Translations under genes and position numbers: made by a program
Notes under the pieces: model-generated
Told to the model about the DNA's origin: nothing
Database searches by the model: none
The model's input: only the letters and a program-made list of their open reading frames with translations
Part shown: piece after piece, positions 1 through 64,000 of the stretch
Numbering within the stretch: the first letter of the stretch is position 1
How the letters are laid out: the number at the start of each line of letters is the position of its first letter
Assembly (NCBI GenBank): GCA_017550285.1
Contig: JAFZPP010000004.1
Location: forward strand, 1-64,000
Length of the DNA: 64,000 nucleotides
Direction of reading: 5' to 3'
DNA from: Oscillospiraceae bacterium
Lineage (GTDB): Bacteria > Bacillota > Clostridia > Oscillospirales > Ruminococcaceae

Positions 1-342
1 CAGCCTGTTGGCAGCATTGGACTTATGCTTGGGAAAGCCAGCAATATTGGCCTTCCTGATTCAGAAGGTGAAATCGGCTACTGGATCGGAGTTCCGTATT
101 GGGGACGAGGGCTGATACCGGAAGCAGTCAGGGAATTGATGTGCTACGGTTTTGAAAACCTGAAACTTAATAAAATATGGTGTGGTTACTTTGATGGGAA
201 TGAAAAGTCAAAGCGTGTTCAGGAGAAGTGCGGTTTTCATTATCATCATACGGCCTATAATGTGCCCTGTACCATAGAGGGCGTTCTCCGAACGGAACAC
301 ATAACATGCCTTTCCAAAGAGGAATGGCAGTCTGTCAGATAA
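1..342 (+). CDS. GNAT family N-acetyltransferase, 3' part
   Basis: The reading frame is open from the first base, so the gene begins left of the window; 113 codons are visible. The protein is the C-terminal two thirds of a GNAT domain of the RimJ/RimL type (Acetyltransf_3). The acetyl-CoA pyrophosphate loop reads WGRGLIPEAVRELM, and the following NLKLNKIWCGYFDGNEKS helps shape the donor site. Such enzymes move an acetyl group from acetyl-CoA to a protein N-terminus, an antibiotic or another amine; the substrate cannot be told from sequence. No terminator is obvious before the next gene, 74 bases on. Confidence 0.8.
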   Translation, partial: QPVGSIGLMLGKASNIGLPDSEGEIGYWIGVPYWGRGLIPEAVRELMCYGFENLKLNKIWCGYFDGNEKSKRVQEKCGFHYHHTAYNVPCTIEGVLRTEHITCLSKEEWQSVR

Positions 343-416
343 CTTCTGATTTATCGCAGGAATAACTGCAAAAGCAACGACATAATCCGCTGAATTTCTT
401 GCAAAGGAGAATCTCT

Positions 417-1286
417 ATGATCGCAAAAAAACTGACCGCGCTGCTGCTCAGCGCTCTGACTTTGTTTTCTGTTTCTGCCTGCACGCAGCAGACGGATTCT
501 GCACAGACAAACAGTATCCCCGTGACCGGCAATGTCACGCTGACCTCGTTCAATGTCGGTAAGGCGGATGCGCTTGTTCTGCAAACGGCGAATACCGTCA
601 CTGTCATTGATACGGGCAATAAGGGCGACGGCAAGAAGATCGACAAGTTTCTCGAAAAACAGGGGATTGATACCGTTGATACGCTCATTATCACGCATTT
701 TGATCAGGATCATGTCGGCGGTGCCGCGCGTGTCATCAATAAGCTGAAGGTAAAGCAGGTCTATGTGCCGGACTATGAAAAGCAGTCCGAGGAATATGAC
801 GCATTTATCGAAAAGGTGCAGGAAACCGGTACGCCGATGACTGTGATGCCCGCAAAGGATCAGATCGAATGGCAGGCGGATGATGCGGCGTTTTCACTCT
901 ATGCGCCGGAACAGGATTATTACGGCAAGGATGAGGAAAATGATTTTTCGCTGGTGCTGTATGTGCAGCACGGCGAGAATAAGCTGCTCTTTGCAGGTGA
1001 TGCCGAAAATGCGCGCATGAAGGAGATTATCGGGCTGAAACTCGGCAATGTCGATTTCCTGAAATTCCCGTATCACGGAAATTATCTTTCATCGACGGAG
1101 GATTTCCTCGATGCCTGCAAGCCGAAGGTCAGCATCGTCTGCTGCTCGGCAAAGGAGAATGCCGACCCTTCGACCTTCGAAACACTGCAAAACCGCGGCG
1201 TTGAAACCTATTATATGTATAACGGTGATGTGACAATCGTCAGCGACGGAAAAACACTGAGCTGTTCGCAGACGGCAAAGGAATAA
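417..1286 (+). CDS. MBL-fold metallohydrolase lipoprotein (ComEC/Rec2 C-terminal-like)
   Basis: 289 aa. The start at 417 follows AAAGGAG at the right distance; an upstream in-frame extension lacks a ribosome site. Residues 1-21 are a lipoprotein signal ending SVSA-C22, so the mature protein should be lipid-anchored outside the cell. The metallo-beta-lactamase metal motif is THFDQDH (H94, D96, D98, H99), the HxDxDH form seen in secreted ComEC-like MBL proteins. A later block, LLFAGDAEN, supplies another metal ligand and FPYHGNYLS a distal His. Family members cleave phosphodiesters or unknown substrates. The gene starts a three-gene run with short spacers (16 and 12 bases), suggesting an operon with the next two. 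Confidence 0.82.
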   Translation: MIAKKLTALLLSALTLFSVSACTQQTDSAQTNSIPVTGNVTLTSFNVGKADALVLQTANTVTVIDTGNKGDGKKIDKFLEKQGIDTVDTLIITHFDQDHVGGAARVINKLKVKQVYVPDYEKQSEEYDAFIEKVQETGTPMTVMPAKDQIEWQADDAAFSLYAPEQDYYGKDEENDFSLVLYVQHGENKLLFAGDAENARMKEIIGLKLGNVDFLKFPYHGNYLSSTEDFLDACKPKVSIVCCSAKENADPSTFETLQNRGVETYYMYNGDVTIVSDGKTLSCSQTAKE

Positions 1287-1302
1287 CAACGGAGATCATC
1301 TT

Positions 1303-2487
1303 ATGAAACAAAAGCAGATACTGCTCATTCCGGCATTGCTTGATGCGCATTTCCCGCTGATGAAATATGCCTTTTATACAAAGCAATATCATCCGGTTAT
1401 TCTCAATAACAGCAGAGCCGTGACGGAGACCGGTCTGCGGTTTGTCCACAATGATATGTGCTATCCATGCATTCTTAATACGGGGCAGATGATCCGTGCG
1501 CTCGGAAGCGGAAAATTCGATCCGGCACAGACAAAGCTGCTCATGCCCTCGGTCGGTGATGCCTGCCGCGGCTCCAATTATACCGAAGTGCTGCGGAAGG
1601 CGATCCGGAAGGCGGGTTACCGCGATACGCGCGTGCTGACCATGAACCTGAAACATATCGACGAGGAGAATCAGCTCGGGATTACGCCGAAAATGGTCTG
1701 GCGGGCATTCTTTGCGCTCTGGTACGGCGATCTGCTGCTCATGCTCGTGCAGCAGGTGCGTCCCTATGAGGCGGAACAGGGTGCCGCGGAACGCTGCCGT
1801 GACAAGTGGTTTAAGCTGCTCGGCGAGGAGCTGCGCTGCTGCCGGAATCTGCGGATTTCTGTTTTGCTGCGGCGCTTCGATGAGATCGCTGCCGATTTTG
1901 CCGCGATTCCGCGCATCAATACCAAAAAGCAGCGTATTGCAATCGTCGGCGAGCTCTATACGAAATACTGCGCGCTCGGTAACTGGGACATGGTGCGCTA
2001 TCTCGAAAAAACCGGCTGCGAAAGCTATACGAACGGGCTTTCGTGGTATGTGCTCTATTACATCGACTCGCATCTGATGTCGGCGGCGCCTCCGGAAGCT
2101 GCCGGCTACAAGGTAATCGGGAGAATCTTGCAGAAGATTCAGAACCGCATGATTGATGCGGTGAAAAATGCGGGATTCTTTTCGCTGCCGCCGCTCGATG
2201 TCCTCAAAAAAGAGGTCAGCGGCAAGGTCAGCTTTGCTGCGGCAATCGGCGACGGCTGGCTCATCGGTGCGGAAGCCGCGGGCTATATCATGCACGGATG
2301 CAGCAAGGTGCTGGCGATTCAGCCCTTCGGATGTATGCCGAATCATGTGATCGGGCGCGGGCTCTATGCCTCCTTGCAGCGCCGCTGCGGCGGGCATATC
2401 GTCAGCGTCGATGTTGATTCCAGCGGCACGCGCGTCAATGCCTATAACCGCGCAAGAATGCTTATTGATATTCCCGATACGGAATGA
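1303..2487 (+). CDS. 2-hydroxyacyl-CoA dehydratase-like protein (DUF2229/HgdB type, stand-alone)
   Basis: 394 aa. NDMCYPCILNTGQ (C53, C56), GDACRGSNY (C88) and a late QPFGCMPNHVIGRG are hallmark blocks of the DUF2229/HGD-D region that forms the C-terminal part of large acyl-CoA dehydratase activase fusions. In that family the cysteines hold an iron-sulfur cluster. Here the region stands alone: the ATP-binding activase (BcrAD/BadFG) half is absent and is not encoded nearby. Its substrate is unknown. It lies 16 bases after the MBL lipoprotein and 12 bases before the transglutaminase gene, so co-transcription is likely. The family call is firm; enzymatic function is uncertain. Confidence 0.75.
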   Translation: MKQKQILLIPALLDAHFPLMKYAFYTKQYHPVILNNSRAVTETGLRFVHNDMCYPCILNTGQMIRALGSGKFDPAQTKLLMPSVGDACRGSNYTEVLRKAIRKAGYRDTRVLTMNLKHIDEENQLGITPKMVWRAFFALWYGDLLLMLVQQVRPYEAEQGAAERCRDKWFKLLGEELRCCRNLRISVLLRRFDEIAADFAAIPRINTKKQRIAIVGELYTKYCALGNWDMVRYLEKTGCESYTNGLSWYVLYYIDSHLMSAAPPEAAGYKVIGRILQKIQNRMIDAVKNAGFFSLPPLDVLKKEVSGKVSFAAAIGDGWLIGAEAAGYIMHGCSKVLAIQPFGCMPNHVIGRGLYASLQRRCGGHIVSVDVDSSGTRVNAYNRARMLIDIPDTE

Positions 2488-2499
2488 ACGAGGTGCAGA

Positions 2500-3441
2500 A
2501 TGGATTACGCAACACTGCTCATTGACAATTTACAGCGATACAGCAACAGATATGCAAAGGCCGCAGAGCTGCTCTCAAATCCCGAAACGGTCATCAGCGG
2601 AATCCGGTTTTCGGATGCCGTGATGGAGAGCCTGCATGACCCGCAGCATCCGCAGTTTCACGATCACTGGCGGACGCTGCTCTGGGAAATCTGCTGCGAT
2701 GCGCCGTTTCTGTTTCATATCACCGAGACGCCGTTTCAGGTCGGGATGCAGATGCACCGGAATGCGGACGGCAAAACAGTTCCGGTCTGCTTTCCGATGC
2801 CGGAGATCAGCATTGACGAATACCGCGAAATGCTTGCGGATTTTCTGCCGCGCTGGCTGAGAATTTCTGCGGCCGTAAAGCAGAAGACCGCCGGCTGCAA
2901 TACGCTTTCCGCGGCGCTGATCACGGCGCTGGAAATCAGCAGGCTTTGCAGCTATGACTATACCTATTCGCGCAATTCGATCCGCAATGTGCTGACCGAC
3001 GGCAGCGCACTCTGCTGGGGCTTCACCGGCTGCTTCAATGCGCTGATGCGGCAGCTCGGCTATCGCGCAGAGCCCGTTTTTACGTGGGATTTGGGCGGCG
3101 AGGAGCATGCGTGGTCGGCGGTCTGGTCCGAAGAACAGCAGCGCTGGTGCGAGATCGACGTCACATGGATGAACAATACAAAGGACGGGCAGCGCTTCAT
3201 TGATCTCTGTTTCTTCGACTGCGCAAGCGGCGACAAGGAGGGCTTCCCGCAGCACTATGCCGCCGTGCCGGAATCCGTGCTGCTCATGACCGAGCCGAAG
3301 ATGATTGATCTGTCCTATCACGGCGGCATCGGGTACAAATATCTCGATCACAGCAGGGTCGTCACGGAAATTCAGCAGACAGGGAAAAATCAGTTCCGGC
3401 TGCTGTTCAGTGACGGGAAAGAGGAAATATTGAATCTATAG
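2500..3441 (+). CDS. transglutaminase-like domain protein (cytoplasmic)
   Basis: 313 aa. A papain-like transglutaminase core occupies roughly residues 120-250. The catalytic Cys is in GSALCWGFTGCFNALMRQLG, the His in GGEEHAWSAVW and the Asp in CEIDVTWMNN, so the triad is complete. There is no signal peptide, unlike most bacterial proteins of this superfamily, which suggests a cytoplasmic role. The first 110 residues match nothing I recognise. It is the last gene of the trio starting at 417; the next transcript begins at the T-box promoter at 3470. It could be a peptidase-like enzyme rather than a cross-linker. Confidence 0.75.
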   Translation: MDYATLLIDNLQRYSNRYAKAAELLSNPETVISGIRFSDAVMESLHDPQHPQFHDHWRTLLWEICCDAPFLFHITETPFQVGMQMHRNADGKTVPVCFPMPEISIDEYREMLADFLPRWLRISAAVKQKTAGCNTLSAALITALEISRLCSYDYTYSRNSIRNVLTDGSALCWGFTGCFNALMRQLGYRAEPVFTWDLGGEEHAWSAVWSEEQQRWCEIDVTWMNNTKDGQRFIDLCFFDCASGDKEGFPQHYAAVPESVLLMTEPKMIDLSYHGGIGYKYLDHSRVVTEIQQTGKNQFRLLFSDGKEEILNL

Positions 3442-3469
3442 TTAAAATAAAAATATTTTTGCCCGGGTA

Positions 3470-3498
3470 TTGACAAATCGGGAAAAATCGTGTATGAT
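3470..3498 (+). promoter_or_regulatory. sigma-A promoter of the trp T-box operon
   Basis: TTGACA (3470-3475) is followed after 17 bases by TATGAT (3493-3498). Transcription should start near 3505, giving a leader of about 340 bases. Confidence 0.85.
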
Positions 3499-3504
3499 TT
3501 TGAC

Positions 3505-3845
3505 AACAAGAAAAACCGTTGAAGCGGAGATAAAGCGCTATATGCCCCTACAGAGAGTCCGGAATGCTGAGAGCCGGACGGGAAACAGTTTCGCAAATGG
3601 CCCGCTGAGGGCGCAGTCGGCAGCAGCCGGTAAAACTGCGACGTGCAGACATACGTCAGTTGTCAGGGATATGCCGGTATCCTGAAAAAAGCGCGCTGAA
3701 CTATTCCGCCGTCAGATAAATCTTCCGTCGGAAAGTTTGCGAATCAAGGTGGCACCGCGAGCAGTAACATATACGCTCGTCCTTGACTGATGAACAGTTC
3801 AGGGACGGGCGTTTTTATTTTTGCCCGTCCGGAAAGGATGCACAG
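3505..3845 (+). ncRNA. T-box leader riboswitch (tRNA-Trp sensing)
   Basis: The conserved T-box core AAGGTGGCACCGCG lies at 3746-3759 and fits the consensus AANNTGGNACCGCG exactly. It precedes an intrinsic terminator at 3774-3822. Upstream, AGAGAG at 3552 and the GC-rich arms to about 3640 fit Stem I. A TGG triplet at 3598-3600 (context AAATGG) is a candidate Trp specifier. In known T-boxes, uncharged tRNA pairs with the specifier and with the TGGC bulge and stabilises an antiterminator. Because trpE follows, the effector is inferred to be tRNA-Trp. The specifier position needs a fold to confirm. Confidence 0.88.
3774..3822 (+). terminator. T-box regulated intrinsic terminator
   Basis: The arms CGCTCGTCCTTGACTG (3774-3789) and CAGTTCAGGGACGGGCG (ending 3811) pair with a few GU contacts. 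TTTTTATTTTT follows. Position and overlap with the T-box core mark it as the regulated terminator ahead of trpE. Confidence 0.88.
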
Positions 3846-5306
3846 ATGAAATTTACAATGACACTCGAAGAAGTTAAGCAGTATGCGGAAAACGGCGAAT
3901 ACAGCATTCTGCCGCTCAGTACCGAGCTGCTCTGCGATGATGTGACCCCCATGGAGGTTCTGCGGCGGCTGCGCAAAATCTCTGCGCACTGCTATCTGCT
4001 CGAATCGGTTTCCGGTCCGGAGGCGCACGGCAGATATACCTTCCTCGGCTATGATCCGAAGGTCGGTATCTCCTGCCGGAACGGAAAAATGAAAATCGGC
4101 GATGTGGCGCTCGAAACTGACGATCCTGCCGAGTATCTGCGGCAGCTGCTCAAAACCTACCGCAGCCCAAAGCTCGCTGATCTGCCGCCCTTTACCGGCG
4201 GTCTCGTCGGATACTTCTCATATGATTATTTCGGCTATCAGGAGCCGCGCATCCGTACCGCAAAGGACGATGATGCGCATTTTCAGGACCTCGATCTCAT
4301 GCTCTTTGACCGCGTGATCGCGTTCGATCACTTCCGGCAGAAGCTCATCCTTATCGCAAATATGCGGCTGGAGGAGCCGGAGACGGAGTATCATAAGGCG
4401 GTGCAGACGCTCACACAGATGAAGGAGCTCGTGCTGCACGGCGAGAAAGCCGCTGAGCCCGAAAGCCGTATGACCGGTGAGCTGACGCCTCTCTTTGACA
4501 AGGATGCCTACTGCGGCATGGTCGAGAAGGCAAAGCACTATATCCGCGAGGGCGATATCTTCCAGATCGTGCTTTCTAACCGGTTCAGCGCACCGTTTAC
4601 CGGCTCGCTGCTCAATACCTACCGCGTGCTGCGGACGGTCAATCCGTCGCCGTATATGTTCTATTTCTCCGGCACGGATGTGGAAGTCGCGGGCGCTTCG
4701 CCGGAAACACTCGTCAAGCTCGAGGACGGCGTGCTGCATACATTCCCGCTTGCCGGTACCCGTCCGCGCGGAAAGACCGATGCGGAAGACAAGGCGCTCG
4801 AAGCCGATCTTTTGCAGGATGAGAAAGAGCTTGCAGAGCACAATATGCTCGTCGATCTCGGGCGGAACGATCTCGGCAGAATCAGTCAGTTCGGCAGCGT
4901 CGAGGTCGAGAAGCTGCATCAGATTGAGCGCTATTCGCATGTCATGCACATCGGTTCGACTGTGCGCGGCGAAATCCGTCCGGAATGCGATGCGCTCGAT
5001 GCGGTCGGCGCGGTGCTCCCTGCCGGTACGCTCTCCGGTGCACCGAAAATCCGTGCCTGCCAGCTCATCGGGGAACTGGAAGGCAGCAAACGCGGCATCT
5101 ACGGCGGTGCGGTCGGGTATCTCTCCTTTCAGGGTGATCTCGATATGTGCATCGCAATCCGGCTTGCCTACCGCAAGGGCGATACCGTCTATATCCGGAG
5201 CGGCGCCGGCATCGTTGCGGATTCCGTCCCCGAAAAGGAATATCAGGAATGCATCAACAAGGCAGCCGCCGTTGTGCGTGCACTGAAAGAACAGGAGGAA
5301 CTGTGA
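3846..5306 (+). CDS. trpE: anthranilate synthase component I
   Basis: 486 aa. The start at 3846 is preceded by GGAAAGG; a longer in-frame extension runs back into the terminator and is rejected. The N-terminal domain carries the Trp feedback motif LLES in [17 protein letters not shown]. The C-terminal chorismate-binding domain has [19 protein letters not shown] and [13 protein letters not shown]. The enzyme converts chorismate plus ammonia (from TrpG) to anthranilate, the first step of Trp synthesis. Retention of the LLES motif suggests end-product inhibition on top of T-box control. One base separates the stop codon from trpGD. Confidence 0.96.
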
Positions 5307-5307
5307 T

Positions 5308-7008
5308 ATGATTCTGCTGATTGACAACTACGACAGCTTTTCCTATAATCTCTATCAGTATCTCGGGGAACTGGCGCAGGAGATCAAAGTCATCCGGAAC
5401 GATGAGATGACTGTGGAACAAATCGCGCAGCTCAACCCCGAGCGCATCATCCTTTCGCCGGGTCCCGGGCGCCCCGAGGATGCGGGCGTCATCATCGAGA
5501 CCGTCCGGCAGCTCGGCAGCCGCATCCCGATTCTCGGTGTCTGCCTCGGACATCAGGCAATCTGTGCAGCCTACGGCGCGGCGATTGTGCATGCAAAGGC
5601 GCTCATGCACGGCAAGCAGTCCGAGGTGACGCTCGATACGGACAGCAGAATGTTCCGCGGCATGCAGAAAAATGCAGTCGTTGCAAGATATCATTCGCTC
5701 GCTGCCGACCCGCAGACCATGCCCGACTGCCTTCAGGTCACTGCAAGAACCGCCGACGGCGAGGTCATGGCGGTGCAGCATAAGCAGTATCCAGTCTATG
5801 GCTTGCAGTTTCATCCGGAATCTATCCTGACGCCCGACGGCAAGCAGATGCTCCGGAACTTTTTATCCGACAGTGCGGAGAATACCGACAGAATTTCAAA
5901 TGAACAGCCGGACACAATTCAGCCGAAAACCATAATGCCGGAGCAGACGGTTACCGCTGCATCCGCCGTGAAGAAGGAGGAACCCAAAATGATCGCAGAT
6001 GCAATCAAGAAAATCGTGGATAAGAAAGACCTGACCTATTATGAAGCCTATGAGGTCATGAATGAGATCATGAACGGCGAAACAACGCCGACGCAGAATG
6101 CAGCCTTCCTTGCTGCACTCTCAACCAAGAGCACGAAAGCCGAGACCATTGACGAGATCACCGGCTGTGCGGCTGCCATGCGGGAGCATGCGCTGCATGT
6201 CGAGCATGATTTCGATGTGCTCGAGATCGTCGGCACCGGCGGAGACCATTCCGACAGCTTCAACATCTCCACGACCTCGGCGCTTGTCGCAGCGGCGGGC
6301 GGTGCAAAGGTCGCAAAGCACGGCAACCGTGCGGCATCCTCGAAATGCGGCACTGCAGACTGCCTCGAGGCACTCGGCGTCAATATCAAGCAGGAGCCGG
6401 CGAAGGCAGTCGAGATGCTCCGCGATGCCGGCATGTGCTTCCTCTTTGCACAGCTCTATCATACCTCGATGAAATATGTCGGCTCGATCCGCAAGGAGCT
6501 CGGTGTCCGCACGGTCTTCAATATCCTCGGTCCGCTGACGAATCCTGCAAACGCAAAACGCACGCTGATCGGCGTTTACGATGCGTCGCTGGTCAATCCG
6601 GTCGCGGAGGTGCTCCAGCGGCTCGGCGTCAACCGCGGCATGGTCGTCTACGGCATGGATCAGCTCGATGAGATTTCCATGAGCGCAGAAACGCTGATTT
6701 GTGAATTTGACGTCGAGCAGGCAAAGACCTATACCGTTTCGCCGGAGGATTTCGGTCTCAAGCGCTGCGATAAATCCGAGCTGACCGGCGGCTCGCCGGA
6801 GGAGAATGCTGCGATTACGCGCGCAATTCTCTCCGGTGAGGAGCGCGGCGCAAAGCGCGATGCCGTGCTGATGAATGCCGGTGCGGCGCTCTATATCGCG
6901 GATAAGGCAAAGTCTATGGCGGAGGGCGTTCAGCTTGCCGGTGAGCTCATCGACAGCGGCAAGGCGCTCGAAATGCTCGAACGCTTCATTGCAGCTTCGA
7001 ACGGGTGA
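5308..7008 (+). CDS. trpGD: fused anthranilate synthase component II / anthranilate phosphoribosyltransferase
   Basis: 566 aa. Residues 1-190 are a class I glutamine amidotransferase: nucleophile C79 in GVCLGHQ, with His and Glu in QFHPES. Residues about 191-227 form a polar linker. Residues 228-566 are a full-length TrpD with the PRPP motif [14 protein letters not shown] and the KHGNRAASS loop. The fusion supplies ammonia to TrpE and then phosphoribosylates anthranilate. Within the linker, AGAAGGAGG (5972-5980) sits 8 bases before an in-frame ATG at 5989, which is exactly where a stand-alone TrpD would begin. A separate TrpD polypeptide could therefore also be made. Confidence 0.95.
5972..5991 (+). 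promoter_or_regulatory. internal ribosome binding site and start inside trpGD
   Basis: AGAAGGAGG (5972-5980), an 8-base spacer and ATG (5989-5991) lie in frame at codon 228, the first codon of the TrpD domain. The site is as strong as the gene-start sites around it. Confidence 0.7.
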
Positions 7009-7802
7009 GCACCATGCAGACGATCTTACAGGAGCTCGCTGCGTATGCGGCGGAACGTACCGCAAATGCAAAAAGAAAGCGTCCGCTGTTTTCGATCCGC
7101 GCCGATGCCGAACAGCTTCCGAAGGGGGATTTCCGCTTTGAGAAGGCACTGCGCACCGACGATATCGCATTCATCTGCGAATGCAAGAAGGCTTCTCCCT
7201 CGAAAGGACTCATCGCGCCGGATTTTCCGTATCTGCAAATTGCAAAGGACTATGAGGCGGCCGGTGCGGACTGCATCAGCGTGCTGACGGAGCCGAGCCG
7301 GTTCCTCGGCAATGACCGGTATCTTGCAGAGATCGCACAGACCGTGAAAATTCCGTGCCTGCGCAAGGATTTTACCGTAGACCCGTATATGATCTATGAG
7401 GCGAAGCTGCTCGGGGCTTCCGCGGTGCTGCTGATCTGCGCGCTGCTTGACAAATCGCAGCTTTTAGAGTATCATAATATCGTGGAAAGTCTCGGACTAT
7501 CGGCGCTCGTTGAGGCGCATACGGAGCAGGAGATCGAAACGGCGGCGGAAATCGGCGCGAAGATCATCGGCGTCAATAACCGGAATCTGCACGATTTCTC
7601 CGTGAATACGGATCATGCAAGCCGGCTCCGGCAGTATGCACCGGCGGGCACGCTGTTTGTTACCGAGAGCGGTATGAAGACGCCCGAGGACATTCAGGCG
7701 GCGCGTGATGCAAAGGCAGATGCGGTGCTGATCGGCGAGACGCTGATGCGTGCGCCCGATAAAGCCGCTATGCTGCGATATCTGAAAGGTACTAACGAAT
7801 GA
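7005..7802 (+). CDS. trpC: indole-3-glycerol phosphate synthase
   Basis: 265 aa from GTG 7005, which overlaps the trpGD stop as GTGA; ATG 7014 is an alternative start three codons on. It is a single (beta-alpha)8 barrel with [19 protein letters not shown] (catalytic Lys), the central CLRKDF block, GVNNRNL and the phosphate-binding TESGM. It closes the indole ring of carboxyphenylaminodeoxyribulose phosphate. It is not fused to TrpF, which is a separate overlapping gene. The overlaps on both sides indicate translational coupling. Confidence 0.95.
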
Positions 7803-8398
7803 TCAAAATTAAAATCTGCGGTCTGATGCAGCCGCAGGACGCTGCTGCTGTCAACAGCGTTCTGCCCGATTATGCAGGCATGATTCTTTCTCCCGGATTC
7901 CGGCGCTCTGTCTCTGCCGAAACGGCAGCGGCAATCCGGAAGGCGCTCAAACCGGAGATTCCGGCGGTCGGCGTCTTTGTCAACTCGCCGTATCAGTTTA
8001 TCACCGAATTTGCAGAGGCAGGCATCATCCAGTATATTCAGCTGCACGGCAGCGAGGACGCCTTCTATCTGCGCGGACTCAAAGCCTGCTGCCGCCTGCC
8101 GGTCATTCAGGCATTCCGTATCCGGTCGGCGGAGGACCTCGCGGCGGCAAAGGCATCGGCTGCGGATTTGATTCTGCTCGATTCCGGCACCGGCTCCGGA
8201 AAGACCTTTGACCATGCACTGCTCAAAGGCTTCTCCAGACCCTATCTGCTGGCGGGCGGTCTCAATGCGGAGAATATCGGCGGAATCCTTGCCGGACACA
8301 AGCCCTACGGCGTCGATATCAGCAGCGGCGCCGAAACCGACGGGCAGAAGGATCCGGAGAAGATCCGTGCATTCGTTCAGGCGGTCAGAGGAGAATGA
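7799..8398 (+). CDS. trpF: phosphoribosylanthranilate isomerase
   Basis: 199 aa. The ATG overlaps the trpC stop (ATGA). KICGLMQPQDAAAVN holds the catalytic Cys, LLDSGTGSGKTFD the catalytic Asp and LLAGGLNAENI a phosphate-binding turn. It performs the Amadori rearrangement between TrpD and TrpC. A gap of 114 bases follows before trpB, the only sizeable gap in the operon, and it contains a stem-loop. Confidence 0.94.
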   Translation: MIKIKICGLMQPQDAAAVNSVLPDYAGMILSPGFRRSVSAETAAAIRKALKPEIPAVGVFVNSPYQFITEFAEAGIIQYIQLHGSEDAFYLRGLKACCRLPVIQAFRIRSAEDLAAAKASAADLILLDSGTGSGKTFDHALLKGFSRPYLLAGGLNAENIGGILAGHKPYGVDISSGAETDGQKDPEKIRAFVQAVRGE

Positions 8399-8407
8399 CC
8401 GGAAATC

Positions 8408-8483
8408 ATCAGAAATGTGAAATCGGAAACTGCGCTGCCGGCGGATTGAAAATGATGCTGTTCCGCAGCGCTTCATTTCTGAT
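8408..8483 (+). other. intercistronic stem-loop between trpF and trpB
   Basis: ATCAGAAATG (8408-8417) pairs with CATTTCTGAT (8474-8483). Inside it, GCGCTGC (8432-8438) pairs with GCAGCGC (8465-8471). There is no U-tract, so it is not a terminator. It lies just before the strong trpB ribosome site and may be an RNA processing or stability element. Confidence 0.55.
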
Positions 8484-8512
8484 TGCTCATGTGAATATTG
8501 CAGGAGGTAATT

Positions 8513-9703
8513 ATGACAAATCCGAACGGAAGATTCGGCATTCACGGCGGACAGTATATCCCCGAGACACTGATGAATGCCGTCATTGAGCTCGAACAGG
8601 CTTACAATCACTATAAAAATGATCCGCAGTTCAATGCGGAGCTGACAAAGCTGTTCAACGAATATGCAAACCGTCCGTCGCTGCTCTATTACGCGGAGAA
8701 AATGACGCGCGATCTCGGCGGCGCGAAAATCTATCTCAAGCGCGAGGACCTCAACCATACCGGCGCACATAAGATCAACAATGTGCTCGGGCAGGCGCTG
8801 CTTGCAAAGAAAATGGGCAAAACCCGCCTCATCGCGGAGACCGGTGCCGGTCAGCACGGCGTTGCGACTGCGACCGCTGCCGCACTCATGGGCATGGAAT
8901 GCGTCGTCTTTATGGGCGAGGAGGATACCAAGCGGCAGGCGCTCAATGTCTACCGGATGCGTCTGCTCGGCGCAGAGGTCATTCCTGTGACATCCGGTAC
9001 GGCGACGCTCAAGGATGCCGTTTCGGAGGCAATGCGCGAATGGACAAACCGCATTGACGATACGCACTACTGCCTCGGCTCGGTTATGGGTCCGCATCCG
9101 TTCCCGACGATTGTCCGCGATTTTCAGGCGGTCATTTCCAAGGAAATCAGACAGCAGATTCTCGAAAAGGAAGGCAGACTGCCCGATGTCGTCATGGCAT
9201 GCGTCGGCGGCGGCTCCAATGCAATCGGTACGTTCTATCACTTCATTCCGGATGAGGGCGTCCGGCTGATCGGCTGCGAGGCGGCAGGCAGAGGCATCGA
9301 CACCTTCGAGACCGCTGCAACCGTCAATACCGGAAGAATCGGTATCTTCCACGGCATGAAATCCTATTTCTGTCAGGATGAATACGGGCAGATCGCGCCT
9401 GTATACTCGATTTCCGCAGGACTTGATTACCCCGGCGTCGGTCCGGAGCATGCATGGCTCCATGATATCGGCAGGGCGGAATATGTGCCTGTGACTGACG
9501 ATGAGGCGGTCAATGCGTTTGAGTATCTCTCGCGCACCGAGGGCATCATTCCCGCAATCGAATCTGCACATGCTGTCGCACATGCAGTCAAAATTGCACC
9601 GAAGATGAACAAGGATCAGATTATCGTCATCACAATCTCCGGCAGAGGCGACAAGGACTGCGCGGCAATCGCACGCTACAGAGGGGAGGATATCCATGAG
9701 TAA
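8513..9703 (+). CDS. trpB: tryptophan synthase beta subunit
   Basis: 396 aa. The start at 8513 follows AGGAGG. The PLP lysine is in [10 protein letters not shown], the phosphate loop is [10 protein letters not shown], and the beta-subunit block AETGAGQHG is present. This is canonical TrpB1, not the TrpB2 form. It condenses indole with serine. It overlaps trpA by 8 bases, consistent with balanced synthesis of the alpha2-beta2 complex. Confidence 0.96.
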
Positions 9704-10469
9704 TATCCGCAATGCATTCAAAAACGGCAAGGCGTTTATTCCGTTTATCACATGCGGCGATCCCGATCTCGAAACAACCGGAAAGATCGTCCGCGCAATG
9801 GCAGAAGCCGGTGCCGATCTCATTGAACTGGGCATCCCGTTCTCTGACCCGACCGCAGAGGGTCCGGTCATTCAGGGCGCCAATATCCGCGCGCTCGCAG
9901 GCGGCGTCACGACGGACAAAATCTTTGCATTTGTCAGTGAACTGCGGAAGGATGTCACTGTACCGCTCGTCTTTATGACCTATGCGAATGTTGTATTCTC
10001 CTACGGCATCGAGCGCTTTGCCGCAAAATGTGAGGAGGTCGGCATCGACGGCATCATCCTGCCCGATGTGCCCTTTGAGGAGAAGGACGAATTTGCACCG
10101 ATCTGCCGCGCACATAATGTGGACTTTATCTCGCTGATCGCGCCGACCTCCGAGAACCGCATTGCGATGATCGCAAAGGAGGCGGAGGGCTTTATCTATC
10201 TCGTATCCAGCCTCGGCGTCACCGGTATGCGCAGTGAGATTCAGACCGATCTCGGCGCGATTGTGCAGAAAATCCGTGAGAATTCCGATGTGCCCTGCGC
10301 AGTCGGCTTCGGCATTTCCAATCCCGAACAGGCTGCCAAAGCGGCGGCTGTTTCGGACGGCGTGATCGTCGGCTCGGCAATCGTCAGACAGATCGGCGAG
10401 CACGGCAAAGATGCGGCGCCGGTCGTCGGTGCATTTGTCGGGAAGATGAAACAGGCAATCACAAAATAA
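9696..10469 (+). CDS. trpA: tryptophan synthase alpha subunit
   Basis: 257 aa. The start at 9696 lies within the end of trpB behind [27 protein letters not shown] contains the catalytic Asp; the catalytic Glu is near residue 50 in the ADLIELG strand. [10 protein letters not shown] and [10 protein letters not shown] bind phosphate. It releases indole from indoleglycerol phosphate and passes it to TrpB. No terminator is visible before the next gene, 38 bases on, so transcription may run through. Confidence 0.95.
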
Positions 10470-10507
10470 TCCGCGAAACAAAATCTTGATAAAGGGCGGG
10501 TGAGCTG

Positions 10508-11821
10508 ATGGAACTGACAACTGATCTCGGACGCGATGCCGTTCCGGCAGAGCTGCGCGCCTGTTACGGCAATGAACTGCATGAGTATATCATTGCAGTC
10601 GGATGCGGCGGCAGCGGCGGCGGCAGTACGCCGGATGTCCGCTTCGGGGACGAAGTGCTGTGCTACAGGCATCAAAACTGTCTTGCGGGCATGGATATCA
10701 CAAGCGGTGAAATGCACACCGGCGGTCTGCGGCTCATCTGGTATATGACACCGGATGAAACGCGGTTCCGGAAGCACCCGTTCCGGCAGGATTTCGGTTA
10801 CCGCGTCAAGGGCTTTCCGCTTGTCAAGGAGCCGCCGCGCAGGGGCTTTTATCTCGGCGATGTCTGGCTGCGGGAGATCACGGCGGAGCAGATTGCGCAT
10901 CCCTATTTGCAGGGGCTGATCGCAAAACAGTATCCGAAGCAGGTCGGTCCGGCGGAAATCCATCCGGATGTCATGGCGCAGTATGAGCCGGAGCTGCATG
11001 AATATCTGATTGCTGTCACGCATGAAGGCAGTATATCCGCATGGGGCTGGCAGGAGTTTCCCTGCGATCATTCGATCCGTGCGCAGTCCAAAGGCAGCCG
11101 CGGCATCATCGACCTGACAACCGGCACGCAGTCTGATGCGCTGACCTGCGTTACGTGGTATCTCTATGATTCGATACAGACGCCGGACTGCAATTCACCC
11201 GACTTTGCAGAAGATACGATCTATCGCATCAAAGGCTTTCCGCCGAAAAAACGTGAGCCCTCCGACAGACTGCGCTTCACTGACGGCATCTTTGTCCGCG
11301 AAATTCTCGAATACAATGTGCAGAATGCGTTTTTGCAGAAGCTGATTGACGATTTCAATACGAAGGTCACGGTGCAGTCGGATGTGCTCGGCGAGCTGGA
11401 ACTGGATAAAAGCACAAACTGGTACAGCAATATGGTCGAAATGCTCGGCGACAGGCATCTGGTCATCATCAACGGCGACGGGGACGGCTTTGCAGCGCAT
11501 CTGAAAACTGCGGAGACAATCGTTTCGGAGATCGGGAAATGGGATCAGTTCTTCCGCGGATATATTGCAGAGAATCTGCTGGAGAAAGCGGACGAAATGT
11601 ATCAGGAGCATCTCGAAAATGAGGAGAAGGAACTGCGTCCGCTGACAGCCGATGCATTCCGGCAGGGTCTTGATTTTGAGGATCTGGAAATTCTTGCGGA
11701 CGGCAGCTACCGCGTGCTGTATATCCTCTCGCCGGCGCTCTTTGACGACGATCTGCCGTTTGTACAGCTGACCGGTACGATCGAAGGCGGCGTGCAGGAA
11801 TCGGAGCTCGACTATTCCTGA
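10508..11821 (+). CDS. uncharacterised cytoplasmic protein with an internal duplication
   Basis: 437 aa; start at 10508 behind AAAGGGCGGGTGAG. There is no signal peptide or membrane segment. Two copies of a roughly 140-residue unit occur: ELHEYIIAV near residue 23 and ELHEYLIAV near residue 162, each followed by a YRVKGFP or YRIKGFP block and a LREIT/VREIL block. The C-terminal 145 residues start at VLGELELDKSTNWY and resemble the DUF2262 type, weakly. I do not recognise a function. It sits on the trp transcript with no terminator between, but nothing ties it to tryptophan. Confidence 0.6.
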   Translation: MELTTDLGRDAVPAELRACYGNELHEYIIAVGCGGSGGGSTPDVRFGDEVLCYRHQNCLAGMDITSGEMHTGGLRLIWYMTPDETRFRKHPFRQDFGYRVKGFPLVKEPPRRGFYLGDVWLREITAEQIAHPYLQGLIAKQYPKQVGPAEIHPDVMAQYEPELHEYLIAVTHEGSISAWGWQEFPCDHSIRAQSKGSRGIIDLTTGTQSDALTCVTWYLYDSIQTPDCNSPDFAEDTIYRIKGFPPKKREPSDRLRFTDGIFVREILEYNVQNAFLQKLIDDFNTKVTVQSDVLGELELDKSTNWYSNMVEMLGDRHLVIINGDGDGFAAHLKTAETIVSEIGKWDQFFRGYIAENLLEKADEMYQEHLENEEKELRPLTADAFRQGLDFEDLEILADGSYRVLYILSPALFDDDLPFVQLTGTIEGGVQESELDYS

Positions 11822-11848
11822 AGCAATCAATCGGAAACGGATAAATCT

Positions 11849-13096
11849 ATGAAGAAAAAATCGCACTATCGGACTTGTATTCTTATTATTCTCATATGCA
11901 CTGCGGTGCTGCATATTGCCGCATGTTTCAAACAATTCTGTGACTGGTATACCGACAATCTCTACCCTTACTGGGCAGAATGGCTCGGCAGACTGAATGC
12001 GAAGCTGCCGTTTGTGCTCGGCGAATGGCTGATCATACTGGCGGCGGTGCTCGTGCTGCTCGCAGTGATTTTTCTGATTCTGCTGCCGTTTCTGCGCGGA
12101 AAGGAAAGGTACCGCAGATTCACTGCCGGCTATTGCAAGACACTGCTCATGATCTTCTGCGGCAGTGTGCTCTACTATTCGCTCGTCTGGGCGGTGCCGT
12201 TCCGCGGAACTGCGCTCGGAAAGCCCGAGAAAGGGCTGCGGACAGAATTCTCCTATCAGGAGATCGACGCGCTGATGCGGTATGTCGCGGACGGTGCCAA
12301 TTCCGCTGCGGAGGAGATTGAGATTCATGCGGACGGTACGGTGGATTTCCCGACACCGGAGGAGAGCCGCCGGAAAACCGAGGCTGCGCTGCACGATCTT
12401 TCCGCGGAATATCCGCGGCTGAACGGCTACTATCCGCCTGTCAAGGATGCGTTCAGCTCCGATATCCTGCGGCGAATGGACATCGGCGGCGTGACCTTTC
12501 CATATACCATGGAAGTGCTGCATGAAAAGTATTATGCGCAGAATCCGATTGCGCGGCTGATTACCGATGCGCATGAGCTGACGCACCATATGGGCTTCTA
12601 TAAGGAGAGCGCCGCAACATTTCTTTCTGCGCTGGCGCTTTCGCAGAGCGATGACCCGTTTCTGCGCTTTGCCGCTTTCAAGGAGATGTATTTTTACGTC
12701 GAAGCGGATTACATGGAAGCGAGAGTCGAATACATGGATGCGCTTCGGCAGGCGCATCCGGAAATACCGGCGCTGGAATGGGACAAACTGAAAGAAATGC
12801 AGCCCGATGAGCGGAAGGCACTGATGCAGAAAGTGTCGGAAGCAGAGGAACAGTATGCCGGTGTTTATCCCTATCTGAGCGAACGCGCATGGGATATCTG
12901 GACTGCCGCGGCAGGAAATGAGCAGGAAGCATATGAAGCGGAGACGCATCCGATTGACGCGATGCCGGCGGTCGATCAGGCAATCGGCAAGGCGGGCGAT
13001 GCCGGCTGGACTGCACAGTATGCCGTTTTGCAGGAGCATACCTATGAAGGCTCAGTGCTCCTTCTGCTGCAATATTTTGACGGCAAATTGTATTGA
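11849..13096 (+). CDS. DUF3810-type membrane zinc metallopeptidase homologue
   Basis: 415 aa. Three membrane segments lie within the first 115 residues (about 10-28, 55-82 and 95-115), then a soluble domain. That domain contains DAHELTHHMGF near residue 240, an HExxH zinc-peptidase motif, with a downstream Glu in YKESAATF as the likely third ligand. This pattern, with small-residue-rich helices after it, fits the DUF3810 family, whose substrates are unknown. It lies 27 bases after the duplicated-domain gene. The next transcript starts at the aroF promoter. Confidence 0.72.
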   Translation: MKKKSHYRTCILIILICTAVLHIAACFKQFCDWYTDNLYPYWAEWLGRLNAKLPFVLGEWLIILAAVLVLLAVIFLILLPFLRGKERYRRFTAGYCKTLLMIFCGSVLYYSLVWAVPFRGTALGKPEKGLRTEFSYQEIDALMRYVADGANSAAEEIEIHADGTVDFPTPEESRRKTEAALHDLSAEYPRLNGYYPPVKDAFSSDILRRMDIGGVTFPYTMEVLHEKYYAQNPIARLITDAHELTHHMGFYKESAATFLSALALSQSDDPFLRFAAFKEMYFYVEADYMEARVEYMDALRQAHPEIPALEWDKLKEMQPDERKALMQKVSEAEEQYAGVYPYLSERAWDIWTAAAGNEQEAYEAETHPIDAMPAVDQAIGKAGDAGWTAQYAVLQEHTYEGSVLLLLQYFDGKLY

Positions 13097-13128
13097 ATTC
13101 ATGCCAAATCATTTCGATATTTTAGCGA

Positions 13129-13150
13129 TTTAACGCTTTTACGCGTTAAA
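13129..13150. promoter_or_regulatory. inverted repeat abutting the aroF promoter
   Basis: TTTAACGC (13129-13136) and GCGTTAAA (13143-13150) form a perfect 8-bp inverted repeat around a 6-base centre, ending 3 bases before the -35 box. Lack of a U-tract argues against a terminator. It is a candidate operator. Confidence 0.5.
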
Positions 13151-13153
13151 CGG

Positions 13154-13182
13154 TTGACAAATGACGGAAAAGCATGTATACT
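13154..13182 (+). promoter_or_regulatory. aroF promoter
   Basis: TTGACA (13154-13159), 17 bases, TATACT (13177-13182). Start expected near 13189, leaving a leader of about 50 bases. Confidence 0.85.
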
Positions 13183-13239
13183 GATATCAGAAAACAACAG
13201 AAAGAGACAAGCATCTCAGGAAAAAGGAGTAACCCCATT

Positions 13240-14271
13240 ATGATGAATCTTGAATTTGAACGGAAGCTGACCATTCCGAAGGAAACAAAGGAAATGTATC
13301 CCGTGACACCGGAAATGGCGGAGGTCGTAAAGCAGCGTGCAGCGGAAATCCGCAGTATTTTTGAGGGCAAGGATGACAGACTGATTCTGATTATCGGTCC
13401 GTGCTCGGCGGATAATCCCGATGCCGTGCTCGATTATATCTCGCGGCTGCGCAAAGTGCAGGAGCAGGTCAAGGATGAAATTTTCATTATTCCGCGCATC
13501 TATACCAATAAGCCGCGCACGACCGGTGCAGGCTACAAGGGGCTGCTGCATCAGCCGGACCCGAATGCAAAGCCCGATGTCTACAAGGGCATTATTGCGA
13601 CCCGTGAGCTGCATATGCGCGCACTCAAGGAGACAGGCTTCTCCTGCGCCGATGAGATGCTCTATCCCGATAATCACAGATATCTCGATGATCTGCTTGC
13701 CTATGTTGCAGTCGGTGCGCGGTCGGTCGAGAATCAGGAGCACCGGCTCGTTTCCAGCGGTCTGGATATTCCGGTCGGCATGAAGAATCCGACGGCGGGC
13801 GATCTTTCCGTCATGATGAACGCAATCACCGCTGCACAGCACGGACATTCGTTCATCTACCGCGGCTGGGCGGTGCATTCCAAGGGCAATCCGCTTGCAC
13901 ACGCAATCATGCGCGGCTATCTCAATAAGCACGGACAGTCGCTGCCGAATTATCACTATGAGGATATTGCTCTGCTCGCTTCGCTCTATGCTTCCGGCGA
14001 GTTTGCAAATCCGGCGGCAATCATTGACACGAATCATGCGAACTCCGGCAAGAATCCGCTGGAGCAGCCGCGTATCTGCAAGGAAGTGCTCAGCATGCGC
14101 CGCTATAACAATGACATCAAAAAGCTCGTCAAGGGCTTCATGATCGAAAGCTATATCGAGGACGGTGCGCAGAAGGTTGACGGCGGCTGCTACGGCAAGT
14201 CGATCACCGACCCCTGCCTCGGCTGGGAGAAATCCGAGCGCCTGATCCTTGAAATCGCCGAGATGCTGTGA
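13240..14271 (+). CDS. aroF: 3-deoxy-7-phosphoheptulonate (DAHP) synthase, AroFGH class
   Basis: 343 aa. The start at 13240 is the first of two adjacent ATGs and lies behind AAAAAGGAG; an in-frame extension to 13174 overlaps the promoter and is rejected. LIIGPCSADNPD binds PEP and metal, PRTTGAGYKGL binds the substrates, and IDTNHANSGKNP and ESYIEDG carry metal ligands. It joins PEP and erythrose 4-phosphate, the entry to the shikimate pathway that feeds the trp genes upstream. It has its own promoter with a candidate operator and its own terminator, so it is not simply under T-box control. Which aromatic amino acid inhibits it is not clear from sequence. Confidence 0.94.
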   Translation: MMNLEFERKLTIPKETKEMYPVTPEMAEVVKQRAAEIRSIFEGKDDRLILIIGPCSADNPDAVLDYISRLRKVQEQVKDEIFIIPRIYTNKPRTTGAGYKGLLHQPDPNAKPDVYKGIIATRELHMRALKETGFSCADEMLYPDNHRYLDDLLAYVAVGARSVENQEHRLVSSGLDIPVGMKNPTAGDLSVMMNAITAAQHGHSFIYRGWAVHSKGNPLAHAIMRGYLNKHGQSLPNYHYEDIALLASLYASGEFANPAAIIDTNHANSGKNPLEQPRICKEVLSMRRYNNDIKKLVKGFMIESYIEDGAQKVDGGCYGKSITDPCLGWEKSERLILEIAEML

Positions 14272-14321
14272 GAGCCGTATCTGCGGCGGATGGATCAGAA
14301 CTATGATTATATTGCAATAAC

Positions 14322-14367
14322 AAAAGCCGCTCAGTCAAGCCGTTATGCTGATCTGAGCGGCTTTTTT
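14322..14367 (+). terminator. aroF intrinsic terminator
   Basis: GCCGCTCAG (14326-14334) pairs with CTGAGCGGC (14353-14361), flanked by AAAA upstream and TTTTTT downstream. Confidence 0.85.
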
Positions 14368-14374
14368 CACAAGT

Positions 14375-14404
14375 TACCCATTGAACTTTTTGTCAAAAAG
14401 TGGT
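14375..14404 (+). repeat. 30-base direct repeat, copy 1
   Basis: Identical to 14467-14496. It contains the inverted repeat ACTTTTT-GTC-AAAAAGT. This copy continues into CCGGGCAGTGCCCGG (14405-14419), a dispersed palindrome, and has no -10 box. Confidence 0.85.
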
Positions 14405-14466
14405 CCGGGCAGTGCCCGGCTCCGTTTTTATCCTCATGCGGCGTTTTGTCTGCTTTTTTCGTATTG

Positions 14467-14496
14467 TACCCATTGAACTTTTTGTCAAAAAGTGGT
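14467..14496 (+). repeat. 30-base direct repeat, copy 2, inside the nadB promoter
   Basis: The second copy supplies the -35 region and spacer of the nadB promoter and runs into the first base of its -10 box. The ACTTTTT-GTC-AAAAAGT inverted repeat falls between the -35 and -10 boxes. Confidence 0.85.
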
Positions 14497-14501
14497 ATAA
14501 T
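14473..14501 (+). promoter_or_regulatory. nadBC promoter
   Basis: TTGAAC (14473-14478), 17 bases, TATAAT (14496-14501). The spacer is an inverted repeat, a plausible repressor site (NiaR-type control of nadBC is common in Firmicutes, but no match was tested). Confidence 0.7.
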
Positions 14502-14533
14502 ATAAATACTATACTTTCAAAGGAGCCATTCCT

Positions 14534-15994
14534 ATGATCGAGCTTGAACAAAATTATGATGTTGTCATTGCCGGCGCCGGTGCTGCCGGCTGCTATGCCG
14601 CACTGCATCTGCCGCCGCATCTGCGCGTACTGCTGCTCGCAAAGCGCGGAGCAACACTCTGTAACTCTGCCCTTGCGCAGGGCGGTATCGCAGGCGTCTG
14701 GAATTCTCCCGGCGATAATATCGAGCTGCATGCGAACGATACCCGTATCGCCGGCGCGTTTACCAATAACCCCAAAACGCTGCATATCCTCGTTTCTGAG
14801 GCGGCGCAGGATATTGAACAGCTCGTCGAATACGGCGTCGAATTTGATAAGAATGCGGACGGCGACTATGACCGTACCCTCGAGGGCGGTCACTGCCGCA
14901 GACGTATTTTCCATTACCGCGATTCTACCGGCGCGGAAATTCTCCGCGGTCTGCTCGCACAGGTCAGTCAGCTGCCGAATGTCACGGTTTCGGAGTTTAC
15001 CGTCATGAGCAGAGCGATGAAGACGGAGACCGGTTTCTCTGTGGAGCTGCTGCGGGACGGGGAACTGAGCTCCGTAGACTGCCATTTTCTCATCATGGCG
15101 ACCGGCGGCATCGGGCGCGTCTATGAGTATACGACAAATTCTGCAATCGCTACCGGTGACGGCATTCGCATTGCCTATGAGCTCGGCGCGCGCATCAAGA
15201 ATCTTTCGCTGATTCAGTTTCATCCGACGGCTTTCAACAATAAGCATACCAGAGAATGCTTCCTGATCTCCGAGGCGGTGCGCGGTGAGGGCGCATATCT
15301 GCGCAACTGCAAGCTCGAACGCTTCATGCAGCGCTATGATGACCGTCTGGAGCTGGCGCCGCGTGACGTCGTTTCGCATGCGATCATTCTCGAAAGTCAG
15401 CGAACCGGCTCCAAGGATTTCTGGATTGATATTTCGCATAAGGACCCCGAAGAGGTCAAGGCAAGATTTCCGAAGATTTACAATAAGCTGCTCGAACAGG
15501 GCTATGATCTCACGAAGGAGCCTGTGCCGATCTATCCTTGCCAGCATTATCTCATGGGCGGCATCGACGTCAATGCGAATGCGCAGACGCGCGTGGATCG
15601 GCTCTATGCCTGCGGCGAATGTGCGCACACCGGCGTTCACGGAAACAACCGTCTGGCGAGCAACAGTTTGCTCGAGGCGCTTGTCTTCTCGCGCAGAGCT
15701 GCCGAGGAAATCGCAAGAGAAGCCGATGCAATTACCGACCGCTTTGAACACGGCGAATTCAAGCCCGTCACTGCGACTGAGCCGATTCCGCACGGCATCC
15801 GCACCGAGCTGCGCAAAATCTTGCAGGAGAACTATTTTGTCATTCCGAATACCGAGCACATGCGCGCTGCCTATGACCGCGTGACCGAGCTGATTCAGCT
15901 CATTGCTTGTGAGGACTGGAAAATGGACCTCGATTATCTCGAGGCAAAATCGCAGGCGACCTGCGCATACTTAATTCTGGAGGAGCAATTATAA
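14534..15994 (+). CDS. nadB: L-aspartate oxidase
   Basis: 486 aa; start behind AAAGGAG. FAD-binding GAGAAGCYAA is at the N-terminus, the ALAQGGIAGV block follows, and HTGVHGNNRLASNSLLEALVF identifies the NadB/SdhA flavoprotein superfamily. The short C-terminal domain is typical for NadB. It oxidises aspartate to iminoaspartate for quinolinate synthesis. The partner NadA is not in the window. The stop overlaps the nadC start by one base (TAATG). Confidence 0.94.
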   Translation: MIELEQNYDVVIAGAGAAGCYAALHLPPHLRVLLLAKRGATLCNSALAQGGIAGVWNSPGDNIELHANDTRIAGAFTNNPKTLHILVSEAAQDIEQLVEYGVEFDKNADGDYDRTLEGGHCRRRIFHYRDSTGAEILRGLLAQVSQLPNVTVSEFTVMSRAMKTETGFSVELLRDGELSSVDCHFLIMATGGIGRVYEYTTNSAIATGDGIRIAYELGARIKNLSLIQFHPTAFNNKHTRECFLISEAVRGEGAYLRNCKLERFMQRYDDRLELAPRDVVSHAIILESQRTGSKDFWIDISHKDPEEVKARFPKIYNKLLEQGYDLTKEPVPIYPCQHYLMGGIDVNANAQTRVDRLYACGECAHTGVHGNNRLASNSLLEALVFSRRAAEEIAREADAITDRFEHGEFKPVTATEPIPHGIRTELRKILQENYFVIPNTEHMRAAYDRVTELIQLIACEDWKMDLDYLEAKSQATCAYLILEEQL

Positions 15995-16854
15995 TGGAGC
16001 TGCTGCAATCTTATGTGGATGAGGTGATTCTGCGTGCGCTGCATGAGGATATCACCGGTATGGATGTGACAACCGATTTCCTGCTTGACGAGAATCACGA
16101 ATCCGATGCATACCTCATGGCAAAGGATCAGGGTGTGCTCTGCGGCATGGATATTGCGGCGCGCGTCTTTGCACTGGTCGGCGAGGGCGTCAGCTTTACC
16201 GCAAAGGCGAAGGACGGCGATCAGGTCAAATACGGCGATATTCTCGCTGTCATGCACGGTAAGACCCGCACGCTGCTCAAGGGCGAACGCACGGCGCTCA
16301 ATCTCTTGCAGCATCTCTCCGGTATTGCAACGGAAACACGCAGATGCGTTGATATCGTTGCGGGGACGAATGCTTCGATTGCCGATACGCGTAAGTGCAT
16401 GGTCGGCATCCGCGCGATGCAGAAATATGCCGTGCGCTGCGGCGGCGGCAAGAATCACCGCTTCAATCTCTCCGACGGCGCCATGCTCAAGGATAATCAT
16501 ATTGATGCATGCGGCGGCATTCTGCCTGCAATCACGCAGCTCCGGCAGCATATCGGTCATATGGTGCGCATTGAGGTTGAGGTGCGCACGCTCGACGAGC
16601 TGCGGGAGGCGCTGGAAGCAAAAGCCGATATCATCATGCTCGATAATATGGACAATGACACCATGAAGGAGGCTGTCCACATCACGGACGGCAGAGCGAT
16701 GCTCGAAGCATCCGGCGGCATTACGCATGAGACCCTGCGCGGCGTCGCGGAAACCGGCGTCGATATCATTTCGATCGGTGCGCTCACCCACAGCGTCAAA
16801 GCCTTCGATATCTCCATGAAATGGTCCGCGCCGTGCGCGGCTCCGATGATCTAA
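15994..16854 (+). CDS. nadC: nicotinate-nucleotide diphosphorylase (carboxylating)
   Basis: 286 aa. An N-terminal half-barrel domain is followed by the catalytic barrel: TRKCMVGIRAMQKYAVRCGGGKNHRFNLSDG binds quinolinate and PRPP, then KDNHI, IEVEVRTLDEL, IMLDNM and EASGGI. It converts quinolinate and PRPP to nicotinate mononucleotide. It is co-translated with nadB. A 221-base gap follows before mutS2. Confidence 0.95.
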   Translation: MELLQSYVDEVILRALHEDITGMDVTTDFLLDENHESDAYLMAKDQGVLCGMDIAARVFALVGEGVSFTAKAKDGDQVKYGDILAVMHGKTRTLLKGERTALNLLQHLSGIATETRRCVDIVAGTNASIADTRKCMVGIRAMQKYAVRCGGGKNHRFNLSDGAMLKDNHIDACGGILPAITQLRQHIGHMVRIEVEVRTLDELREALEAKADIIMLDNMDNDTMKEAVHITDGRAMLEASGGITHETLRGVAETGVDIISIGALTHSVKAFDISMKWSAPCAAPMI

Positions 16855-16996
16855 AGCATTCCGGCGGCGTCATGCGTATTTTGAGGTTCAGATGTTTCCG
16901 GCAGGCTTGTGTATAGGTTATCAGATTTGCGGGCAGCACCCGCAGGGATTGATCGAAAGCATTTCGGAGGCGCGGTGAAATACAGCGTACAAGTAT

Positions 16997-17014
16997 GTTA
17001 CAACATGTTGTGAC
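16997..17014. promoter_or_regulatory. 18-base near-perfect palindrome upstream of mutS2
   Basis: GTTACAACATGTTGTGAC is a palindrome broken at one base pair, 62 bases before the mutS2 start. No clear sigma-A promoter is seen beside it. Candidate operator. Confidence 0.45.
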
Positions 17015-17075
17015 GCAAGATATAAATGAGAACGAAAAATCATTACAACGACGGGCGGAACCCCGTGGAGACAAT

Positions 17076-19466
17076 ATGAATACACAGTTATTACAGGATT
17101 ATATCACACTGGAATTGCAGAAGGTGCTCGAAAAACTTGCATCCGAAGCAGCCAATGAAAAAACAAAGGCGCTTGCCCGCGGACTCGTCCCTGAGACCGA
17201 CCCCGAACGGGTGCGCTATGCCTTGCAGCAGACGGAGGATGCTTTTCAGCTCTCTGTCCGCTTCGGTACGCCGTCTTTTGACAGCTTTACCGATGTCTGC
17301 GCCGCAATCCGCAGGACACAGTCCGGCGCGCGCGTCTCGCTGAAAGAGCTGCTCGAAATCGCAAGACTGCTGCGGCAGATTTCCTCTCTGACAGACTGGT
17401 ACGATCACTGCGAATCCGTACAGACAACGCTTTCCGATCTGTTTGCACGCTTGCAGCCGAATCCGTATCTCGCCGATCTGCTCGAACGCTCAATCGAAAA
17501 TGAGGAGCGCCTTGCCGATGCAGCCAGTCCGGCACTCGGTCAGATTCGCCGCAAGATTACACAGGCAGGCTTGAAGCTGCGCGAAAAGCTCGAAAAAATG
17601 ATCCGCTCCTCGACCATGCAGACCTATTTGCAGGAGCAGATTATCACGATCCGCGACGGGCGCTATGTCATCCCCGTCAAGGCGGAGCACAGAGGCGATG
17701 TCGCCGGTCTGATTCACGATACCTCTGCGACCGGTCAGACCTATTTCATCGAGCCGATGGCGATTGTCGATGCGAATAACGATATCCGGCTGCTCGAAAC
17801 GCAGGAGCAGGAGGAGATTGAGCGCATCATTCAGAAGCTCTGCGCCGAATGCGGTGCCGCTGCCGAGCCGATGCTGCAAGGCTATGACATCGCGGCGGAG
17901 CTCAATCTCTATTTTGCCAAGGCTTCGCTCGGCGCGCAGCAGAAAGGCATCATTCCGCATGTCTCGCAGGACGGCTCGATGCTGCTCAAAAATGCAAGAC
18001 ATCCGCTGATCGACCCGAAGACTGTCGTGCCGATCAATATCAATCTCGGCATCGACTTCCATGCGCTGATTATCACCGGTCCGAATACCGGCGGTAAGAC
18101 CGTCGCGCTGAAAACGGTCGGTCTGCTTACGGCAATGGCGATGTGCGGACTGATGATTCCGGCGTCCGACGGCAGCAGAATTGCCTGCTATGACCGCATT
18201 CTCGTTGATATCGGCGACCGGCAGAGCATCGAAAACAATCTCTCGACATTCAGCGCGCATACCATTCAGGATATCGAGATTATCAAATCCGCGGATGACC
18301 GCACGCTCGTCCTCATGGATGAGCTCGGCTCCGGTACCGACCCTGTCGAGGGCGCGGCACTGGCGGTTGCGGTCATTGAACGGCTCCGGATGCAGGGTGC
18401 GGCACTGATCGTGACGACGCATTATCAGGAGCTCAAACGCTATGCGCTCGAAACCGATGATGTCGAGAATGCATCCTGCGAATTCGATCTTGAAACGCTC
18501 AAGCCGACTTACCGGCTCGTGATCGGTTCGCCCGGTAAATCAAATGCATTTGCGATTTCCAGTTCGCTCGGGATGCCGGAGGATGTCATTGCACATGCAA
18601 AGAAACTTGTCAGCACGGAGAATCAGCGCTTTGAAAAGGCGGTCGAACAGCTCGACCGCGCCAGAGCAGAGCATGAAAAAATGCTTGCCGAGCTGACTGC
18701 GCTGCGTGAAAGCACCGCAAAGCATGAGAAGGAAATCCGTGAGCAGGCAAAATTGCTGGAACAGCGCCGTGAGGAGGAGCTTTCCAAGATTCGGACGCAG
18801 GCAAGACGCATCGTCGAGCAGACTGTCACCGAATCCAATGCACTGCTGCAAGAGCTCCGTGATCTCAAAAAGGAAAAGGATAAAGCCGATTTTGCGCAGA
18901 AAATCGCTGCGGCAAAATCCCGCTCGAATCAGACAATCAATGCACTCTATGAGAATTCCGATACCGATGAGCAGGGCGATTATACGCTGCCGCGTGCTTT
19001 GCAGATCGGTGATTCGGTGCTGGTCGTTTCCATTGGCAGAAGCGGCACCGTCATTGCCGAGCCGGCCGGCAAGGTTGTGACCGTGCAGATCGGCGCGATG
19101 AAGACACGCGTCCCGATTGAGAACCTGCGGCTCGAAAAGACCGTTCAGCAAAAGCAGAAGCAGGAGCAGAAAAAGGTGCATACAACCGTCGTGCGCTCGG
19201 AGAAAAAGGGCTCCGGCGGGCGCTCCGCCAATGAAGTCGATATCCGCGGCTGTACCGTCGATGAGGGCATCATGATGGTCGAGAACTTTATCGCAGGCTC
19301 GCTGCTCTCCGGCTTTGAAACCGTCACGATCATCCACGGAAAGGGGACCGGCGCGCTGCGCAAGGGCATCCATGAGCATCTGCGGCGCATGAAGCAGGTC
19401 AAATCCTACCGGCTCGGCGTCTACGGCGAGGGTGAAGACGGCGTGACCGTTGTGACGCTCAAATAA
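17076..19466 (+). CDS. mutS2: endonuclease MutS2
   Basis: 796 aa. The start at 17076 gives the typical MutS2 N-terminus; an upstream in-frame extension is rejected as it crosses the palindrome and lacks a ribosome site. The order is core/clamp helices, ATPase (Walker A GPNTGGKT, Walker B LVLMDELGSGTDP), a Lys/Glu-rich coiled coil (about 520-640), a KOW-like segment and a C-terminal Smr nuclease domain with DIRGCTVDE and HGKGTGALRKG. MutS2 acts on branched DNA and, in Bacillus, on collided ribosomes; it is not a mismatch repair MutS. It lies 24 bases before the CPBP gene. Confidence 0.94.
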   Translation: MNTQLLQDYITLELQKVLEKLASEAANEKTKALARGLVPETDPERVRYALQQTEDAFQLSVRFGTPSFDSFTDVCAAIRRTQSGARVSLKELLEIARLLRQISSLTDWYDHCESVQTTLSDLFARLQPNPYLADLLERSIENEERLADAASPALGQIRRKITQAGLKLREKLEKMIRSSTMQTYLQEQIITIRDGRYVIPVKAEHRGDVAGLIHDTSATGQTYFIEPMAIVDANNDIRLLETQEQEEIERIIQKLCAECGAAAEPMLQGYDIAAELNLYFAKASLGAQQKGIIPHVSQDGSMLLKNARHPLIDPKTVVPININLGIDFHALIITGPNTGGKTVALKTVGLLTAMAMCGLMIPASDGSRIACYDRILVDIGDRQSIENNLSTFSAHTIQDIEIIKSADDRTLVLMDELGSGTDPVEGAALAVAVIERLRMQGAALIVTTHYQELKRYALETDDVENASCEFDLETLKPTYRLVIGSPGKSNAFAISSSLGMPEDVIAHAKKLVSTENQRFEKAVEQLDRARAEHEKMLAELTALRESTAKHEKEIREQAKLLEQRREEELSKIRTQARRIVEQTVTESNALLQELRDLKKEKDKADFAQKIAAAKSRSNQTINALYENSDTDEQGDYTLPRALQIGDSVLVVSIGRSGTVIAEPAGKVVTVQIGAMKTRVPIENLRLEKTVQQKQKQEQKKVHTTVVRSEKKGSGGRSANEVDIRGCTVDEGIMMVENFIAGSLLSGFETVTIIHGKGTGALRKGIHEHLRRMKQVKSYRLGVYGEGEDGVTVVTLK

Positions 19467-19490
19467 TACGATCTTTGAAAGGAAATGGCT

Positions 19491-20630
19491 ATGCCGGATA
19501 CCCGTGATTATTCCGATATTACGCCGGTCGATCTGAAAAATCCGTTCCGCAATCCGACCGAGGAGCCGGATTATTCGCCGGATTACCGCGCGATCATGCC
19601 GGAGCTCGATCTGCCGGACAGCAAAATACCGCTCTTTCCGGCGGCGCATGAACGGTCGGCAATCAAGCGCTATTTTGCACTGACCTTCCTGACGCTGCTG
19701 TTCGCACTGCTGACTGCCATGACCATTTATGTGGCATTGCAGGGGGTTGCAGGCGTGATGCTGCGGCAGGTCGATCTCAGAAAGCTCGGGGAGCTGCCGC
19801 AGAATTATACGCAGATTTTGCAGCAGTATCTCACTGACAGCTCGATTGCCTATGCGATCAATCTGATCTCGTTTCTCTGCGGCAACCTTGCGGCGTTTTT
19901 CATCGGCTGCAAGCTGACCGACCTGAAACCGAAGACGCTGTTCCGGCTGCGGAATTTTACTGTGCCGCGTGCGGTCTGCTATGTATTCATCGGACTCTGG
20001 ATTCAGCTCATTGCCGGTCTGCTCGGCGAACAGATCATCCGCTTTGCAAAAACGGTCGGTCTGACGATCTATGTGCCGGATACCGATATGGACGGCACCT
20101 TCATGCGTATGGCGATGCTCGGGCTTTATGCCTGCATCATTGCGCCTGTGACCGAGGAGCTGCTCATGCGCGGACTGGTTCTCAAAAATCTGAGCCGTGT
20201 CAGTCAGCGGCTCGCCATTCTGCTCTCGGCGTTTCTCTTTGCGCTCATGCATGAGAATCTGCTGCAATTTCTCTTTACGTTTCCGCTCGGGATTCTGCTC
20301 GGATATATCACAATCCGGCATAATTCCGTGACACCGGCGATCATTGTGCATATCGGCGTCAATACATTCGGCGTCGCAATTTCGCTCTGTGAACGGTTCC
20401 TTTCGCAGGGCTCCATGCGGATCGTTAACATCAGCTATACGCTCGGCATCCTGCTGATCGGTGCCGTCGCGCTGCTCTATCTGCTCTTTACCGAGCGGCT
20501 GCCCGATCAGACACCGCATCAGAGTATGCGCGCCGGAAGACTCGTTGCTGCCTCACCGCTCTTCTGGATTCTGTTTGCCGTGCATGTCGGCGCGGCGCTG
20601 CTCGCAAGCGCGGGGACTACGCTGCACTGA
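19491..20630 (+). CDS. CPBP family intramembrane metalloprotease
   Basis: 379 aa from ATG 19491, which is correctly spaced from GAAAGGA; the ATG at 19485 touches the ribosome site. A 60-residue acidic cytoplasmic N-terminus precedes about eight membrane helices. The CPBP/Abi signature is complete: EELLMRGLVLKNL (motif 1, EExxxR), FALMHENLLQF (motif 2) and HIGVNTFG (motif 3). Such proteins process CAAX-like peptides or give self-immunity to peptides. There is no bacteriocin gene beside it, so a housekeeping role is more likely. Confidence 0.85.
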   Translation: MPDTRDYSDITPVDLKNPFRNPTEEPDYSPDYRAIMPELDLPDSKIPLFPAAHERSAIKRYFALTFLTLLFALLTAMTIYVALQGVAGVMLRQVDLRKLGELPQNYTQILQQYLTDSSIAYAINLISFLCGNLAAFFIGCKLTDLKPKTLFRLRNFTVPRAVCYVFIGLWIQLIAGLLGEQIIRFAKTVGLTIYVPDTDMDGTFMRMAMLGLYACIIAPVTEELLMRGLVLKNLSRVSQRLAILLSAFLFALMHENLLQFLFTFPLGILLGYITIRHNSVTPAIIVHIGVNTFGVAISLCERFLSQGSMRIVNISYTLGILLIGAVALLYLLFTERLPDQTPHQSMRAGRLVAASPLFWILFAVHVGAALLASAGTTLH

Positions 20631-20749
20631 GAGGCAAAATATGCCCGATCAGCCCAAACATGAAAAATGCAGCAGGATTGTCAGGAATGCCGTGACGGAC
20701 CGGATGCTGCAATCGAATAATCAATTCAACATATGAAAGGATGAATGCA

Positions 20750-21502
20750 ATGTATCATTTTGATGTGAACAAGGCGATTGATGACTGCTGCCGCTGGATT
20801 CAGGACTGGTTTGCTGAAAACGGCGACGGCTGCCCTGCCGTGCTCGGCATCTCCGGCGGCAAGGACAGCTCGGTCTGTGCGGCACTGCTCTGCAAGGCGC
20901 TCGGTGTCCACAGGGTCATCGGTGTACTGATGCCACGCGGCGTACAGCCCGATATTTCCGATTCGGAGCTGCTCTGCAAGCACCTCGGTATCATGAATGT
21001 CACGGTGAATATCGGTGAGGCGGTCGATGCCGTGGCAAAGGCAGTCGGCGCCGTCACGCCGCTCAGTACACAGGCGGAGATCAATCTGCCGCCCCGTATC
21101 CGCATGACAACCGTCTATGCCGTTTCGCAGTCGGTCGGCGGCAGAGTCGCAAATACCTGCAATCTTTCTGAGGACTGGGTCGGCTATTCGACCCGCTGGG
21201 GCGACAGCGTCGGCGATTTTTCGCCGCTTGGACAGTTTACCGTGACCGAGGTCAAGGCAATCGGCAGGGCACTCGGTCTGCCGGAGCGCCTCGTCGAGAA
21301 GCCGCCTTCTGACGGTCTCTGCGGCAAGACGGATGAGGATAATCTCGGCTTTACCTATGCTGCGCTCGACCTCTATATCCGTGAGGGCATTGAGCCTGAT
21401 CCCGAAACCAAGGCGCTCATTGACCGCAAGCATAAGATGAACCTCTTTAAGCTCAAGATGATGCCTGCATTCCCGTTCGATCCGACGAAGGATGCAGAAT
21501 AA
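20750..21502 (+). CDS. nadE: NH3-dependent NAD+ synthetase
   Basis: 250 aa from ATG 20750, 9 bases after AAAGG; an ATG at 20741 overlaps the ribosome site. The ATP pyrophosphatase loop is GISGGKDSS, and LVEKPPSDGLCGKTDEDNLGFTY is the NadE lid. There is no N-terminal glutaminase domain, so ammonia is the nitrogen donor. It adenylates and amidates nicotinate adenine dinucleotide, the last step of the route begun by nadBC upstream. Confidence 0.94.
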   Translation: MYHFDVNKAIDDCCRWIQDWFAENGDGCPAVLGISGGKDSSVCAALLCKALGVHRVIGVLMPRGVQPDISDSELLCKHLGIMNVTVNIGEAVDAVAKAVGAVTPLSTQAEINLPPRIRMTTVYAVSQSVGGRVANTCNLSEDWVGYSTRWGDSVGDFSPLGQFTVTEVKAIGRALGLPERLVEKPPSDGLCGKTDEDNLGFTYAALDLYIREGIEPDPETKALIDRKHKMNLFKLKMMPAFPFDPTKDAE

Positions 21503-21510
21503 TCCCGCAA

Positions 21511-21558
21511 AAAAATCCGCGGAATGCACGCTGATACGCTGCATTCCGCGGTTTCTTT
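21511..21558. terminator. bidirectional terminator between nadE and the dockerin gene
   Basis: CCGCGGAATGCA (21517-21528) pairs perfectly with TGCATTCCGCGG (21540-21551). There is a T-rich tract on the plus side and an A-run upstream that serves the minus strand. It lies between converging genes. Confidence 0.85.
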
Positions 21559-21564
21559 TATACA

Positions 21565-23520
21565 TCAGACAAGACGGGCGATGATGCGGAGAATATAGAT
21601 GACATCCTCGCCGTCGAGCAGATCGTCGCCGCTGCATCTGCCGTTGGCGATGCCCTGCGCCTCAATCCGGACTGCCGGATCCTCGGCGACGAACCGCGCA
21701 AGCAGAACCGCATCGGAAACATCTACGGTGCCGTCCAGATTGACGTCGCCGCGAAGTCCCTGCTTCGGCAGTGTCGTGACGGTTGTTGTCGTGACGGTGG
21801 TTGTTGTGGTGGTTTTCGGTGCAGTCGGCTTTGTCGTGGTGCGGGACGTACCCGTCGGGGTGGTTGTGACCGTCATGCGGGTAGTTGTCGCGGTTGTGAC
21901 AGACGTTGTCCGCGCGGTGGTGACGGTGGTGGTTGTCGTGACAGGCTTGGTGGTGGTACTGGTTGTCTGGGTGGTGGTTGTTGCAGAACGCTTCGTGGTT
22001 GTCGGGTAGGTCGGGAAGGTGAAAACCGGTCTGGTGCGCGAGGTCGATGTCGTGCTTGTGACGGTGGTTTCAGAAGCGGTCGGAGCGGTCGTCTTTGTCG
22101 TGCCTGTCGTTGTGGGACGGGTTGTGGTGGTTGTCCGTCCGGTGGTTGTTGTGGTGGTTTTCGACGTTGTTGTTGTCGATGCGGTTGTGGAGGTTGTCGT
22201 TGTTGTGGTGGGCGTCGTGGTGGTTTCAGACTGCTGCTGCGTGAGCTTCAGCGTCCGGAAGGTGACGTCCATTTCCGGATCATCGGCGCTTGAGAATGCA
22301 GGCGCTGCCATGATCTGATAGGTCAGGTTGCCGTCTGCGTCAAAGCGGATGCCGTAGATGCTGCCGAGCGCCTTTTCCTCGTCGTTCAGCGTATACAGCT
22401 TTTCGGAGCTGCCGCCTGTCAGCGGTCTTTTGTAAATGCTCGTCGCATCGTGATAATAGACGGTATCGCCGCTGATTTGCGTGGAGACATAGCAGATCGA
22501 ATACACAGTGCCGTTCTGGGTCGGCCATGCTGCCTTGACCGTGCCGAAGGTTTCGGTCTCGTTCATCAGGCGGCTGCGGCTGAATGTCGCCGTGACCTGA
22601 TCGGCAAAGCGGACAGTCGTCGGATCGACAGCCTTCGCATAATACCATGAGCCGTCCGGCATCGGATGCACCGTATCCAGCGCGCCGATCCAGAAAGCCT
22701 GCGCGTAATCATCGGCGGTGCAGGTGATCGTATTGTTCTCTGCAAAATAATTCCAGTCATCTGCCTTATGATAGGTGTCAGCCTGCATGTACGCATCGGA
22801 GACGAGCAGATACATATGCGTGCCGTGACCGAGCATGTCCGGTGCGCCGTCATCGTAGGTCGCGTCGCAGTGATACCATTTGCCGTCAATCTGCACCACA
22901 TTCCACATATGCTTGAGCGCATCGCTCGTGATCGCGTAGCAGGGGATATCGAGCTTCCGGCAGAGGACGCACATTGCAAGCGCATAGCCCTGACAGACCG
23001 TTTTGCCGTCAATCAGCGCGGTATAGGCATTGTTGTTTGTATAAGTCAGATCGTATTCACAGTGCTCTGCGAGATAATCATGCAGATAAAGCACCTTCTC
23101 GGCGTTCGTCCAGCCGGACTGCACGCCGCGTAGAATCGTATCGACGGCATTGTCGAATTCCGTCTGCATAGCCGGAATATCTTCAATGCTGTAATTGTAT
23201 TCGATTGAGATGGAACCGACGTAACTGCGCTGCCACGGGTTCATGGAATAGCGGTATGCAGAGCTGATATAGAACCATTTTGCGTCGGTATAGAGCATGT
23301 CATAATACAGGTCCGTGACCTGATCGACAGTCAGATTCAGATTGCTGATTACCACATTTGTTTTCTTGTTCTCCCATGCATCGTAGACCATCGCGCGGAA
23401 GGTCTCCGCAGCGGATGCCTCTGCTTCTGCCGCGGAAACGGTCAGCAGCGGCTGCGTCATGCAGCAGAGCATCACGGCGGACAGCATGCCTGCTGTTAAT
23501 TTATGAAACAGTGTACGCAT
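21565..23520 (-). CDS. secreted transglutaminase-like protein with C-terminal dockerin
   Basis: 651 aa. The start at 23520 lies behind GGAGGTG. Residues 1-31 are a Sec signal peptide (cleavage near VSA-AEA). A transglutaminase-like domain covers about 90-260, with Cys in DGKTVCQGYALAMCVLC, His in LKHMWNVVQI and Asp in YHCDATYDDG. A beta-rich region follows (about 260-420). Then comes a Thr-rich linker of about 160 residues (TTTTT runs with P, S, V, K) and a type I dockerin: RGDVNLDGTVDVSDAVLLARF is a good calcium loop, while the second repeat, RCSGDDLLDGEDVIYILRII, has a degenerate loop. It should be secreted and bound by a cohesin scaffold. The substrate is unknown. Confidence 0.87.
   Translation of the reverse strand: MRTLFHKLTAGMLSAVMLCCMTQPLLTVSAAEAEASAAETFRAMVYDAWENKKTNVVISNLNLTVDQVTDLYYDMLYTDAKWFYISSAYRYSMNPWQRSYVGSISIEYNYSIEDIPAMQTEFDNAVDTILRGVQSGWTNAEKVLYLHDYLAEHCEYDLTYTNNNAYTALIDGKTVCQGYALAMCVLCRKLDIPCYAITSDALKHMWNVVQIDGKWYHCDATYDDGAPDMLGHGTHMYLLVSDAYMQADTYHKADDWNYFAENNTITCTADDYAQAFWIGALDTVHPMPDGSWYYAKAVDPTTVRFADQVTATFSRSRLMNETETFGTVKAAWPTQNGTVYSICYVSTQISGDTVYYHDATSIYKRPLTGGSSEKLYTLNDEEKALGSIYGIRFDADGNLTYQIMAAPAFSSADDPEMDVTFRTLKLTQQQSETTTTPTTTTTTSTTASTTTTSKTTTTTTGRTTTTTRPTTTGTTKTTAPTASETTVTSTTSTSRTRPVFTFPTYPTTTKRSATTTTQTTSTTTKPVTTTTTVTTARTTSVTTATTTRMTVTTTPTGTSRTTTKPTAPKTTTTTTVTTTTVTTLPKQGLRGDVNLDGTVDVSDAVLLARFVAEDPAVRIEAQGIANGRCSGDDLLDGEDVIYILRIIARLV
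21770..22240 (-). repeat. low-complexity Thr-codon tract (linker)
   Basis: Degenerate ACN repeats encode the Thr-rich linker of the dockerin protein. It is protein-level low complexity, not a DNA array with spacers. Confidence 0.8.
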
Positions 23521-23928
23521 AATCACACCTCCGGATACAGTCGGAACGGTTCGGATGCGCAGAGAAACAGATATCCCTGCAAGAATATTATAACATATAT
23601 GCATAAAAAGTGTAAGATGTAAAACGCTGAAATTGTAAAATCGTTTTTGTGCGTAACGTACAAAGCGGCTGAATTCTTAACATAATTTTCAGAAAACGAC
23701 GGTATCAGCAGGAAAAATACGGCTCTGCGCAATGTGACAAACAGTATAAGCGACAAGAAAATATACAAAAAGTTTTGCTTTTGTGATTAGGAATCTGCGG
23801 CATATGCCCTGGATTTTTATGCAAGCAAAACAAAGAATTTTCATCCGCTTGCCAAAGCAGACAGGGTTGTGCTATAATAAAAATTGTCCCGGTTTTTCGG
23901 GAAAATCGTGGGAAGGGAAACATATAAA
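23521..23928. other. divergent intergenic region between the two dockerin genes
   Basis: 408 AT-rich bases. A promoter for the rightward gene is at 23849-23878. On the minus strand a TATAAT box reads from 23592 to 23587, without a good -35 partner. I see no RNA gene or repeat in the rest. Confidence 0.5.
23849..23878 (+). promoter_or_regulatory. promoter of the LRR-dockerin gene
   Basis: TTGCCA (23849-23854), 18 bases, TATAAT (23873-23878). Confidence 0.7.
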
Positions 23929-25914
23929 ATGAAAAGGAATACAATCACAGCCATGCTGGCTGCCGTGCTTGCGCTGACTGCTGTCAGCGGCAGTATGCTG
24001 CCGGCAAATGCGCCGCTTTCGCTTTCTGCATCTGCGGCGTTTACCAGAGAGGATGAAACACCTGTCAACGGACACTCCGGCGTGTACTCCTACGTGAAAT
24101 ATCCGAAGTCGAAGTACATTGAAATCGAAGCTGTTCACATGTCACTCAGCGGAAGAATCGAGATTCCTGAAAAGATCGACGGACTGCCGGTCACTGTCAT
24201 CGGCAAGGGCGCGTTTCAGGACTGCACCGACATCACCGAGATTGTGATGCCGGAATCTGTGGAGTATATGAATCTCGGCGCTTTCACCGGCTGCAAAAAG
24301 CTGAAAAAGGTTACGCTTTCCAAGAAGCTCCATGCACTTCCGGCAAAGGCTTTCGCAGACTGTACCGCACTCGAAAGCATTTCACTGCCGGATTCGCTGA
24401 CCGACATCGGCGCCTATGCCTTTGAGGACTGCGAGAGCCTCAAGGAAATCCATATCCCGAGCTCTGTGACAGGGCTTGATTCCTGCGCATTCCGCAGATG
24501 CTCCGCGCTCGAAAATGTCACGCTCGGTACAGGCATCAAGAAAATCGGCAACCAGACCTTTGCAATGTGCGGCAAGCTGACCGAGATCAAGCTGCCGGAG
24601 GCGCTCACTGAAATCGGTACCCGTGCCTTCGGAAACTGCGGCGCCCTGACCGCAATCTCGCTGCCGGATCATGTCAAGACAATCGGCAACGAGGTCTTTG
24701 CAGGCTGTGCAAAAATGAAATCCGCAAAGCTCTCCGCTGTTCTGGAGAGTGTTCCCGTCTCTGCATTTGCGGGCTGCAATCAGCTCGAAGCTGTCGAGAT
24801 TCCGGACAGCGTCAAATCCATTGAGACTTATGCTTTTTATGAGTGCAGTGCGCTGAATAAGGCGAAAATCGGTGACGGCGTCAGCGTGATCCGCGATTCC
24901 GCATTCCAGAAGTGCGAAGCGCTCAAGGAGCTGACAATCGGCGTCGGGCTGACGAAGCTCGGTGCACATGCATTCCGTGATTGCAGTGCGCTCGAATCCG
25001 TTGCACTGCCGGACAATCTCACCGAAATCGGTGACAATGCATTCACCGGCTGCACGGCGCTGAAAGATATCAAGCTGCCGAAATCGCTGAAAGCACTCGC
25101 AAAACAGGTCTTCTACGGCTGCAAGTCGCTGACTGCCGTCAAGCTGCCGGAGAGCATCGCTTCCGTCGGCGAGGGCACATTCCGTAACTGCGCTGTGCTC
25201 GCATCGGTGTCGGTTCCGAATGAAACCTGTGCATTTGCGGATGATCCGTATCTGTTCAGCAACAGCTATAATGTATTTGATACGATTGTCTTTGGCTATG
25301 AGGACTCCACCGCGGATAAATTTGCAAAGCAGTACGGCTATCAGTTCAAGTCGCTCAAGGAGCAGAGTGCCGCAAGCGTGACCACCGCAGAAACAACCGC
25401 TGCCACAACAACCACTGAGACGACAACCACGACGGCGCCGACTACCACCGCCGAAACCACGACGACAACGGAAACCACTACCACAACCACTGAAACCACG
25501 ACTACAACGACCACAACCGAAACGACCACTACAACAACTACAACCACCGAAACCACTGCCACCACTACTACAACCACCGAGACGACAACCGCTTCGACCG
25601 CAGCAGAAACCACTGTGACTGCTGTATCCACGGAGACTGCACCCTCGATTCCGCAGCTCAGAGGCGATGTGGACGGTGACGGTGCGATCACCAGCGGCGA
25701 TGCACAGATCACGCTGCAAACCTATGCGCTGCTGCTCGCAGGTGCGTCGAATCCGCTCTCCAGAGAAGCAGATGCGGCTGCCGATGTCGATCAGGACGGC
25801 GCAATTACCGCTGCCGATGCGCAGATCATCTTGCAGTATTATACGCAGAATACGCTCTCGCATATCTCTACGACATGGGAAGAACTCGTTGATTCTGCGA
25901 AGCAGAGCAAATAA
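23929..25914 (+). CDS. secreted BspA-type leucine-rich-repeat protein with C-terminal dockerin
   Basis: 661 aa; start at 23929 behind GGAAGGGAAA. The signal peptide is residues 1-24. About 13 BspA-like LRR_5 units of 23 residues span roughly 60-440, with the theme GxxAFxxCxxLxxIxLPxSLTxI. A Thr/Glu-rich linker covers about 495-575, followed by a complete type I dockerin with two calcium loops, GDVDGDGAITSGDAQITLQ and ADVDQDGAITAADAQIILQ. BspA repeats mediate adhesion or protein binding; here the dockerin would place it on a scaffoldin rather than the cell wall. The hairpin at 25931 follows the gene. Confidence 0.9.
   Translation: MKRNTITAMLAAVLALTAVSGSMLPANAPLSLSASAAFTREDETPVNGHSGVYSYVKYPKSKYIEIEAVHMSLSGRIEIPEKIDGLPVTVIGKGAFQDCTDITEIVMPESVEYMNLGAFTGCKKLKKVTLSKKLHALPAKAFADCTALESISLPDSLTDIGAYAFEDCESLKEIHIPSSVTGLDSCAFRRCSALENVTLGTGIKKIGNQTFAMCGKLTEIKLPEALTEIGTRAFGNCGALTAISLPDHVKTIGNEVFAGCAKMKSAKLSAVLESVPVSAFAGCNQLEAVEIPDSVKSIETYAFYECSALNKAKIGDGVSVIRDSAFQKCEALKELTIGVGLTKLGAHAFRDCSALESVALPDNLTEIGDNAFTGCTALKDIKLPKSLKALAKQVFYGCKSLTAVKLPESIASVGEGTFRNCAVLASVSVPNETCAFADDPYLFSNSYNVFDTIVFGYEDSTADKFAKQYGYQFKSLKEQSAASVTTAETTAATTTTETTTTTAPTTTAETTTTTETTTTTTETTTTTTTTETTTTTTTTTETTATTTTTTETTTASTAAETTVTAVSTETAPSIPQLRGDVDGDGAITSGDAQITLQTYALLLAGASNPLSREADAAADVDQDGAITAADAQIILQYYTQNTLSHISTTWEELVDSAKQSK
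25376..25640 (+). repeat. low-complexity Thr/Glu-codon tract (linker)
   Basis: ACN-rich DNA with GAA/GAG interruptions encodes the linker before the dockerin of the LRR protein. Confidence 0.8.
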
Positions 25915-25930
25915 TACGATATATAATGAA

Positions 25931-25961
25931 CCGCCTGTCCGGCTTGATTCCGGACAGGCGG
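25931..25961. repeat. 31-nt hairpin, copy 1 (left edge of island)
   Basis: CCGCCTGTCCGG, loop CTTGATT, CCGGACAGGCGG: a perfect 12-bp stem, 17 bases after the LRR gene. The 31 bases recur identically at 32717-32747 on the far side of the accessory island. It may act as a terminator (TCAGCTTTT follows). Confidence 0.85.
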
Positions 25962-25989
25962 TCAGCTTTTCGATAAAGTGTCATTTTTT

Positions 25990-26094
25990 AGGGGACGCCC
26001 TCTATCGCAGGGCGTCCCCTCTTGCCGCTGTGCGGCAATTCACCCCTTGCGGAGCTCTTGAAGTGTAAGGGATTCCGTGCTCTGCGGAGCACGG
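25990..26094. repeat. cluster of three small hairpins
   Basis: Three perfect inverted repeats follow each other: AGGGGACGCCCT/AGGGCGTCCCCT (25990-26020), TTGCCGC/GCGGCAA (26022-26038) and CCGTGCTC/GAGCACGG (26075-26094). None has a U-tract. They lie in the 293-base gap between the LRR gene and the integrase, a likely attachment-site or repeat-element region. Confidence 0.6.
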
Positions 26095-26207
26095 CAAGGG
26101 GCGCTGCCCTTCTCTCAAATCCAAAACCTATTGAAAATACGCACTTTTCAGGTTTTCATTTTCAAAAATGGGAACTAACAGGGAACTTTTGCACATGGAG
26201 AAGGGTA

Positions 26208-27224
26208 TTAAACCCTCAGTAAATCATTGAAGAAACCGTCGATTCGCTCGTCAACCAGCTTGCGTTCTGCGGAGAATGTATGCTGATACACCGATTTCAG
26301 AACACCGTTGCTCGACCAGCCGCCGCGCTCCATTGCGTACTTGTCCGGGATGCCGAGCATCAGCATGATAGAAGCGTTCAAATGGCGCAGTTGATGGAAA
26401 GTGAGCTTATAGCCGTTCGCTTTGGCGAGTTTCGTCAGATGATTCTTGATGTACTTGTATCCCAGCGGAACGATGAATTCGGTCTCGGATTGGTGCGGAA
26501 TCCTGTCAATCAGCGATTGAATGTACGCCGGAACCACAAGACGCCGCGTCGAATTGTAGGTCTTGTTCAGATCCCGGATCACATCCTGCGTTCCGAGATA
26601 GAGCTTACTCCGCTGAATCGTCAGCACTCCATCTTTGATGTCGCCGAACTGCAAGCCGCGCACCTCGCTCATGCGGAGAGACAGCCACATCGCCAGCAGA
26701 CACGGAAGTTCGATCTCCGTTCCGCGAATCATCCGGATCACTTGCTCTGCGGGCGGAAGCTCGTTCACTTTCGGAATCTTCGGCGGCAGTGTGACATTCC
26801 ACTGTGGGTTGACACCGTACATCTTCAGGGCAGCACCGATCAGATTCTTGGCTTCTGCGATCGTCTTGCGTGTTTTCGTCGCCGCTTCCTCGTTGATCGC
26901 CCGCTGCATCACGAAACTGTCAACCTCGTGAATGTCCAGCGGCATCAGCATTTGCAGCCGGTTTTTGAGGATGATCTCATAGCAGTAAACGGTTGACGGC
27001 GACAATACATTCTTCTTGCTGTCGATGTAGCCGCGGACAGCCTGCGCAACAGTGAATTTACTCCGCGCCGTCTGCACGGTTTCAAGGAATTCAGCAGCCA
27101 GCATCTCCGCCTGCCATCTGGTCGGCGCGGTGATGGACTTCTTCATCTTCTTTCCGTCGGCGTTTGTGCCGAGGAATACCTGAACCCTCCAGTTGCCGGA
27201 GGGCATTTGTTTTGCATTTGCCAT
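26208..27224 (-). CDS. tyrosine-type site-specific integrase
   Basis: 338 aa; start at 27224 behind AAAAGGAG. The N-terminal part (1-60) is a short arm-binding-like domain, about 55-140 a SAM-like core-binding domain, and about 165-330 the catalytic domain. Arg I is in LSLRMSEVRGLQFG, the HxxR box is HQLRHLNAS, GGWSS follows and the Tyr nucleophile is in LKSVYQHTF. All key residues are present, so it may be active. Phage and transposon integrases of this size insert near their own gene end. No tRNA gene or excisionase gene is found beside it. Confidence 0.9.
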   Translation of the reverse strand: MANAKQMPSGNWRVQVFLGTNADGKKMKKSITAPTRWQAEMLAAEFLETVQTARSKFTVAQAVRGYIDSKKNVLSPSTVYCYEIILKNRLQMLMPLDIHEVDSFVMQRAINEEAATKTRKTIAEAKNLIGAALKMYGVNPQWNVTLPPKIPKVNELPPAEQVIRMIRGTEIELPCLLAMWLSLRMSEVRGLQFGDIKDGVLTIQRSKLYLGTQDVIRDLNKTYNSTRRLVVPAYIQSLIDRIPHQSETEFIVPLGYKYIKNHLTKLAKANGYKLTFHQLRHLNASIMLMLGIPDKYAMERGGWSSNGVLKSVYQHTFSAERKLVDERIDGFFNDLLRV

Positions 27225-27268
27225 AGTATACTCCTTTTCTCAAGGCATACACCATAGCCCTCGCTATC

Positions 27269-27297
27269 AGTATACACCATTTCTCCGAAAAAGTAAA
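27269..27297 (-). promoter_or_regulatory. integrase promoter
   Basis: On the minus strand TTTACT (27297-27292), 17 bases, TATACT (27274-27269). Two ATGGTGTAT direct repeats lie at and just downstream of the -10 box, a possible control site. Confidence 0.6.
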
Positions 27298-27328
27298 GTA
27301 CTATATAAGATGATTACAACCACATCCG

Positions 27329-27460
27329 GCGTGTAGGCGTGTATTATCATTTGTATCGCAAAATTGCGCGTGTGAAAACGCGTGTAGTCTTGCGTGCCAT
27401 ACACGGTTTTCTACACGCCGGATATGTTTCATTCAAGCCTTTTACACGCTTACACGCGAA
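27329..27460. repeat. cluster of GCGTGT/ACACGC motifs
   Basis: GCGTGT appears in tandem (GGCGTGTAGGCGTGT) at about 27329 and again in GCGCGTGTGAAAACGCGTGT at about 27366. The reverse form appears in TACACGCC near 27410 and TACACGCTTACACGC near 27440. The arrangement is roughly mirror-symmetric. Confidence 0.6.
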
Positions 27461-28082
27461 AGAGATACGCTCCCTTTTATTCGTGCTGTTTATTCAAGAG
27501 TGCAAGGATGCAAATAATCTTTGTCTTTGCATTCTTGCAACCTTGCATCCTTGAACGGGGGGTGCTCAAACTATTCTGTCGTCTGTGTTTCCTCATGTCG
27601 TAAATATTTTTCGTCTACATCGGCATCACCTCCTTAAAGGAATCGCGGGAAGGGTTCGGGAAATCTCCCGATTGCGGAGCAAGAAGCATGACAGAGTGAA
27701 AATATTTTTTCGAGAACTGTCATGTGCCCGCCGTCAAGGTCGCAGACTTTGCCCAGGAAATGGAACGAACGTGAAATGCTCCTGTTTTGATAACCCGAAA
27801 CGGGTTGTCGAAACGGATAATGGGTAGCACCTATCTGTTGGGGCACTTTTTGAGCGTTTTCACACAATTTTCACTGCGTTCCTTGCGATATGGGCTATTG
27901 TCTGTATGATACTTCTCATTCATTTTGAAACGTTTTCTGAAAATGCGGCTCATGAAAAGCGTAATTTTTTTATAGCATAGTTAATTACTATGTTATAATT
28001 GAGCGTGATTGTTTTGGTCGCATCAAGAAACGCTTACAAAATGAGACCAGAGCATAACCGATTCTTTTAATCACGAAAATGA

Positions 28083-28166
28083 GACAGCCGCTAAACTCGA
28101 ATGATGCTTTTACATAGTGAAACGGATGTTCTTCTATTTATTATAGCAAACATCCGTTCGGCTGTC
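28083..28166. repeat. split inverted repeat
   Basis: The right arm, 28149-28166, is one uninterrupted 18-mer. Its complement is split on the left: GACAGCCG (28083-28090) and AACGGATGTT (28121-28130), separated by 30 bases. Both halves pair perfectly. Confidence 0.7.
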
Positions 28167-28170
28167 AAGA

Positions 28171-28206
28171 GGTAAAAAGAACGATGTGCAGAATTATGCA
28201 CATCGT
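28171..28206 (-). terminator. terminator of the GntR/ABC cassette
   Basis: ACGATGTGCA (28181-28190) pairs perfectly with TGCACATCGT (28197-28206). On the minus strand it is followed by TCTTTTTACC. It lies 170 bases beyond the last gene of the cassette. Confidence 0.65.
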
Positions 28207-28373
28207 TTCTTGATATGAGACTGTTACAGATTGAAGAAAAAGTCTGTGTGACAGTATGATGAAAGCACTTTCGTAAATCTCTATGGCTGGTTTTCAAAAA
28301 ATGATCAGCCACAGCACAAGCAAACAGCGATCAGGAATCAAAAGCTCTTTGATAATCCTTCTGATTATCTTCT

Positions 28374-29237
28374 TCAAATATATTTCTGCTCTCTCGTTCT
28401 GTTTTTCATCAGAAATGGAATAAACAACAGATACAGCAGCATTGGTGCAAGAAGCAGAATGTTCACGCTGAACGGAATATCATGACTATCCGCTTTCGCC
28501 TGAACAAACATCGCCAGAATCAATGCTGCACCGTTGTTGTTTGCGGAATGTGCGATAGACGCAGGATAGATTGAGCCTGTTTTCAGTGTCAGCCAATGAA
28601 AGAAGATGCCCATAATCACACAGGAGCCGCACATCAGCAGAATACCGAGCCATGGAAATCCCGGGTAATCTGTGCCGAAATTATGCCCCTTGACGGTCAG
28701 CGGCGCGTGCCAGAGTCCCCAGATGATGCCGCCTGCAATGAGTGCCGCTGGTCTGCCTGCAACGGCTTCGAGCTTCGGATATAAATATCCGCGCCAGCCG
28801 TATTCTTCACCGAAGGTATTGAACGCCATTAGAGCAGAAAGCCAAATTGCCTGCATAAGATAAGAAGCAGTCATCCATCCCGAAAGCGCGGGTTTTTCAG
28901 CGAAATCCATATTCCGTGCGATCATGCTGCGGAGCAGTCCGACTGCAAGCGGCAGCAGCAGCGCAAACGCATAATACTTCCGGTTCCCTTTCAGCTTCAG
29001 CCGCAGCAGATCATCCGTGATGCCTTCCTTGGTGATGAGCCGCGTCAGGATATTTGCGATGGCCGGTGAGCCGCCTGATATGAGTGTCACCCATAAAAAA
29101 GCATATGATTTTTCGCCCGTGAACCATTCGGAAAAGCCATAGTGCGTGTTTAGAACGATCCACGGAATCCACGCAATTCCGAAAGAAAGGAGCAGAAATA
29201 TGATGGTTCGTTTGATGTCAGAAGATTTATGCTTCAT
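28374..29237 (-). CDS. CPBP family intramembrane metalloprotease (cassette member)
   Basis: 287 aa with about eight membrane helices. The motifs are GEEYGWRGYLYPKL (EExxxR), IWGLWHAPL (motif 2 His) and ASIAHSANNNG (motif 3). It belongs to the branch commonly found with peptide export systems, where it matures a peptide or confers immunity. The start overlaps the permease gene by 11 bases, so it is translationally coupled to the ABC genes. Substrate unknown. Confidence 0.83.
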   Translation of the reverse strand: MKHKSSDIKRTIIFLLLSFGIAWIPWIVLNTHYGFSEWFTGEKSYAFLWVTLISGGSPAIANILTRLITKEGITDDLLRLKLKGNRKYYAFALLLPLAVGLLRSMIARNMDFAEKPALSGWMTASYLMQAIWLSALMAFNTFGEEYGWRGYLYPKLEAVAGRPAALIAGGIIWGLWHAPLTVKGHNFGTDYPGFPWLGILLMCGSCVIMGIFFHWLTLKTGSIYPASIAHSANNNGAALILAMFVQAKADSHDIPFSVNILLLAPMLLYLLFIPFLMKNRTREQKYI

Positions 29238-30003
29238 AATTCACCGCTCCTTTCAGCCATAGTTTGCATGAGATGCGGTAGGACAGATAATACGCACCGA
29301 TCGACACGAACGGAAATGCCGAGATGCAGAGTGTCGTTTGTTCTGCAAGTTCACCGTTCAGCAGCTTTAATATCATATTGGAAAAGATGCTGCTGAGATT
29401 ATCAGAAGCAGGAGAATACAGAATAAAAATCGCCAAAGCAAGCAAAGCGGCAATCAGAACAATCATAAAGACATATTTTCCGTTTTTTGCGCCGAATCTG
29501 ACATTGAACGGGATATCAATGCTTCGCAGAAAGATCTGCACAAACAGCATCAGCGCGAACAGACCGAGCAAGGACGGCGGTATTTCTCCGGTCAGGCAGA
29601 AAACGATATACGCCCAAATACTGTCTGAAAACAAAGCAGATACGAAAAACAGCGCATATGCCATGAACAGGATGACATATTTTCCGTAGATCTGCCGTGC
29701 GGTTCCGTCCGGCACGGAGGCCATCAGAAAGCATTTGTACTTGGATTCGTCTGCGGAAAAAACCGAAGATGACAGCAGCCTCATGCCGATATATGCGATC
29801 AGAAGAATCAGAATTTTGCTCGGAAACATAGTGCCGTCTGCAAGAAATTCAGAGAAAAAATGCGTCCATGAAAAATCTGCATCTCCGACGTTTACGATCA
29901 GCTCCATCAGGATCACGGCGATATAGACAAGCGGCGGCAGGAAAAGTCCGCACAGCAGGAAAAACCGGTTCTGCACCAGTTCCTTGTATACTGTTCCCTG
30001 CAT
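29227..30003 (-). CDS. ABC-2 type permease, second subunit
   Basis: 258 aa, six predicted membrane helices, no enzyme motifs. A cytoplasmic N-terminus (MQGTVYKELVQNRFF) leads into helix 1; a large loop after it contains charged VGDADFSWTHFF. The segment SADESKYKCFLMASVPDG between helices 2 and 3 resembles the coupling loop of ABC2_membrane_5-type permeases. The start lies 14 bases after the first permease. Together they would form a heterodimeric channel with the ATPase at 30791-31669. Confidence 0.75.
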   Translation of the reverse strand: MQGTVYKELVQNRFFLLCGLFLPPLVYIAVILMELIVNVGDADFSWTHFFSEFLADGTMFPSKILILLIAYIGMRLLSSSVFSADESKYKCFLMASVPDGTARQIYGKYVILFMAYALFFVSALFSDSIWAYIVFCLTGEIPPSLLGLFALMLFVQIFLRSIDIPFNVRFGAKNGKYVFMIVLIAALLALAIFILYSPASDNLSSIFSNMILKLLNGELAEQTTLCISAFPFVSIGAYYLSYRISCKLWLKGAVNYEA

Positions 30004-30017
30004 TTGTCATGCCCTCC

Positions 30018-30791
30018 TTATGATTGTTTCAAGCTGTCGAGATTCCGCTTTCCGATCACATAGATCAGGACGATCAATCCGATAAAAACGGGGATAATAA
30101 ACGGTGCCGCCGCATTTCTGAATGCGGTATATTTCTCGATCAGCGGTCCGAAGGCTTCCATGAAATCTGCTTGCTGAGCGCCTCCCGTACTGCGCGCCGT
30201 ACGCGCCATAAATAAACCGACTGCAACACCCAAGCCTGCAAATACAGCCGCCATACAGTTTGACCGCTTTTTATAGGTGATCATATCCTTTGCTTTGCTC
30301 CGGAAGCTCTCTCCGATGCAAACTTCTATCAGCAGCAGACAAATCAACAGGCCGATATCAGCAATCGTTTCTGCCCGAAACTGTTTGCCGAAAGCCGCTG
30401 CGATGACTGTTCCGGCAGCGACCGAGAGCAGAAATGCCGCAATGATACGAATAAGCAGAAACAGCGTATGTGCAAGCGCACGGCTCTTTGTATCTGCCGG
30501 GAGCGTCATGGAATAGCGCGTCCAGTTCGCCTTGATATCGCTCTCATAAATCGCTGAAACATTTGGGATAACGATGATCAAAAAGAATGCAACCATAAAT
30601 GTATAAGGGTAATTGCCTGTCTGCGAAAGATAGGTGTGCAGTCTTTCGTTCACTCTGAGCGTGCCGTTATGAAAGCCGTTTCCGACAACTACACCCAGCA
30701 TCAGCATGGGCAGTGCTGCAATCAAACCAAGCAGAAGCGTCTTTTTTGTCAGCACCCATTCACGGTATATCAGTGATTTGATCTTTCCCAT
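30018..30791 (-). CDS. ABC-2 type permease, first subunit
   Basis: 257 aa. The ATG at 30791 sits 8 bases after AAAGGAG and overlaps the ATPase stop as TAATG; a GTG three codons earlier would overlap the ribosome site. It has six membrane helices in the ABC-2 pattern. The loop YESDIKANWTRYSMTLPADT after helix 2 matches the conserved coupling segment also seen, degenerate, in the second permease, so the two genes are old paralogues. Confidence 0.78.
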   Translation of the reverse strand: MGKIKSLIYREWVLTKKTLLLGLIAALPMLMLGVVVGNGFHNGTLRVNERLHTYLSQTGNYPYTFMVAFFLIIVIPNVSAIYESDIKANWTRYSMTLPADTKSRALAHTLFLLIRIIAAFLLSVAAGTVIAAAFGKQFRAETIADIGLLICLLLIEVCIGESFRSKAKDMITYKKRSNCMAAVFAGLGVAVGLFMARTARSTGGAQQADFMEAFGPLIEKYTAFRNAAAPFIIPVFIGLIVLIYVIGKRNLDSLKQS

Positions 30792-31669
30792 TACGACCAC
30801 TCCTTTTTTTCAGCGTTGACATAAAACTGCATGATCTCCTCAAGTGTTGTTTTTTCAATGATCGCACCGGAGTATTTTTGTTCTGCGGCACTGCGATCGG
30901 CGGTCATAATCTGCGTACCGAAGTCATTGAGCCTTGCACTGATATAATCTTCCGGCGCAAATTCTCTGTACTCCTCCCGTGTGCATTTGATGACACCGTG
31001 CGATTCGAGCAGCTCATCCTTGTATCCGGTAAGCAGTATCCTTCCGTTGTCGATGAATGTCACGCAGTCTGCGATCTTTTCGATGTCACTTGTGATATGT
31101 GAGGACATGAGAATCGAGCGTTCGCCGTCCATGAGATAGTCACGGAATACATCGAGTATCTCATTTCGGATGATCGGGTCAAGTCCGGACGTGGCTTCAT
31201 CCATGATCAGAAGCTCAGCGTCATGCGAAAGGGCAACTGCAATCTGGAGCTTCATTTTCATGCCCTTTGACAGATTTCCGACTTTTTTATCGCGCGGGAG
31301 CTGAAACCGGTCAATATACCGGAAGAAGGTATCTGTACTCCATTTCCGGTACAGACCTTTGAATACACGCTCGATCTGCACAGGCATGAACACTTCACCG
31401 AACGGGCAGTCATCGAACGCAGCGGCGATTCGTTCTTTGACTTCATCTTCATTTTTGATGTGATCCAGACCGAGAAGCTTGATCTCGCCTGCATCAATGG
31501 GGATAATATTCAGCATGGACTGTATTGTTGTTGTCTTGCCTGCACCGTTCTGCCCGATGAATCCCATAATACAGCCCTTCGGGACCGTAAAGCTGATATT
31601 GTCGAGCGTGAACCCGTCATAGCGTTTAGTCAAGCCTCTGATCTCGACCGCATTTTCATATTCAGTCAT
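30791..31669 (-). CDS. ABC transporter ATP-binding protein
   Basis: 292 aa. The start at 31669 is behind GGAGGAG; a longer in-frame start at 31699 lies inside the regulator gene. Walker A is GQNGAGKTT, the signature is LSKGMKMKLQIA (LSKGM in place of LSGGQ, common in the YtrB/bacitracin-export-like group), Walker B is LLIMDEATSGLDP and the switch His is in LMSSHIT. It powers the two permeases. It overlaps the GntR gene by 8 bases. Confidence 0.9.
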   Translation of the reverse strand: MTEYENAVEIRGLTKRYDGFTLDNISFTVPKGCIMGFIGQNGAGKTTTIQSMLNIIPIDAGEIKLLGLDHIKNEDEVKERIAAAFDDCPFGEVFMPVQIERVFKGLYRKWSTDTFFRYIDRFQLPRDKKVGNLSKGMKMKLQIAVALSHDAELLIMDEATSGLDPIIRNEILDVFRDYLMDGERSILMSSHITSDIEKIADCVTFIDNGRILLTGYKDELLESHGVIKCTREEYREFAPEDYISARLNDFGTQIMTADRSAAEQKYSGAIIEKTTLEEIMQFYVNAEKKEWS

Positions 31670-32048
31670 TTTCGTTCTCCTCCGAATACATAAGATCAAT
31701 CATTTCCTTGAGTTCATCGGCACTCAAACCGCAGAGCCGCGCTTTTTTGCAAACCTGTGCGACCATTTCTTCGGTCTGCCGAATTGTTTCCTCGCGCAGG
31801 AAATCGGTATTCTGCGATTTGACAAAGCAGCCCTTTCCGAGATAATTCTCGATATAGCCTTCCCGTTCCAGCTCCTCATAAGCGCGTTTGGTCGTGATCA
31901 CGCTGATGCGGAGCTGTGCTGCAAGGGCGCGCATCGACGGCAGGGCGTCCCCGGCCGTGAGCTTGCCTGAAATGATCTGCGCCTTCACCTGATCTATGAT
32001 CTGCTTATAGATCGGGTCATCCGTTTCGTTCCTTAAAATAATATCCAT
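31662..32048 (-). CDS. GntR family regulator, YtrA subfamily
   Basis: 128 aa. Residues 1-75 are a GntR winged helix: DDPIYKQIIDQVKAQIISGKL, then LPSMRALAAQLRISVITTKRAYEELEREG. A short all-helical C-terminus of about 50 residues marks the YtrA subfamily, which lacks a full effector domain. YtrA-type proteins, including PmtR of staphylococci, repress the ABC operon they head. The promoter just upstream carries matching palindromes, so autoregulation is likely. Confidence 0.9.
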   Translation of the reverse strand: MDIILRNETDDPIYKQIIDQVKAQIISGKLTAGDALPSMRALAAQLRISVITTKRAYEELEREGYIENYLGKGCFVKSQNTDFLREETIRQTEEMVAQVCKKARLCGLSADELKEMIDLMYSEENEND

Positions 32049-32067
32049 AGTTTCCTCCAGAGAAAGT

Positions 32068-32079
32068 GTGTATATACAC
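32068..32079. promoter_or_regulatory. GntR operator palindrome at the transcription start
   Basis: GTGTATATACAC is a perfect 12-bp palindrome at about +1 to +12. TATATACACT, which covers most of it (32071-32080), recurs at 32100-32109 between the -35 and -10 boxes, a spacing of 29 bases. Such GTGTATA-type sites fit YtrA-family repressors. Confidence 0.75.
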
Positions 32080-32086
32080 TATACAC

Positions 32087-32115
32087 AGTATAGCACGAAT
32101 ATATACACTTGTCAA
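32087..32115 (-). promoter_or_regulatory. promoter of the GntR/ABC/CPBP cassette
   Basis: On the minus strand TTGACA (32115-32110), 17 bases, TATACT (32092-32087); start near 32080. Confidence 0.85.
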
Positions 32116-32150
32116 GAGGTTTTGAAATTATTTTTGAGATCATCTGAAAT

Positions 32151-32194
32151 CAAAAGAAAAGCGATGCCCTCCGTCAAGATTGGAAAGCATCGCT
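32151..32194 (-). terminator. minus-strand terminator upstream of the cassette promoter
   Basis: AGCGATGC (32160-32167) pairs with GCATCGCT (32187-32194). On the minus strand TTTTCTTTTG follows. It would stop transcription entering the GntR cassette from the right. Confidence 0.6.
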
Positions 32195-32286
32195 CAAATT
32201 ATTGCAAGATCGTCTGATTTTCGCACTTTTGTTAAGTTCGTAAGGTATTATAATAGGTTCAACTTCTTTTATGAAATTTCCCTTTA

Positions 32287-32326
32287 CTTATAATAAAAAA
32301 GTACGCACAGCCAAGGCTATGCGTAC
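32287..32326 (-). terminator. orphan minus-strand terminator
   Basis: GTACGCACAGCC (32301-32312) pairs with GGCTATGCGTAC (32315-32326), with one mismatch. TTTTTTATTATAAG follows on the minus strand. The nearest minus-strand stop codon is over 400 bases away (engB, 32754). Confidence 0.7.
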
Positions 32327-32716
32327 TACGATCAATTTGGCGTCAAACAACATTTCTTTCGTGGGAACTATTTGTGTTTGAAAGTCAAAAGAAACTGCCG
32401 GCGATTTGTTTGTATTTACGCGGATTTGACTATAATAATGAGGGCTGGTGTATGCGGGTTGTGGGAACTCGTCATGTGAACCTGCGTGGGAACTGAGCCG
32501 GCAAAACGCTTCATAATACTGAAATTTCTTTCTGATATCGGAAATATTTTTCAGTAAAATCAATGGTAATCTTTAGTGCCTGCTTGAAATTTGCGTATTT
32601 AGGTTAATTCCTCATTTGATGTGGGTGAGGGGCGCTGCCCCTCGACCCCGCAAACTTTTGAAAAAGTTTGATCAAAACTTTTATTTTTACCCGCCATAGA
32701 TTTCTCAACAGAATGA

Positions 32717-32747
32717 CCGCCTGTCCGGCTTGATTCCGGACAGGCGG
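32717..32747. repeat. 31-nt hairpin, copy 2 (right edge of island)
   Basis: Base-for-base identical to 25931-25961, in the same orientation, and preceded by ATGA as in copy 1 (ATGAA). It ends 6 bases before the engB stop. Confidence 0.85.
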
Positions 32748-32753
32748 CTTTGT

Positions 32754-33356
32754 TTATTCGGTTTCTTCTGCGTCATCTACCGTGATTTCCTCGATCAGTC
32801 CGCGCAGGGCTTCGACGCCCTCACCGGTCACCGAGGAGAATACTGTGACATTCAGGTCCTCGAACTGCGGCAGCTCCTGCGGCAGTGCAGCAAGCCTTGC
32901 AGTGCGTTCGGTTTTGTTGAGCTTGTCGGCTTTCGTCAGGACAATCGCAAAGGGCATTTCTGTGTCAATCAGGAAATCAACCATTTGCAGATCGTTTTTC
33001 GTCGGCGGATGCCGCATGTCAATCAGCAGCAGAACGGCGCGCAGATCGCGTTCATCCTGCAAATAACCGTTGATGAGGTCCTGCCAGCGTTTCAGCTCTG
33101 ATTTGGAGCGCTTTGCGTAGCCGTAGCCGGGGAGATCGGCAAAGGTGATGCCGTCGCAGCGATAGAAATTGATCGTCGCGGTCTTGCCCGGTACCGAGCT
33201 GACGCGCGCCAGATTCTTGCGCTGAAACAGTTTATTGATCAGCGTGGATTTTCCGACATTCGATCTGCCGGCAAACGCAATCTCCGGCGTATGACACTTC
33301 GGGAGCTGCGCTGCCGTACCGTATGCGGCGGTGAATTCGGCTGTATTCCAGTTCAT
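32754..33356 (-). CDS. engB: ribosome biogenesis GTP-binding protein EngB (YsxC/YihA)
   Basis: 200 aa. G1 is AGRSNVGKSTLIN, G2 the APGK-like RVSSVPGKTATIN, G3 DLPGYGYAK and G4 TKADK. EngB helps a late step of 50S assembly. It follows lon by 10 bases, the usual Firmicute order, and probably shares the lon transcript. Confidence 0.95.
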   Translation of the reverse strand: MNWNTAEFTAAYGTAAQLPKCHTPEIAFAGRSNVGKSTLINKLFQRKNLARVSSVPGKTATINFYRCDGITFADLPGYGYAKRSKSELKRWQDLINGYLQDERDLRAVLLLIDMRHPPTKNDLQMVDFLIDTEMPFAIVLTKADKLNKTERTARLAALPQELPQFEDLNVTVFSSVTGEGVEALRGLIEEITVDDAEETE

Positions 33357-33366
33357 GCCGTCCCCC

Positions 33367-35832
33367 TTACTGCGCCGTCTTGGACGGACGCTTGCGCGGT
33401 GCAGGCATCGGCGGGAGCGTCAGCTTCTGCAATTCGTCCTCGTGCAGCGGTTCCAGCTTGGTATCGTAATGCGGCGGAATCAGCGCGGTTTCGAGCACTG
33501 TCTCCACGGTCTCGCACGGGATAAAGCGGATTGCCTCGCGCACGGTCTCATCGAGCTCTGCCAGATCGGGGAGATTTGCTTCCGGAATCAGGACAGTGCG
33601 GATGCCGTTTTTGTACGCAGCCATGGATTTTTCGACGAGTCCGCCGATCGGCAGCACCTTGCCGTGCAGCGTGATCTCGCCGGTCATGGCGATATCATGG
33701 CGAACCGGAATGCCGGACATCGCGGAGACCAGTGCGGTCAGCATCGTGACGCCTGCGCTCGGTCCGTCCTTCGGGACGGCGCCTTCCGGTGCATGGATAT
33801 GAAGGTCCTTGGACTTGAACATTTCGGGATTGATGTCATATTGCTTCGCATGTGCGCGCGTATAGGAGACAGCGAGCTTTGCGCTCTCCTTCATGACGTC
33901 GCCGAGCGAGCCCGTGACTTCGATGTCGCCCTTGCCGGGCATTGTCAGTACCTCCAGCGGCATCAGGACACCGCCGACACTTGTCCACGCAAGACCGTTG
34001 ACAATGCCGACTTCGTCGTTCTTTGCATAATAATCGCCGGTATACTTGTGCGGTCCGAGTGCGGATTCCAGCGTCTCAGGCGTATACTGTACCTTCGGGA
34101 CATTGTCGGTCAGGATCGTCTTTGCACACTTGCGGCAGAGCGAGGCAATCCGGCGCTCGAGCGTGCGGACACCTGCCTCACGGGTATAATAATCAATCAG
34201 ATCGTAAATCGCGGCATCCGTAATCTTGATCTGCGATGCTTTCAGACCGTTTTCCTTGATCTGCTTTTTGACCAGATGCTCCTTTGCAATATGGTACTTT
34301 TCCTCGCGTGTATAGGAGTTGACCTCGATGACGTCCATACGGTCATAGAGCGGCGCGGGGATCGCGTCGGCGTTGTTTGCCGTCGTCAGGAACATGACCT
34401 GCGACAGATCAAACGGAACCTCAAGGAAATGATCGCGGAATGCGTGATTCTGGGCGCTGTCGAGCACCTCGAGCAGTGCGGCTGCCGGATCGCCCTTGAA
34501 GTCGCCGGAGAGCTTGTCAATCTCATCGAGCAGAATCAGCGGATTCATGCTCTTTGCCTGCCGCATCGCTTCGATGATTCTGCCGGGCATTGCGGCGACA
34601 TAGGTCTTGCGGTGACCGCGAATCTCGCTCTCATCGCGCACGCCGCCGAGTGAGACTCGGACATAGCTTCTGCCGAGCGCCTTGGCGACCGACTGCGCAA
34701 TCGACGTCTTGCCGACGCCGGGAGGTCCGACCAGACAGATGATTTGTCCTGTCAGCTTCGGCTGCAAAACATGGACGCTCATTGCTTCGAGGACGCGCTC
34801 CTTGACGCGCTTCAAGCCGTAATGCTCTTTATCCAGCAGGGCTGCTGCCTTCGGAATATCGAGCTTTTCCTTTGTGGTCACGCCCCACGGCAGGGAGAGC
34901 GCCACATCGAGATAATTGCTGATGACATAGGCTTCCTGCGAGCCGGAGGGCATCCGCGAGAGCTGCTGTGCCTCATGGCGCAGCTTTGCCTTGACCTCAT
35001 CGCTTGCTTCGAGCTTGTCGATCTTCTTGTTATAGGCTGCGGTATCGGAATCGTCGCTGTCACCGAGCTCCTCGCTTATGATGCGCTGCTGTTCGCGCAG
35101 ATACAGCTCGCGCTGGCTCTGGTCAATGCGCATCTGGACGCCGTTTTGCAGCTCCGCCTCGACCTTGAGAATCTCATTCTCGCGCATCAGAACCGCATAG
35201 AGCATTGTCAGGCGCAGGAACAGATTTCCTTCCTCGAGCATCATCTGGCGGTCATGATAATCCATATCCAGATTCGACCAGACGGCTTCAAAAAGCTGCT
35301 TTGCATCTTCCTCCGCAAGCACCATTTCCGCGAATTCGCGCGGGGTGCGGTGCGAGAGCTTGCAGTTCAGTGCATACTGATCCTTGACGGAGTTAATAAT
35401 TGCCTGCATCTCGATTGCATTCGCTTTGCTGCGCGAATATGTCGGGAGCGGCTTGAAATCTGCACGCCAGTATTCGGTTTCGTTATCGGGGGCGAGCAGT
35501 CTGTTTGCCTTGGCACGCGCCAGACCCTCGACCAGAACGCGCGTACCTTCTCTGCTGCGCATCACCTGACGGATTTCGCAGATGACGCCGACACGGAACA
35601 GATCGCGCGGCTTCGGTTCCAGAATGGTCTGGTCGCGCTGTGCGATCAGGAGAATCCGGCGGTCACGCTCCAGCGCCTCATCGACTGCCTTGCGCGATTC
35701 CGCTCTGCCGACCTCAAAGTCGATCACCATATGCGGAAATGCGACCAGTCCGCGCAGTGCGACGACCGGCATCAGATTCTCTTCGGTTTCCTGTATTTCA
35801 AAGACCTCGTCTGTGCGTTCTTTCTCTTGCAT
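33367..35832 (-). CDS. lon: ATP-dependent protease Lon
   Basis: 821 aa. The LON substrate-binding domain (about 20-210, MPVVALRGLVAFPHMVIDFEV) is followed by a coiled coil, an AAA+ ATPase (Walker A GPPGVGKTS, Walker B LILLDEIDKL) and a C-terminal protease with the Ser-Lys dyad in PKDGPSAGVT and GLVEKSMAA. It degrades damaged and regulatory proteins in the cytoplasm. It has its own promoter and ends 10 bases before engB. Confidence 0.96.
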   Translation of the reverse strand: MQEKERTDEVFEIQETEENLMPVVALRGLVAFPHMVIDFEVGRAESRKAVDEALERDRRILLIAQRDQTILEPKPRDLFRVGVICEIRQVMRSREGTRVLVEGLARAKANRLLAPDNETEYWRADFKPLPTYSRSKANAIEMQAIINSVKDQYALNCKLSHRTPREFAEMVLAEEDAKQLFEAVWSNLDMDYHDRQMMLEEGNLFLRLTMLYAVLMRENEILKVEAELQNGVQMRIDQSQRELYLREQQRIISEELGDSDDSDTAAYNKKIDKLEASDEVKAKLRHEAQQLSRMPSGSQEAYVISNYLDVALSLPWGVTTKEKLDIPKAAALLDKEHYGLKRVKERVLEAMSVHVLQPKLTGQIICLVGPPGVGKTSIAQSVAKALGRSYVRVSLGGVRDESEIRGHRKTYVAAMPGRIIEAMRQAKSMNPLILLDEIDKLSGDFKGDPAAALLEVLDSAQNHAFRDHFLEVPFDLSQVMFLTTANNADAIPAPLYDRMDVIEVNSYTREEKYHIAKEHLVKKQIKENGLKASQIKITDAAIYDLIDYYTREAGVRTLERRIASLCRKCAKTILTDNVPKVQYTPETLESALGPHKYTGDYYAKNDEVGIVNGLAWTSVGGVLMPLEVLTMPGKGDIEVTGSLGDVMKESAKLAVSYTRAHAKQYDINPEMFKSKDLHIHAPEGAVPKDGPSAGVTMLTALVSAMSGIPVRHDIAMTGEITLHGKVLPIGGLVEKSMAAYKNGIRTVLIPEANLPDLAELDETVREAIRFIPCETVETVLETALIPPHYDTKLEPLHEDELQKLTLPPMPAPRKRPSKTAQ

Positions 35833-35929
35833 TGTCTTTTCCTATCTGCCCTGCGCGGCGAAGAACCCTCTCCGGACCGTGCGCAGCCGGTCGGGAGACT
35901 GAAATGCGATGTACTTGGTGCTTTGCTCT

Positions 35930-35958
35930 ATTATACATGATTATGCGCAAAGAATCAA
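35930..35958 (-). promoter_or_regulatory. lon-engB promoter
   Basis: Minus strand: TTGATT (35958-35953), 17 bases, TATAAT (35935-35930). No CIRCE or CtsR site was recognised around it. Confidence 0.75.
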
Positions 35959-36017
35959 GTTGAAAATTGCGGAAATTTGTGAAAAGAAGATGAAAATTTT
36001 GACACTGTAACATAACA

Positions 36018-36049
36018 GAATCTCCCGCGGATTGTTCCGCAGGAGATTC
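36018..36049 (-). terminator. hairpin after clpX
   Basis: GAATCTCCCGCGGA (36018-36031) pairs with TCCGCAGGAGATTC (36036-36049), with one non-Watson-Crick contact. Only a weak U-tract follows on the minus strand (TGTTATGTTA), so termination may be partial. Confidence 0.5.
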
Positions 36050-36070
36050 GGCATAGAAGTGCGCATCGGA

Positions 36071-37339
36071 TTATGCAGCGGAAATTTCCTGTCCGCTGTC
36101 ATCCAGCAGCAGGGGAGATGTATGGTTCTCCACGCATGCCGCCGTTACGACTACCTTTCTGACACTGTTGCGCGAGGGCGCATCAAACATCGTCTGCATC
36201 AGAATGCCTTCGAGAATTGCACGGAGTCCGCGCGCGCCCGTTTTCTGCTCCAGTGCTCGCTTTGCAACCGCAATCAGTGCATCGTGCTCAACCTCAAGCT
36301 CGATGTTGTCATAGCGGAACAGCTTTGCATACTGCTTGAGCAGGGCATTTTTCGGCTCGGTCAGGATCCGGACGAGGGAATCCTCATCCATTTCATCGAG
36401 CGTCGTGATGATCGGCAGTCTGCCGACCAGCTCCGGCACGATGCCGAATTTGACCAGATCCTGCGGAATGACCTTGCGGAAGATGTTTTCGGTTTTTTCC
36501 TTCTTGGAGAGCACCTGCGCGCCGAAGCCGAGTCCGGAGGATTCGGTGCGGCTGACAATATGCTTCTCCAGACCGTCGAATGCGCCGCCGCAGATAAAGA
36601 GGATATTCTTCGTATTGATGTGAATAAACTCCTGATTCGGGTGCTTTCTGCCGCCCTGCGGGGGAACATTGGAGACGGTGCCCTCGATGATTTTCAGCAG
36701 CGACTGCTGGACGCCTTCGCCGCTGACATCTCTTGTCAGAGAAGTGTTTTCGGATTTGCGCGCGATCTTGTCGATCTCGTCAATATAGATGATGCCGCGC
36801 TCGGCTGCCTCGACATCGAAGTTCGCAGCCTGAATCAGACGCAGCAGCACATTTTCTACGTCGTCGCCGACATAGCCTGCCTCGGTGATCGTTGTGGCAT
36901 CCGCAATCGCAAACGGGACGTCGAGAATCTTTGCAAGCGTCTGCGCAAGATAGGTCTTTCCGACACCGGTCGGTCCGAGCAGCAGCACATTGCTCTTCTG
37001 AATCTCCACATCGTCGCCGTCATCGGCACTGAGGATGCGCTTATAATGGTTATAGACGGAAACGGCAAGCGAAATCTTGGCGCGGTCCTGTCCGATGACA
37101 TATTCATCCAGAACCTTCTTGATCTCTGCCGGTTTCAGCAGATTGATCTGCTTGCCGGAGCTCTTGCCCTTCTTTTCCTTTTCATTCTGCGGCTTGGCAT
37201 CGCGGTCGCCGTACAGCAGCTCATAGCAATATGTGACGCATTCATCACAGATATTGTTTGCGCCGGCAGAGAACATGCTCTGCACCTTGGTTTCCGGTTT
37301 GCCGCAGAAATTACAGGTTCTCAATCCTTTTTCAGGCAT
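36071..37339 (-). CDS. clpX: ATP-dependent Clp protease ATP-binding subunit ClpX
   Basis: 422 aa. The start at 37339 follows AGGAGAG; in-frame sequence upstream reaches into clpP and is rejected. The N-terminal C4 zinc finger (CNFCGKPE...CDECVTYC) marks ClpX. The AAA+ core has Walker A GPTGVGKT, Walker [12 protein letters not shown], sensor motifs and the pore loop region [11 protein letters not shown]. The LIMGGG-type contact is in ClpP, encoded 76 bases upstream. It unfolds substrates for ClpP. Confidence 0.96.
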
Positions 37340-37415
37340 AGTCTTCTCTCCTGTATGTTGCATGGGGGTCGGAGCCGGAATCGGAATTCCGGCTTTCTTT
37401 GTCTGCTTCGGCTGC

Positions 37416-38021
37416 TCAGCGCTTGCTGACGACCTTGTCAATCAGACCGTAGCTGAGTGCTTCCTCCGCGGTCATGAAGTAATCACGCTCGACATCGCGC
37501 TCGATCTGCGCAAGCTCCTTGCCGGTATTCTCTGCGAGAATGCGGTTTAAGTTGCTCTTGGTGCGCAGGAGATTGTCTGTCCGGATTTTGATGTCGGTTG
37601 CCTGACCGGAGATGCCGCCGCCCATAATCAGCGGCTGGTGAATCATGATCTCGCTGTTCGGCAGCGCCATGCGCTTGCCCTTTGCGCCGGAAGAAAGCAG
37701 CAGTGCGCCCATAGAGGCTGCAAGTCCGATGCAGATTGTTGCCACATCGCACTTGATATACTGCATGGTATCGTAGATTGCCATACCGGCTGTGACGGAA
37801 CCGCCGGGGCTGTTGATATAAAGTGAGATATCCTTTTCCGGATCCTGACTTTCGAGGAAGAGAAGCTGTGCGACAACAAGGCTTGCGGTCACATCGTTGA
37901 CATCCTCGGAGAGCATGATGATGCGGTCATTCAGCAGGCGCGAATAGATATCGTATGCGCGCTCGCCGCGGTTCGTCTGCTCAATGACGGTCGGAACCAG
38001 ACTCATGTGCATATTGTTCAT
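37416..38021 (-). CDS. clpP: ATP-dependent Clp protease proteolytic subunit
   Basis: 201 aa from ATG 38021; ATGs at 38012 and 38006 (MSLVPTV) are alternatives, the last giving the usual length. Catalytic Ser is in IGLAASMGA, His in [10 protein letters not shown] and Asp in the TDIKIRTDN helix region. It forms the tetradecameric barrel used by ClpX. It lies between tig and clpX, the standard order. Confidence 0.95.
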
Positions 38022-38163
38022 AAAGGGTACCGTCCTTTCGGCGTATACTTGCAGAATGCACGTTTTTTCGCATATTCCGCAATAAAGCAGATTTCCGGTT
38101 CCTGCGCCGCGGTGAAAACAGTCCGCGGGCAGGAACCGGTTTGTTTCTGATTGTTCTTCCTGA

Positions 38164-39525
38164 TTATTCTGCATCCTTGGCTTCGTCAGCCTTTGCTTCC
38201 TCTGCCGGAGCCTCTTCCTTTGCTTCCTCAGCCATGTCGTTGTCAACAACAGCATTGTTCTTGATCAGCTCGACGACCTTTTGGACGCGCAGATCGGTGC
38301 GGTAATCATCCATCGGAATGCGGGACTTGACGAACTCGACCGGAGCCTTGAGCTCTGCTGCAAACTGGGTCAGTGCCTCATCGAGCTCTTCGTCGGAAAC
38401 CTGAATATCCTCGGTATCTGCGATCTTCTCGAGTGCGAGGCGGAGCGTGACCTCCTTCTTTGCCTGCGGCTCATACTCATCGCGGAGCTGTTCCATGGTC
38501 ATGCCGGTGAGCTGGAGGTATTCCTCGAGCTTGAGCTCGCCGTACTGCTGCTGGAGCTGGCTCTCGAATTCACGGATGCGCTGGTCGATTCTGCGGTCAT
38601 AGAGAACCTGCGGAATGACTGCATCGGTGCCTGCGACGATGGTATCGAACACAGCGTTTTCAAACTGTGTCTGTGCGGACTGCTCTGCGGACTCCTTGAG
38701 CTTCTTCTCAATGTCGGCGCGGAGCTCTGCAATCGTATCAAACTCGGAAACGTCCTTTGCAAGCTCATCGTCGATCTCCGGCAGTTCCTGTGCGGAGATT
38801 GCGAGCAGCTCGGTCTTGAAGACGGCTGCCTTGCCTGCATAGCGCTCATCGCCGTACTCCTCCGGGAAGGTGACGTTGACATCGAACTTGTCGCCGATGT
38901 TCTTGCCGACGATCTGATCCTCAAAGCCCGGGATGAACTGACCGCTACCCAGACGGAGCGGATAGCCTTCGCCCTTGCCGCCCTCGAATGCCTCATCGTC
39001 GATGAAGCCTTCAAAGTTGATCTTGACCTCGTCGCCGTTCTCAGCTGCTCTGCCCTCAACGTCGATCATGCGTGCCTGGCGCTGGCGGAGCATCTCGATC
39101 TGCTGATCGACATCCTCGGAAGTGATCTCACGAACCTTCATCGGTGCGTGGATGCCCTTGTATGCTGCAACGGTAACCTCCGGCTTGGTGATGAGGGTTG
39201 CCTTGCAGACAGCGCCCTCCTCCTTGGAGCAGGAAACCAGCTCAACGGAAGGACGGTCAATGATCGTGATCTCCTTTTCGCGCAGGATTGCGTCCAGCTC
39301 GCCGGGGATGATCGAATTCACGGCATCCTCGTAGAAGACCTCTTCGCCGTAGAGCTTCTCAACCATTTTGCGCGGCACCTTGCCCTTGCGGAAGCCCTTG
39401 ACAGCGATATCCTTCTTCTGGCGCTGATAAACGCGCTCGCAGGCTGCCTCGAGGTCCTCGGCGGTAATCGAGAAGGTGACTTCTCTCATATTTACATCGG
39501 TTTTGACATCGGAAATCAGGCTCAT
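38164..39525 (-). CDS. tig: trigger factor
   Basis: 453 aa. The start at 39525 is behind GGAGGAA. The N-terminal ribosome-binding domain contains the signature GFRKGKVPR, the central PPIase domain has [17 protein letters not shown] and [15 protein letters not shown], and the C-terminal domain is helical. The last 25 residues are an unusual Glu/Ala/Lys-rich tail ([19 protein letters not shown]), probably disordered. It is the ribosome-associated folding chaperone. Confidence 0.95.
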
Positions 39526-39608
39526 AACAGTTCCTCCAAATTTCGTTTTCATTGATGCGGCAGAGTCATCTTTTGCCGCTGAATTCTGCATATTGACAGA
39601 TACACTTC

Positions 39609-39637
39609 ATTATAGCACAAACAGTGCAATATTTCCA
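39609..39637 (-). promoter_or_regulatory. tig-clpP-clpX promoter with extended -10
   Basis: Minus strand: TGGAAA (39637-39632), 17 bases, TATAAT (39614-39609), with TGC directly before the -10 box (extended -10). Confidence 0.65.
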
Positions 39638-39669
39638 GAGGTTTTTTCTCTTTCTTCCGTTTTCACAGT

Positions 39670-40371
39670 TTACAATACTTTTTGTGGGATAAACTGCACA
39701 AAATCACCGGCGATCAGGTGGTAGCAGATGCCGTCACGCGCGCCGTTGATTGCTGCGCGGTGCTGTGATCTGCCGTGGACATGTCCGTACCAGCAATCCT
39801 TGACCGGATGATGCCAGAGCACCTCGAGCATCGGGTAATTGCAGCTTGCGCCGTAAACCGGCGGATAATGCAGAAAGACAATCGGCTTGAGCCCCTGCTG
39901 CTCTGCCGCGTTCAGGGATACTTCCAGCCGCTGCGCCTCCCTTGCGCTGACCTTGGCATCGTCCGGACTGGCGGCGCCGGGCTCCATATTGACCCAGCCG
40001 CGCGTCCCGCAGATGCCGTATTCCCCGTATGCGTAGCAGTTGTTGTGCAGGAGCCGGAGTGTATCCAGCCCGTTTGCAGAAAAGAATTCCTGCATCTTTT
40101 TCATCGTGCTCCACCAGTAATCGTGATTGCCCTTTAAGATGATCTTTTCTCTGCCGGGGAGCGCATTCAGCCAGCGGAAATCCGGCAGCGCCTCCTGCAT
40201 GCTCATGCCCCATGAGATATCGCCTGCGAGGACAACGGTATCCTCATCCGTGATGCGGCTGCACCATGCATCCTGCAAAACGGCGGTGTGATTCTCCCAG
40301 CCCGCGAAAATATCCATCGGTTTTTCCGTGCCGAAGGAGAGATGCGTATCCCCGATTACATATAAGCTCAT
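39670..40371 (-). CDS. calcineurin-like metallophosphoesterase
   Basis: 233 aa. The metal-binding blocks are in order: YVIGDTHLS, VVLAGDISWG, LKGNHDYWW, FLHYPPVYG and WYGHVHGRS. This is the YmdB/YpbG-like class of small cytoplasmic phosphoesterases whose substrates are not settled. The ATG overlaps the thrC stop (ATGA), so it is translationally coupled to thrC, an order without obvious metabolic sense. Confidence 0.87.
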   Translation of the reverse strand: MSLYVIGDTHLSFGTEKPMDIFAGWENHTAVLQDAWCSRITDEDTVVLAGDISWGMSMQEALPDFRWLNALPGREKIILKGNHDYWWSTMKKMQEFFSANGLDTLRLLHNNCYAYGEYGICGTRGWVNMEPGAASPDDAKVSAREAQRLEVSLNAAEQQGLKPIVFLHYPPVYGASCNYPMLEVLWHHPVKDCWYGHVHGRSQHRAAINGARDGICYHLIAGDFVQFIPQKVL

Positions 40372-41861
40372 TGAATGCCCAGCGTACCCTTGACAAATGC
40401 GGGCATCTCATCCTGCGCGACAACATCCTTGAAGCGGACTGCCTTCGTTTTCAGTTCGGCAAGCGCTGCCGGAATCTTTATGCCGGATTTTGCTGCCAGA
40501 CGGTCAAGAATCTCGTATTCATCGGCATTCGTATCGCCGCCGATTGCTTCGAGCACCGCTGCGCCGAACTTATACGGATTTGCGGTCGATGCAATCAGCA
40601 TCGGATATTTGTCAGCCGCCTTTGCCTGATAATCACGCGCCGCGCAGATGCCGACTGCCGTATGCGTATCGCTGAGATAGCCGTTCTCGGAGAAGACTTT
40701 GCCGATCATCGCCTTTGTCGCGGCATCGTCCCAGAAGCTGCCGGAGAACTCCGCCTGAATGCGGTGCGTCAGCTCCAGCGGAATCTGATAGCTGCCCTCG
40801 GTTTTCAGTGCGCCGAACCACTGACGAATCTGTGCATCGTCCTCGCCGGTCATGTGATAGAGCAGACGCTCGAGATTGCTCGAAATCAGAATATCCATGG
40901 ACGGGGAGACCGTTGCATGGAAATCACGCTTGCGGTCGTAGACGCCGGTGTCGATGAAGTCGGTCAGCACCTTGTTGATGTTCGATGCGCAGACCAGATG
41001 CTGCACCGGAACGCCCATCTGCTTTGCGTACCATGCGGCGAGAATATTGCCGAAGTTGCCCGTCGGGACAGTGATGCTGAAACGGTCGCCGTCCTTTAAG
41101 ATGCCCTTTTCGAGCATCGTCACATAGGCGGAGACATAGTATACGATCTGCGGAACGAGACGTCCCCAGTTGATGCTGTTTGCACTGGAGAACTGCATGC
41201 CGTTCTCTGCAAGTGCCTGCTGCATGGCAGGATCGGTGAAGATCGCCTTGACGCCGTTCTGGCAGTCATCGAAATTGCCCTTGACCGCGCAGACACGGAC
41301 ATTCTTGCCCTCCTGCGTCTGCATCTGGCGCTTCTGCATCGAGCTGACGCCGTCCTCCGGATAGAAGACCATAATGCGCGTGCCGGGGACATCCTTGAAG
41401 CCTGCGAGCGCTGCCTTGCCCGTATCGCCCGAGGTTGCCGTCAGGATGACGACCTCCTTCTCGATGCCGGTCTTGCGGATCGAGCGGGTGAGGAAATGCG
41501 GCAGAATCTGGAGCGCCATATCTTTGAATGCGCAGGTCGGACCGTGCCAGAGCTCGAGCAGCATCGAGCCGTCTGCAAGGGTCGTGATCTCCTGCACATC
41601 CGGTGTTTCAAAGCTGCCGGATTCATAGGCTGCCTTCGTGCATTCGCGCAGCTCCTCATCGGTGAAATCCGTCAGATAGAGCTTGAACAGACGCGCTGCG
41701 CGCTCTGCATAGCTCAGTCCCTTCAGGGAATGGAAATCTGCTGCCGTCAGCTCCGGAATGAAGCCCGGTACGAACAGACCGCCGTCTGCGGCGATGCCCT
41801 GTGCAATCGCCTCTGCGCTGCTGACTGTCAGCGCCTTGTTTCTTGTGCTGTGGTAGATCAT
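40368..41861 (-). CDS. thrC: threonine synthase
   Basis: 497 aa, the long class II form. The start lies behind AAGGAGG. The PLP lysine is in GPTCAFKDMALQ and the PLP phosphate loop is TVPTGNFGNILA. The N-terminal YHSTRNKALTVSSAEAIAQGIAADGGLFVP is typical. It converts O-phosphohomoserine to threonine. There is no T-box or other leader upstream in the 72-base gap. Confidence 0.95.
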   Translation of the reverse strand: MIYHSTRNKALTVSSAEAIAQGIAADGGLFVPGFIPELTAADFHSLKGLSYAERAARLFKLYLTDFTDEELRECTKAAYESGSFETPDVQEITTLADGSMLLELWHGPTCAFKDMALQILPHFLTRSIRKTGIEKEVVILTATSGDTGKAALAGFKDVPGTRIMVFYPEDGVSSMQKRQMQTQEGKNVRVCAVKGNFDDCQNGVKAIFTDPAMQQALAENGMQFSSANSINWGRLVPQIVYYVSAYVTMLEKGILKDGDRFSITVPTGNFGNILAAWYAKQMGVPVQHLVCASNINKVLTDFIDTGVYDRKRDFHATVSPSMDILISSNLERLLYHMTGEDDAQIRQWFGALKTEGSYQIPLELTHRIQAEFSGSFWDDAATKAMIGKVFSENGYLSDTHTAVGICAARDYQAKAADKYPMLIASTANPYKFGAAVLEAIGGDTNADEYEILDRLAAKSGIKIPAALAELKTKAVRFKDVVAQDEMPAFVKGTLGIQ

Positions 41862-41933
41862 ATTATATCCTCCTTGCCGGTCATACCGGCTGCCGTTTTG
41901 CTCCGCCTTATTTGCGGAACAGTATTGTTTCTT

Positions 41934-42170
41934 TCATTCGGAGCTGTTCTCTGCCGCGTTTTCCGGCGGATATTTGCTCAGTTTTTCCGGTTCATAAACA
42001 TAGCTGCGGACAACGCTGCCGCAATCCTTGCAGAAAATATGATGCAGCGTCTGTACCTTGCCAAGCCCGCGCGGTTTGTTTACAGCGCCGTGAAAAACCT
42101 GCACGCCCTCTGTAAATTCCGTGCCGCCGCAGTAAGGGCATTTATTTACAATGATACCCTTCTTTACCAT
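41934..42170 (-). CDS. small zinc-ribbon protein A
   Basis: 78 aa. The start at 42170 is chosen because upstream in-frame sequence overlaps the next gene. CPYCGGTEF and FCKDCGSVVRSYV form a two-knuckle CxxC zinc ribbon separated by about 40 residues. The C-terminus is acidic. It is a paralogue of the next gene, 10 bases upstream. Function unknown; it could bind nucleic acid or serve as a structural metal protein. Confidence 0.65.
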   Translation of the reverse strand: MVKKGIIVNKCPYCGGTEFTEGVQVFHGAVNKPRGLGKVQTLHHIFCKDCGSVVRSYVYEPEKLSKYPPENAAENSSE

Positions 42171-42180
42171 ACCTGTTGCC

Positions 42181-42438
42181 TCAGCGTTCTTTCTCCTCAA
42201 GCATCTCGGGATGTGTGATGTACTGACGGACGAGACTGCCACAGTTTTTGCAGTAGACGCGGATCTCCGTCTGCGTGGTTACGCGGAAATTGAATAACGT
42301 ACTGCGAAGCGGCGCAATGAGCGCGGATGAACCGGTGCTGTGCCCGCCTGCCATTCCATGCGTGATGGTTCTGCCCTTGACAAATTCTGTGCCGCCGCAG
42401 AACGGGCAGCTCAGATTTTTTAGCTTTTTGACTGCCAT
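42181..42438 (-). CDS. small zinc-ribbon protein B
   Basis: 85 aa; start at 42438 behind GAGG. CPFCGGTEFVKGR and YCKNCGSLVRQYI give the same two-knuckle ribbon as protein A, with a longer middle (HGMAGGHSTGSSALIAPLRS). The knuckles agree closely with A, indicating tandem duplication. It lies 10 bases after yraN and is probably on the same transcript. No function assigned. Confidence 0.65.
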   Translation of the reverse strand: MAVKKLKNLSCPFCGGTEFVKGRTITHGMAGGHSTGSSALIAPLRSTLFNFRVTTQTEIRVYCKNCGSLVRQYITHPEMLEEKER

Positions 42439-42448
42439 AACGTAATCC

Positions 42449-42826
42449 TCAATATCCTGTTGCATCAAATGCATGTTCCATATATTCGATATGCCGCACG
42501 AATGCGCCGGAGTATTCGACTTCCGCTACATCAAACCGCGGCTGCAAATCAACCGGATGCTCCAGCAGATACCGCTCGGCTGCGCGGATGATATGCTGCT
42601 GCTTTTTTCTGTCCACGGCTGCCGCGCCCGACTGCATCGTACCCGCTCTGCGCGTCTTGACCTCGACAATCAGCAGAAAATCTCCCTGCTGCGCAATGAT
42701 GTCAATTTCGCCGCCGCGGATTGTGTAATTCCGGCAGAGAATCTTCGCGCCCTGCCGTTCCAGATACGCACAGACCGCATCCTCGCCGAGATTGCCGGTC
42801 TGCCGCTTACTGCCCTTTTCGCTCAT
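42449..42826 (-). CDS. UPF0102 (YraN) family protein
   Basis: 125 aa. GNLGEDAVCAYLERQGAKILCRNY and GEIDIIAQQGDFLLIVEVKTRR are the conserved UPF0102 blocks and match the PD-(D/E)xK nuclease fold (GEID, EVK). It overlaps rnhB by 20 bases, the usual linkage. A Holliday-junction-resolvase-like role has been suggested for the family but is not established. Confidence 0.88.
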   Translation of the reverse strand: MSEKGSKRQTGNLGEDAVCAYLERQGAKILCRNYTIRGGEIDIIAQQGDFLLIVEVKTRRAGTMQSGAAAVDRKKQQHIIRAAERYLLEHPVDLQPRFDVAEVEYSGAFVRHIEYMEHAFDATGY

Positions 42827-43439
42827 AATATTTTTTCAGGAAGGAAGGGCGGTGCGCCGGACAGATGCCGTACTGATCTATTGCCTCGTAATGCGCCTTC
42901 GTGCCGTAGCCCTTGTGCGCCGCAAAGCCGTATTGCGGATACTGCGCATCCAGTTCGCGGAGTGCCGCATCACGGGCGGTCTTTGCGAGAACCGATGCAG
43001 CCGCAATGCTCGCGGATTTTGCATCGCCGCCGATGACCGTCTGCACCGGCATCGGCAGGACCGGCGCCTGATTGCCGTCCGTGATTGCAAAGACGGGCTG
43101 CGTTTTCAGTCCTGCAACGGCTCTCTGCATCGCAAGCAGTGCCGCCTGCAAGATATTCAGCGCCTCAATCTCTGCGACCGATGCACTGGCAATGCACCAT
43201 GCCGCCGCCTGCTCCTTGATGATCGGTGCAAGCTCCTCGCGGCGCTTCTCCGAGAGTTTTTTGCTGTCATTGAGACCGGGGATTTCCAGTCCCTCCGGTA
43301 GAATTACTGCCGCTGCGTAGACATCGCCTGCAAGCGGACCTCTGCCTGCTTCGTCAATGCCGCAGAAGACCGGATATTCCGTCCGGATCGCGCTGTCAAA
43401 TTCAAACAGCTCTGTATAAACCTTTAATGCACGCGGCAT
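42807..43439 (-). CDS. rnhB: ribonuclease HII
   Basis: 210 aa. The catalytic block GIDEAGRGPLAGDVYAAAVIL holds the Asp-Glu pair, and ITDGN and later SIAAASVLAKTARD complete the RNase HII signature. It removes ribonucleotides and RNA primers from DNA. It lies 68 bases after rbgA, in the conserved rplS-lepB-rbgA-rnhB order. Confidence 0.95.
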   Translation of the reverse strand: MPRALKVYTELFEFDSAIRTEYPVFCGIDEAGRGPLAGDVYAAAVILPEGLEIPGLNDSKKLSEKRREELAPIIKEQAAAWCIASASVAEIEALNILQAALLAMQRAVAGLKTQPVFAITDGNQAPVLPMPVQTVIGGDAKSASIAAASVLAKTARDAALRELDAQYPQYGFAAHKGYGTKAHYEAIDQYGICPAHRPSFLKKYYERKGQ

Positions 43440-43507
43440 CTGACTGCGCCCTCTTTCGTATCATTCGTAATAGGGATATCTGCTTTGCAGACGGTTATCA
43501 TGATGTG

Positions 43508-44365
43508 TTATGGCTTTTCAAGCGAAATCCGTCCGAGCTTCGTGCCGCGGAATTCATCGAGCAGCGTGATCGCCGCACGCTCGGTATTCGGTACGCCGCC
43601 CGAAAGCAGCATGCCGCGGTTCTTTGCCATTTGTTCGAGGAGCTCGAAGCCTTCGCCTTCCTGCTCCGGTGCGATCTTATAGCGTTCTGCAATCGCCTGC
43701 GGATATTCCTGATGCAGCAGCACCAGCAGACGCGCCGCCAGCGCTTCTTTATCGAGGATATCATCGCGGATTGCGCCGGTCATGGCAAGCCGCACCGCGA
43801 CCTCCTGATTGTCGAGCTTCGGCCAGAGCACGCCCGGCGTATCGAGCAGCTCGACGCCCTCTGACGTCTTGATCCACTGCTGCGTGCGCGTGACGCCGGC
43901 TCTGTCCTCTGCCTTTGCACGCTTGCCGCCTGCCAGACGGTTGATCAGCGAGGATTTTCCGACATTCGGTATGCCGAGAATCATCACGCGGATCGGTCTG
44001 CCCTTCATGCCTTTTTCGGCGTATCTTGCAAGCTGCTCTTTCAGCAGTTCGCGCAGCGCAGGCGCAAACTGCTTCACGCCCTTGCCGTTCTTGGAATCTG
44101 CCGTAATGACGGCATATCCCTGATTCTTATAGTATTGCATCCAGCGGCCTGTGATGTCCGGATCCGCCATATCCGCCTTATTGAGAATCACAAGGCGCGG
44201 CTTTTTGCCGGTCAGGCGGTTGAACTCCGGATTGCAGCTGCTCTGCGGCAGTCTTGCATCCAGCAGCTCTGCCACGGCATCGACCAGCGGCAGGCTCTTT
44301 GCGATCATCCGGCGCGTTTTCGCCATATGACCGGGAAACCACTGGATATCCTTCATATCTTCCAT
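43508..44365 (-). CDS. rbgA: ribosome biogenesis GTPase RbgA (YlqF)
   Basis: 285 aa. It is a circularly permuted GTPase: G4 (LNKADM) precedes G1 (GIPNVGKSSLIN), followed by G3 (DTPG). The N-terminal IQWFPGHMAKTRRMI is diagnostic. It is needed for late 50S maturation. Its ATG directly abuts the stop of the preceding signal peptidase gene, so the two are coupled. Confidence 0.95.
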   Translation of the reverse strand: MEDMKDIQWFPGHMAKTRRMIAKSLPLVDAVAELLDARLPQSSCNPEFNRLTGKKPRLVILNKADMADPDITGRWMQYYKNQGYAVITADSKNGKGVKQFAPALRELLKEQLARYAEKGMKGRPIRVMILGIPNVGKSSLINRLAGGKRAKAEDRAGVTRTQQWIKTSEGVELLDTPGVLWPKLDNQEVAVRLAMTGAIRDDILDKEALAARLLVLLHQEYPQAIAERYKIAPEQEGEGFELLEQMAKNRGMLLSGGVPNTERAAITLLDEFRGTKLGRISLEKP

Positions 44366-45283
44366 TTAATCCCTCTGACTTTCTGCCTGCTGACCGCCGC
44401 TGCTGTCGATTGTGCCGAATTTGGAGAGCGGAGACAGTCGCAGCAAAACCCTGCCGACAATCTTATCCTCCGGAATCAGCCCGACCTCGGGGTGACGGCT
44501 GTCCTTGGAAATATGACGGTTGTCGCCGAGGACGAAGATATAGCCCTCCGGCACCGTCAGCGGGTATGTAAATGCGCGGTTATCGCGCTTGGTCAGCGTA
44601 TTTGTATAGGGCTCGTCGAGCGCTTTGCCGTCTACATAGACAATGCCCTCGTCAAAATCAATATTGACCTCCTGACCGGACTGTGCAATCAGGCGCTTGA
44701 CGATATCCTTGCCGACGCCCGGGCAGGCGGTCAGCTTGCCGTCCGGATCGAACAGATAAGCGGACTCGCTGTCGAGAATCAGGATATCACCGGTATCGTA
44801 ATGTCTGCCGATGCGCGAGACAAGCAGGCGGTCGGCGTCTTCCAGCGTCGGAACCATGGAATCGCCCTCGACATCCGCCGTGCAGATCAGATATGTGAAA
44901 ATCAGCATCACCGCAAAAATCGCGGTACAGACAGATTCCGCAAGGTCTGCTGCATCATACAGAAAGCTGCGGAGCGTGTATGCGGCTTCATCCTCTTTTG
45001 TGCCGTTCGTGATGACCGGAGTCGGTGTGACCGGAGCAGGCGTATCCGCAGCGGGCGCGTTTTGCTGCGGTCCGGATTCAGACGGTGTATCTGCGGGTGC
45101 GGCAGGGGATTCCTGCGGTGCGGTCTCAGGCTCTGAAATGCCCGCAGCATCCGTTGTGACCGGAGCAGGCGTATCCGCAGCGGGCGCATTTTGCTGCGGC
45201 GCGGATTCAGACGGCGTTTCGGTTTCCGCAACAGGCGCTGCCTGCTGCGGGTCTGTGGTCATCGGGGTGTCATTCGTCTCCAT
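44366..45283 (-). CDS. signal peptidase I with long Pro/Ala-rich cytoplasmic tail
   Basis: 305 aa. Residues 1-95 are a Pro/Ala/Glu/Thr-rich region with a tandem repeat (PQQNAPAADTPAPVT occurs twice). A single membrane anchor follows (about 118-136, TAIFAVMLIFTYLIC). The catalytic domain has Ser in EGDSMVPTL, Lys in IVKRLIA and the substrate box VLGDNRHISKDSR. It cleaves Sec signal peptides on the outer membrane face. This is the last of three tandem paralogues. The tail is about 80 residues longer than in its neighbours. Confidence 0.92.
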   Translation of the reverse strand: METNDTPMTTDPQQAAPVAETETPSESAPQQNAPAADTPAPVTTDAAGISEPETAPQESPAAPADTPSESGPQQNAPAADTPAPVTPTPVITNGTKEDEAAYTLRSFLYDAADLAESVCTAIFAVMLIFTYLICTADVEGDSMVPTLEDADRLLVSRIGRHYDTGDILILDSESAYLFDPDGKLTACPGVGKDIVKRLIAQSGQEVNIDFDEGIVYVDGKALDEPYTNTLTKRDNRAFTYPLTVPEGYIFVLGDNRHISKDSRHPEVGLIPEDKIVGRVLLRLSPLSKFGTIDSSGGQQAESQRD

Positions 45284-45323
45284 GCGGCATCGCCTCCGTT
45301 TCTTCCGTTACGCTGCGGCAGAC

Positions 45324-45968
45324 TCAGCCGTTCTGCGCACCGGTGCTGTCGATCTCTCCGAATTTTGAAAACGGCAGGATGCGGATCAGCACCTTGCCGA
45401 GAATATCCTTTCGCGGAACCAGTCCGACATAGCTGCTGCGGCTGTCCGAGGAGCCGTTGCGGTTGTCGCCGAGGACAAAAACATAGCCCTCCGGAATCGT
45501 CAGCGGATACTGCAATGCCCAGTCTTCATCATCAGTCGTCGGGGTGTTCGTATACGGCTCATCGAGTGCCTGACCGTCTACAAAGACGATGCCTGCTGCA
45601 AAGTCGATATCGACCGTCTGTCCCTCCTGTGCGATCAGCCGCTTGACAATGCGCTTCTCAAAGCCGCGCGTGGTCTGGATATTGCCTTCCTGATCCATGG
45701 GGTGACCTTCCCAGTTGTTGATGATCAGAATATCGCCGTTTTCATATTCGTCACTGAGACGCGATACGGCAAGACGGTCGCCGTCTGCAAGCGTCGGAAC
45801 CATTGAGGTGCCCTCGACCCTTGCGACACAGACCACAAATGTAAACAGGATAATGACAATGAAAACCGCACTTGCGACACATTCGACGATATCGAGCACA
45901 TCAGCGGCAAAATCTCCGAGCGTATACTGCTCTTCCTCCGGTTTCTGAATCGCTTGTTCAGTCTGCAT
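45324..45968 (-). CDS. signal peptidase I, second of three
   Basis: 214 aa; start at 45968 behind AAGGAG. A short cytoplasmic N-terminus, one membrane anchor (about 30-50), Ser in EGTSMVPTLADGD, Lys in IVKRLIAQEGQ and the box VLGDNRNGSSDSR. The catalytic half is closer to the third paralogue (44366) than to the first, notably ALDEPYTNT and SKFGEIDS. It lies 28 bases after the first paralogue. Confidence 0.92.
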   Translation of the reverse strand: MQTEQAIQKPEEEQYTLGDFAADVLDIVECVASAVFIVIILFTFVVCVARVEGTSMVPTLADGDRLAVSRLSDEYENGDILIINNWEGHPMDQEGNIQTTRGFEKRIVKRLIAQEGQTVDIDFAAGIVFVDGQALDEPYTNTPTTDDEDWALQYPLTIPEGYVFVLGDNRNGSSDSRSSYVGLVPRKDILGKVLIRILPFSKFGEIDSTGAQNG

Positions 45969-45996
45969 GGTAAATCTCCTTTTCAGTTGCTTCGGC

Positions 45997-46632
45997 TCAG
46001 AACAGGATCGCAAACCGGTCCTTCCAGCTTTCGGTCAGCTCGTCCTCGCGGTCATAGCGGAGCACGGCGGTGCCGTAGATATTCTCTACCGGAATCAGTC
46101 CGACGGCAGGATTGCGGCTGTCGGTGCTGTTGAGGCGGTTGTCGCCCATGACGAAAATATAGCCCTCCGGAACGGTCATCGGATAGGTGAAGGCGCCGTC
46201 CTCGCGGTAGGTCGGGTCGGCGGTATAAGGCTCGTCGAGCACCTTGCCGTCTACGGTGACAGTGCCCTCTGTCGTGTCAATGCGGACCTCCTGACCGGCA
46301 CGCGCAATGACGCGCTTGATCAGAACCTTGCCGAGCCCCGGCTGACGGACGACAACCGTCTGCTCCGGATCGACAAATCTGCCGCCCTCCTCATTGTTCA
46401 CGACAACAATATCGCCGTTATTGCCCTTGAGCGGCGTCAGGATCAGCAGCTTATCCATATTATAAAGCGTCGGATTCATCGAGCCGCCGTCTACCGTGAC
46501 GGGGCGGATGACAAACGCAAACAGCAGAATAAAGACGAATACCGAGATCGCGCCGGCTTCCAGTATATCCAGCACATCGCCGCAGAATTCCTCCAGCGAG
46601 TATTTTTTCTTTTCTGCCTCTTGCTCAGACAC
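45997..46632 (-). CDS. signal peptidase I, first of three
   Basis: 211 aa from a GTG at 46632, well spaced after GAGGGG; ATG 46710 would lie in rplS. It has one membrane anchor (about 30-50), Ser in DGGSMNPTLYNMD, Lys in LIKRVIARAGQ and the box VMGDNRLNSTDSR. It is the most diverged of the three, with VRQPG and YDREDELTESW at the C-terminus. It is 78 bases downstream of rplS, so it may share that promoter. Confidence 0.92.
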   Translation of the reverse strand: MSEQEAEKKKYSLEEFCGDVLDILEAGAISVFVFILLFAFVIRPVTVDGGSMNPTLYNMDKLLILTPLKGNNGDIVVVNNEEGGRFVDPEQTVVVRQPGLGKVLIKRVIARAGQEVRIDTTEGTVTVDGKVLDEPYTADPTYREDGAFTYPMTVPEGYIFVMGDNRLNSTDSRNPAVGLIPVENIYGTAVLRYDREDELTESWKDRFAILF

Positions 46633-46710
46633 AGAGCACCCCTCTTTTCTGCGATTTTTTCGGAGAAAAAGGAAAGGGGACCGCAAGAGTCCCCTTTCGC
46701 TTGTTTGCAA

Positions 46711-47058
46711 TCAACGAACCAGTCCCTTGACCTTTGCCGCTTTTCCGACTCTGCCGCGCAGATAGTAGAGCTTTGCTCTGCGCACAACGCCTTTGCGGAC
46801 GATCTCGACCTTGTCAACTGTCGGGCAGTGAACCGGGAAGACTCGCTCAATACCGACACCGTGTGCAACTCTGCGGACGGTGAAGGTCTCGCTGATGCCG
46901 CCGTGCTTCTTCGCAATGACAGTACCCTCAAAAACCTGAATACGGTACTTCTCTGCGGATTCGTAAATGCGGACGTGAACCTTGACGGTATCGCCGACAT
47001 TGATTTCCGGCACATCACTCTTCATGCTGGACTTGCTGATTTGCTCCAAAGCGTTCAT
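46711..47058 (-). CDS. rplS: 50S ribosomal protein L19
   Basis: 115 aa; start at 47058 behind [46 protein letters not shown] and [17 protein letters not shown] are the L19 family blocks. It sits at the 30S-50S interface. It heads the block of signal peptidases, rbgA and rnhB. The leader is about 220 bases. Confidence 0.97.
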
Positions 47059-47282
47059 TTGGGATTCCTCCTTGATTTGTTTACGGATGTTCATACATTG
47101 CAGCACAGGGAAAATCCCGAACCTTTCAACAGCCGCTCAGCGCTTTTTCTGAGAGGCAAATGCAGCGGACCACCCATTTGTCAGAATGTTTTGTTTCCTG
47201 CGGAAGCTGCGGAAATCCGCCTGCTGCCGGAGAAAACGCATTTTGACCTCGCCCTACAAGTACAGGCGGATATTCAAATGCT
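47059..47282 (-). promoter_or_regulatory. rplS leader region
   Basis: About 220 untranslated bases between the inferred start and rplS. L19 leaders that bind ribosomal protein are known in Firmicutes. Here GC-rich complementary segments are present around 47200-47240, but I cannot confirm the known fold. Confidence 0.35.
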
Positions 47283-47287
47283 GTATC

Positions 47288-47316
47288 ATTATATCACATC
47301 TCCCCTGAAAAAGCAA
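47288..47316 (-). promoter_or_regulatory. rplS promoter
   Basis: Minus strand: TTGCTT (47316-47311), 17 bases, TATAAT (47293-47288). Confidence 0.6.
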
Positions 47317-47398
47317 GGGGTTCCGTGCAATTTTTTCACTTTACGCAAAAATCCGGTAAAACCGGCGGCGGTTTTTGCCAATGCGCCGGAGAATAAGC

Positions 47399-47428
47399 AC
47401 AGCGGCTCCGCAAAGACGAAGCCGCTGT
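47399..47428 (-). terminator. hairpin after the ferredoxin gene
   Basis: ACAGCGGCT (47399-47407) pairs with AGCCGCTGT (47420-47428), 23 bases after the stop. The U-tract is weak (GCTTATTC). Confidence 0.55.
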
Positions 47429-47450
47429 CTCATGTTGTGCGTTTCGGTGC

Positions 47451-47621
47451 TTAGCCCTGCTCAGGTGCACCGACGGGACATGTATCTGCGCAAGCGCCGC
47501 AGTCAAGACATGTATCGGCGTCGATGACGTACTTGCCGTCACCCTCGGAAATTGCACCTGCCGGACATGCGTCTGCGCAAGCGCCGCACTGGATGCATGC
47601 ATCGCTGATTGCATATGCCAT
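47451..47621 (-). CDS. 2[4Fe-4S] bacterial ferredoxin
   Basis: 56 aa; start at 47621 behind GGAGGTAACAGCT. Two clusters are bound by CIQCGACADACP and CLDCGACADTCP (CxxCxxCxxxCP twice), the clostridial ferredoxin arrangement, with pseudo-twofold symmetry. It is a low-potential electron carrier for anaerobic enzymes such as pyruvate:ferredoxin oxidoreductase and hydrogenase, which fits an obligate anaerobe. It is monocistronic with its own promoter. Confidence 0.95.
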   Translation of the reverse strand: MAYAISDACIQCGACADACPAGAISEGDGKYVIDADTCLDCGACADTCPVGAPEQG

Positions 47622-47691
47622 AGCTGTTACCTCCTAATAAATATAGTATGTGGTATGTGTTTGCGGAACTATGATTTCTGTTCCTGATAAT

Positions 47692-47719
47692 ATTGTATCA
47701 TATTTTCAGAAAAAATCAA
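47692..47719 (-). promoter_or_regulatory. ferredoxin promoter
   Basis: Minus strand: TTGATT (47719-47714), 16 bases, TACAAT (47697-47692). Confidence 0.6.
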
Positions 47720-48026
47720 GGGGTTTTGCAAAAAAATATGATTCTCACGTATATGCGCCTGTTTTTGCGCGAAATTCTTTGTCAGGATGCACAGGAAGGG
47801 CGTTTTTTCGGCAGCTTATCCGATAAGTTGAAAGCTGTGGAAGCTGCACAGGAATCCCGCGGCAACAGGAAAACACTCTGCGGATTCTGCATGAAGGAAA
47901 TGATGATTGCACAGCTTTTGTGCAAGATTGCGCACCACAAAATAGAATCTACGAGAGCAATATAATTATAATTCGTTGTGCATCATTGCGAATTTCTTCT
48001 TCAAAAAGAAAACTCTTTGCAACATC

Positions 48027-48055
48027 TTGACAATTTTCTGAAGATTTGATATAAT
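48027..48055 (+). promoter_or_regulatory. promoter of the dual-permease transport operon
   Basis: TTGACA (48027-48032), 17 bases, TATAAT (48050-48055): both boxes are perfect consensus. The transcript would start near 48062. No cre site or other operator palindrome was recognised. Confidence 0.9.
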
Positions 48056-48151
48056 ATAGTATTGTAGGATATTGTGGCACATTCGTGCTTCTATCAATCG
48101 GATGCTTCCGGCAGAATCCGCAGGAATGCCGGAATGAAAGGCGGAGATACC

Positions 48152-51043
48152 GTGAACAGAACGAATCGAATCCGGCGCTTGACCGCTTCGGCTGCCGCTG
48201 CCGTCATGACAGCCGTCTGCTGCCTGCCGCTCTGTGCTGCGGCAGAGGAGAATGCTGCTGCGGCGGATGATCTCTATACGCTGCGTTTTGAACGCGAAAC
48301 CAGCTACAGCGACTATTATGATATGCATATCGGCGAAAAGCGCCCCGCAGCCGAGGTCCGCATTGCCGGCATTGACTATGCCGATGCAAAGGACGGCAGC
48401 TTCTCTGTCGGGACGCTCGGCGGCAGGGCGGAGGTTCTTGTCTGGGACAGCGCCGAGGGTGAGCTGACCTATGAGGTCGATGTGCCCGAGAGCGGCATCT
48501 ACTGCATGCAGCTTTCCTATTATGCCATGGAGTCGCCCTCGAATCAGGTTGAATTTTCGCTTGCCGTGGACGGCGAACTGCCGTTTGAATCGGCTTCGAG
48601 AATCTGCCTCAACAAGATTTTCGTCAACCGCACCGCGATCCGCACCGATTCGCGCGGCAATCAGGTGCGCCCTTCCCAGATCGAACAGCCGGACTGGCAG
48701 CAGAAGTACCTCTATGATGAGGACGGGCTCTTCAATGATCCGCTGATCTTCTCGCTCGAAAAGGGAAAGCATACGCTGACGCTCAGCGGCATTAAAGCGT
48801 CGGTCGGCATTGAGTATCTGCGGCTCTGTCAGCCGGAGGGGACGGGGCAGTATCAGGCACCTGCGCAGAGTGAGCTGGACAGCACGCCCTCGCTGCTCTA
48901 CCGTATGGAGGGCGAGGCGGCAGCGCTGAAATCCTCCTCGACGCTCTATCCGGCATACGATAACAATGCCTATACTGTTTCGCCGTCGGATCCGGTCAAA
49001 ATGGTCTATAATACAATCGGCGGCGCAAACTGGGATCAGGCAGGGCAGACCATTACATGGGAAATCCCTGCGGATGCGCTCTCCGGCGACGGCTGGTATA
49101 AGCTCGGCATCAAGGCACGGCAGAATGTCATGCGCGGCTTCTACTCGAACCGCAGAGTGCTCATCGACGGAGAACTGCCGAATGATGCTTTCAGTCAGGT
49201 CAAATTTTACTATGACAATGACTGGAGCCTGACGCCCGTCGGCAGAGAGGGTGAGACGGCATATGTTTATCTCACCGCAGGCAGGGCGCATACCGTGACG
49301 CTGGAAGCCATGCCCGGCGAGATCGGCGAATATATGCGGCGGCTCGAAAGCACCGTCACCGATCTGAATACCTGCTATAAGCAGATTCTCATGATTACCG
49401 GACCGAATCCGGATAAATACAATGACTACTATGTCGAGGAGAGCATCCCGACGCTGATTCAGGATTTCATGCGGCTCTCGCAGCAGCTCAAGGATGCGCA
49501 GAACGGCATCGAAAAGCTCTCCGGCACGCTCGGCTCTGAGGCGGCGGCGCTCCAGAGAATGTATGTCATTCTCGATAAGTGCATTGAAAAGCCCAGCCGC
49601 ATTCCGAATTATGTCACGCAGATCAAGGATAATATTTCGACAATCTCGACCTTCATCTGCGATTACCGCGATCAGCCGCTGGAGGTCGATTATATCGAGC
49701 TGGCATCGCCCGATCAGGAGTTCGCCTCGCTGAAATCCAGCTTCTTCAAGCAGCTCGGCTTCCGCTTCAAGGCGTTCCTCGGATCCTTTACCGAGGATTA
49801 TACCACGCTCTCCGATATCGACGCCGACCGCGAGGACGTTATCAATGTCTGGGTCAATCTCGGCAGAGATCAGGCACTCGTTGTCAAGGAGCTGGTCGAG
49901 AATGAATTTGCGCAGCTGCATCCCGAGAATCCGGTCTCGGTCAATCTGGTTGTCGGCGGTGTCGTCGAAGCGACGCTTGCCGGAAAGGGTCCCGATGTCG
50001 CACTGTTCCTCGGCGGTGAATTCCCTGTCAACCTTGCATGCCGCGGGCTGCTCGTCGATATGAAGCAGTTTCCGGATTTCAATGAAACCGTCAAAAACTA
50101 TCAGCATGACGCGACGGTGCAGTACAGCTATGACAACGGCTGCTACGGTATGCCGCTGACACAGAACTGGACGATGATGTTCTACCGCACCGATATCCTC
50201 ACGGAGCTCGGTCTGACCGAGCTGCCGCGGACATGGGATGCGCTGATTGATACACTCCCTGCACTCCAGCGCAATCATCTCGGTGTCGGTCTGATTCTGC
50301 CCTCGACGAATGTTGCGGCGGCGACCGAAGCAGGTCATACCTATGCGACACTGCTCCTTCAGCAGGGACTCAATTACTATAATCCCGAGCAGACAAAGAC
50401 GCAGTTCGATTCCGTTCCGGCAATCCAGTGCTTTGAAAAGTGGACGGATTTCTACCGCGATTATAAATTCGTGCAGACCTATGACGCCTACAGCTATTTC
50501 CGCACGGGACAGTATCCGATTGTGATTGCAAACTACAGCTTTGCAAATCAGCTTTCGGTCGCGGCACCGGAAATCAAGGGGCTCTGGGATTTCACCGTCA
50601 TGCCCGGCACCATGCAGCAGGACGGCACGATCAATCATGCGTCCAATTCCGGCGGCTCCGGCGCGGTGATTTTCAATAAGGTCAAAAACAAGGAGGCTGC
50701 ATGGGAATTCGTCAAGTGGTTCTGCTCGACGGATGTGCAGACCGAATACGGCGCAAACCTTGAGGGCCTGCTCGGACAAATGGGTCGCTATGAGGCGGCG
50801 AATGTCGAGGCACTCAAGCAGCTCAACTGGTCGGGCGCGGAAATGGATGTGCTGCTGGCACAGTGGGATGCGCTGACCGAGATCCCCGTGCTGCCCTCGT
50901 CCTATGCCGTGACCAGAAACATCATGAACGCATTTCGTGAAACCGTCAATTCCAATGAAAATCCGCGCGATACGCTCATGTACTATAACAGCGATATGAA
51001 CGATGAGATCCGCAGAAAGCGCGAAAATCTCGGGCTTAGCTGA
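48152..51043 (+). CDS. composite extracellular solute-binding protein with carbohydrate-binding-like modules
   Basis: 963 aa from GTG 48152 (5 bases after GGCGGAG); ATG 48134 is an alternative. The signal peptide is about residues 1-31 and has no convincing lipobox (LPLC is a poor match). Two beta-rich modules of the CBM6/35 galactose-binding type follow (about 45-225 and 250-410). Then come a helical segment (about 415-510) and a family 1 solute-binding domain (about 570-940: VINVWVNLGRDQALVVKELV, GKGPDVALFLGGE, GCYGMPLTQNWTMMFYR). The usual family size is about 430, so this is more than double. It should deliver an oligosaccharide to the permeases that follow. Confidence 0.82.
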   Translation: MNRTNRIRRLTASAAAAVMTAVCCLPLCAAAEENAAAADDLYTLRFERETSYSDYYDMHIGEKRPAAEVRIAGIDYADAKDGSFSVGTLGGRAEVLVWDSAEGELTYEVDVPESGIYCMQLSYYAMESPSNQVEFSLAVDGELPFESASRICLNKIFVNRTAIRTDSRGNQVRPSQIEQPDWQQKYLYDEDGLFNDPLIFSLEKGKHTLTLSGIKASVGIEYLRLCQPEGTGQYQAPAQSELDSTPSLLYRMEGEAAALKSSSTLYPAYDNNAYTVSPSDPVKMVYNTIGGANWDQAGQTITWEIPADALSGDGWYKLGIKARQNVMRGFYSNRRVLIDGELPNDAFSQVKFYYDNDWSLTPVGREGETAYVYLTAGRAHTVTLEAMPGEIGEYMRRLESTVTDLNTCYKQILMITGPNPDKYNDYYVEESIPTLIQDFMRLSQQLKDAQNGIEKLSGTLGSEAAALQRMYVILDKCIEKPSRIPNYVTQIKDNISTISTFICDYRDQPLEVDYIELASPDQEFASLKSSFFKQLGFRFKAFLGSFTEDYTTLSDIDADREDVINVWVNLGRDQALVVKELVENEFAQLHPENPVSVNLVVGGVVEATLAGKGPDVALFLGGEFPVNLACRGLLVDMKQFPDFNETVKNYQHDATVQYSYDNGCYGMPLTQNWTMMFYRTDILTELGLTELPRTWDALIDTLPALQRNHLGVGLILPSTNVAAATEAGHTYATLLLQQGLNYYNPEQTKTQFDSVPAIQCFEKWTDFYRDYKFVQTYDAYSYFRTGQYPIVIANYSFANQLSVAAPEIKGLWDFTVMPGTMQQDGTINHASNSGGSGAVIFNKVKNKEAAWEFVKWFCSTDVQTEYGANLEGLLGQMGRYEAANVEALKQLNWSGAEMDVLLAQWDALTEIPVLPSSYAVTRNIMNAFRETVNSNENPRDTLMYYNSDMNDEIRRKRENLGLS

Positions 51044-51070
51044 ATGCAGTAATAAAGGAGGGTTCCTCTT

Positions 51071-52009
51071 TTGGATAAGGAACAGATCGGTGTCAGAACC
51101 AAACAGGAACAGCGGCGGCAGCTCCTGCTGCGCATCAAACAGAATAAAGAAGCCTATCTCATGCTGGCACCTTTTATGATCGTATTTCTGATTTTTACGG
51201 TCATTCCGGTTATCATGTCGCTGCCGATCGGTCTGACGGATTTCGACATGGTCAAATATCCGCCGACATGGGTCGGACTCAGCAATTTCTATAACCTGTT
51301 TCTCAATGACAGCATTTTTATCAAGGCAATCCGTGTGACACTGGTGTTTGCTGTGTTTACGGGCCCGCTGAGCTACTTCCTGAGCTTCATGCTCGCGTGG
51401 CTCATCAATGAGATGAATCAGACGCTCAAGGTCATCTTCACGCTGATCTTCTATGCGCCGTCCATGGCATCCGGCGTCTATGCAGTCTGGCAGCTCATCT
51501 TCTCCGGTGACAGCTACGGCATTGCAAACTCCACACTGATGAACCTCGGCATCACAACCTCTGCGATGCAATGGCTGACCGATTCCAAGTATATCCTGAC
51601 GGTCGTCATTATTGTGCAGCTCTGGGTCTCCATGGGCGCAGGCTTTCTTGCCATGCGCGCAGGCTTCCAGAATATCGACAAGGCACAGTATGAAGCCGGT
51701 GCGATTGAGGGTATCCGCAACCGCTGGCAGGAGCTGATTTACATTACAATCCCCGGCATGGGCCCCTCGCTGATGTTTGCAGCAGTCATGCAGATCGTGT
51801 CCGCATTTACGGCGGATATTGTCGCGCGCAATCTCGTCGGTTTCCCGAGCACGGATTATGCCGCACATACGATCATGACACATGCCTTCGATTACGGCTG
51901 GATCCGCTACGAAATGGGCTATGCCTCTGCAATCTGCATGATCCTGTTTATTGCAATGTATATTGCAAATAAGCTCATCAGCAGAGTGCTCGGCAAATAT
52001 ATGGACTGA
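51071..52009 (+). CDS. sugar ABC permease, MalF-like, pair 1
   Basis: 312 aa from a TTG at 51071, 9 bases after AAAGGAGG; no ATG is better placed. It has six membrane helices and the EAA loop QYEAGAIEGIRNRWQELIYITIPGMGPS that docks on the ATPase. It forms a heterodimer with the next gene product. No ATPase gene is in the operon, so a shared MsmX-like ATPase encoded elsewhere is likely. Confidence 0.88.
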   Translation: MDKEQIGVRTKQEQRRQLLLRIKQNKEAYLMLAPFMIVFLIFTVIPVIMSLPIGLTDFDMVKYPPTWVGLSNFYNLFLNDSIFIKAIRVTLVFAVFTGPLSYFLSFMLAWLINEMNQTLKVIFTLIFYAPSMASGVYAVWQLIFSGDSYGIANSTLMNLGITTSAMQWLTDSKYILTVVIIVQLWVSMGAGFLAMRAGFQNIDKAQYEAGAIEGIRNRWQELIYITIPGMGPSLMFAAVMQIVSAFTADIVARNLVGFPSTDYAAHTIMTHAFDYGWIRYEMGYASAICMILFIAMYIANKLISRVLGKYMD

Positions 52010-52025
52010 GGAGGCAGGCAGGATT

Positions 52026-52928
52026 ATGAGTCATTCTTCCGCAAAGACAAAGCAGAAGCCGGATGTCCGGAAGCTCAAGGCTTCCAACCGGCGCGCCGGC
52101 AGAAAAATCGGCGGCTCTATCGCTATTTTCCTTTTTCTGCTGATTCTCGGTCTGTTTATGGTGCTCCCGATCTGGCTGATGATCGTCAACTCGGTCAAGC
52201 CGGTCAACGAAATGTTTATCTTCCCGCCGAAGTGGTATACGCTGAATCCGACGCTCGACAATTTCAAGGATACCTACCGTGTCCTCGGGCAGATGTGGGT
52301 GCCGTTCTCGCGCTATGTCTTCAACAGCATCTTCGTGACGGTCGCCGTGACCGTTTTGCAGTGCGTATTCGCTTCCATGGCGGCATTCTGTCTGGCAAAG
52401 GTCAATTTCCCGGGCAATAAGATCATCAATGCGGTTATCGTGCTCGCGCTGCTCTATAACAGCAATGTCATCTACCTGATGCAGTATATGGTCATGGCGG
52501 AGCTCAATATGATCAACCGCATGTCGGCGCTGATTCTGCCGGCGGTCGCATCGTCCATGGGTCTTTACCTGATGCGGCAGTCGATGACCTCCGTGCCGGA
52601 CGCAATGATCGAAGCGGCAAAGGTGGACGGTGCAAATCTCTTTACGATCTGCTGGCGCATCGTGATTCCGAATCAGAAGCCGGCGCTCATGACCATGGCG
52701 ATCTTCGCGTTTCAGGGCGCGTGGAATATCACGGGCGGCAGCGTCGTCTACGATGAATCGCTCAAAACACTCCCGACTGTCATTCAGCAGGCTGCCTCTG
52801 CCGGTATCTCGCGGCAGGGCGTTACAATGGCTGCGGCGGTCATCCTCTTTGTTCCGCCGGTACTGTTCTTTATTCTCGCACAGAGTCAGGTCATGGAGAC
52901 CATGGCACATTCCGGCATCAAGGATTGA
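52026..52928 (+). CDS. sugar ABC permease, MalG-like, pair 1
   Basis: 300 aa; start at 52026 after GGAGGCAGGCAGG. A basic N-terminus of 35 residues precedes six membrane helices. The EAA loop is DAMIEAAKVDGANLFTICWRIVIPNQKPA. MalG-type C-terminal features are present. It is 16 bases after its partner. Confidence 0.9.
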   Translation: MSHSSAKTKQKPDVRKLKASNRRAGRKIGGSIAIFLFLLILGLFMVLPIWLMIVNSVKPVNEMFIFPPKWYTLNPTLDNFKDTYRVLGQMWVPFSRYVFNSIFVTVAVTVLQCVFASMAAFCLAKVNFPGNKIINAVIVLALLYNSNVIYLMQYMVMAELNMINRMSALILPAVASSMGLYLMRQSMTSVPDAMIEAAKVDGANLFTICWRIVIPNQKPALMTMAIFAFQGAWNITGGSVVYDESLKTLPTVIQQAASAGISRQGVTMAAAVILFVPPVLFFILAQSQVMETMAHSGIKD

Positions 52929-52966
52929 GATACGGTCCGGAGCATGCAGAAAGGATGAGGAATTAC

Positions 52967-54517
52967 GTGAAAACGAATGCAAGGCGCAGGCTGATGCAGT
53001 CCGCGGCGGCAGTGCTGTCGCTGCTGTGTACGGCATCGGTTCTGATGCTTCCGGCATCGGCGGATGAACCCTACGATGTCTATAACTATAATTATCTCGG
53101 CGAAGCGGTGCCCTCGCAGGCAGGCTATCTCGCGGAGCGCTCGGTTTCGGGGCTTGACCTCGGGACAACGGCATTCAATGCGCCGGGCGACCTTTTCAAG
53201 GATGAGAAGGATCAGTTTTATCTCGTCGATTCCGGCAACAACCGGATTCTCAGAATCAACAGCGAATTTGATGAGATTTTGCAGATCTATGATACATTCA
53301 CCATGCCGGACGGCTCGCAGACAAAGCTCAAAAATCCGAAGGGCGTGTTCATTTCGCCGGATACCGGTCTGATGTATATTGCAGACAATGAAAATGCGCG
53401 TGCGCTGGTCTGTGAACAGGACGGCAGCGTCGTGATGGAGATCACAAAGCCGGAATCGGCGGTCTACGATCAGCAGCTGACCTTCCTGCCGCAGAAAATC
53501 CTCTGCGACAATGCGGGCAATATCTACATCGTGCTGAACAATACGACCAAGGGCGCGGCGATGTTCGGTGCCGACGGCAGCTTCATCGGCTACTACGGCG
53601 CGAATGCCGTCGCTGCGACTGCGACCGTCATTGCAAATCATTTCTGGAATGCAATCGCATCCGAGGAGGAAAAGCGCTACCGCTCCAGAAGCACGCCGAC
53701 TGCCTTCGATAATTTCGATATCGACACGGTCAAGGGCTTTATCTATACCTCGACATCCTCCGGCTCGACCGATACCGATATCGTCAAGAAGGTCAATCCG
53801 GAAGGCTATAATCTGTTCAGCTATATGTCGAATTACACATGGGGTGATCTGTTCTCCACATGGTATTCCGGCACGAGCTATAAAACCAAGATCGTCGATA
53901 TTGACATCGGCGACGACGGCTCGATCAACTGCCTCGATGCGACGACCGGCAGAGTGTTCCAGTATGACAAGGAAGCCGATCTGCTCTTTATTATGGGTAC
54001 GACCGGCGATCAGGTCGGCGCGTTCACGCAGGGCAATGTCGCTGCCGTGGAGACAAAGGGCGCGGGCTGTGAGAATATCTATGTGCTCGATGCCGGCAAG
54101 GGGACGGTCACGGTCTTCGGTCAGACCGTTTTCGGCAGCATTGTGCACGATGCAACAAAGCTCTATAACGGCGGCTATTATGAGGAAGCGCTTGAGCCGT
54201 GGCTGGAGGTCCTGAAGCGCGACGGCAACTACCGCAGAGCCTATCTCGGCATCTCCAGCGCGTACTACAACATGGGCAGATACAAGGATTCTATGGAGTA
54301 CGCCAAGAAGGCGGATGCCTCCGGACGCTATAACCGCGCCTTCGAGCGCTACCGTTCGCAGTGGCTGCGGCAGCATCTGACACAGCTTCTGATCGGCATC
54401 GTACTGATCATTGCCGGAATCTATATACTGAAATTTTATCTGCGCAGACAGCAGAAAAAGGCGCTCGATACCGCAAAAGCGCCGGAACATCAAACGGAAG
54501 GGGGAACGGCATCATGA
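52967..54517 (+). CDS. NHL-type beta-propeller / TPR protein with C-terminal membrane anchor
   Basis: 516 aa from GTG 52967, 6 bases after GGATGAGG; ATG 52955 directly abuts the upstream AAAGG. The signal peptide is residues 1-32 (ending PASA). NHL-like blades span about 60-390 (FKDEKDQFYLVDSGNNRILRI, NPKGVFISPDTGLMYIADNENARALV). Two TPR units cover about 405-460 (YNGGYYEEALEPWLEVL, YYNMGRYKDSMEYAKKA). One membrane helix follows at about 471-492, then a basic cytoplasmic tail. The propeller lies outside the membrane, where it may bind glycan or a partner. Such proteins recur beside YIP1 and DUF5696 genes in Clostridia (from memory). Confidence 0.78.
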   Translation: MKTNARRRLMQSAAAVLSLLCTASVLMLPASADEPYDVYNYNYLGEAVPSQAGYLAERSVSGLDLGTTAFNAPGDLFKDEKDQFYLVDSGNNRILRINSEFDEILQIYDTFTMPDGSQTKLKNPKGVFISPDTGLMYIADNENARALVCEQDGSVVMEITKPESAVYDQQLTFLPQKILCDNAGNIYIVLNNTTKGAAMFGADGSFIGYYGANAVAATATVIANHFWNAIASEEEKRYRSRSTPTAFDNFDIDTVKGFIYTSTSSGSTDTDIVKKVNPEGYNLFSYMSNYTWGDLFSTWYSGTSYKTKIVDIDIGDDGSINCLDATTGRVFQYDKEADLLFIMGTTGDQVGAFTQGNVAAVETKGAGCENIYVLDAGKGTVTVFGQTVFGSIVHDATKLYNGGYYEEALEPWLEVLKRDGNYRRAYLGISSAYYNMGRYKDSMEYAKKADASGRYNRAFERYRSQWLRQHLTQLLIGIVLIIAGIYILKFYLRRQQKKALDTAKAPEHQTEGGTAS

Positions 54518-55143
54518 TGGATCTGACACAGCCGCAGTGGGTAAAGCATGTTGTCTTTCATCCCTTTGAGGGCTTTGAGGATCTGCGCTGGAAAAAAGGC
54601 GGCACGCTCAAATATACCGCGGTCATCATTGCGGCGCTGTTCATTGCACTGATTGCGTTTGACCGCTGGTGCGGCTTCCAGTTCCGCCCGCTGCCCGATG
54701 CGATGTTTTCCGTTGTGCCGTATATCATGCGCTCGGTCATCTATTTCCTTGCATGGGTGCTCGGAAACTGGGCTGTCTGCACGCTGCTCGACGGCGAGGG
54801 CACCATGAAGAATATCGCAATCTACAGCTCCTATGCGCTGATTCCCTATATCGTGCAGATGTTTACGCAGGTGGTTCTGTCGCATGTGCTCGTGCGCGCC
54901 GAGGGCGTATTCTTTGATACGGTCTACTATATCGGCATTATCTGGACGGCGCTGCTGCTGTTCAATGCGATCAAGGCGGTGCATCAGTATACCTTCACAA
55001 AGACCGTCGCCGCGATTGTGCTGACGCTCTGCGCCATGCTGATTATTCTGTTTCTGGCGGTGCTGTTCCTTTCGCTGTTCCAGAAGGTTTATGTATTCTT
55101 CTACTCGCTGTATACAGAGATTCTGTATCGCGTGAGAGTCTGA
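54514..55143 (+). CDS. YIP1-like integral membrane protein
   Basis: 209 aa; ATG 54514 overlaps the preceding stop (ATGA). A soluble start (VKHVVFHPFEGFEDLRWKKGG, typical of bacterial Yip1-domain proteins) precedes five membrane helices with TMKNIAIYSSYALIPYI between them. Eukaryotic YIP1 proteins act in membrane traffic; the bacterial role is unknown. Coupled translation with the propeller protein suggests a complex. Confidence 0.7.
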   Translation: MMDLTQPQWVKHVVFHPFEGFEDLRWKKGGTLKYTAVIIAALFIALIAFDRWCGFQFRPLPDAMFSVVPYIMRSVIYFLAWVLGNWAVCTLLDGEGTMKNIAIYSSYALIPYIVQMFTQVVLSHVLVRAEGVFFDTVYYIGIIWTALLLFNAIKAVHQYTFTKTVAAIVLTLCAMLIILFLAVLFLSLFQKVYVFFYSLYTEILYRVRV

Positions 55144-55158
55144 GGGGCGGTGATCGGA

Positions 55159-57531
55159 TTGCAGAAAAAACGTAATATACTGTGCTGCATGCTCGCAGCC
55201 GCAATGATGCTCCCGACCGCCGCAATGCCTGTTTCGGCAGAGCCGGAGGAGACCGAAGCAGCCGCCGGAGCGGAATCCGCTGCGGAGAGTGAATCCGCTG
55301 CGCAGGAAGCGCCGGACTGGACAGAACGCTCTGACAAGGATGTCTTTGCGAAGATGCGCAAGGTTGCCGAAAATGAAAAGCTCGAGTTCTGGGCTTGGGA
55401 TGAATCAAAGCTCGATGAGGACAATGACGAGCAGCCCGAGGATTTGTTCGCACTGGTCAATAAGGCGAACGGTTATGTCTGGTGGACGTCGCCGGTCAAT
55501 GCGGGCGGCGATGCCGTGGCATCTCCGGTGCTGCGTGCGGAGCTGCGCTCCGGCGTTGTGCTGACGGCAGCGCAGATCCTGGAACGCTCGACGGTCAATG
55601 CACGCTCGGGCGATACGCTCAAAACCGGCATCACCTTTTCCGATATCAAAAACGGCGTCAAGGTCACCTATTTCTTCCGCAAGACCGGCATTAAGATTCC
55701 TGTTTCCTATGTGCTCGGCGCGGATTATCTCGAGGTCAGCGTCGATACCTCCGGCATCACCGAAAAGCATGATGCTTCGGATGAAAAGCCGGTGCTCGCG
55801 CAGTCGCTTGCGATCCTCAATGCATTCGGCGCGGCGGATGACAGGGAGGAGGGGTATTTCGTCATCCCCGACGGCAGCGGCGCTGTCATCAACTTCAACA
55901 ATCAGAAGTATGCCGCGAAAACCTACAGTCAGATGATTTATGATACCGACAAGACAGCCGTCCCGAAGACGAAGGGTCCGGTCGTCGAGGGCGTATCGCT
56001 CCCGATGTACGGCATCTGCAAGGGCGAAAATGCGATGCTCGCGGTTGCCTCTGAGGGCGACGGCAGCTGCATGCTCTGCGCGGATGTCAGCGGCATCGGA
56101 CAGTCGAATACTTCCTATAACCGCTGCTATTTCAAATTCGTGCTGCGCTCTGCCGACCAGTATTATCTCGGCAGCGATCAGCTCAATCCGCTCGATGTCT
56201 ACGAGAAAAATCTCACGCACCGCAATTTGCAGGTCAGATATTATCCGCTGGCGGCGTCCGATCAGATCAACGAAGATCACGGAAGTACGCTGGACTATGT
56301 CGATATCGCGGCGCGGTACCGGCAGTATCTGCTGGAGGAAAAGCATGTGCCGAAAACTGCACAGGCAGATCAGGCAAAGCTCTATATCGACCTCTACGGC
56401 GGCTGCATGAAGCAGCGGAATGTACTCGGATTTCCCGTGTTCATGAAAACCTCCATGACCTCATACAAGGAAATGCAGGAGATTTTGCAGCAGCTTTCCG
56501 ATGCCGGTGCGGACAGTCTGACGGTGTCCGTCAACCGCTGGACCGATGCGGGCATCAGCGGCAAGGTCGATTATAAGGCAAAGCCCTCCGGTACGCTCGG
56601 CGGCAGCTCGGACTTCAAAAAGCTGACCGCATACATGGACGGCAGCGGGATCGAATGGTATCCGACCGTGACAAATACCGCTTTTTATTCCGGCAACGGC
56701 TACTGGGCGCTGAATGATACGGCGGTGCGCGTTTCCGGCTCGTTTGCGCGAATCGTCGATTATGAGCGCGCTTACGGCGTACCCTACGGCGAAAAGAAAA
56801 CGATGTCGCTGCTCTCGCCGCATGTGTTCCCGACGCTCTATGACAAGCTGGCAAAGAACTATGCAGGCGCAGGCTTTCAGCGCGTCAGCCTCGGCGGACT
56901 TTCCTCCGTGCTCTACGGCGACTACGGCAAGAAATCCGGCACCTCGCGCGATCAGATGATGCAGACCGTTGAGGAAAGCCTGCAAACGCTGCATGCATCC
57001 GTCGGGGCGGTGCTCTCTGAGGACCCGAATGCCTATGTGCTGCCCTATACCGATACGATCACCGATCTGCCGCTCTATTCCTCGGGCTTCAATATCTTTG
57101 ACGGTGACATTCCGCTCTACCAGCTCGTAATGCACGGCGTCATGCCGTATTCGACGAAGGCGGTCAACGGCTCTGCCGATGCGGAGCGGCTTGTCATGCT
57201 CGCGCTGGCTTCCGGCAGCAATCTGCGCTTTGATATGCTCGCCGCAGAGACCAGTGAACTCAAGGATACCGATTTCGATGTCTATTATTATGCGGATTCC
57301 GATTACTGGATTGACAATGCGGCAGAGTATTATCTCTTTACAAAGGACATTCTGAAAAAAATCAGCGATTCGCCGATCATCAGCTATCAGCGCGACGGCG
57401 ACCGCATCACGACGAAATATGCAAACGGGACAGAGACCGTCGTCGATTTGCAGGAATGCTCCGTGACGGCGGACGGTCAGACCAGATATCTCAAAGACTA
57501 TGCAGAGGAAGGAGCTGTGGTGTTTGAATGA
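55159..57531 (+). CDS. DUF5696-type secreted protein, possible hydrolase
   Basis: 790 aa from TTG 55159, about 10 bases after GAGGGG; GTG 55150 is too close to that site. The signal peptide is about residues 1-27, followed by an acidic Ala/Glu-rich stretch (about 28-50). A beta-rich region (about 60-390) includes YFVIPDGSGAVINFNN. An alpha/beta region follows (about 410-700: GADSLTVSVNRWTDAG, KKLTAYMDGSGIEWYPTV, GFQRVSLGGLSSVLYGDYG, AYVLPYTDTITDLPLYSSGF), then a beta-rich C-terminus. This order resembles retaining glycoside hydrolases with a beta-sandwich plus TIM barrel (GH101/GH36-like), but no family signature is certain. It overlaps the next gene by 4 bases. Confidence 0.7.
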   Translation: MQKKRNILCCMLAAAMMLPTAAMPVSAEPEETEAAAGAESAAESESAAQEAPDWTERSDKDVFAKMRKVAENEKLEFWAWDESKLDEDNDEQPEDLFALVNKANGYVWWTSPVNAGGDAVASPVLRAELRSGVVLTAAQILERSTVNARSGDTLKTGITFSDIKNGVKVTYFFRKTGIKIPVSYVLGADYLEVSVDTSGITEKHDASDEKPVLAQSLAILNAFGAADDREEGYFVIPDGSGAVINFNNQKYAAKTYSQMIYDTDKTAVPKTKGPVVEGVSLPMYGICKGENAMLAVASEGDGSCMLCADVSGIGQSNTSYNRCYFKFVLRSADQYYLGSDQLNPLDVYEKNLTHRNLQVRYYPLAASDQINEDHGSTLDYVDIAARYRQYLLEEKHVPKTAQADQAKLYIDLYGGCMKQRNVLGFPVFMKTSMTSYKEMQEILQQLSDAGADSLTVSVNRWTDAGISGKVDYKAKPSGTLGGSSDFKKLTAYMDGSGIEWYPTVTNTAFYSGNGYWALNDTAVRVSGSFARIVDYERAYGVPYGEKKTMSLLSPHVFPTLYDKLAKNYAGAGFQRVSLGGLSSVLYGDYGKKSGTSRDQMMQTVEESLQTLHASVGAVLSEDPNAYVLPYTDTITDLPLYSSGFNIFDGDIPLYQLVMHGVMPYSTKAVNGSADAERLVMLALASGSNLRFDMLAAETSELKDTDFDVYYYADSDYWIDNAAEYYLFTKDILKKISDSPIISYQRDGDRITTKYANGTETVVDLQECSVTADGQTRYLKDYAEEGAVVFE

Positions 57532-58448
57532 AAATTCCATATGAACGCAGAAAAGCGCTCTACGGCTACGGCTTCATCTCTGTCTGGCTGGTCGGTACGG
57601 TTCTGTGGTTCCTGATTCCGCTGCTGGAATCGCTCTGCTACTGCTTTATGGACAATACGCAGCTGAAACCGGATGTCGGCGGCATGCACAAGGTCTGGCT
57701 CTGGAATGCCGGTCAGAACTGGCTCACCAATTTCAAATTTGCGTTTGCTGCCGATCCGCAGTATAAGGAAGCGCTGGTTTCCGTTCTGAAGGATACCGCA
57801 ATCACCACGCCGATGATTCTGATTTTCTCGCTGTTTATCGCGGTCATTCTGAATCAGGAGTTCAAGGGCAGGGGATTTGCAAGAGCGATTTTCTTCCTGC
57901 CGGTCATTATCGCAACGGGTCCCGTTTACAACATTATCAGCGGCAACATTGCGAGTACCGGTGCAGACAGCGGCGCACAGTTCTCGACGCTCTTTGAGAC
58001 CGATATCGTTGATAAGCTGCTGGAATTCCTCGGCGTCATGAATATCAGCGCGCAGCTCAGCGACGTCATCAATTCCGTTGTCACCAATATCTTCGGACTC
58101 GTCTGGAGCAGCGGCATTCAGATTCTCATTTTCCTGGCGGCGCTCCAGAATATCCCTGTCTCTGCAAAGGAAGCGGCTTCGATGGAAGGCGCGACGGCGT
58201 GGGAATATTTCTGGAAGATCACGCTGCCCTATGTCAGCCCGATGATTCTTGCAAATTTCATCTACACGGTCATTGATTCGTTCACGAAGACCGATAATGC
58301 TGTCATGGCGCGCGTTCTCTCCAAGCAGCTCGACTGGGATTATGCCTATGCGGCATCTATGGCGTGGAGCTATTTCGCAATCGTGATGGTCGTTGTCGGT
58401 ATCGTGACCGCGATCATCAACAAGTTTATCTTCTACGAAGTAGAATAA
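57528..58448 (+). CDS. sugar ABC permease, MalF-like, pair 2
   Basis: 306 aa; ATG 57528 overlaps the DUF5696 stop (ATGA). It has six membrane helices and the EAA loop SAKEAASMEGATAWEYFWKITLPYVSP. It is clearly diverged from pair 1 in the loops (a long insert GNIASTGADSGAQFS after helix 3), so this is not a recent duplication. Confidence 0.88.
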   Translation: MKIPYERRKALYGYGFISVWLVGTVLWFLIPLLESLCYCFMDNTQLKPDVGGMHKVWLWNAGQNWLTNFKFAFAADPQYKEALVSVLKDTAITTPMILIFSLFIAVILNQEFKGRGFARAIFFLPVIIATGPVYNIISGNIASTGADSGAQFSTLFETDIVDKLLEFLGVMNISAQLSDVINSVVTNIFGLVWSSGIQILIFLAALQNIPVSAKEAASMEGATAWEYFWKITLPYVSPMILANFIYTVIDSFTKTDNAVMARVLSKQLDWDYAYAASMAWSYFAIVMVVVGIVTAIINKFIFYEVE

Positions 58449-58460
58449 GGGGGTGCGGAT

Positions 58461-59591
58461 ATGGATTTGGAAAAACAGATAACCCCCGAAACGGAAGAAG
58501 CTGTCCCTGCGCGTCCGGAGAGCGGACGTCCTGCGGTGCCGCAGCTGCCGGAAGGCTATATTCCGCCGAGCGCCGTGCCCGATGCGCATGAAGCACATGA
58601 GGTCGGCGACGGCATGAGCAAAAAGGAAGCCATGAAAATCCGGATGCAGCATATGAATAAACAGGAGATTGCCTATCTCCGGCGCAGACGCATCTTTGAG
58701 AAGTGCTGGCCGGTGTTCCGGTTCCTGATTCTGTTCGGACTCGGCTTTGTCATCCTGACGCCGCTGATGTTCATGATCTCCTACGGCTTCCGCGAGAATA
58801 CCGACATGAATGACCCGACGATCATCTGGATTCCGCGGCATCTGACGCTGCGCATCATGAAGCAGACGATCAATGCTATGGGTCTGACGGCGGCGAAGAA
58901 CAATCCGCTTGTGAATACGCTGGTGCTCAATATCGGCTGCTCGCTCTGTCAGGTTGTTACATGCGCGATCACCGGCTACGGCTTTGCACGGTTCAAATTC
59001 AAGGGCAGAGACCTGCTCTTCGGTATTGTCATTCTGATGATTCTCGTCCCGACGCAGATTATTTCGATTCCGCTTTACAGCACGTTCCGGAATTTCCTGT
59101 TCGGGCATGTGAACCTGATTGACAATAAGCTCGTGATGTATCTGCCGGCGCTGACCGCGAACGGTATCCGTGCCGGTCTGATGATCTTCATTTTCCGGCA
59201 GTTCTTCCGCGGACTGCCGAAGGAGCTCGAGGATGCGGCATATCTGGACGGCTGCGGTCCGTTCATGACCTTCCTGCGTGTCATGGTGCCGAATGCGGGC
59301 TCATCGTTCCTGACTGTGTTCCTGTTTTCGATTGTCTGGTACTGGAATGATTATTATGTCGCAAGCGCGTTCTTTACAAATACGCGGACGATCTCGCTGG
59401 TGCTGAAAAATCTCGACGGCGTGCTGAACATTGCAATCTTCAATAATGCAAATGCAAATGTCAGCGCAAGAGAGAAGATTGTCTGGCTGGAAGCCGGCTG
59501 TCTGATTTCGATTACGCCGATGCTGATTCTGTATGCACTGCTGCAAAAGCATTTCACAGAGGGCATCGAGCGTTCCGGTATTGTCGGCTAA
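58461..59591 (+). CDS. sugar ABC permease, MalG-like, pair 2, with N-terminal extension
   Basis: 376 aa; start behind AAGGGGGTGCGG. The first 85 residues are a hydrophilic Pro/Glu-rich cytoplasmic extension (TPETEEAVPARPESGRPAVP) with a charged helix, not found in pair 1. Six membrane helices and the EAA loop ELEDAAYLDGCGPFMTFLRVMVPNAGSS follow. It is the last gene of the operon; a perfect-stem terminator lies 47 bases on. Confidence 0.88.
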   Translation: MDLEKQITPETEEAVPARPESGRPAVPQLPEGYIPPSAVPDAHEAHEVGDGMSKKEAMKIRMQHMNKQEIAYLRRRRIFEKCWPVFRFLILFGLGFVILTPLMFMISYGFRENTDMNDPTIIWIPRHLTLRIMKQTINAMGLTAAKNNPLVNTLVLNIGCSLCQVVTCAITGYGFARFKFKGRDLLFGIVILMILVPTQIISIPLYSTFRNFLFGHVNLIDNKLVMYLPALTANGIRAGLMIFIFRQFFRGLPKELEDAAYLDGCGPFMTFLRVMVPNAGSSFLTVFLFSIVWYWNDYYVASAFFTNTRTISLVLKNLDGVLNIAIFNNANANVSAREKIVWLEAGCLISITPMLILYALLQKHFTEGIERSGIVG

Positions 59592-59637
59592 GAAAGGCGG
59601 AGCCGGGTTCAGAAAAATACCTATATAGAAAAATTAT

Positions 59638-59683
59638 GCCATAGTATTTCGGATATGTTGTCGGAAATACTATGGCGTTTCTA
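59638..59683 (+). terminator. terminator of the transport operon
   Basis: GCCATAGTATTTC (59638-59650) pairs perfectly with GAAATACTATGGC (59664-59676); GTTTCTATT follows. Confidence 0.8.
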
Positions 59684-59799
59684 TTGGCAGTGCGGCGGCG
59701 TCCTGAGAGATTTACAGTTTTGCTGTTTCCGCAGTCATTATGTCATTCTCTCTTTATCGTTAGTCCTATCAGAATTTTTACTGGGCGCGGGGCGCGAAT

Positions 59800-59876
59800 G
59801 CGAGGGGAAGAACCACAAGGAGAGGGAAGTCTTCGCAAGCTCAGGTCTCCCCTCTCCTTAAGGTTCTCCCCCTCGC
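59800..59876. repeat. 77-base imperfect palindrome
   Basis: GCGAGGGGAAGAACC and CAAGGAGAGGG on the left face CCCTCTCCTTAAGG and TTCTCCCCCTCGC on the right, around a centre of about 20 bases. There is no U-tract. It looks like a miniature mobile or repeat element. Confidence 0.65.
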
Positions 59877-59975
59877 GCTCCCTCATTCCTTATCCTCTCC
59901 TCTCTGAGAGCACGGTTTTTGAGTTGTGCGGAGCTTAGGGGGGCAAGGTTTCAGGAAAGCTGCACATCACATTAC

Positions 59976-60013
59976 CGGAGAGCTTTAGATCAATGGATGC
60001 GGGCACTGCCCGC
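59976..60013. repeat. dispersed repeat unit with GGGCACTGCCC core
   Basis: CGGAGAGCTTTAGATC (59976-59991) is followed by ATGGA and the palindrome GCGGGCACTGCCCGC (59999-60013). The same two parts recur at 63069-63106; the core alone recurs at 62990-63004 and, on the opposite strand, at 14405-14419. Confidence 0.75.
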
Positions 60014-60021
60014 CCGCCTGC

Positions 60022-60050
60022 TTGCTTTTTTTGCGGGAGTGTGGTATAAT
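60022..60050 (+). promoter_or_regulatory. promoter of the coiled-coil membrane protein gene
   Basis: TTGCTT (60022-60027), 17 bases, TATAAT (60045-60050). The leader is about 20 bases. Confidence 0.7.
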
Positions 60051-60076
60051 ATTCTCGATGAAAGGATGGTGCTTCC

Positions 60077-61033
60077 ATGCAGGACGAACCAAAAAACGAA
60101 TCAAAGAACAAATCGCAGAACCAGTCGAATGAACCGGCTGACATGCAGCATGCAGAGAAGGTTTCGGCATTTCATAATGCAATGGAGCTTCAGGCAAAGG
60201 TACGGCGCGAGGAAGAACTCAGAGAACGCAGACGTCAGGCAAATGAGGCGGAGGCTGCCTATCAGGCGCGCGAGGAATATGCAAAGGAGCTTGCCGAGGA
60301 GAAGGTTGAGCTGATACGCCTGAAACAGGGCGTCATTGAGGACAGCGACAGGATTTTTCAGGAGGAGGAATCCGAAAAGAAGTATACGGTCTTGCAGAAG
60401 ATCGGCAACTGGTTTTATCACTCCAAGTGGTGGCTCGGCATCGCAGCCTTCTGCACGATTGTCGTTGCATTCCTGATCTATGATTATGTCACGCGCGAGA
60501 ACCCCGATCTGCGCATCCTGCTGCTGACGGATCATATCGAACTGGATGCAGAAAGCAATCTGCTCTGTGACTGGCTGGAAAATATGTGCGAGGATTATAC
60601 CGGCGACGGCGAGGTGCTCGTGCAGACGGTCTATATCCCCGTATCAAAGGTGAACATGGAAGCCGGCACAAATTATACTGCGGCTTATAATACGCAGCTG
60701 CTGGTACAGTTCCAGGCGAATACCTGCATGCTGGTACTGGTCGATCCGGAGGCGGAGGAGTATTTGCAGCCGGAGGATATGTTTGTCGAGCTGGATGAAC
60801 TGTATCCTGACTGCCCCTATGTCAGCGGCCGCAGAATGCTGCTGGATGATACTGATTTCGAGGAGCAGGCAGGACTGACGGTGCAGCTGCATCCCGGCAG
60901 CTATCTGGCACTGCGGATTCCGGCGGAGAATATGAACTCGCTGGAGGAAAATCAGCTGGCATACGATCAGGCGAAGACGCTGCTTGATTCGATTGTCGCA
61001 TCTTTGCATACGACCGGCAGTGCGGAAGAATAA
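60077..61033 (+). CDS. uncharacterised single-pass membrane protein with cytoplasmic coiled coil
   Basis: 318 aa; start behind AAAGGATGG. Residues 1-25 are Asn/Lys/Ser-rich, about 30-100 form a highly charged coiled coil (KVRREEELRERRRQANEAEA), about 118-137 a single membrane helix (WWLGIAAFCTIVVAFLIYDYV), and the C-terminal 180 residues an acidic outer domain with an alpha/beta look (LRILLLTDHIELDAE, NTCMLVLVDPEAEEYL). I recognise no family. Strongly negative outside and mixed-charge inside, it could be a scaffold or sensor. It is monocistronic. Confidence 0.6.
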   Translation: MQDEPKNESKNKSQNQSNEPADMQHAEKVSAFHNAMELQAKVRREEELRERRRQANEAEAAYQAREEYAKELAEEKVELIRLKQGVIEDSDRIFQEEESEKKYTVLQKIGNWFYHSKWWLGIAAFCTIVVAFLIYDYVTRENPDLRILLLTDHIELDAESNLLCDWLENMCEDYTGDGEVLVQTVYIPVSKVNMEAGTNYTAAYNTQLLVQFQANTCMLVLVDPEAEEYLQPEDMFVELDELYPDCPYVSGRRMLLDDTDFEEQAGLTVQLHPGSYLALRIPAENMNSLEENQLAYDQAKTLLDSIVASLHTTGSAEE

Positions 61034-61050
61034 TCTGCCGGAAAACAGAA

Positions 61051-61082
61051 TGCCCGGGCAAGCTCTGCTCGGGCATTTGTAC
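61051..61082. terminator. terminator between converging genes
   Basis: TGCCCGGGCA and TGCTCGGGCA form a stem with a short AGCTC loop, followed by TTTGTACTGTTTATTT on the plus strand. The minus strand (whiA end) has no U-tract. Confidence 0.65.
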
Positions 61083-61085
61083 TGT

Positions 61086-61991
61086 TTATTTATATTTGGC
61101 GGCAAGCTCCGAAATGCGCTGCAATCGGTGGTTAACACCGGAACGCGAAAGCGGCGGATTGAGCTTTGCGCCGAGCTCGCGCAGACTGGCATCCGGATCG
61201 GCAAGGCGCGCCGCTGCGATTTCCTGCAAAACTGCCGGCAGCGTCCCCAGCCCGACCGTATTCCGGATCAGCTCGATATCTGCAATCTGCTGCTCTGCTG
61301 CCGCAACACTCTTGTCGATATTTGCCATATCACAGTTAATGCGGCGGTTTGTCATGCTGCGGACATTTTTATAGACCTGCTGTGCGGCAAGCTCCATGGA
61401 TGCATTCGGTGCGCCGAAATAGGTCAGCGCATCGCAAATCTGCTCATTCTGTTTCAGATACAGCACGATATCATTCTTGCGGACGGTTGATTTGAAGCGA
61501 ATCTCCGGCTGCTCGGCGGCGAGTGTCTCCGGAAGTGCGGCTGCAAAATCCGCATCGGAGAGCGCAAGCTCCAGATGATACCGCCGCTCGGGATCGGTGA
61601 CGCTGCCGCAGAGTACAAAGCATCCGGCGGCGGCAAAGGCAAGCGCCCTGCCGGTCAAAGATGCAAGCGCGGCGGAACGGTTCTGCGCTTCCAGATGCAG
61701 CGGCTTTGTCAGCGCACAGACCTGCTCTGCACCGCTGACCGAAAAGCACCAGACCGCCTGTCTTCCGCTGCGTGCACGGAATTCCGTATCGAAGCTGCAT
61801 TTGGGGCTGACGCTCTGGATCAGCTTCGGAAAGAGCTCTGCAAAGGCTTCGCATTCCGTTTGCAGCGTGATCTCCGATTCGGTAAAACGGCGCGCCGAGA
61901 GCAGAATGCCTGTCAGAAAGGCACGGCGGTCGGCAGGCTTGCGGATGCTGCCGCAGATTTCCGTTTTGACCTGATTGGAAAAGGATGCCAT
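61086..61991 (-). CDS. whiA: DNA-binding protein WhiA
   Basis: 301 aa. ATG 61991 is 8 bases after GGAGG; GTG 62000 and ATG 61997 are poorly spaced. The N-terminal LAGLIDADG-like domain (MASFSNQVKTEICGS, RRAFLTGILLSARRF) and the C-terminal WhiA HTH (LRELGAKLNPPLSRSGVNHRLQRISELA) are present. WhiA affects cell division and chromosome segregation in Firmicutes. The usual neighbours rapZ and yvcK are not here; it follows an unrelated gene by 26 bases. Confidence 0.9.
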   Translation of the reverse strand: MASFSNQVKTEICGSIRKPADRRAFLTGILLSARRFTESEITLQTECEAFAELFPKLIQSVSPKCSFDTEFRARSGRQAVWCFSVSGAEQVCALTKPLHLEAQNRSAALASLTGRALAFAAAGCFVLCGSVTDPERRYHLELALSDADFAAALPETLAAEQPEIRFKSTVRKNDIVLYLKQNEQICDALTYFGAPNASMELAAQQVYKNVRSMTNRRINCDMANIDKSVAAAEQQIADIELIRNTVGLGTLPAVLQEIAAARLADPDASLRELGAKLNPPLSRSGVNHRLQRISELAAKYK

Positions 61992-62017
61992 CGGCATCAC
62001 CTCCGGTTGGATTGATA

Positions 62018-62872
62018 TTACAGATATGCCGACAGGAATGCTGCCTGCCGTGCACGGCGCTTGGCGATGCGGTTCTGCACCCAGATTTCATAAGGCATCC
62101 AGCGCGGGTCCTTCTCCGCTGCCGAATCGTCCACGCCGTCGGTGGTATAGGTGAAGATGATGCCGCCGTCATAGATTTCAAATTCGATTTCACGCGGCTG
62201 TTTGCCGGTGTAGCCGTCGATCCAGCCGTCCGCGGTATAGAGATGCTCCTCCTCCGGATCAAGTCCACCCGGAACATCGGATTTGCGGATGCTGTTCAGA
62301 TAATAGGTCACGCCGTCGGCATCATGCAGCACATAGCTTTTGCCGGACGGGTCGGGGTCAGAAAACAGACCGCCGTCATCGGTGATCTCCGCGTCCGCAA
62401 TGGTCACGAGCTCAAAATCACCGTAGGTTTTCTTCTGCCATTTCGGCTCCTTCATCTCCGGCGCAGGATATTCGTCAAAATCATCCGCATTCAGATGCAG
62501 CGCTTCCATTGCCGCAAAGACATGCTGCTTTGCATCCTGTTCACTGAGCCATGCTGCATCGCTCAGCGCCGCACTTTGCTTCCATGCAGCCCAGTCTGCA
62601 CGCATCGCGGCACGGTCTGCATAGGTATCGCCGAGCGCCAGATTTGCGCGGCCGAGATAATCATAAAACACATGATATTGCAGCACGACGAACAGACAGT
62701 TCACGAGCAGCGAAAGTGTTTCGTCATCCGGCTCCTCCTGCATCATCGCACGCACTGCACGGTCGATCTCCGCCGATGCATCCGCATGACTGCCGCGGTG
62801 CAGCGCCTTTGCAATCTTTTGCAGATCACAGTATTCTGCAATCAGCTCCTCCGGCTGTATTCCCATTGCCAT
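62018..62872 (-). CDS. uncharacterised cytoplasmic protein
   Basis: 284 aa; start behind GGAGGAG. The first 120 residues are helical and rich in Ala/Asp/Leu (AEYCDLQKIAKALHR, LVNCLFVVLQYHVFYDYLG). The rest is beta-rich with YGDFELVTIADAEITDDGG, HLYTADGWIDGYTGK and IYDGGIIFTYTTDG, ending in a basic helix. No signal peptide, membrane segment or known motif. It has its own promoter and probably carries whiA on the same transcript. Confidence 0.55.
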   Translation of the reverse strand: MAMGIQPEELIAEYCDLQKIAKALHRGSHADASAEIDRAVRAMMQEEPDDETLSLLVNCLFVVLQYHVFYDYLGRANLALGDTYADRAAMRADWAAWKQSAALSDAAWLSEQDAKQHVFAAMEALHLNADDFDEYPAPEMKEPKWQKKTYGDFELVTIADAEITDDGGLFSDPDPSGKSYVLHDADGVTYYLNSIRKSDVPGGLDPEEEHLYTADGWIDGYTGKQPREIEFEIYDGGIIFTYTTDGVDDSAAEKDPRWMPYEIWVQNRIAKRRARQAAFLSAYL

Positions 62873-62907
62873 AGTTTCTCCTCCGGTTCATGTTCAGGTA
62901 TGACATA

Positions 62908-62936
62908 ATTATAGCATATTAAGCTATAAATTTCAA
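62908..62936 (-). promoter_or_regulatory. promoter of the 62018-62872 gene and whiA
   Basis: Minus strand: TTGAAA (62936-62931), 17 bases, TATAAT (62913-62908). The boxes lie inside a dispersed repeat (TATAGCA...AAATTTCAATGG) that recurs near 63107. Confidence 0.75.
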
Positions 62937-62989
62937 TGGTAGAGCAGCAAAAAAATAACAAAATACGCCGCATGGGAGATAAACCGGAG

Positions 62990-63004
62990 GCGGGCACTGC
63001 CCGC
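62990..63004. repeat. GCGGGCACTGCCCGC palindrome
   Basis: Identical to 59999-60013. It is followed by TTATAGCATATTA, as the 63092 copy is followed by TTATAGCACATAA. Confidence 0.75.
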
Positions 63005-63068
63005 TTATAGCATATTATCCCACAAAAAGCAAGCTGAGAGAAGTGCTTTTTTGCAGCAGTTGACTCTT

Positions 63069-63106
63069 CGGAGAGCTTTAGATCCATGGAGGGCGGCACT
63101 GCCGCC
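63069..63106. repeat. dispersed repeat unit, second full copy
   Basis: CGGAGAGCTTTAGATC (63069-63084), CATGGA, then GGCGGCACTGCCGCC (63092-63106): same architecture as 59976-60013, with compensating changes that keep the palindrome. Confidence 0.75.
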
Positions 63107-63214
63107 TTATAGCACATAAAGCCGTAAATTTCAATGGGAAATGAGAAAAAAGGAGGAGGGAGGACGGCGTGCGTTCGGAGTGATTTGCTTTAGATCAACT
63201 TTTTTTATTTTTCC

Positions 63215-63244
63215 TGTGACGCATTGCAGAAGGATTCTGTCGTA
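63215..63244 (+). promoter_or_regulatory. possible ECF-type promoter of the sigma gene
   Basis: TGTGACG (63215-63221) and CGTA (63241-63244) resemble the two boxes of an autoregulated ECF promoter, but the spacer of 19 bases is longer than usual. No sigma-A promoter is seen in its place. Confidence 0.3.
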
Positions 63245-63286
63245 AAGGATAGAGGGACCTCATCACACAGAAAGGGGCTGAACCAC

Positions 63287-63853
63287 ATGCCTGCCGCAAC
63301 AGATGCACAGATCATTTCACTGTTCCACGAACGCGATCAGAAGGCGCTCAGCGAAACACAGCAGAAATACGGCGGACTATGCCGCAGCATCGCAAAAAAT
63401 ATTCTCGGTTCACGCGAAGACGCGGAGGAGTGTCTCAATGATGCACTGCTCCGCCTCTGGGAGAGCATCCCGCCTGCAAAGCCGAAAAATCTTGCTGCAT
63501 ATCTCAGCGTGACCGTCCGGAACCTCGCCTGTAACCGGCGCGAAGCATCCAGAGCCGCCAAGCGCGGCGGCGGTGAACTGACCGTCGCGCTCTCGGAGAT
63601 CGAGGAGGTGCTTGCATCACCGGAACGTCCCGACACCGTGCTCGATACCAAAGCGGTTTCCGATGCAATCAACCGGTTTCTCGGTGAATTGCAGCCGGAA
63701 ACGCGCGTCATGTTCGTGCTGCGCTACTGGGGCGATTTGACAGTACGGGAAATTGCCGAAAAATGCGGTGTCGGACAAAGCAAGGTCAAAATGTCACTGC
63801 TGCGCACCAGAAACGATCTGAAAGCATTTCTTGAGGAGGAGGGTTTGCGATGA
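63287..63853 (+). CDS. RNA polymerase sigma factor, ECF-like
   Basis: 188 aa from ATG 63287 behind GAAAGGGG; an upstream in-frame start at 63224 lies in the control region. Region 2 (YGGLCRSIAKNILGSREDAEECLNDALLRLWES) and region 4 (LQPETRVMFVLRYWGDLTVREIAEKCGVGQSKVKMSLLRTR) are present and region 3 is absent, as in ECF factors. The overlapping downstream gene looks like its anti-sigma factor. The signal is unknown. Confidence 0.88.
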   Translation: MPAATDAQIISLFHERDQKALSETQQKYGGLCRSIAKNILGSREDAEECLNDALLRLWESIPPAKPKNLAAYLSVTVRNLACNRREASRAAKRGGGELTVALSEIEEVLASPERPDTVLDTKAVSDAINRFLGELQPETRVMFVLRYWGDLTVREIAEKCGVGQSKVKMSLLRTRNDLKAFLEEEGLR

Positions 63854-64000
63854 AGGAGCAGGACTATATGAAAATCATGAACGGTCTCCGCGAGGATTAC
63901 ATTTCAGAAGCCGTCAGCTGGGACGGCACGGCGCAGAAGAACCGCCGCGCGATCCGCCGCATGACCTACGGGCTCGGCGCAATCGCGGCTGCCATTGCAG
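63850..64000 (+). CDS. putative membrane anti-sigma factor, 5' part
   Basis: 50 codons before the window ends. The ATG overlaps the sigma gene stop (ATGA). An N-terminal helix (MKIMNGLREDYISEAVSWDG) is followed by a basic stretch (KNRRAIRR) and the start of a hydrophobic segment (YGLGAIAAAIA), the layout of DUF4179-type anti-sigma proteins. The call rests on position and this layout only. Confidence 0.55.
   Translation, partial: MKEQDYMKIMNGLREDYISEAVSWDGTAQKNRRAIRRMTYGLGAIAAAIA

Follow-up and report, generated by a model that had tools for sequence, protein, structure and literature searches.

An eight-gene operon joining two CUT1 permease pairs with a glycosidase-related DUF5696 protein: a candidate glycan capture-and-import system

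Operon Architecture

In the window, i.e., the whole stretch of 64,000 nucleotides analysed, from a Ruminococcus relative living in the gut, the ORF list places eight open reading frames on one shared strand (plus) between positions 48152 and 59591. They are preceded on the same strand by an extended -10 sigma-70 consensus promoter (TTGACA-17-TATAAT with TGn, 48027..48055), which is the only 12/12 match of the promoter scan in the 16 kb covered. Downstream, a terminator-like hairpin (59638..59676, plus strand) folds with a 13-bp stem at -27.0 kcal/mol and is followed by GTTTCTATT; it is missing from the terminator scan list, probably because its loop exceeds the limit of 8 set in that scan. The initial annotation, made from the sequence without database searches, had described an eight-gene operon bracketed by one perfect-consensus promoter and one terminator, and these features bear out that layout. 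Its four-base couplings are likewise present as ATGA overlaps between the propeller and YIP1 genes (54514-54517) and between DUF5696 and the permease gene F2 (57528-57531). A second ATG at 54517 offers a possible alternative start for YIP1.

Of 77 distinct operon starts, 43 have a perfect 12/12 promoter; in the rest of the same loci (3124 kb, both strands) there are 61. A consensus promoter of this kind suggests strong expression with little regulation, which would suit a core nutrient system.

Solute-Binding Protein, Permeases and ATPase

The first gene, SBP1 (48152..51043, plus strand), encodes a predicted signal peptide, an N-terminal part of about 560 residues with a CBM35-like sequence and a helical stretch, and a CUT1 solute-binding domain, as assigned from the ORF, Pfam and profiles. 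Its start is taken as the GTG at 48152, after AAAGGCGGAG, where the profile match of the genome search also begins. Pfam assigns the protein to SBP_bac_1 (3e-25), and the closest solved relative of the solute-binding domain is Lin1841 (1.7e-34), with CbpB-type proteins at 1.1e-18. While these oligosaccharide-binding proteins are among its nearest solved relatives, SBP1 differs from them by the roughly 560 additional N-terminal residues. The CBM35-like assignment stems from the family: 14 of 34 SBP1 family members match CBM_35 at E<=0.1, with 9.1e-8 as the best value, and the SBP1 profile matches chain 5x7g (1.7e-9), while Pfam returns no CBM match for the window SBP1 alone. By eye, neither SBP1 nor DUF5696 of the window shows a lipobox; across the survey, one occurs in 2 of 60 SBP-class frames and 10 of 73 DUF5696 frames.

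Two permease pairs are encoded on the plus strand, F1 (51071..52009; MalF/UgpA-like, UgpA match 2.8e-15) with G1 (52026..52928; MalG/UgpE-like) upstream, and the second MalF-like F2 (57528..58448) with the second MalG-like G2 (58461..59591) downstream. All four display an EAA-type loop by eye. In the Pfam scan of the window, F2 and G2 score above the BPD_transp_1 cut-off, G1 just below it and F1 gives no match; in the whole-genome search, all four pass. The permease tree separates the four types: a split with support 0.997 sets all 57 F1 sequences apart, F2 (57/57, 0.999) and G2 (57/57, 0.973) each form a group, and all 57 G1 sequences fall together. In this tree, F1G1 and F2G2 represent two permease lineages, each specific to the module.

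Neither an ATPase nor a regulator is found inside the operon among the eight ORFs and their Pfam matches, in agreement with the initial reading. The absence of the ATPase is not odd: the genome search found one MalK-type ATPase outside the operon (OB_MalK match, G000:C26), which matches MsmX at 6.9e-111 and keeps three of four MsmX contact residues (D77, R104 and E110, with K154 replaced by Q), its first residues being lost to a contig end. As an MsmX-like ATPase is encoded elsewhere, an operon lacking one is ordinary. CUT1 importers of the MalFGK2/Msm/Ugp type with a shared MsmX/MsmK ATPase offer the same combination of a solute-binding protein with MalF-like and MalG-like permeases carrying EAA-type loops, and likewise have their ATPase encoded elsewhere. 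The present operon departs from them in its two dedicated permease pairs, in the long CBM35-like N-terminal part of its solute-binding protein and in three additional conserved genes (propeller/TPR, YIP1 and DUF5696).

Conservation of the Module

Of the 80 named loci from Ruminococcus and relatives, 68 have all eight parts in this order, the other 12 being loci cut on the missing side, and a near-identical order recurs in scattered members across one bacterial phylum. We compared 63 DUF5696 neighbourhoods from outside the genus, representing 46 genomes (some further matches, e.g., G325, G196, G263 and G380, lie outside this set). The propeller, YIP1 and a downstream permease pair 2 are each present in 61 of them and the large binding protein in 50. 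The middle genes are thus conserved together with the transporters, which upholds the earlier proposal of a dedicated unit with conserved partners.

Co-occurrence follows the same pattern. DUF5696 and SBP1 are found together in 37 of 398 genomes; all 37 genomes with strong DUF5696 matches contain SBP1, and 37 of the 40 SBP1 genomes contain DUF5696, the three others having SBP1 on contigs of 3.1-4.3 kb. Within the genus, 26 of 30 genomes (own included) carry DUF5696, and the remaining four are 58-82% complete. Module copy number differs between genomes, with DUF5696 copy numbers being lower bounds, as at most three candidates were scored per genome. Three seemingly unlinked SBP1 loci (L234, L235, L237) are parts of further modules. 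Reduced forms also occur: the modules at L154, L155, L156 and L158 lack SBP1-F1-G1 despite about 8 kb of room per side, and at L140 DUF5696 is present without F2-G2 and without a YIP1 match.

No flanking family within three genes of the module is common to more than 18 of the 81 loci (the 80 named ones and the window). The wide retention of gene order, together with flanks that are not shared, indicates that the operon is not a chance grouping; by gene content and order, the eight genes form a co-inherited unit.

Propeller/TPR and YIP1 Proteins

The fourth gene (52955..54517, plus strand, start taken as the ATG at 52955) encodes a protein that combines an NHL beta-propeller with TPRs and has hydrophobic spans at both ends, one at each, as assigned from the ORF, Pfam and profiles. 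Its NHL score in Pfam is barely over the cut-off (23.3 vs 20 bits) and the TPRs remain under theirs. Its profile matches NHL propellers including that of the PknD sensor (1rwi, 5.7e-32), with TRIM/Thin propellers scoring higher. The overlapping gene (54514..55143, plus strand) encodes a YIP1-family membrane protein (PF04893, 2.4e-14; 54 bits vs a gathering score of 28.6), in which a conserved HPFEGFEDLRWKK stretch lies ahead of the first membrane span. The two are fused into a single protein in 34 of the 63 loci outside the genus and in 5 of the 80 named ones. That they belong together had been proposed initially; by comparison between loci, the natural fusions show the propeller and the YIP1 protein to work as a single unit. 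With sensor propellers such as PknD this unit has an NHL propeller and a membrane anchor in common, and presumably the outward placement; it differs in bearing TPRs and a YIP1 membrane domain and no kinase.

DUF5696 as a Glycosidase Relative

The DUF5696 gene (55150..57531, plus strand; PF18952, 5e-151) encodes a protein related to GH129 and GH101. In a single hhalign comparison, DUF5696 aligns with a GH129-like protein (L192) over 431 columns at 98.3% and E=1e-14, and L192 matches NagBb (5wzn) at 1.5e-129 and EngBF (2zxq) at 5.3e-6. At the profile level, DUF5696 is hence a distant relative of the GH129 alpha-N-acetylgalactosaminidase NagBb and the GH101 enzyme EngBF, and a shared fold follows from the sequence profiles. 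The earlier statement that no recognised glycoside hydrolase is present needs correcting in this respect, even though the protein probably lacks catalysis.

Relatives of L192 at E<=1e-10 were absent from 249 genomes of the phylum, so that the GH129 reference consists of this one protein and its alignment to NagBb. GH101, above the cut-off in 2 of the 249 genomes, was kept out of the final alignment. DUF6259 (13 proteins) served as second reference, its aligned Asp being assumed to be catalytic. In NagBb, we take D435 to be the nucleophile (number and role assumed, position taken from the alignment) and E478 to be the acid/base Glu. Gly582 of the window DUF5696 lies opposite both the nucleophile Asp in the GH129 reference and the corresponding Asp in DUF6259; among 84 DUF5696 proteins, 4 have D and 6 have E in this column. 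The acid/base column 624 holds E in the window protein (E in 19/84, D in 22/84) and varies between E, A, Q and S within the genus. The strict D582+E624 pair occurs in none of the 84 proteins. His and Asp residues altered in chain 5wzq, presumably metal ligands, are not kept either (of the 84 proteins, 0 have His and 1 has Asp at column 460, and 1 has His and 2 have Asp at column 462). DUF5696 thereby differs from NagBb and EngBF at the nucleophile and 5wzq-altered positions, and also in partnering an importer, those two being stand-alone enzymes.

With no acid conserved at the nucleophile position, DUF5696 is probably devoid of catalysis and acts, in all likelihood, as a glycan receptor instead. 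Acids at or adjacent to that position in up to 36 of 84 proteins imply that some members could be enzymes, and 23 of the 84 carry them at or adjacent to both catalytic positions. Several polar residues are strongly conserved, namely R600 (82/84), N627 (74/84), Y629 (77/84), N673 (84/84) and D591 (70/84).

Glycan Context

Among the families listed, neighbours of the module in other lineages include GH26, GH42, GH31, GH30, GH95 and pectate lyase genes, a raw list, uncorrected for background, drawn from the first 25 of 76 matched families in a flank Pfam scan of 73 of 158 downstream and 1 of 78 upstream ORFs. Within the window, no GH gene was seen by eye beside the operon. The CBM35-like sequence in SBP1 relatives and the GH/PL neighbours elsewhere suggest a glycan context, and to that extent agree with the glycan role put forward initially.

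Proposed Mechanism and Alternatives

We slightly favour a reading in which the eight genes encode one dedicated, strongly expressed glycan capture-and-import system feeding two dedicated CUT1 importers. The CBM35-like part of SBP1 would bind polysaccharide chains, while its solute-binding domain would pass oligosaccharides to F1G1. DUF5696, with a glycosidase fold and no catalytic nucleophile, would be an extracellular second glycan receptor handing its ligand to F2G2, whose gene overlaps its own. The membrane-anchored propeller/TPR/YIP1 unit may be the scaffold keeping the receptors near the permeases, both pairs of which a shared ATPase would drive. As to the substrate, our guess is an oligosaccharide freed from plant cell walls. 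More tentatively, and with considerable doubt, the system may be a Gram-positive equivalent, widely distributed, of the outer-membrane complexes for glycan uptake. In it, a retired GH129-type glycosidase turned glycan receptor and a CBM-bearing solute-binding protein would be held by a propeller/TPR/YIP1 membrane scaffold, which would join two different ABC permease pairs into a single machine powered by a shared ATPase.

An active DUF5696 would make the operon a cut-and-import locus, the protein being an extracellular enzyme, either a glycosidase or a transglycosidase, whose catalytic site is displaced or unusual. The 431-column GH129-type alignment, the conserved R600, N627, Y629, N673 and D591 and the 23 proteins with acids at or near both catalytic positions agree with this, yet we consider it unlikely, given Gly582 opposite the nucleophile Asp of both references, the absence of the strict D582+E624 pair, the loss of the 5wzq-altered positions and the variation of position 624 within one genus. 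The propeller/TPR/YIP1 unit, for its part, might be a transport sensor rather than a scaffold, measuring ligand or flux outside and gating the permeases. No conserved kinase, cyclase or DNA-binding partner accompanies it and the operon contains no transcription regulator, which makes this role improbable despite the profile match to PknD (below TRIM/Thin propellers), the TPRs and the conserved HPFEGFEDLRWKK stretch before the first YIP1 span.

Envelope or exopolysaccharide turnover, i.e., retrieval of the cell's own surface glycan, would account for core status and the consensus promoter; it fits the near-universal presence in the genus, the 43 perfect promoters among 77 distinct starts and the lack of a GH neighbour seen by eye in the window. 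Set against the GH and pectate lyase genes adjoining modules in other lineages (raw list) and the differing copy number, it appears quite improbable to us. Two ordinary adjacent sugar importers with hitch-hiking genes could be imagined from the CUT1 type of every transport part. We rejected this reading, which is hardly credible in view of flanks shared by at most 18 of 81 loci while the inner genes are kept, the module-specific permease lineages, the 37/37 co-occurrence of SBP1 with DUF5696 and the propeller-YIP1 fusions.

Accounts of sugar uptake in Gram-positive bacteria of gut and soil usually feature simple importers served by one solute-binding protein. If the capture-and-import reading is true, the module would be a separate way of capturing glycans among fibre degraders, Ruminococcus flavefaciens being one of them. 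For DUF5696, the profiles supply a fold and a role that can be tested; YIP1 and NHL/TPR proteins of bacteria gain a defined partner set. Among open-licence PMC papers, we found none that names DUF5696 (PF18952, IPR043751) and none that describes the system, nor one that places YIP1 or NHL-repeat proteins in it. Passages in a transcriptome study of Ruminococcus albus 7 (PMC4300822) name ABC operons induced on cellulose, none of which could be tied to this module.

Solute-Binding Proteins in Other Lineages

The initial annotation had a single solute-binding protein serving both permease pairs. This is correct for the present clade and fails as a general description, since at least 27 of the 63 loci outside the genus have a second SBP-like protein, ordinary in size, close to the module; 'one SBP, two pairs' hence describes this clade and not the system everywhere. 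The count is a minimum, with L160 and L165 holding further SBP-like ORFs outside it. It derives from five queries, of which the L041 query has a Pfam result of its own and the L159 query is methyltransferase-like rather than an SBP, its two loci being matched by other queries too. This second SBP-like protein may be the true partner of F2G2, leaving DUF5696 another role.

Operon layout and conservation

The operon comprises eight + strand genes (48152-59591) in the order SBP1-F1-G1-NHL/TPR-YIP1-DUF5696-F2-G2, encoding a large solute-binding protein (SBP1), a MalF/MalG-like permease pair (F1/G1), a propeller/TPR protein, a YIP1 protein, a DUF5696 protein and a second pair (F2/G2). A TTGACA-17-TATAAT promoter with TGn precedes it (48027-48055; 12/12 match, the sole such site in the 16 kb scanned), and a 13-bp hairpin stands at its end (59638-59676). 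The two four-base gene overlaps reported in the initial annotation, propeller with YIP1 and DUF5696 with the second permease pair, were confirmed in the window sequence. Of 77 distinct operon starts, 43 have a 12/12 promoter; counting both strands, 61 more lie elsewhere in these loci (3124 kb). The 16 leaders from the genus, two identical pairs included, conserve mainly the ribosome-binding site and a short upstream A/T-rich stretch. Because perfect promoters recur and little else is conserved in the leaders, transcription is suggested to be strong and little-regulated. Upstream, three signal-peptidase-I-like genes in tandem (44366-46710) adjoin a ribosomal-protein-L19-like gene (46711-47106), as read by eye.

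The eight genes form a conserved unit in the DUF5696 locus sets compared, which overlap each other. DUF5696 was found in 26 of 30 genomes of the genus, own genome counted; the four others are 58-82% complete. All ten same-genus neighbourhoods (L031-L040) hold the eight genes, with G2 of L031 cut by a contig end. The whole order is kept in 68 of 80 named loci, which come from Ruminococcus flavefaciens, R. callidus and Oscillospiraceae and Clostridia MAGs. Of these 68, 62 have all eight genes separate (with SBP1 truncated in two), five carry a propeller-YIP1 fusion, scoring 216-314 bits against the YIP1 profile, and one has SBP1 split over two frames. In the remaining 12, the truncation lies on the side where genes are absent.

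Outside the genus (63 neighbourhoods, 46 genomes), propeller and YIP1 each lie 5' of DUF5696 in 61/63, fused in 34 and with a separate YIP1 in 27 (one an 84-aa fragment at a contig end), and F2 and G2 lie 3' in 61/63. SBP1, F1 and G1 are near DUF5696 in 50, 51 and 52 of the 63, respectively. SBP1-F1-G1 stands 3' of G2 in six loci, and F2-G2 ahead of SBP1 in L137. Four loci (L154, L155, L156, L158) are without SBP1-F1-G1, with ~8 kb present on each side; L140 is without F2-G2 or a YIP1 match despite 8.5 kb of 3' sequence, and L048 and L133 begin at contig ends. Within three genes of the operon, no flanking family is common to more than 18 of 81 loci (the 80 named and the window).

A survey of 398 genomes from the phylum gave 37 with strong DUF5696 matches, 40 with SBP1 and 37 with both (Fisher 5e-49, kinship of genomes ignored), leaving out nine genomes with weak partial DUF5696 matches alone and five matching only the solute-binding domain of SBP1, at most at 334 bits. 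A contig end truncates SBP1 in G139 and G162, two of the 40, and the three SBP1-only genomes carry it on 3.1-4.3 kb contigs.

Permeases and ATPase

The permeases are dedicated to the operon. Trees of 57 loci with all four permeases, together with other CUT1 permeases (three MalF-type, three MalG-type), place all 57 sequences on one side of a split for F1 (support 0.997), F2 (0.999) and G2 (0.973); the 57 G1 sequences group together with one fragment, itself belonging to a split G1. That each group stands apart argues that both pairs are ancient and separate components of the system. No fewer than 27 of the 63 non-genus loci encode, close to the module, an additional SBP-like protein of ordinary size, placed either 3' of G2 or 5' of SBP1; the 80 named loci yielded no such protein at E<=1e-15. 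In L153, four SBP2-type proteins follow the module in tandem (12100-18090). Outside the operon, the one further site in the own genome where an SBP_bac_8 protein sits beside related permeases is C9, in a classification that does not extend to permeases at C17, C38, C45 and C48 or to an SBP at C38.

The own genome yielded one OB_MalK protein, at C26, whose start is cut by the contig end and which has no permease 3' of it. It matches chain 7x0q ('ABC transporter related protein') at 2.8e-146 and MsmX (6yir) at 6.9e-111. Of the four MsmX residues tested in PMC7658222 (D77, R104, E110, K154), it keeps D77, R104 and E110, with Q in place of K154. Such an MsmX-like ATPase, as predicted from its sequence, provides an ordinary explanation for the lack of one in the operon.

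DUF5696 and its glycosidase relatives

DUF5696 is related to glycosidase families. L192, a GH129-like protein of the same-order genome G051, has Pfam matches to DUF5696 (5.9e-16), DUF6259 (5e-7) and GH101 (4.4e-6), and it matches NagBb, an enzyme of GH129, at 1.5e-129. It carries both NagBb catalytic residues, taken here to be D435 and E478, which agree with the numbering of the NagBb alignment. L192 bridges DUF5696, DUF6259 and GH101, and a search of 249 genomes from the phylum gave no relatives at E<=1e-10. With hhalign, L192 aligned to 84 distinct DUF5696 proteins with 98.3% probability (E=1e-14, single comparison, 431 columns), and 13 DUF6259 proteins aligned to the same set with 84.4% (E=7e-6, 186 columns).

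In both comparisons the Asp of the YLD motif aligns with Gly582 of the window protein. Column 582 holds D in 4/84 and E in 6/84, column 583 D in 24/84 and E in 5/84; an acid at either occurs in 36/84, joined by an acid at 624 or 625 in 23/84, and D582 with E624 in 0/84. These counts argue against the nucleophile being a family feature; the window protein lacks it, but some members may differ at this position. The positions altered in chain 5wzq, probably metal ligands, are not kept. Conservation lies instead at G484 and N673 (84/84 each), R600 (82/84), Y629 (77/84), W464 (75/84) and N627 (74/84). GH53 is weakly matched by 3/20 members. DUF5696 frames run to ~930-950 aa in L064, L073 and other R. 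flavefaciens-type loci, vs 760-800, and to at least 1887 aa in L234 (a module of G100), reaching the edge of the sequence examined.

SBP1, propeller and YIP1

SBP1 has ~560 residues N-terminal to its solute-binding domain, whose closest match is Lin1841 (1.7e-34). At E<=0.1, CBM_35 is matched by 14/34 family members and Golvesin_C by 21/34; the window SBP1 alone gave no CBM match in Pfam. Profile positions 300-399 match a cycloisomaltooligosaccharide glucanotransferase chain (1.7e-9) and 434-497 chain 8a3k (5.1e-8; by name a designed coiled coil). Read by eye, SBP1 would contain two CBM-like domains in a row.

The propeller profile matches designed Pizza propellers, TRIM/Thin NHL propellers and the PknD sensor, and the segment after it matches TPRs; Yip1 is matched by 13/29 family members. 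Hydropathy gives the window propeller protein one span at each end and YIP1 four. In the fused proteins, the C-terminal membrane span of the propeller continues into the YIP1 domain. A conserved HPFEGFEDLRWKK stretch, possibly a contact motif, lies 5' of the first YIP1 span (window 54560-54600, and homologues).

Proposed mechanism and surroundings

In the best-supported mechanism, SBP1 and DUF5696 would serve as two receptors, the propeller/TPR/YIP1 protein would form a membrane scaffold, and the two permease pairs would import, both powered by one shared ATPase. The comparisons show that the eight genes belong together, that propeller and YIP1 can be fused, that DUF5696 has glycosidase kin and that the permeases are dedicated; the receptor roles, the contacts between components and the substrate are inferred. 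The transport core is of an already known kind. No description of the eight-gene composition was found in the literature searched.

Among the matches listed for 73 non-genus 3' neighbours (E<=1e-8; raw counts) are GH26 (4), GH42 (3), GH31 (2), GH30, GH27, GH95, pectate lyase, SBP_bac_1 (10) and SBP_bac_8 (7). L160 has a GH35/GH42-type gene, and in 9/81 loci the module is followed by a protein family that resembles GH95 on inspection by eye. Two secreted proteins in the window (21565-23604, 23884-25914) show, by eye, Thr-rich linkers and C-terminal dockerin-like repeats, which suggest a cellulosome-type host and would fit a plant-fibre degrader.
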